Origin: Salvelinus alpinus
Lineage: Eukaryota > Chordata > Actinopteri > Salmoniformes > Salmonidae
Direction of reading: 5' to 3'
DNA length: 64,000 bases
NCBI RefSeq assembly: GCF_045679555.1
Contig: NC_092122.1
Span: 10,566,043-10,630,042 of the forward strand
The notes under the pieces were generated by a model. The model was not told the origin of the DNA and did no database searches. It was given only the letters and a program-made list of their open reading frames with translations. The position numbers and the translations under genes were made by a program. Shown here piece by piece: positions 1 to 64,000 of the stretch. Position 1 is the first letter of the stretch, and every line of letters begins with the position of its first letter.

Positions 1-3000
1 GCTACATGTGTTGTATTATACTAGGAGGTCGGGTAAAGTCCAGCTACAGGTGTTGTATTATACTAGGAGGTCAGGTAAAGTCCAGCTACAGGTGTTGTAT
101 TATACTAGGAGGTCAGGTAAAGTCCAGCTACAGGTGCTGTTGTATACTAGGAAGCCAGGTAAAGTCCAGCTACGGGTGTTGTGTTATACACGGAGGTCAG
201 CAACAGGTGTCCAGCTACAGGTGTTGCATTAAACTAGGAGGTCTGGTAATTCCAGCTACGGGTGTTGCATTATACAAGGAGGTCAGGTAAAGTCCAGCTA
301 CAGGTGTAGTATTATACTAGGAGGTCAGGTAAAATCCAGCTACAGGTGTTGCATTATACTAGGAGGTCAGGTAAAGTCCAGCTACGGGTGTTGTATTATA
401 CTAGGAAGCCAGGTAAAGTCCAGCTACGGGTATTGTATTATACGCGGAGGTCAGCTACAGGTGTCCAGCTACGGGTGTTGTATTACACTGGAGGTCAAGT
501 AAAGTCCAGCTACGGGTGTTGTATTATACTAGGAGGTCAGGCAAAATCCAGCTACAGGTGTTGTATTATACCAGGAGGACAGGTAAAGTCCAGCTACAGG
601 TGTTGTATTATACTAGGAGGTCAGGAAAAGTCCAGCTACAGGTGATGTATTAAACTAGAAGGTCAGGTAAAGTCCAGCTACAGGTGTTGTATTATACTAG
701 GAGTTCAGGTAATTCCAGCTACAGGTGTTGTATTACACTAGGAGGTCGGGTAAAGTCCAGCTACAGGTGTTGTATTATACTAGGAGGTCAGGTAAATTCC
801 AGCTACGGGTGTTGTATTATACTAGGAGGTCGGGTAAAGTCCAGCTACAGGTGTTGTATTATACTAGGAGGTCAGGTAAAGTCCAGCTAGAGGTGTTGTA
901 TTATACAAGGAGGTCAGGTAAAGTCCAGCTACATGTGTTGTATTATACTAGGAGGGCAGGTAAAGTCCAGCTACGGGTGTTGTATTATACTAGGAGGTCA
1001 GGTAAAGTCCAGCTACGGGTGTTGTATTATACTAGGAGGTCAGGTAAAGTCCAGCTACAGGTGTTGTATTATACTAGGAGGTCAGGTAAAGTCCAGCTAC
1101 AGGTGTTGTTGTATACTAGGAAGCCAGGTAAAGTCCAGCTACGGGTGTTGTGTTATACACGGATGACAGCAACAGGTGTCCAGCTACGGCTGTTGTATTA
1201 TACTGGAGGTCAAGTAAAGTTCAGCTACGGGTGTTGTATTATACTAGGAGGTCGGGTAAAGTCCAGCTACAGGTGTTGTATTATACTAGGAGGTCAGGTA
1301 AAGTCCAGCTAGAGGTGTTGTATTATACTAGGAGGTCAGGTAAAGTCCAGCTACATGTGTTGTATTATACTAGGAGGGCAGGTAAAGTCCAGCTACGGGT
1401 GCTGTATTATACTAGGAGGTCAGGTAAAGTCCAGATACGGGTGTTGTATTATACTAGGAGGTCAGGTAAAGTCCAGCTACATGTGTTGTATTATACTAGG
1501 AACTCGGGTAAATTCCAGCTACAGGTGTTGCATTATACTAGGAGGTCAGGTAAAGTCCAGCTACAGGTGTTGTTGTATACTAGGAAGCCAGGTAAAGTCC
1601 AGCTACGGGTGTTGTGTTATACACGGAGGTCAGCAACAGGTGTCCAGCTACGGCTGTTGTATTATACTGGAGGTCAAGTAAAGTTCAGCTACAGGTGTTA
1701 TATTATACTAGGAGGTCAGGTAAAATTCAGCTATAGGTGTTGCATTATACTAGGAGGTCAGGTAATTCCAGCTACGGGTGTTGTATTACATTAGGAGGTC
1801 AGGTAAAGTCCAGCTACGGGTGTTGTATTACATTAGGAGGTCAGGTAAAGTCCAGCTACAGGTGTTGTATTATACTAGGAGGTCAGGTAAAGTCCAGCTA
1901 CAGGTGTTGCATTATACTAGGAGGTCTGGTAATTCCAGCTATGGGTGTTGCATTTTACAAGGAGGTCGGGTAAACTCCAGCTACAGGTGTTGTATTATAC
2001 TAGGAGGTCAGGTAAAGTCCAGATACGGGTGTTGTATTATACTAGGAGGTCAGGTAAAGTCCAGCTACAGGTGTTGTATTATACTAGGAGGTCAGGTAAA
2101 TTCCAGCTACGGGTGTTGATTATACTAGGAGGTCAGGTAAAGTCCAGCTACGGGTGTTGTATTATACTAGGAAGGCAGGTAAAGTCCAGCTACAGGTGTT
2201 GTATTATACTAGGAGGTCATGTAAAGTCAAGCTACATTTGTTGTATTATACTAGGAGGTCAGGGAAAGTCCAGCTACAGGTGTTGTATTATACTAGGAGG
2301 TCAGGTAAAGTCCAGCTACGGGTGTTGTATTATACTAGGAGGGCAGGTAAAGTCCAGCTACGGGTGTTGTATTATACTAGGAGGTCATGTAAAGTCAAGC
2401 TACATTTGTTGTATTATACTAGGAGGGCAGGTAATGTCCAGCAACAGGTTTTGTATTATACTAGGAGGTCAGGTAAAGTCCAGCTACATGTGTTGTATTA
2501 TACTAGGAACTCGGGTAAAGTCCAGCTACAGGTGTTGTTGTATACTAGGAAGCCAGGTAATGTCCAGCTACGGGTGTTGTGTTATACACGGAGGTCAGCA
2601 ACAGGTGTCCAGCTACGGCTGTTGTATTATACTGGAGGTCAAGTAAAGTTCAGCTACGGGTGTTGTATTATACTAGGAGGTCAGGTAAAGTCCAGCTACA
2701 GGTGTTGTATTATACTAGGAGGTCAGGTAAAGTCCAGCTAGAGGTGTTGTATTATACTAGGAGGTCAAGTAAAGTCCAGCTACATGTGTTGTATTATACT
2801 AGGAGGACAGGTAAAGTCCAGCTACGGGTGCTGTATTATACTAGGAGGTCAGGTAAAGTCCAGATACGGGTGTTGTATTATACTATGAGGTCAGGTAAAG
2901 CCCAGCTACAGGTGTTGTATTACACTAGGAGGTCAGGAAAAGTCCAGCTACAGATGTTGTATTAAACTAGTAGGTCAGGTAAAGTCGAGCTACAGTTGTT

Positions 3001-6000
3001 GTATTATACTAAGAGGTCAGGTAATTCCAGCTACAGGTGTTGTATTATACTAGGAGGGCAGGTAAAGTCCAGCTACGGGTGCTGTATTATACTAGGAGGT
3101 CAGGTAAAGTCCAGATACGGGTGTTGTATTATACTAGGAGGTCAGGTAAAGTCCAGCTACAGGTGTTGTATTATACTAGGAGGTCAGGAAAAGTCCAGCT
3201 ACAGGTGTTGTATTAAACTAGTAGGTCAGGTAAATTCCAGCTACGGGTGTTGTATTATACTAGGAGGTCAGGTAAAGTCCAGCTACGGGTGTTGTATTAT
3301 ACTAGGAGGGCAGGTAAAGTCCAGCTACAGGTGTTGTATTATAATAGGAGGTCATGTAAAGTCAAGCTACATTTGTTGTATTATACTAGGAGGGCAGGTA
3401 ATGTCCAGCTACAGGTGTTGTATTATACTAGGAGGTCAGGTAAAGTCCAGCTACATGTGTTGTATTATACTAGGAGGTCGGGTAAAGTCCAGCTACAGGT
3501 GTTGTATTATACTAGGAGGTCAGGTAAAGTCCACTTACAGGTGTTGTATTATACTAGGAGGTCAGGTAAAGTCCAGCTACAGGTGCTGTTGTATACTAGG
3601 AAGCCAGGTAAAGTCCAGCTACGGGTGTTGTGTTATACACGGAGGTCAGCAACAGGTGTCCAGCTACAGGTGTTGCATTAAACTAGGAGGTCTGGTAATT
3701 CCAGCTACGGGTGTTGCATTATACAAGGAGGTCAGGTAAAGTCCAGCTACAGGTGTAGTATTATACTAGGAGGTCAGGTAAAATCCAGCTACAGGTGTTG
3801 CATTATACTAGGAGGTCAGGTAAAGTCCAGCTACGGGTGTTGTATTATACTAGGAAGCCAGGTAAAGTCCAGCTACGGGTATTGTATTATACGCGGAGGT
3901 CAGCTACAGGTGTCCAGCTACGGGTGTTGTATTACACTGGAGGTCAAGTAAAGTCCAGCTACGGGTGTTGTATTATACTAGGAGGTCAGGCAAAATCCAG
4001 CTACAGGTGTTGTATTATACCAGGAGGACAGGTAAAGTCCAGCTACAGGTGTTGTATTATACTAGGAGGTCAGGAAAAGTCCAGCTACAGGTGATGTATT
4101 AAACTAGAAGGTCAGGTAAAGTCCAGCTACAGGTGTTGTATTATACTAGGAGTTCAGGTAATTCCAGCTACAGGTGTTGTATTACACTAGGAGGTCGGGT
4201 AAAGTCCAGCTACAGGTGTTGTATTATACTAGGAGGTCAGGTAAATTCAAGCTACGGGTGTTGTATTATACTAGGAGGTCAGGTAAAGTCCAGCTACGGG
4301 TGTTGTATTATACTAGGAGGTCAGGTAAAGTCCAGCTACGAGTGTTGTATTATATTAGGAGGTCAGGTAAATTCCAGCTACGGGTGTTGTATTATACTGG
4401 AGGTCAAGTAAAGTTCAGCTACGGGTGTTGTATTATACTAGGAGGTCAGGTAAAGTCCAGCTACATGTGTTGTATTATACTAGGAGGTCGGGTAAAGTCC
4501 AGCTACAGGTGTTGTATTATACTAGGAGGTCAGGTAAAGTCCAGCTACAGGTGTTGTATTATACTAGGAGGTCAGGTAAAGTCCATTTACATGTGTTGTT
4601 GTATACTAGGAAGCCAGGTAAAGTCCAGCTACGGGTGTTGTGTTATACACGGAGGTCAGCAACAGGTGTCCAGCTATGGCTGTTGTATTATACTGGAGGT
4701 CAAGTAAAGTTCAGCTACAGGTGTTGTATTATACTCGGAGGTCATGTAAAGCCCAGATACAGGTGTTGTATTATACTAGCAGGTCAGGTAAAGTCCAGCT
4801 ACATGTGTTGTATTAAAGTAGGAGGACAGGTAAAGTCCAGCTACAGGTGTTGTATTATACTAGGAGTTCAAGTAAAGTCCAGCTACAGGTGTTGTATTAT
4901 ACTAGGAGGTCAGGTAAGGTCCAGCTACAGGTGTTGTATTATACTAGGAGGTCAGGTAAAATTCAGCTATAGGTGTTGCATTATACTAGGAGGTCAGGTA
5001 ATTCCAGCTACGGGTGTTGTATTACATTAGGAGGTCAGGTAAAGTCCAGCTACGAGTGTTGTATTACATTAGGAGGTCAGGTAAAGTCCAGCTACAGGTG
5101 TTGTATTATACTAGGAGGTCAGGTAAAGTCCAGCTACAGGTGTTGCATTATACTGGGAGGTCTGGTAATTCCAGCTACAGGTGTTGTATTACACTAGGAG
5201 GTCAGGAAAAGTCCAGCTACAGATGTTGTATTAAACTAGTAGGTCAGGTAAAGTCCAGCTACAGGTGTTGTATTATACTAGGAGGTCAGGTAATTCCAGC
5301 TACAGGTGTTGTATTATACTAGGAGGGCAGGTAAAGTCCAGCTACGGGTGCTGTATTATACTAGGAGGTCAGGTAAAGTCCAGATACGGGTGTTGTATTA
5401 TACTAGGAGGTCAGGTAAAGTCCAGCTACAGGTGTTGTATTATACTAGGAGGTCAGGAAAAGTCCAGCTACAGGTGTTGTATTAAACTAGTAGGTCAGGT
5501 AAATTCCAGCTACGGGTGTTTTATTATACTAGGAGGTCAGGTAAAGTCCAGCTACGGGTGTTGTATTATACTAGGAGGGCAGGTAAAGTCCAGCTACAGG
5601 TGTTGTATTATAATAGGAGGTCATGTAAAGTCAAGCTACATTTGTTGTATTATACTAGGAGGGCAGGTAATGTCCAGCTACAGGTGTTGTATTATACTAG
5701 GAGGTCAGGTAAAGTCCAGCTACATGTGTTGTATTATACTACGAGGTCGGGTAAAGTCCAGCTACAGGTGTTGTATTATACTAGGAGGTCAGGTAAAGTA
5801 CACTTACAGGTGTTGTATTATACTAGGAGGTCAGGTAAAGTCCAGCTACAGGTGCTGTTGTATACTAGGAAGCCAGGTAAAGTCCAGCTACGGGTGTTGT
5901 GTTATACACGGAGGTCAGCAACAGGTGTCCAGCTACAGGTGTTGCATTAAACTAGGAGGTCTGGTAATTCCAGCTACGGGTGTTGCATTATACAAGGAGG

Positions 6001-6828
6001 TCAGGTAAAGTCCAGCTACAGGTGTAGTATTATACTAGGAGGTCAGGTAAAATCCAGCTACAGGTGTTGCATTATACTAGGAGGTCAGGTAAAGTCCAGC
6101 TACGGGTGTTGTATTATACTAGGAAGCCAGGTAAAGTCCAGCTACGGGTGTTGTATTATACGCGGAGGTCAGCTACAGGTGTCCAGCTACGGGTGTTGTA
6201 TTACACTGGAGGTCAAGTAAAGTCCAGCTACGGGTGTTGTATTATACTAGGAGGTCAGGCAAAATCCAGCTACAGGTGTTGTATTATACCAGGAGGACAG
6301 GTAAAGTCCAGCTACAGGTGTTGTATTATACTAGGAGGTCAGGAAAAGTCCAGCTACAGGTGATGTATTAAACTAGAAGGTCAGGTAAAGTCCAGCTACA
6401 GGTGTTGTATTATACTAGGAGTTCAGGTAATTCCAGCTACAGGTGTTGTATTACACTAGGAGGTCGGGTAAAGTCCAGCTACAGGTGTTGTATTATACTA
6501 GGAGGTCAGGTAAATTCAAGCTACGGGTGTTGTATTATACTAGGAGGTCAGGTAAAGTCCAGCTACGGGTGTTGTATTATACTAGGAGGTCAGGTAAAGT
6601 CCAGCTACAGGTGTTGTATTATATTAGGAGGTCAGGTAAATTCCAGCTACGGGTGTTGTATTATACTGGAGGTCAAGTAAAGTTCAGCTACGGGTGTTGT
6701 ATTATACTAGGAGGTCAGGTAAAGTCCAGCTACATGTGTTGTATTATACTAGGAGGTCGGGTAAAGTCCAGCTACAGGTGTTGTATTATACTAGGAGGTC
6801 AGGTAAAGTCCAGCTACAGGTGTTGTAT

Positions 6829-9800
6829 TATACTAGGAGGTCAGGTAAAGTCCATTTACATGTGTTGTTGTATACTAGGAAGCCAGGTAAAGTCCAGCTA
6901 CGGGTGTTGTGTTATACACGGAGGTCAGCAACAGGTGTCCAGCTATGGCTGTTGTATTATACTGGAGGTCAAGTAAAGTTCAGCTACAGGTGATGTATTA
7001 TACTCGGAGGTCATGTAAAGCCCAGATACAGGTGTTGTATTATACTAGGAGGTCAGGTAAAGTCCAGCTACATGTGTTGTATTAAAGTAGGAGGACAGGT
7101 AAAGTCCAGCTACAGGTGTTGTATTATACTAGGAGTTCAAGTAAAGTCCAGCTACAGGTGTTGTATTATACTAGGAGGTCAGGTAAGGTCCAGCTACAGG
7201 TGTTGTATTATACTAGGAGGTCAGGTAAAATTCAGCTATAGGTGTTGCATTATACTAGGAGGTCAGGTAATTCCAGCTACGGGTGTTGTATTACATTAGG
7301 AGGTCAGGTAAAGTCCAGCTACGAGTGTTGTATTACATTAGGAGGTCAGGTAAAGTCCAGCTACAGGTGTTGTATTATACTAGGAGGTCAGGTAAAGTCC
7401 AGCTACAGGTGTTGCATTATACTAGGAGGTCTGGTAATTCCAGCTATGGGTGTTGCATTTTACAAGGAGGTCAGGTAAAGTCCAGCTACAGGTGTTGTAT
7501 TATACTAGGAGGTCAGGTAAAATCCAGCAACAGGTGTTGTATTATAATCGGAGGTCACGTAAAGTCCAGCTACAGGTGTTGTATTATACTAGGAGGTCAG
7601 GAAAAGTCCAGCTACAGGTGTTGTATTAAACTAGGAGGTCAGGTAAAGTCCAGCTACAGGTGTTGTATTATACTAGGAGGTCAGGTAAAGTCCAGCTACG
7701 GGTGTTGTATTATACTAGGAAGGCAGGTAAAGTCCAGCTACAGGTGTTGTATTATACTAGGAGGTCATGTAAAGTCAAGCTACATTTGTTGTATTATACT
7801 AGGAGGGCAGGTAATGTCCAGCTACAGGTGTTGTATTATACTAGGAGGTCAGGTAAAATCCAGCAACAGGTGTTGTATTATACTAGGAGGTCAGGTAAAG
7901 TCCAGCTACAGGTGTTGTATTATACTAGGAGGTCAGGTAAAGTCCAGCTACAGGTGTTGCATTAAACTAGGAGGTCTGGTAATTCCAGCTACGGGTGTTG
8001 CATTATACAAGGAGGTCAAGTAAAGTCCAGCTACAGGTGTAGTATTATACTAGGAGGTCAGGTAAAATCCAGCTACAGGTGTTGCATTATACTAGGAGGT
8101 CAGGTAAAGTCCAGCTACGGGTGTTGTATTATACTAGGAAGCCAGGTAAAGTCCAGCTACGGGTGTTGTATTATACGCGGAGCTCAGCTACAGGTGTCCA
8201 GCTACGGGTGTTGTATTATACTAGGAGGTCAGGTAAAGTCCATTTACATGTGTTGTTGTATACTAGGAAGCCAGGTAAAGTCCAGCTACGGGTGTTGTGT
8301 TATACACGGAGGTCAGCAACAGGTGTCCAGCTATGGCTGTTGTATTATACTGGAGGTCAAGTAAAGTTCAGCTACAGGTGTTGTATTATACTCGGAGGTC
8401 ATGTAAAGCCCAGATACAGGTGTTGTATTATACTAGGAGGTCAGGTAAAGTCCAGCTACATGTGTTGTATTAAAGTAGGAGGACAGGTAAAGTCCAGCTA
8501 CAGGTGTTGTATTATACTAGGAGTTCAAGTAAAGTCCAGCTACAGGTGTTGTATTATACTAGGAGGTCAGGTAAGGTCCAGCTACAGGTGTTGTATTATA
8601 CTAGGAGGTCAGGTAAAATTCAGCTATAGGTGTTGCATTATACTAGGAGGTCAGGTAATTCCAGCTACGGGTGTTGTATTACATTAGGAGGTCAGGTAAA
8701 GTCCAGCTACGAGTGTTGTATTACATTAGGAGGTCAGGTAAAGTCCAGCTACAGGTGTTGTATTATACTAGGAGGTCAGGTAAAGTCCAGCTACAGGTGT
8801 TGCATTATACTAGGAGGTCTGGTAATTCCAGCTATGGGTGTTGCATTTTACAAGGAGGTCAGGTAAAGTCCAGCTACAGGTGTTGTATTATACTAGGAGG
8901 TCAGGTAAAATCCAGCAACAGGTGTTGTATTATAATCGGAGGTCACGTAAAGTCCAGCTACAGGTGTTGTATTATACTAGGAGGTCAGGAAAAGTCCAGC
9001 TACAGGTGTTGTATTAAACTAGGAGGTCAGGTAAAGTCCAGCTACAGGTGTTGTATTATACTAGGAGGTCAGGTAAAGTCCAGCTACGGGTGTTGTATTA
9101 TACTAGGAAGGCAGGTAAAGTCCAGCTACAGGTGTTGTATTATACTAGGAGGTCATGTAAAGTCAAGCTACATTTGTTGTATTATACTAGGAGGGCAGGT
9201 AATGTCCAGCTACAGGTGTTGTATTATACTAGGAGGTCAGGTAAAATCCAGCAACAGGTGTTGTATTATACTAGGAGGTCAGGTAAAGTCCAGCTACAGG
9301 TGTTGTATTATACTAGGAGGTCAGGTAAAGTCCAGCTACAGGTGTTGCATTAAACTAGGAGGTCTGGTAATTCCAGCTACGGGTGTTGCATTATACAAGG
9401 AGGTCAAGTAAAGTCCAGCTACAGGTGTAGTATTATACTAGGAGGTCAGGTAAAATCCAGCTACAGGTGTTGCATTATACTAGGAGGTCAGGTAAAGTCC
9501 AGCTACGGGTGTTGTATTATACTAGGAAGCCAGGTAAAGTCCAGCTACGGGTGTTGTATTATACGCGGAGCTCAGCTACAGGTGTCCAGATACGGGTGTT
9601 GTATTACACTGGAGGTCAAGTAACGTCCAGCTACGGGTGTTGTATTATACTAGGAGGTCAGGTAAAGTCCAGCTACAGGTGTTGCATTATACTAGGAGGT
9701 CTGGTAATTCCAGCTATGGGTGTTGCATTTTACAAGGAGGTCAGGTAAAGTCCAGCTACAGGTGTTGTATTATACTAGGAGGTCAGGTAAAATCCAGCAA

Positions 9801-10520
9801 CAGGTGTTGTATTATAATCGGAGGTCACGTAAAGTCCAGCTACAGGTGTTGTATTATACTAGGAGGTCAGGAAAAGTCCAGCTACAGGTGTTGTATTAAA
9901 CTAGGAGGTCAGGTAAAGTCCAGCTACAGGTGTTGTATTATACTAGGAGGTCAGGTAAAGTCCAGCTACGGGTGTTGTATTATACTAGGAAGGCAGGTAA
10001 AGTCCAGCTACAGGTGTTGTATTATACTAGGAGGTCATGTAAAGTCAAGCTACATTTGTTGTATTATACTAGGAGGGCAGGTAATGTCCAGCTACAGGTG
10101 TTGTATTATACTAGGAGGTCAGGTAAAATCCAGCAACAGGTGTTGTATTATACTAGGAGGTCAGGTAAAGTCCAGCTACAGGTGTTGTATTATACTAGGA
10201 GGTCAGGTAAAGTCCAGCTACAGGTGTTGCATTAAACTAGGAGGTCTGGTAATTCCAGCTACGGGTGTTGCATTATACAAGGAGGTCAAGTAAAGTCCAG
10301 CTACAGGTGTAGTATTATACTAGGAGGTCAGGTAAAATCCAGCTACAGGTGTTGCATTATACTAGGAGGTCAGGTAAAGTCCAGCTACGGGTGTTGTATT
10401 ATACTAGGAAGCCAGGTAAAGTCCAGCTACGGGTGTTGTATTATACGCGGAGCTCAGCTACAGGTGTCCAGCTACGGGTGTTGTATTACACTGGAGGTCA
10501 AGTAACGTCCAGCTACGGGT
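6829..10520. repeat. Higher-order duplications of 1388 bp and 882 bp in the minisatellite
   Basis: Blocks of variant units recur in register. The open frame at 7283-8023 reappears at 8671-9411 with the same translation (offset 1388), and the block from about 8755 reappears from 9637 (offset 882, exactly 21 units). Earlier in the array, 2996-5100 recurs at 5265-7370 (offset 2269) and 1-830 recurs at about 3450-4280 (offset 3449). The near identity of the 1388- and 882-bp copies points to recent segmental duplication within the array; the older blocks carry scattered differences. Confidence 0.85.
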
Positions 10521-11370
10521 GTTGTATTATACTAGGAGGTCAGGCAAAATCCAGCTACAGATGTTGTATTATACCAGGAGGACAGGTAAAGTCCAGCTAC
10601 AGGTGTTGTATTATACTCGGAGGTCACGTAAAGTCCAGCTACAGGTGTTGTATTATACTAGGAGGTCAGGTAAAGTACAGCTACGGGTGTTGTATTATAC
10701 TAGGAGGGCAGGTAAAGTCCAGCTACAGGTGTTGTATTATACCAGGAGGTCAGGTAAAGTCCAGATACGGGTGTTGTATTATACTAGGAGGTCAGGAAAA
10801 GTCCAGCTACGGGTGTTGTATTATACTAGGAGGGCAGGTAAAGTCCAGCTACAGGTGTTGTATTAGACTAGGAGGTCAGGTAAAATTCAGCTATAGGTGT
10901 TGCATTATACTAGGAGGTCAGGTAATTCCAGCTACGGGTGTTGTATTATATTAGGAGGTCAGGTAAAGTGCAGCTACAGGTGTTGTATGAAACTAGGAGG
11001 TCAGGTAAAGTCCAGCTACAGGTGTTGTATTATACTAGGAGGTCAGGTAAAGTCCAGCTACAGGTGTTGTATTAAACTAGGTCAGGTAAAGTGCAGCTAC
11101 ATGTGTTGTATGAAACTAGGAGGTCAGGTAAAGTCCAGCTACAGGTGTTGTATTATACTAGGATGTCAGGTAAAATCCAGCTACGGGTGTTGTATTATAC
11201 TAGGAGGTCAGGTAAAGTCCAGCTATGGGTGTTGTATTATACTACGAGGGCAGGTAAAGTCCAGCTACAGGTGTTGTATTATACTAGGAGGGCAGGTAAA
11301 GTCCAGCTACAGGTGTTGTATTATACTAGGAGGTCATGTAAAGTCAAGCTACAGGTGTTGTATTATACTA

Positions 11371-12190
11371 GGAGGTCAGTTAGTCCAGCAACAGGTGTTG
11401 TATTATACTCGGAGGTCACGTAAAGTCCAGCTACAGGTGTTGTATTATACTAGGAGGTCAGGAAAAGTCCAGCTACAGGTGTTGTATTAAACTAGGAGGT
11501 CAGGTAAAGTCCAGCTACAGGTGTTGTATTATACTAGGAGGTCAGGTAAAGTCCAGCTACAGGTGTTGTATTATACTAGGAAGTAAGGTAAAGTCCAGCT
11601 ACAGGTGTTGTATTATACTAGGAGGTAAGGTAAAGTCCAGCTACAGGTGTTGTATTATACTAGGAGGTCAGGTAAAGTCCAGCTACAGGTGTTGTATTAT
11701 ACTAGGAGGTAAGGTAAAGTCCAGCTACAGGTGTTGTATTGTACTAGGAGGTCAGGTAAAGTCCAGCTACAGGTGTTGTATTATACTAGGAGGTCAGTTA
11801 GTCCAGCAACAGGTGTTGTATTATACTCGGAGGTCACGTAAAGTCCAGCTACAGGTGTTGTATTATACTAGGAGGTCAGGAAAAGTCCAGCTACAGGTGT
11901 TGTATTAAACTAGGAGGTCAGGTAAAGTCCAGCTACAGGTGTTGTATTATACTAGGAGGTCAGGTAAAGTCCAGCTACAGGTGTTGTATTATACTAGGAA
12001 GTAAGGTAAAGTCCAGCTACAGGTGTTGTATTATACTAGGAGGTAAGGTAAAGTCCAGCTACAGGTGTTGTATTATACTAGGAGGTCAGGTAAAGTCCAG
12101 CTACAGGTGTTGTATTATACTAGGAGGTAAGGTAAAGTCCAGCTACAGGTGTTGTATTGTACTAGGAGGTCAGGTAAAGTCCAGCTACAG
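11371..12190. repeat. 418-bp tandem duplication at the array edge
   Basis: The distinctive short unit with GGTCAGTTAGTCCAGCAACA occurs at 11371 and again at 11789, and the following ten units, including the variants with AGGAAGTAAGG and TATTGTACTAGG, are repeated in the same order. This is the terminal block before unique sequence. Confidence 0.85.
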
Positions 12191-12352
12191 GTGTGTGTTC
12201 AGTATATGAGCTATAAAGCAGCAGATGAAGAGGGTGTTTTTTTTGTTTTCAAGTGTAAAACGCAAATATAAAAGTCTGTGTGATCAAATATTAACTCACA
12301 GCCCCGTGTGTGTATGTGTGCGTGCGTGCGTGTTCCCAGGTGGTGCCCTTAC

Positions 12353-12593
12353 CTTCAGGTGGTTGTAGTGTCTTGTTGTTCTGGGTGCACCAGCCTACTG
12401 GGTGGAGTTCGGCGGTCATGACATCACACCAGAAGTCGGCCTTGCGGTCATCTCCGTAGCCACTGAAGCGCAGCAGCAGCAGCTGGCTGCAGGTGGTGAC
12501 GATGGTGGCCACCCAGTAAGTGTCTGGCCTGCTCTTATTGGCCACCTCCAGCTTCATCCCCGGCTGGAAGCTGGTCTGTAGGCTGATGTCCAC
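12353..12593 (-). CDS. sfmbt2: sfmbt2 second coding exon, first MBT repeat
   Basis: A 241-bp minus-strand exon with acceptor CTCGCAG|GTGGAC at 12593 and donor CTGAAG|GTAAGG at 12353. It encodes [20 protein letters not shown] and on to [13 protein letters not shown], an MBT (malignant brain tumour) repeat with the family's GMKLE, TYWVAT, DFWCD and PVGWC blocks. MBT repeats bind lower-methylated lysines on histones; SFMBT proteins carry four of them plus a SAM domain and work in Polycomb-type repression in the nucleus. From memory of the human proteins, wording such as [15 protein letters not shown] and the neighbouring AAPHT fits SFMBT2 better than SFMBT1, and the itih5-itih2 neighbours agree. 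The next exons lie left of the window, beyond the minisatellite. Confidence 0.9.
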
Positions 12594-14149
12594 CTGCGAG
12601 GACCAATCAGAGAGCACCCTGTCACACAAGAGCCAGCCCTCACTGACACTGATAGGTGAGCTTGATTCTAATGGGCTTGCACTTAAGAGGTAAATCAAGT
12701 GCATTGGGCGAGATAAAGCACATCTATACATTGACGTTCTAAAGTGGATGACATCACAGGTCTACATGCAAAATGAGGGACGTCTTACTGGCTCGCTGAG
12801 CCATGATTGACAGAGTAAAACACAGGTGGGCCACAGGTAATGAACAGGTCATTTCTAAAATCTCCCCACCCACACTATCTGTTTATGTATCTGTTTGTTC
12901 ACAAGGGTCAAGGGTTCTTTAAAGTTCCACTGATCTTTCAACCACTTACGGACAGTGGCTCACAGAGAGAACATGAGGACGAGAGAGAGAGAGAGAGAAC
13001 ATATATAAAGGGCTAGTACCAGGAAATTGATAATGTAATGTGTTTCAACCATAGCCACAGGCTGCACTCACACATATCGAAAACCCATTATATAAAACAC
13101 AACACACAAACGCACGCACGCGCACACACTGCCTGTGTTACTGGAAGAAAGCCAACATCTTAGAACTAAAAACCATGCAAATGGCCTCCTGACTTCCTGA
13201 TAAAAACAAAGCAAATATGCTGTATCACACTGGATGGCTTATGTAAGAGAGGCAGAGGCAGAGACAGAAGACAGAGAGACAAAGAGAGAGAGAGACAGAG
13301 AGAGAGAGAGAGACCCCACAATGAATCACTTTTTCAATTGGCACTAGGTCTGTTGAGAGCATGAGAGATATTTCACCATTTCACATTCTCAGGGGAAATC
13401 ATGCTCTTTTTCCTGTGACTCAGTCCACTTACCAACAACACTCCCATTCAAATATAGGCAATCCGGGCAATCACAAAAAAAAAACGAGCAATCACATCAG
13501 CGCACCCCTCACGGACTTCACACACAGAGATTGAGCCCGCTTAAACTGGCATCTATGAAATCAGTCAATGTCATTAAACCCACTGAAAGTCTACTTCCAT
13601 ACTGTACGCTCCTTTCTTTCTGCTACATTATGTAGGACTACTTATGCATTCCCTTTTCCCATAGTCCCCGGCAGCTGTGTGGCGGGCCTCCTGAAGATAA
13701 GCCTGATAGACATCTGTTCTCACTACTACTACTGGCAGTCTGACACTACACCAGGCAAGACTGGGGAGTACTCTAACATATAAGGCAGGGAGGGGTATTC
13801 AACTCTTACCCTACGAGAACCAGAGACCTGATGGTTTTCTGTTCTACCTGATAATTAAATGCACCCACCTGGTGTCCCAGGTCTAAATCAGTCCCTTAGA
13901 GGGGAACAATGAAAACGGCAGTGGCTTCGAGGTCCAGAGTTGAGTTTGACGGATATAAGGTATACAAGCCTTTTTCCATCTTTTCCAACTTCCATGGAGC
14001 CTGAGTCATAATCTCTGAGTAATTGTGTGGGTTGTGTTCAGGCCGGCTGGTTGGTGTGGTTTGGTGTGGGTTGGATTAAATGGAATCAATGCTAAATGTC
14101 ACACAGGAATTTACGCGTGTATGACGCCAAAATAGACATACACTGTGCA
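12594..14149. other. sfmbt2 intron, no gene seen
   Basis: Intronic sequence between the two sfmbt2 coding exons. It holds short purine (GA)n runs near 12982-13000 and 13244-13312 and an A9 run near 13475, but no further coding exon that I can support. Confidence 0.6.
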
Positions 14150-15710
14150 CAGCACATTGGCGAAAGTATTCAGACCCCTTCCCCTTTTCCACATTCTGTT
14201 AGGTTACAGCCTCATTCTAAAATGGATAAAATAAATAAAAATCCTCACCAATCTACACACAATACCCCATAATAACAGAGCAAAAACATATTTTTAGAAA
14301 TTGTTGCAAATATATAAAAGATAAAAACACAAATACCTTATTTGCATAAGTATTCAAACCCTTTGCTATGAGACTCGAAATTGAGCTCAGGTGCATCCTG
14401 TTTCCATTGATCATCCTTGAGATGTTTCTACAACTTGATTGGAGGCCACCTGTGTTAAATTCAATTGAGTGGACATAATTTGGAAAGGCACACGACTGTC
14501 CACAGTTGACAGTGCATGTCAGAGCATCAGAGCAAAAAAACAAGCAATGAGGTAGAAGGAATTTTCCGTAGAGCTACGAGATAGGATTGTGTCAAGGCAC
14601 AGATCTGGGGAAGGGTACCAAAAAATGTCTGCAGCATTGAAGGTCCCCAAGAACACAGTGGCCTCCATCCTTCTGAAATGAAAGAAGTTTGGAACCACCA
14701 AGACTCTTCCTAGAGCTGGCCAAACTGAGCAATCGGGTGAGAAGGGCCTTGGTCAGGGAGGTGACCAAGAACCCGATGGTCACTCTGACAGAGCACCAGA
14801 GTTCCTCTGTGGAGATGGGAGAACCTTCCAGAAGGACAATCATCTCAGCAGCACTCCACCAATCAGGCCTTTATGGTAGAGTGGCCGGAAGGAAGCCACT
14901 CCTCAGTAAAAGGCACCACAGCCCACTTGGAGTTTGCCAAAAGGCTCCTAGAGGACTTTCAGACCATGAGAAACAAGATTCTCTGGTCTGATGAAACCAA
15001 GATTGAACTCTTTGGCCTGAAGGCCAAGCGTCATGTCTGGAGGAAACCTGGCACCATCCCTACGGTGAAGCATAGTGGTGGCAGCATCATGCTGTGGGGA
15101 TGTTTTTCAGCGGCAGGGACTGGGAGACTAGTCAGGATGGAGGGAAAGATGAACGGAGCAAAGTACAGAGAGCTCCTTGATTTAAACTTGCTGCAGAGTG
15201 CTCAGGACATCAGACTGGGGTGAAGGTTCACCTTCCAACAGGACAACGACCCTAAGCACACAGCCAAAACAATGCAGGAGTGGCTTCGGGACACGTCTCT
15301 GAAAGTCCTTGAGTGGCCCAGCCAGAGCCCGCACTTGAACCCAATCGAACATCTCTGGAGAGACCGGAAAATAGCTGTGCAGTGACGCTCCCCCTCCAAC
15401 CTGACAGAGCTTGAGAGGATCTGTGGAGAAGAATGGGAGAAACTCCCAAAATACAGGTGTGCCAAGCTTGTAGCATCATACCCATGAAGACTTGAGGCTG
15501 TAATCGCTGCCAAAGGTGCATTAACAAAGTACTGAGTAAAGGGTCTGAATAGTAATGTAAATGTGGTATTTCCGTTTTTTCTTTGTCATTATGGGGTATT
15601 GTGTGTAGATTGATGAGAGAAAATAACAATTTAATCCATTTTAGAATAAGGCTGTAACGTAACAAAATGTGGAACAAGTCAAGCGGTCTGAATACTTTCC
15701 GAATGCACAG
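14150..15710 (+). mobile_element. Degenerate Tc1-like transposon in sfmbt2 intron
   Basis: Ends are inverted: the left end carries GAAAGTATTCAGACCCCTTC and the right end GGTCTGAATACTTTCCGAAT, with further mirrored TTACAGCC blocks inside. Plus-strand transposase fragments run from about 14690 to 15535 in shifting frames: a helix-turn-helix end ([19 protein letters not shown]), KILWSDET with the first catalytic Asp, [20 protein letters not shown], then a stop before FQQDNDPKH and [11 protein letters not shown]. Frameshifts and stops make it dead. It lies antisense to sfmbt2. Confidence 0.93.
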
Positions 15711-15989
15711 ACGCAACAATGACGATGCAGGGTATGTCATCTCTGGTATGTGAGTCTCAGTCAACAGCAGTGACTCTGAATATGTGACTGTATTTGAGTG
15801 TGGTCTTCAGCAAGTAAGTCATGACTGAGCCTATGAGCCTAACTACACTGTGTTTAACATCATTAGCTAAAGTACATTCTCACTCAAACACATGTTTAAA
15901 GGGATTTGAGTGATTGCCACTCATTCAACAACAGTATTTACAAGATGTTGTGGGGGTTATGGAAATGTAAACGTGTGTTTCTCACTCAC

Positions 15990-16117
15990 ATGTTTGAAAG
16001 CGGTGTGGGGTGCAGCGGTCGCCCCCGTCTCCTCTAGGTACTCCTCCCAATTAAAGTCTGCCTCTTCCTCCATGGAGTCTGTGTCTGATAGGAAGAAAGT
16101 GCTGTCAATCATTTTGA
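15990..16117 (-). CDS. sfmbt2: sfmbt2 first coding exon
   Basis: Minus-strand exon with the ATG at 16112 and donor CAT|GTGAGT at 15990, joining in phase 0 to the exon at 12593. The 41 codons run [20 protein letters not shown] then [20 protein letters not shown] and H; the [11 protein letters not shown] block leads into the first MBT repeat in SFMBT1/2. A polypyrimidine tract and GGTGGCAG acceptor place the exon start at 16117, so at least one non-coding exon should lie to the right. A later in-frame ATG (codon 14, MEEE) could also serve. The intron to the next exon (12594-15989) contains a Tc1-like element. Which paralogue: SFMBT2 favoured over SFMBT1. Confidence 0.88.
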
Positions 16118-16398
16118 CTGCCACCAACCCAGTCACAAAACATTAAAGAAAAAAAACAACCATCACAGCATCACACTCAATAATGACATGTTTTATTTCA
16201 TTAAATAGCAGAAACAAAATTATTCAGTCGACATTCATACCGGTTATAGACTAGGGTGATATTGTCTATATGAATGCAGCTGCCACTGTATTGAAGCCAT
16301 TGGACGCAGTTATTATTTATTGCAGGCGATAGGTTCAATACACATCACTGCATTCTGCATCAAAGTTCGGTGCACACTGTGAACCCAAATGAACACAT

Positions 16399-16555
16399 GT
16401 CCTGTGTAGCTCAGTTGGTAGAGCATGGGCCTTGCAACACCAGGGTTGTGGGTTCGATTCCTGCAGTGGACCAGTACGAGTGAAAAAAGTATGAAAATGT
16501 ATGCACTCACTGCTGTAAGTCGCCCTGGATAAGAGCTAAATCAATACATGTCAAA
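16399..16555 (+). mobile_element. tRNA-derived SINE
   Basis: An internal Pol III promoter is visible: A box TAGCTCAGTTGG at about 16407 and B box GGTTCGATTCC at about 16451. It is followed by the body GACCAGTACGAG...AAAAGTATGAAAATGTATGC and the tail CTGTAAGTCGCCCTGGATAA typical of salmonid SINEs. The tRNA-like part does not fold as a free tRNA gene and has SINE sequence attached, so it is not annotated as a tRNA. Confidence 0.85.
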
Positions 16556-16985
16556 TGTGTAGGCCTACGCCTCTTCATTAAATCTGAGCTGGAATCTTCT
16601 TCTCAGTCTATTCCGTTCAAACAACTCGAGCCTATGCGCATGTTGTAATCAAAATTAAAATCTTAATTGGCTCATTTCAAACTGTCCTTTGGTGAGGCGC
16701 AGCTGGGAGCTAGTTCTGTACGGTGGTGGGGGTCGATAAAACAGAATTGGGGGATCTTCCATCATCGTTTAAATCTCCAGTTTGGGAATAGATTACAACA
16801 CAGATGGACAGAGAGTTGTGGATAAAACGTTAACAGAATGTCGCCACTGCTCAACGAGAATGTCCTATGCATCTGCCAACACCTCAAATATGTTGACACA
16901 TACGCTGACATCACCCCAGTATACCGGAGCAAGATGGAAACGCAAAGAAACTTAACATCGTCTCACCTCTGCATTCAAGCATTCC

Positions 16986-17252
16986 TTGGCAGCTGATTCT
17001 GACTGGACCAAAGAAATTACAGGAGTGATAGGTGGACTATGTTTATATTTGTTTAGTCTTTGGTTTATAGCCACAGGTATGCACCCATTCTCGGTGGTTG
17101 AGAGCAGAGGGTTTCAGCACCTTGTGAATGTGCTCGAGCCACGTTACAAACTTCCCTCTTGCATTCATTTCAGCAAACAGGTAGTACCCGCTCTATATAT
17201 GCAAGCCAAAGCTGTCAATGAATTGGCCAATGCACACTGTGAAGGCACTTAA
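16986..17252 (+). pseudogene. hAT/ZBED-type transposase remnant
   Basis: An open frame without its own ATG reads ...MHPFSVVESRGFQHLVNVLE followed by PRYKLPSCIHFSKQVVPALY. The PFSVVE..GF..L...L.PRYKLPS block is a hallmark of hAT transposases and the ZBED proteins derived from them. Only this middle portion is clear; the upstream 16680-16985 may hold more of the same element in decayed form. Likely an old transposon copy, not an active gene. Confidence 0.7.
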
Positions 17253-18362
<1,110 letters not shown>

Positions 18363-18399
18363 CATCTGTGTGTGTGGTTTCTCCCCTCTAGGCTGTGTC

Positions 18400-21300
18400 T
18401 CATGGGACTTTGTGTGTGGGACTTAACCTGCACTAATGAGAGAGAAGAAACTACCAGTTGTTGCAGTCGGGGGTTTTCTGAAAAGAATCTGCTAGGCTTG
18501 CACTTCTCCTTTACACATAGTAGTGTGTGTGTGTGTGTTTGTGTGTTCACACTCCACATCCCCAGACCTTTACAAAGACTATGACATCATACCTTCCACT
18601 ATCCATCTCCATCTGATTCAAAGGGGTCATGTTACGAACGCTGCTTTTAACAAAAAGTAATCTTGTATTTGGGATTCAGAAAAGCACTTTAAAAATCCTT
18701 AAAAATATGTTTATAATTAAAAAGATGCTAGATCAACCGTACTGTTGAGAAAATGCTCCTAGGTGAGTTGCATTTCCTCTTTCCTGTCCGCCCGACAAAA
18801 CTTTCCTGTTTTCTATTTATTTTAATTCGAGTTCCACTTTTCCAGTCTGTTCATCTGATAAGAAGCACCTTGTCGGGCTGAACATTACAGAACAAGGAAG
18901 TGAATACAGGAAAACAATGACAGAGAGACTAACTATGACTCTACAGCCAGCTCATACATCCCCACACCACTGACCAGGTAAACTGGACCAGATCCTCTCA
19001 CAGCTTGACAGTGGCTGCTGCAGATTCCTGCTGAATAATCAAAACAGAAAAATAACCCTGCACTACACGCATTCTGAGACCTCGATGAAGGTCAATAATG
19101 GTGTGGCATGTCAAAAGGAATGGGAAAAAATTGGAAAATGGCTGCTTTTCAATGCAATCACAGCATTTTGAAACCACAACCCCCTGTTGTGATTGTGATA
19201 CAATGGAGATAACCGGTTGTGGGCTTCACGTGTCATCAAACAATGGCAGACAAAAAAATGAGGAAGGGATCGAAGATTAAAAAGTGTAGGTAAAATCCCT
19301 CACCTGAGTACACCCGTTCTTCTCTCCCATTGGTCGGGCTGTGGGATTTCCCCGCGGAGAGGGCCAACGGCCTGTCCTGTGGGCGGGACTGCATCCTGCT
19401 CTCTTCCTGGTAACCTTTACCCTTTTACCCTTTGTCCGTCTGTCCTCAGACTCCTCAGTCTTCACTGCATCTCCCTCATTCCTCCACTGTGTCACACAAA
19501 GGAGGAGTTAAGTAGGAATGGAGCATTAAAAACCATACCATGTCCATCTAAACTGTAACGAAAGACAATATGGGCAATTATTTCAGACCATACAGATGGG
19601 AAAAAAGAAGAAACCGGCACACTGCTCTTGATAGCGTCACTGCTCTTTAATAAGCTTTACGTGTCTGCCTCAAGGCCTTCGTCAGAGCTTTTGAAAATGC
19701 ATTAGCACCCTTATGTAGACATAGCTCCACCCACATCCGTTCCATGCATCGAATGGGGTTGGGGTGAAAATAAGTAAGTCTTACCAAATATAACAATGCA
19801 TTTCATAAATATTAGAATAAAGTGTGTACCACAAACCACAATGAGGACATTGACTCACCAAGCAAGTTTTCATAAATCATTGGGTACAGCAAGAAAAACA
19901 TCAGAGTCATCTGAAATGGGGGCATTAATTCATGTTCACATTTACAACATAACATACATTAGGCATTTCCTCATTAAGACCTTTAGGAAATAATGTCTGG
20001 GGGGTGAAAATCCCCAAACATTCTCTTTTACTCAGAGTATTATTTTTATCACCTCCCCTGTCTGATATCTTAACTTTCTCTATGCCACAAAATCTAAAGG
20101 TAGAAATGTCGTTTCTCCTGATTGAACTTTAATGGTCACGAATACTCTGTATGAGAGAACGAGAGGTTTTACCTACATAACAGCCCACTACACAGAAGGG
20201 ATAGCCTCTGTTCTACTAATTATATTTGTACAGCATAGAATACCTGCTCAGCACAGTGTGCTGTGTCTCTGCTTGGTACAGTCTGCGAGAGCAATGTGCA
20301 GTTTCTGCTGTTGTGGATTTGCATACCTCAGCACAGCTCTTCAGCCACAAGAGATAACCAATCACAGTTGAAATAAGGTAGAAGAACAGGACCGACACAC
20401 TCCTCAAAGATCAGCGTTACATAAACCATTACGAAAGAAGCGGTGTTTCAAATGACTTAAATCGCTCATATAGGAATCATAACGCTTAGTCATAATTTAC
20501 TCAAAATTGTGTTTTATCTAAAAGATCTTAGAGAAAAACAAACAAAATCTTTTCCTATTGTTTTTCCACCCTGTCTCTTTGCCAGATCACATGGTTACAA
20601 TTGTGATATTTTGGGATAACTGCCATTTCGCTCAGCCTCCGCAATGACTCACTCGAACTGCACGCACTTCCATCAAATGTTCAATTAACACGGATTCATA
20701 GAGCAGATTCATACCAATGCCCTTCAATCAAACTAATACACAAAAACAACTCTCTGCAGACTTCGCAAATTTGCCTAAGCATTCAAATCCTCATTCAAAC
20801 GAGCAATAGGCAATGTTATGTGCTTGTCATCATGCGTTTTTAAAGCATGAGGAACATCATTGGAAATGAATTTAAATCACCTAGATGCTTAATTGCATAG
20901 CTGTGTCCTTTCACGACATGTAATCCTTCTGAATGTGTCCTCTGTCACGCAGGGATCCAAACACACATATATCCATAGCGTAAACAACAAGCTGGTCTAA
21001 TTGGACTCACATGACGCTGCCCCCTGTCCCTCTACACACTCAGCCTGACAGTCCACATTCTCCGGAACGCAAACATATGATCCATCTACTGACTTCAGTC
21101 CAGAAACTATCAGAGATCACAGTCCACAGGGTCCATTAAATAACTAAAATGTAGTATAAACCACAATGTCTCGGACACAATCAGAGAAAATCACAGATGT
21201 ACATGTAGGTTTACAGGATAAAGAGAACCGGGCGATGTATCTCACAGACAGAAGGTCACTTATCCCAGAAATGTTCTCACTGATTTAAATCGAAAAGGTT

Positions 21301-24300
21301 TACTATTATAGCATTCAGTCAGGAGGATCTAAGGCTGCGTTTACACAGGCAGTCCAATTCTGATTTATGTTTTCACTAATAGTTGAAAAAAACTAAAACA
21401 AAAGCAGCCTAACTAAACCACTAAATTGAAACATATTGGTCCATACTTGTCCCCAGTATCCCAGTGAGCAGCCCAGATTGGATCCTGGGGATTAGATTGA
21501 TCTGTGTGTTAATCTGAGACGCAGGTCTTTCCTGGTTAAAACCTCGTCAGATTGAGATGGAGGGGGGTGGTGTTGTGGGTTAGCCCTGATGAGTCCAGTA
21601 GACGCCACACGCCGTCCCTTAGCTGCCTTTCTCCAAAACCCCAACCAGGACAATAGAAAGATTAAATGGGGAATTAACAGATTAACTAACACTATTTGGG
21701 CTGGGTGTGTCCTTCCTTATTTCCCGTCATGTTTTTGTTTGTAGGTATCAAAATTTGACACAATTTATCCTGTTAAGAGTAATGATCTCTCAACGATTTC
21801 TACACTTCTGTTTTATCACTCACTATGTAATCTACAATATTACATCCAATGAGAGATTTCATGATTTATCAGTACCTATGATGTATTAGTATAATTTATC
21901 AGTAGAATATCGTGTCTTGTCTCTATGGCTCATCTAGCCTGGTGTGTTCCTTAAACAGCCTGTGATGCTGTGTGAGATCAGCTGACTGAGATATTTAAAA
22001 GACTGAAGTGCAAACAACTGCCCCGGGCAGACAGACAGACAGACAGGCCACAATGCACAGAGGCAATGAGAAAACATACTAATGGGCAGCCTACTGCCTA
22101 CAACAGCAGTCTTCAGGAAACTTCTCCAGCATCAAGCCATTGTTTGAGTAACATCACACCAGAAGGTCTATATGATTACTTTTTCCATAAACTCAAAAAT
22201 AATCGAAAGTATATGGAAATGGATGTTGTTTGTTCTTATTCCAACTTTCGTGTTGTTTAATAAGATGTCTTTATCTTCTTTGAAGAAAAAACATCCGATG
22301 TAGGCCAATCATTGGACAGCCTTTCTGGCAGAGCACGTCGTGTCTGTTATGCTGACTCTTATGCCACGTGATTCTCATTATCTCTCCCCCAGACATTGAG
22401 TTGCTCATGATCGGGTCAAAAGAAGAAAATATATATTTTTTTAACTCCTGTGATTCATTCATCCATACACCTCACTGAAGACTATTTATTAGTGGAGAAA
22501 ACTAAATTTGGCTTTCTTTACATTGCAATTAATCTAGTCAGCCAGACACTTCCCATGAGCAATTAGCCTGGGGATGTGATTACCTTTAGCCATTATTTCA
22601 CCTAAAACTACAGCAGACACCTCTGAACTGACGATGGCTGCGAAAGATGTGTTAGTAATGTAAATTGTTCTTGGCTAATACAATTCTCTGTCTTCACTCA
22701 CAGAGCAGTGCCAATCCATCAATGTTTCATCTGTCCTTCCTTTAGAACCTTATCAGGAACATTTACATACAATGTCATGTGCTTTCAAAAGATCGATTAT
22801 GAACGGCGCTGAGGAGTACATGAATACAAACATCAATAACCATGCATCCTTGATCATCTCTACCTCTATACCAGATCCCTGGACACTTCCTAGGGGTTTA
22901 CTGTAAAGAGGCGAGATCTTCTCCGTGATGTTGCTTGCTTCCATTCCATCTATGCTACACCAGTACCAAGGCAAAACGATCTCACATGACAGCCACGGAC
23001 CTACCGTATGTTTTAGGGTATTATGGCAATACGCAGCCTGAATACGCATGAGTGCGCACATGCACATCACTGTTCATTCGGAAGCGTGGCTTATTTTTAT
23101 ATTCATTATGGAGCCGAATGTAATTCCGAAGAGGGATCATCAGAATAATGTGCAGCTAAACTCCGGATTTGCTGACCGCCCGCAATAAAAAATAAATAAT
23201 TAAATGGATATATGCGCGGTTTAACCCAAGTAGAAACTTCATCATAGAAATTTGGCATAACGTCGGATTGGGGGAATTACCTCGTGCAATTGTACAATCA
23301 TCAAGATTGGATGTTAAAACCTTGATGGATGATTAAAAAGACAAATGGAACCGTTCATCAGACCATTATTCTATGTCTACTAAATAACGATAAAAAAAAT
23401 AGATTGTAACTGCTAATGCTGATAAAGTGAAACAGGAAATGTAGCTAGGCGTACTGTGCATTCGTGGGATACGGGTGTCGCGGATGTCCTCTCCGTGCGT
23501 TACACAGTCAGTCATTTGTATTTCGCACTTCGCTAATGTACTTTGCACACAAAGTATTGCAGCGGAAAAAAACTCTAACGGTATTGCTAAACGTCCACTT
23601 CTAATTTAATTCATTAGAGCTTGTTAATGCGCATCAAAAGAAACTGAAACTGGACGGTTAACTGCAGTAATTAATTTTTTTCCTCATTCAAAGATTTTAC
23701 ATGCAGTTTTTTACACACCAAAACCCGCCATGTTGAAAGTGGTTTGACATATTGGCAATGTCCGGTATTTTCCGATGCCTTTGCGCACCTATGTGTGGAA
23801 AAAGCATGACACACCTACACGTTTAAACTGTAAATATGAACATTTAAAACGAAGTCAGAGGTGTGAACTTATGAGCATTTCACTATTTTATCGTTTTCAG
23901 TAGAAAGCAGACCGTTAGATGGAAATTCATTTATCAGGCTTATTGAAATGTGTTTTTCCTATGCACGGCAAGCATTAAAATAAATGTTTATGTAACCAAT
24001 TTATTTTGCATCAAGGTTTACATTAAATAAAGAAAAACAATCATACTAACTAAATTTAAAGTGCCACGAAGCGACGTTCTCACCGCAAAAGCTGTGAAAG
24101 CTATAATTACGCACGTAAAAACACTTTGAACAACTTGGCTCCTGAATGCGCCAGTATTTCTGTTTCTAGAGAAACAGCCTCGGGTAGGAATGGTTAAAGG
24201 TTTTAGCCAGGAAAAACCATTCACGGTAGATATTTCGTCGAGAAAACGACGGCTCTGTATTAGTAACCTACATAAATATTTAAAGAAGCGTCAACCTGTC

Positions 24301-24640
24301 ACCTGTCTTACCTTAATTATGTTTTTTCGCGTCAAATTTGCGAGCCTTTTTCGTTCGGTGGAAGCCAGCGAGCGACGTCTTCCAACTGCACAGCACAGAG
24401 CTCGTTCCAATATGGCATCTCACATCTGCGCATGTCCAAAAATCTTCTGATTATTTTCAAACCAACTCCTTCAATGACCTTTAGTGCAGTTACGAAATTT
24501 GTTCAGCCAATTATAAATAGAATGTCGAAGTAGGCTACCCACCCCCATATTTTAACCCCTCGGTCTTTCATAGCTGAAATACACAACACATAGTTATTGT
24601 TACCAGTGTGTTTACACAATGATGAAGCCAACATTTGTAC
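18400..24640. other. Intergenic stretch upstream of sfmbt2, no gene seen
   Basis: No open frame here resembles a known family. An interspersed repeat containing TCAAGGCCTTCGTCAGAGCT lies near 19595-19700, and GGCTGCGTTTACACAGGCAG near 21335 is the arm of a common salmonid short repeat. The AT-rich 20500-24400 portion lacks obvious transposons and could hold untranslated sfmbt2 exons or control elements; nothing in the sequence alone proves that. Confidence 0.45.
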
Positions 24641-24654
24641 ACTTCTGAACCAAG

Positions 24655-24895
24655 TGTTTCATTTGATTTGATCTATATTTAACTAGGCAAGTCAGTTAAG
24701 AACACATTCTTATTTACAATGACGGCCTACCCCGGTCAAACCCTAACACGGACGACGCTGGGCAGATTGTGTCCGGCCCTATGGGACCCCCAATCACGGC
24801 CAGTTGTGATACAGCCTGGAATCGAACCAGGGTCTGTAGTGCCGCCTCTAGCACTGAGATGCAGTGCCTTAGACCACTGCGCCACTCGGCAACCC
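24655..24895 (-). mobile_element. tRNA-Leu-like SINE
   Basis: Read on the minus strand it starts GAGTGGCGCAGTGGTCTAAG (A-box region of a leucine-type tRNA), has B box GGTTCGATTCC, and ends with the salmonid tail GTTCTTAACTGACTTGCCTA then GTTAAATA. This matches the SlmII-like class of salmonid SINEs as I remember it; the class name is inference. Confidence 0.85.
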
Positions 24896-27800
24896 ATTGT
24901 TTTAAAAATGGGAATATAGGCTATCTTCTATTAAGGGTGTTTTTACATGTGAAGTATAAGTGTCCAATACACAAATCCGAACAGAAGCCAATATGCATAC
25001 TGTATAGTCAAAGATAAAAACCTGTTTAAGCCTGGAGCCAAAAATGCTTGTCTGACAACTATTTGACTTTCAAATAAATTAACGTATAGGCCTATGCATG
25101 TGCTAACCCCTTCTATGAAAATTACATTGGCACTGTTTTTGACTGTTACAGTCGTGTCTTGACATACTAACCTTTTCTTTCGGTTAATTGTGTGTTTTTC
25201 TTAAGAATTATGCTATTCAACATATAATGAAACGTAACTCAATGTTCAGTGTGCACGAGAGACAGTCTTACTGATTACAAGGGAATTCAGTGTAACATAC
25301 CCCACAGAAGTCGTATTAATTTAAAAGATAAGTTAAAATGGTATAGGTTTTTAACAGCTAATTTTTTTGGTGTTCTTGTAATGTTAGTGCATAATGTCAA
25401 AACTGTTTCCACTTGACTGAAAACTGAAAACGTTTATGCACTTTATTAAAACACTTAGAGCAGCCTACATGAGATAAAACCATTGACATTCATTGATAAG
25501 CAATGCATTGATAAAAGCGAGTATGCTCGTGATCATTCTGTCCGTCAACCAAGCCCTTGTATTCATGGGGTCCAGAAGCAAATGGGGGTATACGGGCTTC
25601 ATATGGTCCCAGTTCGGCCCATGTCTCCAAAGTCCCAAACTGAAGGCGACTCAGCAAGGCATGAACGTTTTAAGTTTCCATAAATGTAATTGTATTATCA
25701 ACCATAATATGATCAGGGTATCTTCATGACAATGCAACAAAAGCATCGCATTCAATGGATATTGATTTAGAAGCAGTCCTATTGTCCTGTTACATTTTTG
25801 GAATGCCTCATGTACTAAAGTGGCTGTCATCATTTTATTGTTCTCACTAAATGACACATATTTAACATGCCTACTCCATATGGAAGATTGTCCATTTCAT
25901 CAAATAATTGTTATAGCGTTCAAGCATTACTGTAACATGTGAAGGTATTTCATACCAAAGTCGATGCTATCCTCTAGTGGCAGAGCGTGTGTAGGCCCAC
26001 TCGACAACTGAATGGGAATAGACAGACATGATGAGTGTATGAAATATAACACATTTTAAACTGTCTTGAACTGGGTATCATATCTTATGAGGATATTCTT
26101 TTGACTAAATAAATGTACATTAAAAATATGTATGATTGTTTGAAAACTATAGTTACAACAGTGTATTGTGGAGGTTTTAGGCGTGTAAAATGTCAGGCTA
26201 TAATATTTGGTAGAGACTGTGAGTAAATCAATTGTTTTAAATTGCGGAACAATAATGCAAAATCTAAATTGCGCAATATAGACCTACTTGTTGGATAATG
26301 ATTTTGGGAAACCCTGCAACCTCCTTCTGCTGTCATCATCCCATAACAGTGCTAGCATGAATGAGCATCATCTTCCACTTGCAACTCTCAAATCAAAAAG
26401 TTGGCAGTCCCTCAGATAGGCCTACCGAATTGTCTGAGTTGCCTAGCCACCACGGGCCTCATCCGCACCCCTTTGGTGAAGCGAATGCCTCTCCGCGGCT
26501 TCGCCACTTGCGGTCCTTCCCGGCGGAGGGAAGTGTGCGTGTGCACGAGGTGGTGAGGGGCTGGTAACAGATGGTTGGTTAGAAGCGCGCGGTTTGATCT
26601 GCCAGAGAATAGGTTTTAACAAGTGCACGGGGAACCGATTATCCTCCACGTGCGGCGCATGCATTGCACGGGCCACTGCCCTTTGTCTGTGTGCCAGTCA
26701 GAAGAAAAGTGAAGGTTTGTCTCTACAACTCAATAACTCCCAAATTCATCTAGCCTGCCTTGACAATGACCATGGAGTAGACCTATCATAAACCATTGGA
26801 TTTAATAAAATGCCATAGGCCTATTGCAAACCCATAGGCTATGGATATAGATTGACTACTTATTAACCAGTAATGAATTAGATTCCAACTCCCTCCTCAT
26901 TCCATAACTGGACAATAGTGGCTTCATGACTAGGCCCTGGTCATTCAAAGTCGGTTTTGCTTATTAACACTAGAAAGGCCTTGAGGGATCCCATTTTGAG
27001 CCAATGAGCAGTTATTCTGAATGCAAAATAACAGTCTTATAAATATATTTCATATACTATTGCAAAAATAATAATTTGGTTGTGTGTTATGAAGGCTTGG
27101 GTAACATTAGAATATGTTACCCAATAAAACAAATCAGAGATCATATTCATTGGTTTATGTTAGTGTAGGATATCTGTGTTGCACATGTAACAGTTATTCC
27201 TTTAAAAGGTGATATTTTGAAATAGAGCTCATCTCTTCAATTTTTAGAGTTATTCGGCAAAAGTAAGTGCTTTGGAAACCTCGGCATCTACTCTTTCTGC
27301 TAGTATATATAAGTCAAAAGTTCTTACCTGCATGTAACTCTGTAGGAGCCTCAGAGGATTTGAAAAAGTCACTTTCTGGTCCTCTGTTTCCCTGCCTCTG
27401 TGTCAATTCCAACTAAACTGCATAAACTGCACTGTCTATACATATTCAATTTGACAATTGACAATATTTTTACCCATCAGACTATTGTCAGTTTAATATT
27501 GTCTTTAGGTTAAATCTGTTATTGTATTTGTGAAATCATTTTCAATATAGTTTAGGTGTAGTTTAGATGGGCCATCATCAGCTGAACCGGCTGCCTGCTG
27601 GTGAATGACTGGCGAAATAAATACATGTCCTTTTAAAACTGGATATAACACAAATTCTGTTTCTGAAATCGAAATTCTAAAAACAAATGTATGCGATAAA
27701 TATACTTATTTAGGCATTAGTTTAAAAATGGCAGAAACATTTAAATGTAATAAATATGAAGTCAAAATGACTGCCTCAACGCTTAGTGTTAAAGCCACTA

Positions 27801-28067
27801 TTGTTATCTCTCATAATGTGTAGGACACATCATCTGACTGCTGTATTATAGATAATTCATATAACAAAGGTCGTCCATTTAGATTCAATTATAGGATAAA
27901 CTCTATACATGTGATTAGAACTTGGTAACTGGTAAAGAGCATTTCAAATGGCGCTTGGGACATTGGATGGCCCCTTACTGGGGAGACAGGGGCGCGTGAC
28001 CGCAATTAACAAAAGGAACAAAGACCGCCTGCGCTCGCAGAGATCCAAGGAATTCAACAGCAGGAGG
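24896..28067. other. Intergenic, one GC-rich patch
   Basis: No gene supported. 26440-26690 is clearly richer in G+C and CpG than its surroundings and could be a promoter or 5' exon of a minus-strand transcript such as sfmbt2, but no splice structure was found. 27605-27823 has a small open frame with KYTYLGISLK, weakly like the C-terminal part of a LINE reverse transcriptase. Confidence 0.4.
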
Positions 28068-28075
28068 TGACGTCA
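28068..28075. promoter_or_regulatory. Perfect CRE-type palindrome upstream of STIMATE-like gene
   Basis: TGACGTCA, the full palindromic CREB/ATF site, stands about 330 bp before the chosen start codon in a locally GC-richer segment that also contains GCGCTCGCAG. Its position suits a promoter-proximal site; function is inferred only. Confidence 0.5.
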
Positions 28076-28398
28076 GAATCCCGCATTTTGCGGTTGATAT
28101 GGAGTAGAACATTTAATCCTGTTCCTAACTTTAGTTTTTCGGTGACTTTTTCCCCCCCGCAAAATACTTTCGTATTAACTTCGCGAGAGAGACATTGAGC
28201 AGTGATAGCATGGCAAGTTCGTCTTGTTTTTCTTGAGATTGGAAGGCTCCTAGATTTCTCCTCGCAAACAGGGGAAGTGCCCCCTGTCCTTTGTCTGCCT
28301 CGGGTGATTTTAAAGTATTCGACATGGGCATTTACCGATACAATGGTGTTTTTATGGTCAAAAAACTGTTTAATAATGCAGTTTTTGAGATTTCGAAC

Positions 28399-31300
28399 AT
28401 GTCAGACATTACGAAGGCGAACCCTCAGGGATGCGATAACGGGGCTTTGACAAACGGATTCGGAGTCTTGATTCAAGGGTTGCTGGCCATAGTTGCCTTC
28501 AGTACATTGATGGGTGAGTATCTTTCAGAAGAGAACGTAACAATGTTTCAAGGGCTGAGGAGTATAATTGTATAGGATAACCTATTGTTTTGAAATGGCA
28601 GATCATGTTTAAAATAAAATACTTAGACATCACTTTTAAAGGGAAAATCAAGGGTCTACTCAGCCAAGCACTACTCTGGTATCAACTGCAGAGCTACTCT
28701 CCATCTGTGAGCACGTGGCAGTTTGTTTGTTTATGCTATTTGACGTTTCTATCCGATAGGCTGCTGTTGCACTTTATAAGGCTGATAATACATATATCAG
28801 TCGCTCTGGATAAGAGCGTCTGCTAAATGACTTAAATGTAAAATATATCATTATATTATAATTCCATTTAAATAGTCTATTATAAGAATGTTTCCCATAT
28901 CCTTTTATGTGCTAAGTTTTAAATATTCAGCGCCACGCGTAGCCATATATCATTCGTGGCCCATCAACAGAAATGTAAACGATCTCGAATGTATCCTATA
29001 ACTATTAGACTATTGTATATTAATAAACTATCCCTAAACGATAAACTACTGGTAAACGATCTATAAACCCATTTCATTTGTATTATTCTTATTATTGAAA
29101 TGCCTCTTCAAGACAGGGGTGTACGTTTATGGTCTATGATGGAGCAAACTATTTTGAGAGGGTGGTCATAAAATCCTACAGAATACATCCATGCCTTTTT
29201 GAATATCAGAGAATAGGCTCTGTCTATATCTCTATCTACAGTGAGAGGACATTTTGTAGGCATGTACTTTACAACAGAGTGATTTATGACAGAAAGGGGT
29301 CAGACTCTAAAGGTGAGTGGAGGATCAAATAGCTTTGACCTCACAGTTACTTATTAGTAAGAAGATGTGTGTGTGTGTGTGTGTGTGTGTGTGACAGACC
29401 CAAGTCTGTTAATATACTGCTGAAAAACAAGGGTCTACTCAGCCAAGCGCTGCACTGCAGAGCTACCCTGTCCATCTCAATGCCTCTCCTCCGCTTGCCA
29501 AGATGCGTCCATCTTTGTTTTGGAGTCCTCTTCCTCTTGGCTATTTTGGTGACTTCCTCCCATTGACAGACCACTGGCCCCACCTTTTGCGTGCCAGAGT
29601 TCTTGGATACAGTTGCTATCATTTTATGCCAGGCACCAATTGTGGCTTTGCATTCTAACCTTCAGATAGTTTTTTGGTGATAATGAGTCAAACTGCAGCC
29701 ACAACATGATGATTGGTATGTGAACAGTCACACACTCAGACCTTGTGTTAGATGGGGAGAGAGGAACAGTGGGTTCCTGTTAGACACGTAGCCCTGAGCT
29801 ACCAGTGTCCTGATGGGGATGGGTGGTCTGAGGGAGCATGTGGTTCTGACTGTGCCATTCTTTATCCATCTCTCCTGGACCCACAGGGGACATGTACACT
29901 CACAAAGATAGGATTTGTCACTCTTCTATGGCTGTCTCTCTCACTCACCCACTCACTGCGTCTCTCCATCTCTCTCTACAGTGAAGAGGTTCCGTGAGCC
30001 CGTAGGGATCAGAAGACCATGGAGGATCTGGTAAGAGACCGGTGTTTTTTTATTTCTATTTCTTATCAGAGACTGTATCAAACCCCCAGGGAAGAACAGG
30101 AGACCATCGGTTGATCACATCGCTGAGGATCATAGATTCTATTAGATTTAGATATGTTAATGTTTGTTGCTTGACTTATATATTTGGCTATTACAAGTCA
30201 CCATGGTGATGACCATCCTACATTTCACCCCATCTCTACAGGTTTTACGACATGTCCAAGCAGGCCATTGGCGCTCTCTTCATCCACTTCGCCAATGTGT
30301 TCCTCTCCAACCTCACAGAAATGGACCCCTGTTCCCTGTGAGTCCATAGCTGTGATTGGACAGGTTTGCAGAAACCACCTTCCAATCTAAAGCCTCAACC
30401 AATCATTATGATAAATACATAAGATGTTCTATTGTGACATACAGCAGACAGGTGCAGTGAAATGTGTTGTTTTACACGGTCAACCATAGTAGTATGGTAG
30501 CCCTAGTGCAAATTAGGTGATAAGTCCCTTGCTCAAGGACACATTGACAGATTTTGCACCTTGTCGGCTCGTGTATTCCAACCACTGACCTTTCGGTTAC
30601 TGGCCCAACACTCTAACCGCTAGGCTACCTGCTGCCCCATGTCAAATCACTGACTCACTTCCTGGTGGGTTTCCACAGGTATCTGATCAACTTCCTGCTC
30701 GATGCCACGCTAGGCATGCTGGTCATCTGGGCGGGGGTCAAGGTTGTCTCCAGGATCGTGGAGTACAAGCAGTTCACACTGCTCACCTTTGGAGAATACG
30801 GTGAGTCTCCTAGACATCTGTTTAGGTCGTGTCAAATGTTTGGAGGTTGGCCAAAGTACAGACAACTACTGTTCTGTGCGTTGGAGAGGGTTGTGCCAGT
30901 TCATTTTCCGAATATTTCAGGAAGGTTGACACTTCTTCCTTTCACCACTGGAGGCCGCTGTAGGCTCATGAGAATATTGCATGAAAAACATCCTCCGATG
31001 GGCGATGATGACTTGTGGGATTAAGTTCTAGCCAATTGCTGCACTCGCTCCGTCCATAAGTCTTAATGGGGGGAAAAAAGAAACAAAATAAGATTTCAAA
31101 TGTCAGTCTGTTAATCTACTGTATTCCACAAAGTCATTTTCTACTGTATCTGCGCTTGGTTCTGTTTCATGTTGTTTTTTCCATTGATTATTATGATCCA
31201 CCGGATTGTAAATGCAGCTGTGCCATGACAACTGGCCAAATGTTTTCGTGGGCTTTAGATTCCATCCGATCTGGATCACGCTCTCTCTGTGTGGGGATCT

Positions 31301-34300
31301 TTTCCCCAAAAGCCTGCTACAAATACTGTCCCTCTGTCATAACTATTGGTCCTGAAAACTTAACAAATAGTAAAACATTGTTGTAAATCCACTCTGTCCC
31401 TCTTAAAGAGCTGAACAACAACAACATGCAGTTTCTCTCTTATACCTTTCTCGCCGCTGTCTCACTTCTCTCTCGGTCTCGCTGTCTGTGTCTCTCGTCT
31501 GTCTCTCTCTTGTCTGTTTCTCTCTGCTGTGTTCCCAGGTGTAGAGTGTTTGTTAATGACAGACATGTTCCTGTCTGTGTACACTGAGATGACCGAGAGA
31601 TGCAAATAGTGTTTAGACCAGCACACTGTGTTTGTGGGTGCTTGTCTGTGTGTATGAATGCCTCTATGGTGTCAGTGTGGTTGTGGCAGTCTGGTGTCGT
31701 CCTCTCTATGGCTGATCTTCCCTAGGTGACGATCTGAGTCCGTTGGTCAGTGTATGTGGTTTCAGTGTGATCACCGTGTGGTCATTAAGTAATGGTCTGT
31801 TCTGTCTGACCAGGTGACCCTCCCCAGGCTGCAGCATGGCTCGGTCAGTGTGGTGTCTACCTTCTCATCATGGTCCTGGAGAAGAGTGTAGTCAGCTTGG
31901 TCCTGCTCATTCCTGGATGGACCAACGTGAGTAGGCCCACAGTACCCACAACCACCTGCTCCAGGGACATGGGCTAACCCAGATCCTGAGAGAACTGAGA
32001 GACTCTACCCACTCGAGGGAGAGAGCGGAAGTGTCAATCATGTTCTTTCTTCTCGGTTCTGTGTTTGAAATCTCTGGTGACAATTTAAAGTCAACAGAAA
32101 GTCAAGGCTGAAAAACAAAGGGAGGATGAAAGGTTTTGGAGAGAACAAAGAGAAAGAGTTGTCCTTTGAACAGAATGGGAACATTGACCTTCAACCAAAT
32201 GAATATCATCCGGCCCCTGGGACTAGGGTCTTTAGACAGTTTGTTTGGTTAGTTATTTGTTTGAGGCTGTGGATCTCCTGCTCAAACCTTCTTTGTGTTT
32301 TAGGGTTGTTGTTGCTCTGCTCACTGCTCCTCTTTTGAAGAGGGTCGTTTTAGTTTTTTCTAGTACACATATTTCTTTGGGACACTGGAGCTTTTTCTCA
32401 GGGAGGAAGGCAGGGGGGGGGGTCTCTCTGACATGGTGAATACCACATAATAATCACATTAGCTCCAATCTCACACATGTTCCACAGTAGAGAGCCAAAG
32501 AGATGCTCGTTCTATTATAGTGAAAAATATTGACGATCTAAATGTCCTTGGATGACAGTCTTTTGTGCAACATGATGTTGTTTTGCCCTGCACTAATTGA
32601 AAGTGTGTTTCTCTGCACGCTGCTGTTCCAGCTGCAGTCTGTGTTGCTGGACTACATCCCTAACCCTCAGGTGGACCTTGTGTTGGTCATGCTCATCGTG
32701 CCCGTCATTGTCAACGTGAGTCTCAACCAGCCTGCAATAACACTCTGCATAATGTTGTGTATATGTCAGAGGAGGCTGCTGGGGGGAGGATGGCTCATAA
32801 TAATGGCTGGAATGGAGTAAATGGAACCGTGTGTTTGAGTCTGATACTGTTCTATTCATTCCATTCCAGCCATTACTATGAGCCGTCCTCCCCAATTAAG
32901 GTACCACCAACCTCCTGTGGTATATGTAAACTCAGCAAAAAAAGAAACGTCCTCTCACTGTCAACTGTTTATTTTCAGCAAACTTAACATGTGTAAATAT
33001 TTGTACAAACATAAGATTCAACAACTGAGACATAAACTGAACAAGTTCCACCGACATGTGACTAACAGAAATGGAATAATGTGTCCCTGAACAAAGGGGG
33101 GGGTCAAAATCAAAAGTAACAGTCAGTATCTGGTGTGGCCACCAGCTGCATTAAGTACTGCAGTGCATCTCCTCCTCATGGACTGCACCAGATTTGCCAG
33201 TTCTTGCTGTGAGATGTTACCCCACTCTTCCACCAAGTCACCTGCAAGTTCCCGGACATTTCTGGGGGAATGGCCCTAGCCCTCACCCTCTGATCCAACA
33301 GGTCCCAGACGTGCTCAATGGGATTGAGATCCGGGCACTTCGCTGGCCATGGCAGAACACTGACATTCCTGTCTTGCAGGAAATCCCGCACAGAACGAGC
33401 AGTATGGCTAGTTGCATTGTCATGCTGGAGGGTCATGTCAGGATGAGCCTGCAGGAAGGGTATCACATGAGGTAGGAGGATGTCTTCCCTACAATGCACA
33501 GCGTTGAGATTGCCTGCAATGACAACAAGCTCAGTCCGATGATGCTGTGACACACCGCCCCAGACCATGACGGACCCTCGACCTCCAAATCGATCCCTCT
33601 CCAGAGTACAGGCCTCGATGTAACTCTCATTCCTTCGACGATAAACGCGAATCCGACAATCACCCCTGGTGAGACAAAACCGCGACTCATCAGTGAAGTG
33701 CACTTTTTGCCAGTTCTGTCTGGTCTAGTGGCGGAGGGTTTGTGCCTATAGGCAACGTTGTTGCCGGTGATGTCTGGTGAGGACCTGCCTTACAACAGGC
33801 CTACAAGCCCTCAATCCAGCATCTCTCAGCCTATTGCGGACAGTCTGAGCATTGATGGAAGGATTGTGCGTTCCTGGTGTAACTCGGGCAGTTGTTGTTG
33901 CCATTCTGTACCTGTCCCGCAGGGGTGATGTTCGGATGTTCTGATCCTGTGCAGGTGTTGTTACACGTGGTCTGCCACTGCGAGGACGATCAGCTGTCCG
34001 TCCTGTCTCCCTGTAGCGCTGTCTTAGGCGTTTCACAATACGGATTTTGCAATTTATTGCCCTGGCTACATCTGCAGTCCTCATGCCTCCTTGCAGTGTG
34101 CCTAAGGCATGTTCACGCAGATGAGCAGGGACCCTGGGCATCTTTCTTTTGGTGTTTTTCAGAGTCAGTAGAAAGGCCTCTTTAGTGTCCTAAGTTTTCA
34201 TAACTGTGCCTTTAATTGCCTCCCGTCTGTAAGCTGTTAGTGTCTTAACAGCCGTTCTACAGGTGCATGTTCATTAATTGTTTATGGTTCATTGAACAAG

Positions 34301-36215
34301 CATGGGAAACAGTGTTTAAACCCTTTACAATGAAGATCTGTGAAGTTATTTGGATTTTTAGTATCCCAGACAGTGCATAAAGCTTGTATTTTTGGATAGA
34401 AAACGTGCATGAAGTTTGCAGTATGTAGGCTTACTAGGCTACACTGATTGTACATTACATGGCCATTCTGTGTCCACCACTGCACCAGTTGTACTGACTG
34501 AGTTTGTTCTCTGTGTGACCCTCTGTAGTCCATAATGTTCTGGGTGGTGGACAGTCTGATGATGAGGAAGTACAAGTACAAGAGCCTGGACGACTCCTGT
34601 GACCCCTCGACCAAGGTTGACTCCACGGCGTCGTGGGTTACTGGCGACGAGTCACAGGTGAGAGTCCGTTAACTTCACTAGGGTAGGGGGTAGCATTTGG
34701 AATTTTGGAAGAAAAGCTTGCCCAAATTAAACTGCCTGCTACTCAGGCCCAGAAGCTAGGATTTGCATATAATTAGTAGATTTGGATAGAAAATACTCTA
34801 AACTTTCCAAAACTGTTAAAATAATGTCTGTGAGTATAACAGAACTGATATGGCAGGTGAAAACCTGAGGAAAATCCAACCAGGGAAGTACTATTATTTT
34901 GAAAGGCTGTTTTTCCATTGAAAGCCTATCCACCATACAAAGACTTAGGACCCAGTTTACGATATCTATGGCTTCCTCTACATGTGGCCAGTCTTTAAGC
35001 ATTGTTTCAGGCTTTTACTCTGAAAAATGAGGGAGATACAGCACTTTCAATGAGAGGACAGTGGACATTTCCAGCCGTGAGTCCTGCGCGTGATCGGGAA
35101 CGTGCCTTTCTTGTTTCTCCTTTTCTATTGACGAAGCTTTTGTCCGGTTGAAATATTATTTATTATTTATGACAAAAACAACCTGAGGATTGATTTTAAA
35201 CATCGTTTGACATGTTTCTACGAACTTTTATTGTACTTTAAAAAAAGTTTTCGTTTGGACTTACTGACCGCGCCTTGTGTATTCGGATTACTGGACTAAA
35301 CGCGCGAACAAAAAGGAGGTTTTTGGTCATAAAGAGGGACATTATCGAACAAAACGTACATTTATTGTCTAACATGGAGACCTGGGAGTGCCACCAGATG
35401 AAGATCATCAAAGGTAAGTGATTCATTTGAATGCTTTTTCTGACTTTTGTGACACCTTTCCTTGGTTGGAAAATGGCTGTGGTTTTCTGTGGCTAGGCGC
35501 TGACCTAACATAATCGCAAAGTGTGCTTTCGCCGTAAAGCCTTTTTGAAATCTGACACAGCGCTTGCATTAAGGAGAAGTTTATCTTTATTCGTGTTTAA
35601 CACTTGTATCTTTTATCAATGTTTTTCTGTAATTTGATGTGGCTCTCTGCACTTTCACCGGATGTTTGTTTGAGACAATGCATTTCTGAACATAACACAC
35701 CAATTTCAAATGAGGTTTTTGGACATAAAGATTAACTTTATCGAACAAAACACACATTTATTGTGTAACATGAAGTCCTGTGAGTGCCATCTGATGAAGA
35801 TCATCAAAGGTTAGTGATTCATTTAATCGCTATTTCTGACTTTTGTGAGCCTTCTCCTTGGCTGGAAAATGGCTGTATGGTTTTCTGTGACTAGGCACTG
35901 ACCTAAGACAATTGTTTGGTGTGCTTTCGCTGTAAAGCCTATTTGAAATCGGGAACTGTGGTTGGATTTACAAGAAGTTTATCTTTAAAATGGTGTATAA
36001 TACTTGTATGTTTGAGGAATTTTAATTATGGGATTTCTGTTGTTTTGAATTTGGCGCCCTGCATTTTCACTGGCTGTTGTCGAGGGTCCCACTTGTACCA
36101 GAGAGGTTAACTAGAGATGTCCCTGACAAAAATATATATATATATATATTGGTCGACTGAAAGGCGTCTGTTCTTTCGACCAATCAATTGGTCAACATTT
36201 TAAAATGTGTGTTTT

Positions 36216-36246
<31 letters not shown>

Positions 36247-39200
36247 ACACCCTATGTGTTTTAATAAAATCAACTATATGCATTGAGCTTGTCTGATGCT
36301 TTAAGCTCACCGTTTGATGAAATAAGGCACAAATGACTGAAGAGGGAGCCAGAGATCAAGATAACCAGAAGAAAAACTTCACCTCCTCCCGCTCCTAATG
36401 GTTTTTCCAGATTCTGCCGTTACTCTCCTGAAGTTGCTGGTAATAGGCTACACAAGGAGTCGCCAACATTTCTTATGTGGAATGACCATTTATCTTACCA
36501 TTTCTACTGATCTTCGTGTCAGTTATAGTTTTCAAATGCACATTTTTGTGGAACAGTTTCATTTATAAAAACATATTCGTACCTCAAAATCATTGTCATG
36601 TGGTTAATCAGAATTCTATCTAAATGAAAATGATACAAACCTAAAAAGTTACTTTATATTGCCATTTCCAACTATATAAAAATTGCCTATAAAGCCAGCA
36701 AATAAAAACATTGCTGCCTGCAGGTAGAAAATGTCCTGATAAAAATAAATATCCTATAAACCACATTGGCTACGCATGGCCTGTCTGCAGCGAACGTTGA
36801 AACGTATCAACTATTTACTTGGGTCTGGCCTGAAACTCCTTGCAACATTGTATAAAATATCTTGGGCCCTCAAAGTTGTCCATGCTAGTGAGCTCGGGAC
36901 AAACACAGCTGTAGGCTATTTGCGTAAGGGATAAGGAGTAATCAGTTTGGCCTATTTTATGTTTCCACTGGATCAGAGCATGACATTTTTCTCTTTCACG
37001 CTGAGTGGTTATTGAAAGGGAGAGAGCTGGAAAGATTTTTTTTAAATACATTGAGGAATTGTCATTTTCAATGGATGTAAAAACCTACTTTGTTTGCTGG
37101 CTGTTTGAGGTGAAGAAAACATCACTTTGAGAAGCTCTACAGCTCATTAGTGATCGTGCATTAAGCCAATCAGAAATACTATCAGATCCCCAAATGGGCA
37201 CATTTATATGCCTACATTTGCACGCAGGCCAGGTAGCCTATAGGTCTACTTCAATGCATAATCGGGTGCGTGTCCTTACTCAACATCGACAGGAGTGCTC
37301 CAAGCAAAAGACAAAGACTAAATTAACAAAACTCATAAATGGAATGAAATAAACCAAAACTTGTTTCTCTAAAGTGTAGCATAGGTTGTGCGCTCTGCAA
37401 ACAACGTGTCCACTCCAACAATGAGAATGGTAAAAGTCTGAAATAATATATTTAATGCATTAAAAGACATTACCGTAACCAACCAAACTTTGTAGATTAG
37501 AAATGATAGGAATTAACTGTAAATGTACTACTGGTGATAAACGTATGTAATGGGGAATTGATATACACTAACAGTCAAATGCAAACAATTCACACAATGA
37601 AGTTATGAAACAATGAATGTACACAAATTGGCGGGAGGGAGCCCATTCTGGAGAGATGTGCATTGTGCAGCCACACTCCTCTTCTTCTTTGACTGTGCCA
37701 CCCCCGCGGCCTCCACAATGGATTAGTCTCGGCCTCCGCAATGGATTAGTTCACTGAAATGGGTGCAAATGAGAGAGGTGTCTCGTGTGCCATTAAAAAA
37801 AACATATACAAAAGTATGTGGACACCCCTTCAAATTAGTGGATTTGGCTATTTCAGCCACACCTGTTGCTGACCGTTGTATAAAATCGAGCACACAGCCA
37901 TGCAATCTCCATAGACAAACATTGACAGTAGAATGGCCCATAGCGTAAAGCTCAGTGACTTTCAACGTGGCGCCGTCATAGGATGCCAACTTTCCAACAA
38001 GTCAATTTGTTAAATTTCTGCCCTGCTAGAGCTGCCCCGGTCAACTGTAAGTGCTGTTATTGTAAAGTTGCTCCTAGACGTTTCCACAACAGCTCAGCCG
38101 CAAAGTGGTAGGCCACCCAAGCTCACAGAACGGGACCGCCGAGTGCAGAAGCGCATAGCACGTATAAGTCGTCTGTCCTCTGTTGCAACAATCACTACCA
38201 AGTTCCAAACAGCCTTTGGAAGCAATGTCAGCACAATAACTGTTCGTCGGGAGCTTCATGAAATGGGTTTCCATGGCAGAGCAGCCGCACACAAGCCTGA
38301 GATCACGTTGCGCAATGCCAAGCGTCGGCTGGAGTGGTGTAAAGCTCGCTGCCATTGGATTCCATCTTGCAGTCCGATGGATGAATCTGGGTTTGGCGGA
38401 TGCAAGGAGATAGCTACCTGCTCCAATGCATAGTGTCAAATGTAAAGTTTGGTAGAGGAGGAATAATGGTCTGGGGCTGTTTTTCATGGTTCTGGCTCGG
38501 CCCCTTAGTTCTAGTGAAAGGAAATATTAATGCTACAGCATACAATGATATTCTAGATGATTCTGTGCTTCCAACTTTGTGCCAACAGTTTGGGGTATGC
38601 ACTTTCCTGTTTCACCATGACAATGCCCCCGTGCACAAAGCGAGGTCCATACAGAAATGGTTTTTCGAGATCGGTGTGGAAGAACTTGACTGACCTGCAC
38701 AGAGCCCTTGCCTCAACTACTTCGAACACCTTTGGGATGAATTGGAAGGCAGACTGCGAGCTAGGCCTAATCGCCCAACGTCAGTGCCCGACCTCACTAA
38801 TGTTCTTGTGGCTGAATGGAAGCAAGTCCCCGCAACAATGTTCCAACATCTAGTGGAAAGTCTTTCCAGCAGCAAAGGGGGGACCAACTCCATAATAATG
38901 GCCGCGATTTTGAAATGAGATGTTTGACTAGCAGGTGTCCACATCCTTTTGGTCATGTAGTGTATATTTGCTACTGCTCGACTAGTAGTTGACCAATCAA
39001 GCAGTCAAATAATTGGGGTCAGTCCTACAGTTAACCATAAGAGGGGACTGCAGATCTCTGAGTACTACTGCTCTGTGGGATCATGAAGGGACACCATTTG
39101 ATGATACAACATTAAAGCCCATGGGTGTAAGAGAGACTTTCCCACCAAACATCCCCATAACACTCCACATCCCCATGGGACACTGGCTAAAGACGTGTGT

Positions 39201-42200
39201 TTGTTGAGAAAGAAAAGAAACGGAGTGTGTGTGAGTTATGATAGATGTTTGTCACAGTGATTTAGCCTGTCTGCACCTGTTTTATGTGCCCCCCCCGCCC
39301 CCCCACACTGCTCTCTGGGTTGGTCTAAAGGGCAACTGGCCCACAGTTACTGTCAAGGAAAGACGAAGTCATGGAAAATCCCCCTTTCTCCCCCTTTCTC
39401 TCCATTTTTGTTTCTCTCTCCGTTTTCGCCCGTCAATTTGTTGTGTTGTTTCTCTGTGGGTCAGTTACCCGAGTTGGATTGTGCCGTGTGGAATTGAGTC
39501 AATGTCTTACTTTGTCCCGGTTGTTCTGGAAAATGAGTATCATAGCAATGTTATTGACATTCCTTGTTTGGTAAGACACGAGTGATGGATGTATGGCGCT
39601 AGATCGGCCTGCCAGTTGTCACGTCGTTGAGTCAAGTGTCTTCTGTGTTTCATGTTGTAGAGTTGCTCTTAATCTGTTGAGATTGTAGTCTACCGTAAGG
39701 GTGTGATCACCTTGTTTCAATGGATCCATTGTGAGAATTGTATTTGGTGAGAGAACAGTATGTGGTGAATAGTGATGTCTTTATGATATTAGTTAACTGT
39801 TTCCAGTGGGTGTATAGTGTTGGTCCATTTGAGTGGGAAATCATGTAGTGTGTATTGGAGTAGTGAGACTGTCGACAGAAGCGTCCTGTGTTGGGGAATC
39901 AGAATTGACCTCCTACACAGCAGTCAATGTGTTACTGTACACTCTCCTCTCTCTCGCTCTGTCCTCTCTCTCTTTCTCACCCTCTCTCTGGAGTCACAAT
40001 GATTATGACAGACTGGCAGTGTTGCTCTCTCTCACTCTCCCTCCTCGTCCCTGGTACTCTGCCAAGCAGCAACAAATCATCCCTTCATCCCAGGAATAAA
40101 AGTGACATTTGGAATTAATTTCCATTCAGTGATGTTATGGAAAGCAGAGCGGAGTGGAGGAGGAGAAGAAAGAGGGAGAGAACTATGTCCATGGGAGAGA
40201 GGAGGGCATTGATTAGGGAGTGCTGTTGGAGTTTGGTTGGTCAGTAGTCTGTGTGCAATGAGTTTGATTTCAGTTCCCGACATGGGCTGTAGGATAGTGT
40301 TGGGGAATGATTTCATCCATGGTCAGCTGTGGCCATATGGTGTTCAGAGAAGGCTGTTTACTTTTATCATAAACAGCCAAACATTTAGTTATTTTAGAGC
40401 TGTTGTTAGTTATGGCCTTTCTGGTGTATGCTGTCAAACTGACTAGTTAAATGCCCTAACATCTCCGACCTGTTTCCTTATGGGATGAAACACACAGACA
40501 AACATCGATTGACATCTTGGTCTGAGTGTACAGTATCTGAATGAAGATGATTGATTTGGGATTGGCCTCATATCGGTGAGAGAGGAAGGCTGGGCAAGCC
40601 CCCTTTCTGCCTCTGCTTCTTCCATTACAATAATCTCATCCAAGATGTCTGCATTGCGTGCATGCACACACTACCATAATCTCATCCAAGATGTCTCTGT
40701 AGCCAGCATTCAAAAAGTATTCAGATAGCTTGACTTTTTCCACATTTTGTTAAATTACAGCCTTATTCTAAAATTGATGTTGGAATTTTTTTAAATCAAT
40801 CTACACACAATACCCCATAATGACAAAGCAAAGAAGTTTACATTTTTTGCAAATATATTAAAAATAAAATAACTGAAATATTCAGACTCTTTGCTCAGTA
40901 CTTTTTTTGAAGCACCTTTTGATGTGATTACAGCGTCGAGTCTTCTTGGGTATGACGCTACAAGCTTGGCACACCTGTATTTAGGAGGTTTCTCCCATTT
41001 CTCCACAGATCCTCTCAAGCTCTGTCAGGTTGGATGGGGAGCATCACTGCACAGCTATTTTCAGGTCTCTCCAGAGATGTTCCATTGGGTTCAAGTCTGG
41101 GCTCTGGCTGGGCCATTCAAGGACATTCAGAGACTTGTCCCGAAGCCACTCCTGCGTTGTCTTCGCAGTGTGCTTAGGGTCGTTGTCCTGTTGGAAGGTG
41201 AACCTTCGCACCAGTCCTGAACGCTCTGGAGCTGGTTTTCATCAAGGATCTCTCTGTACTTTGCTCTGTTAATCTTTTTCTCGATCCTGCCTAGTCTCCC
41301 AGTCCCTGCCGCTGAAAAACATCCCCACAGCATGATGCTGCCACCACTATGCTTCACCGTAGGGATGGTGCCAGGTTTCCTCCAGACATGACGCTTGGCA
41401 TTCAGGCCAAAGAGTTCAGTCTTGGTTTCATCAGACCAGAGAATCTTGTTTCTCATGGTCTGAGAGTCCTTTAGGGGCCTTTTGGCAAACTCCAAGCGGG
41501 CTGTCATTTGCCTTTTACTGAGGAGTGGCTTCCGTCTGGCCACTACCATAAAGGCCTGATTGGTGGAGTGCTGCAGAGATGGTTGTCCTTCTGGAAGGTT
41601 CTCCCGTCTCCACAGAGGAGCTATGTCAGAGTGACCATTGGGTTCTTGGTCACCTCCCTGACCAAGGCCCTTCTCACCCGATTACTCAGTTTGGCCGAAT
41701 GGCCAGCTCTAGGAAGAGCCTTGGTGGTTCCAAACTTATTCCATTTAAGAATGACGGCGGCAACTGCATTCTTGGGGACCTTCAATGCTGCAGATTTGTT
41801 TTTAGTATCCTTCCCCAGATCTGTGCCTCGACACAATCTTCTCTGGAAGCTCTATGGACAATTCCTTCGACCTCATGGCTTGGTTTTTGCTCTGACATGC
41901 ACTGTCAACTGTGGGACCTTTTCTAGACAGGGCTGTGTGCCTTTCCAAATCATGTACTATCAATTGAATTTACCACAGGTGGAATCTTCCAATCAAGTTG
42001 TAGAAACATCTCAAGGATGATCAATGGAAACAGGATGCACCTAAGCTCAATTTCGAGTCTCATAGCAAAGGGTCTGAATACTTATTTACGTAAGGTATTT
42101 CAGTTTTTTATTTGTAATACATGTGCAAAAATGTCTGACCTGTTTTTGCTTTGTCATTATGGGGTATTGAGTGTAGATTGATTTGGTATTTTTTAAATGT

Positions 42201-42780
42201 AATACATTTTTAGAATGGGGCTGTAACGTAACAAAATGTGTAAAAAGTCAAGGGGTCTGAATACTTTCTCATTGTAATATACGGGTTTATTATGCCATAA
42301 AAGCCTTTCCATAAAGCGTATGATTGAATTCCGCTATGTTGTGATTTATAGGTGGTGGAGCAGGGGTCTGGACAATATTGGCTCATTCATCCCCTTCCTC
42401 TTCCCTGTAACTATTCCCCAGGTCGTTGCTGTAAATGAGAACGTGTTCTCAGTCAACTTACCTGGTAAAATAACGGATACATTTAAAAAAAAAATATTCC
42501 AGACTGGGAATAAAGTGGAATTTTATAGCCTTGGATTGGAAATAACAGCACACCAGACCTGGACACATCACCTCATCCTGGCCGACAACTGCTCACGTAT
42601 CTGTGTGACGATGTCTGTATGTTTGTGTATCTGTTCCCTGATGCGTTTCTACCTCATATCCAGGTCCTGATGACCGTCGACACGGACGCTGAGGAGGAGG
42701 ATAGTTCAACAATGGTCCTAGGAGGGTCCCACTCTAGCCTCCCAGTAGTGGGCATAAAACCTAGCTGGGTGGAGGTGTAG
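28399..42780 (+). CDS. stimate-like (tmem110l): STIMATE/TMEM110-like ER membrane protein, 8 coding exons
   Basis: Exons: 28399-28513, 29982-30030, 30242-30337, 30679-30800, 31814-31926, 32632-32715, 34529-34657, 42664-42780; all joins are GT-AG and in phase, giving 274 residues plus stop. STIMATE is an ER multi-pass protein that binds STIM1 and promotes store-operated calcium entry at ER-plasma membrane contacts. Family blocks include RRPWRIW (49-55), [17 protein letters not shown] (60-76), [15 protein letters not shown] (83-97), FGEYGDP (124-130) and [17 protein letters not shown] (about 185-201). Roughly five hydrophobic segments lie near residues 20-39, 62-80, 88-111, 137-161 and 179-203. 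The C-terminus is short and acidic, ending SWVEV, and lacks the basic tail of human STIMATE (about 294 residues). In-frame ATGs at 28324 and 28384 would add up to 25 residues. Divergence and position suggest the STIMATE paralogue rather than STIMATE itself. Confidence 0.92.
28797..28850 (+). mobile_element. SINE tail fragment in STIMATE-like intron 1
   Basis: TCGCTCTGGATAAGAGCGTC followed by TGCTAAATGAC is the 3' tail of a salmonid SINE; the tRNA-like head is absent. Confidence 0.75.
29366..29393. repeat. Short (TG)14 microsatellite in intron 1
   Basis: Fourteen uninterrupted TG dinucleotides within the first intron of the STIMATE-like gene. Confidence 0.95.
30445..30638 (-). mobile_element. 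HpaI/SlmI-type SINE in STIMATE-like intron 3
   Basis: On the minus strand it begins GGGGCAGCAGGTAGCCTAGC then GGTTAGAG, the tRNA-like head of the salmonid HpaI family, and ends with AAAACAACACATTTCACTGC, a tail shared with salmonid LINEs. It ends 40 bp before exon 4. Confidence 0.8.
32767..32920. mobile_element. Fold-back MITE in STIMATE-like intron 6
   Basis: The left half contains CAGAGGAGGCTGCTGGGGGG and AATGGCTGGAATGGAGTAAA; the right half contains the mirror CATTCCAGCCATTACTATGA and ends CCACCAACCTCCTGTGG. The arms pair over most of their length. No coding capacity; a non-autonomous element common in salmonids. Confidence 0.8.
32926..34360 (-). mobile_element. Tc1-like transposon truncated at one end
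   Basis: The left terminus (AACTCAGCAAAAAAAGAAAC) is present only 6 bp after the fold-back MITE. The matching right terminus is missing: sequence homologous to the internal subterminal region stops at TTATTTGGATTTTT (34360) and unique intron follows. A minus-strand transposase occupies 33176-34141. The loss of one inverted repeat should prevent mobilisation. Confidence 0.85.
33176..34141 (-). pseudogene. Tc1-like transposase with two stops and a frameshift
   Basis: Starts at ATG 34141: [20 protein letters not shown], a helix-turn-helix DNA-binding domain with the RPRSGRPR linker. After RHHRQQRCL come two in-frame TAG codons (33746 and about 33710), then the same frame continues with HFTDESRF (first Asp), [17 protein letters not shown] (second Asp) and [11 protein letters not shown] (Glu). 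Asp-to-Glu spacing is 34, as in classical Tc1. Past EMSGNLQ the expected C-terminus is lost to a frameshift. Transposases of this family cut and paste at TA dinucleotides. Confidence 0.85.
34668..36111. mobile_element. Non-autonomous inverted-repeat element with GTTAAC ends
   Basis: Begins GTTAACTTCACTAGGG and ends with CAGAGAGGTTAAC, whose complement is GTTAACCTCTCTG, so the ends are inverted copies. Inside, a block containing GATGAAGATCATCAAAGGT occurs near 35395 and again near 35795, an internal duplication of roughly 400 bp. No transposase frame is seen. I recognise the family as abundant in salmonid genomes. It starts only 10 bp past the exon 7 splice donor of the STIMATE-like gene. Confidence 0.75.
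36112..37803. other. STIMATE-like intron 7, probable decayed DNA element
   Basis: AT dinucleotide runs at about 36129-36150 and 36220-36245 flank TTGGTCGACTGAAAGG; the far side of the next transposon (about 38970-39030) carries TAGTTGACCAATCAAG, which looks like the opposite arm. This suggests an older element split by the Tc1-like insertion at 37804. No coding frame is convincing. Confidence 0.4.
37804..38963 (+). mobile_element. Tc1-like transposon, degenerate, STIMATE-like intron 7
   Basis: Left end AAAAGTATGTGGACACCCCT and right end GGTGTCCACATCCTTTTGGT are inverted repeats. The plus-strand transposase starts near 37932 ([20 protein letters not shown]) but has a stop after NKSIC. Further fragments at 38068-38433 ([18 protein letters not shown]) and 38400-38693 ([23 protein letters not shown] with the second Asp) are in different frames, and the NPIEH block reads FEHLWDELE only out of frame. 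Not functional. Confidence 0.9.
38964..40703. other. STIMATE-like intron 7, no gene seen
   Basis: Pyrimidine-rich patches at 39385-39425 and 39940-40045 and a nearby duplication of AATCTCATCCAAGATGTCT (about 40630 and 40678) just before the next transposon. No coding evidence. Confidence 0.5.
40704..42276 (-). mobile_element. Tc1-like transposon, degenerate, STIMATE-like intron 7
   Basis: Left end CATTCAAAAAGTATTCAGAT with CATTTTGTTAAATTACAGCC; right end GGGGTCTGAATACTTTCTCA with the mirrored GGGCTGTAACGTAACAAAAT. The minus-strand transposase is broken: 41621-41836 encodes the helix-turn-helix part ([20 protein letters not shown]), 41127-41549 encodes [15 protein letters not shown] and [18 protein letters not shown], then frameshifts. 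Same family as the elements at 14150 and 53881. Confidence 0.92.
42418..42490 (+). mobile_element. SINE tail fragment
   Basis: TGTAAATGAGAACGTGTTCT then CAGTCAACTTACCTGGTAAA followed by an A-rich end is the 3' tail of a tRNA-derived SINE without its head. Confidence 0.7.
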
Positions 42781-45050
42781 CTCTGGTATCCATCTCTACA
42801 AGACCCTGACCCGCGCCACGCACAAACGCGAGCACGGCTGTGTGAATGTACGCTCCTTCCAGATCACACGCATTTGCTTTTTTTCATTGTACACATCCCA
42901 ATGATGTCTTTGATGACTTGGTTGTTATGAGGATGTTGAATGTTATATTAACTATGCTTTATGATGGAGGGGGGGGGGGAGTCCTTCACCCTTGCAGTCC
43001 CTGATTACTGAAACAACAAGCTTGGTGGGGGCTATAAAGTGTCTCGTAATGGAGATAATTAGAGAGCGCAGTGATGATGAAAGAGTAAATCTGTCCTCTC
43101 TCACAGGGATTTTGTGAAAAGGGTGTTTGTTGATCTCCAACGAGCTCCTTGACATACCGTATCAACTTCTAAAGAGTAGCGGTAAGGTGTCGGTACAATC
43201 TCCTCTGTTTTCCTTCATCATACAGATAACTGCTTTGTTCAAACCTCGACATACAGCATCTACTGGTCTGTAATTAAATACGTTTTGGACCTGTAGAATC
43301 CACTACTAGTGTCCTTTCCTCCCTCGCCACTAACAAGTGGAAGGGCTGGATAGTTTCAATCATATGGATTTCACCTATCACGTCCACTCAGATCAGTTGT
43401 CAGACTATTGTAACTCAGCCGGTTGGACCTTAAAGTTGGAAATGTTTTATCTGAGTTGGACTGTAGTAGTTTGGTCTGGAACAGTTCTTCACACTATCTG
43501 CAGAGGATGTTTAACAAGGTGGAAAATGGTATTCTATGTGGAAAATGGACCAGATCATTTTATATTCCTCATGGATGTCCATTTGAGATTGATCTGGATT
43601 TATCCAAATATTTGCAATGTTTCTAATATGAACTAAAGAGCTTTGGGATTTTGAACATTCTAATGTATTTTCTTATTTCTTTAGTCTATTTGACATATTT
43701 TACTGTATTCATATTACTTGGGGTTAAACCTGTGGTAATGACATGTAATGGGAGATTTCCAAGTGGTATCCTAGAAATGATCGCGGTCAATTCGGAGATT
43801 ACCCGAGATACCAAAATAGTGTTCAGTTTACAATTGTATGTTCATTCTTATAGATCACATTCCTCAATCATTGAGCTGTTAACTCTAACATGAAAATACA
43901 CTACTGCCATTTTTGTATTAATTGAATTATGTTCCTGGAACCATTTAATGTCTTAGTGATGTGAAAGATTCTGGTTGTGAGACTGTCATTTCACGTGACC
44001 TCAAATGTGTACAACAGCTACTGTGAGGACCTGCACCACTACACTGTTTGCATTTATGCTAGTTATTCACTGTAAACAAAAGAAAAGATCTATATTTTTT
44101 ATTTAGCGTTGCTCCAGTCCATCATTGTATGTGTTTGTGGAAACAATTTTTAATTGTGACTGAAATAGTTTGAATGTTTAATGGATATCCACTTGAAAGT
44201 GCCATGTTGCTATATATTCATGATTCATTTATGATACGCGAAAAATGTCTTTGTCTTTTGTCTTAACTGTTGTCACTGTTTTTGTATTATCATAATTTAA
44301 ATAGAAGTAAAATTGTATATTAAAAAACAGGTGTTAAATTCCTTTGGTAGCTTAGGTCAGCCCGGTGGCCCCTGAGCTCGATGACAGACACCTGAGCGGG
44401 ACGTGGAGTAGTACACCTCTGTGACCCCAAACTGATGATAGGAGGGATGAGGGGGTTGGTTAGGGGGGTGGTTAGAGAGGGAGCTAGTCATTGGGACAGG
44501 TAGAGGAGAGGGTTAGTTAGGGGTGTGTCTGGTGTGACCAGGTGTGATCCTAAGCAGTGTCGCCACATGAGCTTGACCGGGTTCACCTGTTTGCTTTCCC
44601 AGTTAGCACCTAAACCTAGCATGTAAAGAGCCTGCCTTCCTGCAATGACTAAGGCCTGGATTCAGTCCTAATACGAGTTGTAGACAATGCGGCCGTTAAA
44701 CGCAATTTCCGATTGAGCAGCGTTTACTGTGAATGTGAGCCCTGTGAACATGAGGACATTGTCTTTAAAGCCCTTGATGGGATTGACTCAGTAGGATGGA
44801 GCACAGTACTAGTTTTGGGTGTGATTCCTGCTTCGGCCACATATAGCACATACTTTATACTAAATGTTTGTGTTAACTGTTAGTTACTTTCATAGAGCTG
44901 TTTACTTTGTTATTATTATGTTTCAAGTGTTCTCACAATCTAGAGCTGTTCAGAAAAAAGTTGATCTTTACCAATGAATCTTGTTTTTATGTTTTACTTC
45001 CTTTACACACAAAAAGTTCATCCGGTTCAATAAAGTACAAAATATCAGTA
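42781..45050 (+). other. Probable 3' UTR of the STIMATE-like gene
   Basis: No coding frame follows the stop codon. AT-rich sequence continues for about 2.2 kb to a canonical AATAAA at 45029-45034; a weaker TATTAAA is near 44318. Either could end the transcript. The itih5 transcript comes from the other side, so the two genes converge here. Confidence 0.45.
45029..45034 (+). terminator. Candidate polyadenylation signal
   Basis: AATAAA in an AT-rich, non-coding context downstream of the STIMATE-like stop codon; the only canonical hexamer I noticed on the plus strand in this interval. Confidence 0.4.
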
Positions 45051-45289
45051 TAAAATGATGCAAGTCAAGCAATGTCCTTATTACATTTATATTAAAAATA
45101 GTAAAAAAATATATTGAAGAATATTGATGGTTGGTTATTCAGAGCAGGTGCACCTGAGGAAAAAACTGAAGGACAACAGGAAGTAGGCAACACGAAGTGG
45201 GTTGAAAGACATGGTTGGAGGGGGATGGGTGGCTGGGGTAGTAGCATAGAGAATGATAGAGGCCTCTAGTGGCCAAAAGGCCGTATTAG

Positions 45290-45483
45290 CATGGGCTGTG
45301 CTATTGAGGGCTTCAACCATTTTAATGTAGTCAACTGGGTGGGACTTCCAACTTCATTGGCTGATCTCTCCTGGTGACCCAGTTGGAGTCATGTCTTACT
45401 AGGTCAGCAGGAGGGATCAGCCAATTGTGAAGAAGAAAATTGACTACTTTAAAATGGAGATAACCTCAATGACACTGCCCATG
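45290..45483. mobile_element. Fold-back (palindromic) element between convergent genes
   Basis: Arms of about 70-80 bp: CATGGGCTGTGCTATTGAGG and CATTTTAATGTAGTCAACTG on the left mirror TTGACTACTTTAAAATGGAG and CCTCAATGACACTGCCCATG on the right, around a spacer of roughly 40 bp. No coding capacity. It sits about 230 bp past the itih5 stop codon and might be part of its 3' UTR. Confidence 0.75.
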
Positions 45484-45711
45484 ATGTCACATACGCTATA
45501 TGGCACAGTTACAAAGATGAGTCCTCTATCTAACTCTATGGGTAGTAGAGTAGTGTTTGGAGTGTGAGTATGTGGGGCAAAAAGAAAGCTGATTTAGAAG
45601 TTTAGTGTCAGAGGGTATGAAAAGAGCCTGTTGGCTACTATAGCTGTACCTGGGTTATTGTTCCAGTGTGGGCGGGACATGTACATTGCTGGCTCCTTAT
45701 TGGCTCCTGTC

Positions 45712-59073
<13,362 letters not shown>

Positions 59074-59696
59074 TTACAGTATTAACGAACAAGAGCCTGC
59101 GGGTCGTTCGGATCAGAGTGACAGAATTGTGAGACGATGGATGACTGAGGACACTTGACTCGCAGCGGCACGCCCACCCGCAGAGTTCTCGACCTCGACT
59201 GGATTAGTCGCGTCGGGGCTCGGGGGCCGGGGCTGAGGGAAAAAGCGCCTGACCCGGGTCACACACACAGGCACACAGCTATTACAATGTGTACGCCACT
59301 CCAAAGCCCATCAATTACCTCTATAGTCTTCGTTCACTACTCGCCTTGAAGTTGACCCCACTTCCACTTCCACCCCAACAAATCACTTGGACTTCAAGGG
59401 CAATGTGGTTCATTTAGCCATGTGTCACTGTCACGTTTGAACTCTCAAGACAGTTCATAATTTTGCTTATAAACTGCATTTATAAATACAAATTGCGTAC
59501 ACTTATGCAGTATGACACAAAGGCAAAGTTATTTAACCTTAAAAGGGCAAACTGGGGTAAATTGAGCAAAACTTCATAATTTCGAAACCGTTTTGTTATC
59601 CTTCTGAAATTGTATGACTTTGTCAAGAAACTATTTACAGAAAAAAACACTATTTACTATGATTTCGGTGTTAATATGGAGGAATGGAGGAATGTA
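59074..59696. other. itih5 upstream region
   Basis: Likely contains the itih5 promoter and 5' UTR (minus strand). 59160-59260 is GC-rich with several CpGs. No TATA box was evident close to the start codon. 59500-59690 is AT-rich with no feature. Confidence 0.45.
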
Positions 59697-61264
59697 CAGT
59701 CGTGGCCAAAAGTTTTGAGAATGACACAAATATTAATTTCCACAAAGTTTGCTGCTTCAGTGTCTTTAGATATTTTTGTCAGATCTTACTATGGAATACT
59801 GAAGTATAATTACAAGCATTTCATAAGTGTCAAAGGCTTTTATTGACAATTATATGAAGTGGATGCAAAGAGTCAATATTTGCAGTGTTTACCTTTTTTT
59901 TCCAAGACCTCTGCAATCCGCCCTGGCATGTTGTCAATTAACTTCTGGGCCACATCCTGACTGATGGCAGCCCATTCTTGCATAATCAATGCTTGGAATT
60001 TGTCAGAATTTTTGTTTTTTTTGTTTGTCCAACCACCTCTTGAGGATTGACCACAAGTTCTCAATGGGATAAAGGTCTGGGGAGTTTCCTGGCCATGGAC
60101 CCAAAATATCAATGTTTTGTTCCCCGAGCCACTTAGTTATCACTTTTGCCTTATGGCAAGGTGCTCCATCATGCTGGAAAAGGCATTGTTCGTCACCAAA
60201 CTGTTCCTGCATGGTTGGGAGAAGTTGCTCTCGGAGGATGTGTTGGTACCATTCTTTATTTATGGCTGTGTTGTTAGGCAACATTGTGAGTGAGCCCACT
60301 CCCTTGGCTGAGAAGCAACCCCACACATGAATGGTCTCAGGATGCTTTACTGTTGGCATGACACAGGACTGATGGTAGAGCTCACCTTGTCTTCTCCGGA
60401 CAAGCTTTTTTCCAGATGCACCAAACAATCGGAAAGGGGATTCATCAGAGAAAATGACTTTACCCCAGTCCTCAGCAGTCCAATTCCTGTACCTTTTGCA
60501 GAATATCAGTCTGTCCCTGATGTTTTTCCTGGAGAGAAGTGGCTTCTTTGCTGCCCTTCTTGACACCAGGCCTTCCTCCAAAAGTCTTCGCCTCACTGTG
60601 TGTGCAGATGCACTCACACCTGCCTGCTGCCATTCCTGAGCAAGCTCTGTACTGGTGGTGCCCCGATCCCACAGCTGAATCAACTTTAGGAGACGGTCCT
60701 GGCGCTTGCTGGACTTTCTTGGGCGCCCTGAAGCCTTCTTCACAACAATTGAACCGCTCTCCTTGAAGTTCTTGATGATCCGATAAATGGTTGATTTAGG
60801 TGCAATCTTACTGGCAGCAATATCCTTGCCTGTGAAGCCCTTTTTGTGCAAAGCAATGATGACGGCACGTGTTTCCTTGCAGTTAACCATGGTTGACAGA
60901 GAAAGAACAATGATTCCAAGCACCACCCTCCATTTGAAGATTCCAGTCTGTTATTCGAACTCAATCAGCATGACAGAGTGATCTTCAGCATTGTCCTTGT
61001 CAACACTCACACCTGTGTTAACGAGAGAATCACTGACATGATGTCAGCTAGTCCTTTTGTGGCAGGGCTGAAATGTGGTGGAAATGTTTTATTGGGATTC
61101 AGTTCATTTGCATGGCAAAGAGGGACTTTGCAATTAATTGCAATTCATCTGATCACTCTTCATAACATTCTGGAGTATATGCAAATTGCCATCATACAAA
61201 CTGAGGCAGCAGACTTTGTGAAAATTAATATTTGTGTCATTCTTAAAACTTTTGGCCACGACTG
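59697..61264 (-). mobile_element. Nearly intact Tc1-like transposon, 1568 bp
   Basis: TA target duplications flank it (59695-59696 and 61265-61266). Terminal repeats CAGTCGTGGCCAAAAGTTTT (left) and AAAACTTTTGGCCACGACTG (right) are perfect mirror images over the outer 20 bp, with AATATTAATTT/AAATTAATATT further in. It carries one transposase gene on the minus strand broken only by a single-base slip in a homopolymer. Its ends and transposase differ from the other Tc1-like copies in this window, so it is a separate family. Confidence 0.96.
59873..60890 (-). pseudogene. Tc1-like transposase, one frameshift from full length
   Basis: Starts MVNCKETRAVIIALHKKGFT at 60890. The helix-turn-helix region includes KSTIYRIIKNFKESG, followed by the GRPRKSS linker. 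Catalytic residues counted from this Met: Asp149 (VIFSDESPF), Asp241 (LFQHDGAPCHKA) and Glu277 (SPDLYPIENLW). Asp-Glu spacing is 35, not the 34 of classical Tc1. At an A8 run (plus-strand T at 60015-60022) the frame slips: one frame ends at ...KQKKQKF, and the expected C-terminus (FQALIMQEWAAISQDVAQKL and on to CKY) continues in another frame to 59873. Everything else appears intact, suggesting recent activity or a homopolymer sequencing error. Confidence 0.92.
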
Positions 61265-61516
61265 TATACTAGTGGTGTGGCTAAGATGAACATGTAGACT
61301 CAATTGGGCACTTTGTGATAGAAGCACCAAATTTGGCACATATGTAAATGAATGTACCCTGGAAAGATATAGATACTGAATCGTTTCCAAACACGCATAT
61401 CACACCAAAGGACAGCACACTCTGCAGGAGAGATTTATAGAACATTTGTTCAAGATATGGTGGTTTACATTTAAATGGTTCAGTTTGGGTAAAAATACTT
61501 TCTCTGTTGGTTATTT

Positions 61517-61737
61517 TTATTTGTATTTATTTAACTAGGCAAGTCAGTTAAGAACAAATTCCTATTTACAATGACAGCCTAAACCTAACCCAGAAGATGC
61601 TGGGCCAATTGTCCACCGCCCTATGAGACTCCCAATCACAGCTGGTTGTGATACAGCCTGGAATCAAACCAGGGTCAGTAATGACACCTCTAGCACTGAG
61701 ATGTAGTGCCTTAGACCGCTGTGCCACTCGGGATCCC
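61517..61737 (-). mobile_element. tRNA-Leu-like SINE
   Basis: Minus-strand head GAGTGGCACAGCGGTCTAAG, B box GGTTTGATTCC, and tail TTAACTGACTTGCCTAGTTA. Same family as the copy at 24655-24895. Confidence 0.85.
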
Positions 61738-63300
61738 TAAGCTGTGAAAGAAACCAAAACCTGTTTCTCACAAGTGTAGCAGGTTGTGAATTTTGCTAAC
61801 AACATTCCACTCCGAGAATGAAAACAGGAGTCGTGACTGAAGAACTGGTCACGTCAGATAGAGCGGTTCATCTCCCAGTACAGTCAGCCAGCACCAGGCA
61901 GGGGAGGAGTAGTCCACTCTGGTATACAGAGGGAAGTCAGGCTCAGAGCTCTGATTTTCATTAAACTGTCAGACAAGCAAAAGCCCCCCATGGTCAGGGA
62001 GCCCCGTAAAACATGGAAGAGGCCAGGAATTGGAGCATGTGAAGGCACCCCCACGGAGCAGGTGACATTTGACCTCAGAAGACCAGTTGGCAGCAGCCAT
62101 GGCCATCCGGTGTCTTTCTGATTGATAATGTGAATGAACTGTGCCTACCAGGGTTGGGGTCAATTCCATTTTAAATCAGTCGATTCAGGGAGTTAACTGA
62201 AATTCCAATTCCGACTTCAATTTATCTCACAGAAGGAAAGTTGACTGAATTTAAAAGGAATTGACCACAACACCGGTGCCTATACTGCTCATAATTAAAT
62301 CAAACGATAAGATCAGATTACTATTTTAATTCACATTTAAATATAATTCTAAAATTGTGGTGTGTGTTTTTTAAATTGAGATTTCTTTATGGAAAATACT
62401 AATGTATATGTACATTTTCAAACATTTGTGTACTGTATAATACTGGGAAATTAAAAATATATAATATAGTAGCATTTGATATTGCTATGTGACAGTGGTG
62501 CATGTCTGAGACAGAGGTCTGGATAGTAAGGTGTGTCCTCTCAGATGTAGTAGTCTCAGCACCACACTCCCTCAAAAACTAAACCCAGTCGCATGATTCC
62601 CCCAGAGAGCTTCCGAGAGACTCCCTATGATTGGTCAATTAACCATTCAGGAACAGTGTTTCCACCTTCAAGGAATAATCCACTCAAAAATGATTTAAAA
62701 AAATGCATTAGTCCGCTGTTGATACAGTCCCAAAGTGTTTTGCATGTCAGCATTCAAGCAATCAAGCGATTTGCATTATCATGATCATGTGGCAAGTTAC
62801 AATGTGCTTTTTGAATGACCCATATCTTGAAAACTTGATTGCTCACATGCAAAACAATTTGGGACTGCATCAACAGTGGACTACAAATACCAAAATATTG
62901 TTTTTTGTGGATTATTCCTTTAACGGTGCCAAAGGTACATTTTTTCCCTCTATTTCTGTTTTTGTTCTATTGTTATTGCACAGAAAAAAGGGAATTGACG
63001 TGACCTCACAGTGATTGCCATGCAAAATGGCCAAAAGTGGCGCCAAATGGAATGTTTGAACTCTGTCTAAAGTCCAAACGTTAGCTCCACTGCACGTGGC
63101 CAATCCACAGGTATTATTATGATCACATAGAGAGAGGAAACTACTGCTACAGCATGCCAGCGTTTAAATCTGTACATACCAGCATTAGAAACCCAGTTCT
63201 GATTGTCTGTGCGTGTTGCAGGCTTCAGGCCTACATAAATCAACGAGAAATCCAGCCGTAAACCGAACCTGTATGATCCCAAATATGCTGTATTTACCCT
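61738..63300. other. Intergenic between the transposon and the itih2-like gene
   Basis: No gene seen. 62149-62275 is a short inverted-repeat element: GGGTTGGGGTCAATTCC at the left and GGAATTGACCACAACACC at the right. Confidence 0.55.
62149..62275. mobile_element. Short MITE-like element
   Basis: Terminal blocks GGGTTGGGGTCAATTCC and GGAATTGACCACAACACC are imperfect inverted copies; interior is AT-rich without coding capacity. The family is common in salmonids. Confidence 0.7.
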
Positions 63301-63453
63301 CCTACCCGGCAGGTCAAGTTTCAAAGTTTCCCTCTCCGGGTTACGTGAAACACAACAAATATTGACTGGGGCCAAGCTTCTATCAGCACACAGTGGATTT
63401 TTAACCCTCATTTTGGGATCTCTCTGCTGCCTCTTGGGTCCCGGCTGAAGGAC

Positions 63454-63460
63454 TATATTT
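63454..63460 (+). promoter_or_regulatory. Possible TATA box of the itih2-like gene
   Basis: TATATTT lies 42 bp before the ATG in GACTATATTTGGGAG. If used, transcription would start about 15-20 bp before the ATG, giving a very short leader. Upstream, AGGTCAAGTTTCAAAG (63311) loosely resembles a nuclear-receptor (HNF4-type) site, as in liver genes; speculative. Confidence 0.4.
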
Positions 63461-63501
63461 GGGAGTGCTAAACCTCAGGCACCACATACAGGCCTGGAAC
63501 C

Positions 63502-63893
63502 ATGAGACGCCTGGCTCTCCTCGTAGGCCTGCTGGTGCTACACCAAACCCACTGCTTTGAGTTTGTGGTCGAGGGAGAGTGGGAGACGGAAACGGTGAGT
63601 TCATATTTTTCAATATCAACTGTTATACGATAACGAGATTTGTTTTATAGATGTGTCTTAATTGCCTTAATGCTGATGGTCCCCAGGAAGAATAGCTGCA
63701 GCTAATGGGGACCCTTAAAAATACAAATACAAATGTGTGTAGATACAGCCTTCTCTCTATCAAACGTTCCTTTAACAGAACTATATTTTATATGACGTCC
63801 ATGTGACTGATTAATGCACAACTTTTATTCTCTATTTTACAAACGGCCCTTTTGTTCTACCAGTCATTAGAGGAACAACATGGACGATTTAAG
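63502..63893 (+). CDS. itih2: First two coding exons of an ITIH2-like heavy chain (partial)
   Basis: Exon 1, 63502-63594, encodes MRRLALLVGLLVLHQTHC then FEFVVEGEWETET: a signal peptide with cleavage probably after HC, and donor ACG|GTGAGT. Exon 2, 63864-63893, is a 30-bp exon (acceptor TACCAG, donor AAG|GTGAGA) encoding SLEEQHGRFK. Both are phase 0. The FE...(E)-L-GKFQ layout after the signal peptide resembles the start of human ITIH2 as I remember it, and ITIH2 lies next to ITIH5 on the opposite strand in human, as here. The rest of the gene is off the right edge. The identity rests largely on position, so it is less certain than the other genes. Confidence 0.7.
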
Positions 63894-64000
63894 GTGAGAT
63901 GAAACTCTTCTTTTCTTTTTTCCAAACAATTTGTCTGAACTAATGTTATATAATGTCATAGTTTGCTATTCACAATTGTTAATAATCTGCATTTCTTATA

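Follow-up and report, generated by a model that had tools for sequence, protein, structure and literature searches.

The sfmbt2 locus and its intronic minisatellite

The window, which is the whole stretch of 64,000 nucleotides of Salvelinus alpinus DNA that was analysed (NC_092122.1, positions 10,566,043 to 10,630,042; the chromosome is called C37 below), carries exons of the gene sfmbt2 on its minus strand and, from its first letter onwards, a long minisatellite in one of the introns of this gene. The exon encoding the first MBT repeat (MBT1) occupies 12353..12593 on the minus strand; its domain is recognized by Pfam (MBT, 5.5e-26), its GT-AG borders were read from the sequence, and in tblastn comparisons it matches human SFMBT2 at 71% over 91 aa and SFMBT1 at 66% over 83 aa. 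An upstream exon for an N-terminal segment lies on the same strand at 15987..16088, its limits being approximate (tblastn, 71% over 34 aa of SFMBT2). The MBT1 exon ends in ..GAAG/GTAAGG, with the donor GTAAGG at window 12352-12347, and opens a phase 1 intron, of which the part between this donor and the array spans 12199..12352 (minus strand; splice-site reading, with an array junction that is common to the second sfmbt2 copy described below). To the left of the array, the next sfmbt2 exon begins after the acceptor ..TTGTAG/CCATCAAGG and encodes AIKEKYSDW (90% over 30 aa to SFMBT2). Consecutive sfmbt2 exons with GT-AG borders thus stand on either side of the array. The earlier note had placed it in an sfmbt2 intron adjoining the MBT1 exon, a placement that requires further minus-strand sfmbt2 exons, downstream of MBT1, on the left side of the array; since the next exons do lie there, the placement holds. 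From this position, the array is expected to be transcribed within the sfmbt2 pre-mRNA.

Within the window, TRF reports a single array of period 42 at 1-12194, with 290.3 copies and 88% matches, and alignment to a cyclic consensus extends it to 1..12198. The same note's figure of over 12 kb and about 290 copies is correct for the window, yet it covers only about 43% of the whole, as the left edge of the window cuts the array. When 40 kb of left flank from C37 is added, TRF finds an uninterrupted array of 28.5 kb and 679.3 copies; the full span is C37:10549692-10578240 (window -16350 to 12198), that is, 28,549 bp or about 680 units of 42 bp, and makes up three quarters of the 37.8 kb intron. 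The cyclic-consensus alignment divides it into 681 slots inclusive of two partial ends (C37ext 23650-52198). The units stand head to tail, a length of exactly 42 bp is found in 564 of the 679 full slots, and 172 distinct unit sequences are present, placing the array among the minisatellites (unit of about 10-100 bp). In 20 Markov simulations of matched length and composition, TRF returned 31 rows in all, the longest array being 85 bp and the best score 98. These results confirm the array, which moreover exceeds the size first reported.

A short array in the second sfmbt2 copy

At E <= 0.001 the MBT1 exon has 33 matches in the genome, two of which are sfmbt2-like (100% and 95%), the next four being 62-67% identical. 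The second sfmbt2-like match belongs to a gene copy on another chromosome, C11, whose surroundings are collinear with those on C37 (matches spanning about 66 kb on C37 and 40 kb on C11) and whose introns have diverged, as is expected of an ohnologue pair. All collinear pieces but one differ by 3.6-11.2% substitutions, the exception (17.4%) lying in simple repeats; the pieces that adjoin the array differ by 7.2-8.9%. In the homologous intron on C11 the 42-bp repeat is present too, bounded by the same two junctions as on C37; there it forms an array of 629 bp and about 15 units that is interrupted by a 1.56 kb insertion. The two arrays, which are paralogues rather than alleles, therefore differ roughly 45-fold in length. 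The eight matches listed for the 42-bp unit in the genome were all on C11, and the far larger C37 array was missing from among them, so that this listing tells little about further sites.

The earlier note had regarded the unit as a likely species- or lineage-specific expansion, and had called for the array to be measured in the duplicated gene. That measurement splits the claim: the unit itself is not specific to this copy, and only the size of the array is, because the C11 intron has the same unit between the same junctions. C37 and C11 share their commonest unit letter for letter (70 units on C37 and 3 on C11). On the other hand, of the 11 C11 units with full coverage, 8 match no C37 unit exactly, and two variants seen on C11 are missing or almost missing on C37, with T at position 20 in 0/681 units and T at position 13 in 1/681.

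Growth by duplication of multi-unit blocks

The C37 array was compared with itself in unit register, a megablast self-comparison having given one uninformative hit. Duplicated blocks of 6 to 67 units were recovered, with up to 100% identity over 852 bp. In the window these include tandem block duplications with lags of 54 units (2,268 bp; 2863..7484, 99.5% identical), 33 units (1,386 bp; 6813..9629, 99.86%) and 21 units (882 bp; 8748..10553, 99.9%). Where the array ends towards the exon, a block of 10 units (420 bp) is also repeated in tandem (10973..12198, 97.2%). Across the whole array, 119 near-identical segments score 250 or more, whereas three permutations of the unit order gave 1, 2 and 0, and 645 of the 681 units fall within such a segment. 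Of 679 exact three-unit words, 467 recur, versus 2 in one permuted order. In contrast to this long-range repetition, identical neighbouring units are no commoner than chance (15/680 against 14.0 +/- 3.7 in 1,000 permutations), and no run of identical adjacent units anywhere in the C37 array is longer than two. With identical neighbours at the chance level, it was through the duplication of multi-unit blocks, and not through slippage of single units, that the array expanded.

Origin of the array and alternative explanations

Taking together the observed size and position of the array, the shared junctions and the block-duplication structure, we consider it probable that this is an old and largely neutral intronic minisatellite of sfmbt2 that was present before the two copies split and later grew by blocks on C37. 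The same repeat between the same junctions in both copies makes it most likely that the repeat is older than their split, and that the roughly 45-fold difference in length arose afterwards. The 42-bp unit would have formed a short array already before the C37 and C11 copies parted, an event that presumably coincided with the salmonid whole-genome duplication. Subsequently, repeated duplication of multi-unit blocks, perhaps by unequal exchange or recombination-dependent repair, would have brought the C37 array to about 680 units, while that on C11 would have stayed at, or shrunk to, about 15 units and been broken by a mobile element. The array would have no specific function, being carried in the sfmbt2 pre-mRNA and spliced out, with neutrality taken as the default. 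What speaks against descent from before the split is that the two copies have the same modal unit though their flanks differ by about 7%: by hand calculation, 0 differences in 42 sites at this rate have a probability near 0.04, which leaves room for sequence exchange between the copies or for mild constraint. As proof of constraint, the identity of the modal unit was dropped, since the flanks differ by just about 7%.

Such exchange is the core of a different history, in which the repeat was born in one copy after the duplication and was carried into the other by gene conversion or homoeologous exchange; its shared position would then say nothing of its age. The identical modal unit would fit this, as would the statement in the abstract of PMC3962484 that homoeologous chromosomes occasionally pair in males of salmonids. 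However, both junctions are common to the two copies, the pieces beside the array are as diverged as the remainder (judged per aligned piece and not base by base), most of the fully covered C11 units lack an exact C37 copy, and of the two C11 variants one is absent from C37 and the other occurs there in a single unit; accordingly, we regard this history as unlikely. Somewhat less credence still attaches to the view that the 28.5 kb length is in part an artefact of false block duplication in the assembly. Blocks that are 100% identical over 852 bp or 99.86% over 1.4 kb are of the kind that assemblers misjoin, but there is no N across 104 kb of C37, the array runs without a break into distinct flanks, the 30 listed block pairs mostly differ by 0.3-2.9%, and there are 172 distinct unit sequences.

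The array could also be functional, its length or motifs regulating the C37 sfmbt2. On one strand, its 28.5 kb contain CAGGTG 356 times and AGGTCA 462 times (which we take to be an E-box and a half-site, respectively), and there is in addition an antisense splice-donor-like motif, CAGGTAAAGT. These counts are high because one unit is repeated, the splice-like motif lies antisense to sfmbt2, and the C11 copy manages with about 15 units, which together render a regulatory role decidedly improbable. No canonical G4 was found in the whole array, and one strict string for a CTCF-like core had 0 occurrences. Open frames of up to 257 aa on the plus strand, opposite sfmbt2, were rejected as coding genes; they are an effect of periodicity, as 42 is a multiple of 3. 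RNAs of the two-unit consensus fold worse than the mean of their shuffles on both strands (z +0.9 and +1.5), and Rfam has no match in window 1-12198, the part of the array that was scanned; on these two grounds a hairpin or miRNA role was discarded. The same results bear on the idea that this is the fish counterpart of the miRNA cluster in intron 10 of rodent Sfmbt2. What invites the idea is that the same gene carries a very large intronic tandem array, and that growth in two nested phases is described for the rodent array as well (PMC3212979). But the 42-bp unit is no more stably folded than shuffled sequences, the window part of the array lacks an Rfam match, the mouse unit, at 296 nt, is about 7 times as long (same source), and the fish intron directly follows the MBT1 exon. 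We give this equivalence almost no credence. On the whole, the array looks like ordinary, though unusually large, repeat DNA.

Significance

The pair of arrays amounts to a natural experiment, in which one minisatellite in the same intron of duplicated genes has about 15 units in one copy and about 680 in the other. It opens the questions of what makes a minisatellite explode, and of whether a 28 kb array alters the expression or splicing of its host, with the sister copy as control. Among the matches listed from CC-licensed PMC papers, none concerned comparable minisatellites in salmonids, ohnologues or sfmbt2. A far more speculative thought, which we hold to be very unlikely, is that Sfmbt2 introns are a recurrent site of giant arrays, arising independently in rodents (intron 10) and fish where germ-line or early-embryo transcription or chromatin favours block duplication, and that the fish array has silenced or retuned one copy.

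Comparison with known systems

Vertebrate minisatellites or VNTRs have units of tens of bp in head-to-tail order, with degenerate copies and turnover of blocks. The C37 array resembles them in unit, order, degeneracy and block turnover, and differs in being unusually long and in having a short partner array in a duplicated gene copy. The rodent intron-10 array, with its miRNA cluster C2MC, is described (PMC3212979, PMC3110154) as having 55-65 kb with nested growth, a 296-nt unit derived from B1 and microsatellite sequence that bears miRNA hairpins, and imprinting in rodents. The gene, the very large intronic tandem array and the nested growth are shared with the fish; however, the fish unit has 42 bp and no miRNA-precursor hairpin of the rodent type, and apparently lies in another intron, as judged from exon order. 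TRACT is an intronic VNTR of human CACNA1C with a 30-bp unit, alleles of 3-30+ kb, many unit variants and available population data (PMC13131567). Both TRACT and the C37 array are intronic minisatellites with a short unit, kb-scale length and many variants. The authors inferred the growth of TRACT from perfect runs of identical units, whereas the C37 array shows no enrichment of identical adjacent units, its neighbours being identical at the chance level, and grew by multi-unit blocks; they also cite another study in which tandem duplication of long stretches was proposed as a contributor (PMC13131567).

The array and its host intron

Within the window, positions 1-12194 form a single array of period 42 with 290.3 copies (Tandem Repeats Finder, TRF). 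The extent given in the earlier note thus held for the window but fell short of the array as a whole, since the window begins inside it. With 40 kb of C37 (NC_092122.1) added to the left (ext; window coordinate = ext minus 40000), one array of 679.3 copies runs from ext 23650 to 52194, and alignment to a cyclic consensus resolves 681 unit slots, two of them partial, over ext 23650-52198. The full array is C37:10549692-10578240, 28,549 bp; the extended sequence contains no Ns, and in 20 Markov-simulated sequences matched for length and composition the longest TRF array was 85 bp. The window itself corresponds to C37:10566043-10630042, and the genome containing it spans 2.37 Gb in 928 contigs. 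Among the 679 full slots, 564 units are 42 bp long, 76 are one base shorter (41 bp) and 33 three bases longer (45 bp), with at most 3 inserted bases per unit; ignoring inserted bases, there are 172 distinct aligned unit sequences, the commonest (modal) occurring 70 times.

On translation, the exon to the right of the array yields an MBT repeat (Pfam PF02820, 5.5e-26), and it matches MBT proteins in the PDB, the Polycomb protein Sfmbt among them. Using human SFMBT2 and SFMBT1 sequences as queries, we located on the minus strand an N-terminal segment exon (window 16088-15987), the exon of the first MBT repeat (MBT1; match from window 12599, exon end at the splice border, 12353) and, left of the array, the AIKEKYSDW.. 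exon (ext 14545-14456), the MBT2 exon (from ext 10497) and further exons beyond, the whole series in gene order. With these queries, the four exons nearest the array match SFMBT2 better than SFMBT1 (identities 71 v 51%, 71 v 66%, 90 v 48%, 56 v 42.5%), and one later exon is slightly closer to SFMBT1 (67.6% identity in 37 aa) than to SFMBT2 (65.0% in 40 aa). Downstream exons therefore do lie left of the array on the minus strand, which places it inside an sfmbt2 intron, as had been proposed. The intron has GT-AG borders (GAAG/GTAAGG after the MBT1 exon at window 12353; TTGTAG before the next exon) and measures 37,808 bp, of which the array makes up 75.5%. Farther right, on the same strand as sfmbt2, are exons of an inter-alpha-trypsin inhibitor heavy-chain gene (window 46089-51341, minus), with ITI_HC_C (6.3e-51, 46089-46595) and VWA (2.9e-07, 50742-51341) domains; the VWA frame continues into a 165-bp CA repeat. 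In human, ITIH5 is a neighbour of SFMBT2.

Growth by block duplication

The C37 array has grown by the duplication of blocks of units. Identical neighbouring units are not above chance (15/680 against 14.0 +/- 3.7 in 1,000 permutations; longest run 2). Exact 3-unit words, however, recur in 467/679 cases as opposed to 2 in one permuted order, and exact 10-unit words in 177/672 as opposed to 0. There are 119 near-identical segments in unit register, where three permuted orders gave 1, 2 and 0, and 645 of the 681 units fall inside at least one of them. Taking a segment length of at least 0.9x the lag as the sign of direct tandem duplication, we found 12 such cases among the 119 (identities 95.7-99.9%), with lags of 67, 54, 39, 33, 22, 21, 17, 10 (three) and 6 (two) units. 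The freshest block copies include one of 1,398 bp that is 99.86% identical and one of 852 bp without any difference (100%). Such duplication would most simply proceed via unequal exchange or break repair.

The second copy and the age of the minisatellite

A genome search with the 42-bp unit led to C11:34.50 Mb, on the chromosome with the second sfmbt2 copy; this part of C11 is collinear with C37 along the entire 40 kb compared. Substitution divergence is 3.6-11.2% in collinear pieces of at least 150 bp (off-diagonal repeat matches diverge more), save one of 17.4% within simple repeats; beside the array it is 7.2-8.9%, and 7.2% across a 13.7 kb alignment. The MBT1 exon on C11 is 95% identical to that on C37, the next exon is also present, and the intron between them is 12,592 bp. 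The earlier note had suggested measuring the array in the duplicated gene: here the unit occupies one stretch of 100 bp and another of 529 bp, in total 629 bp against 28,549 bp on C37. The insertion splitting them (L015, C11:34501010-34502570, 1,561 bp) has inverted repeats at both ends and sits at a TA, as would a Tc1/mariner-type element; it apparently contains an inverted internal copy. Between the C11 array and the MBT1 exon there is a further element, ~1.3 kb long, that resembles window 32927-34360.

Searching the genome with the MBT1 exon gave 33 matches at E <= 0.001, two of them sfmbt2-like (C37 100%, C11 95%); the next four, 62-67% identical and on C2 and C12, are presumably sfmbt1. 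The unit was not found within ~1.5 kb on each side of eight further loci from this search (L039-L046), a weak negative because flanks this short likewise miss the array at the C11 locus itself (L038).

Both outer junctions are common to the two copies: on the left ..GGGGTCTCTACA meets AGCTACAGGTGTT.., and the right reads ..ACAGGTGTG(T/A)GTTCAGTATATGAG... Since junctions and unit are shared while the flanks have diverged, a short array predating the separation of the copies is the best explanation. Should the two copies have arisen in the salmonid genome duplication, which PMC6505133 puts at 80-100 million years, that figure would be a minimum age for the minisatellite. C37 units differ from each other by a mean of 11% (lags 1-299) and from the consensus by 4-9% along the array; this exceeds the per-lineage change of the flanks and is consistent with either great age of the array or more rapid mutation. 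On the other side, the modal unit is identical on C37 and C11, which is slightly unexpected at 7% flank divergence (probability about 0.04, calculated by hand), and so later sequence exchange between the copies is possible.

Tests for function and other elements

Judged from its sequence, the array is, with moderate confidence, neutral passenger DNA. Two-unit RNAs from either strand fold worse than the dinucleotide-shuffle mean, an Rfam scan of window 1-20000 returned nothing in the portion of the array inside it, and the array has no canonical G-quadruplex. Long plus-strand open frames cross it because the period is a multiple of three, and the E-box and nuclear-receptor half-site motifs owe their high counts solely to the repetition of a single unit.

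The one match of this Rfam scan, a weak tRNA match at window 16407-16464 (plus; 29.6 v 29 bits, the Rfam gathering score; E 0.013), is perhaps, at a guess, a tRNA-derived SINE. An uninterrupted 315-aa frame at window 60003-60950 (minus) has Tc1/mariner-type transposase domains (HTH_Tnp_Tc3_2 1.1e-18, DDE_3 5.7e-10); a second DDE_3 frame is at 33176-33724 (5.7e-17), and the stretches at about 14140-15700, 41127-41681 and 54204-54668 are transposase-like by appearance only. A second minisatellite (window 56025-56510; 12-bp unit GGGACTCAGCAC, 40.5 copies), with open frames owing to its period, lies close to a 27/54/81-bp GA-rich array (55623-55881).

Comparison with known arrays

PMC13131567 proposes that the human CACNA1C intronic VNTR grew through perfect runs of a single unit sequence, and its discussion also cites another study suggesting tandem duplication of long stretches; the C37 array has instead grown by blocks. 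Intron 10 of rodent Sfmbt2 is described as holding a 55-65 kb nested tandem array with a 296-nt unit and miRNA genes (PMC3212979; also PMC3110154). While the gene is common to both, the fish unit is different and without a hairpin, and its intron is apparently another one, judging by exon order. We treat the presence of two large arrays in one gene, in rodents and in a fish, as an intriguing coincidence.
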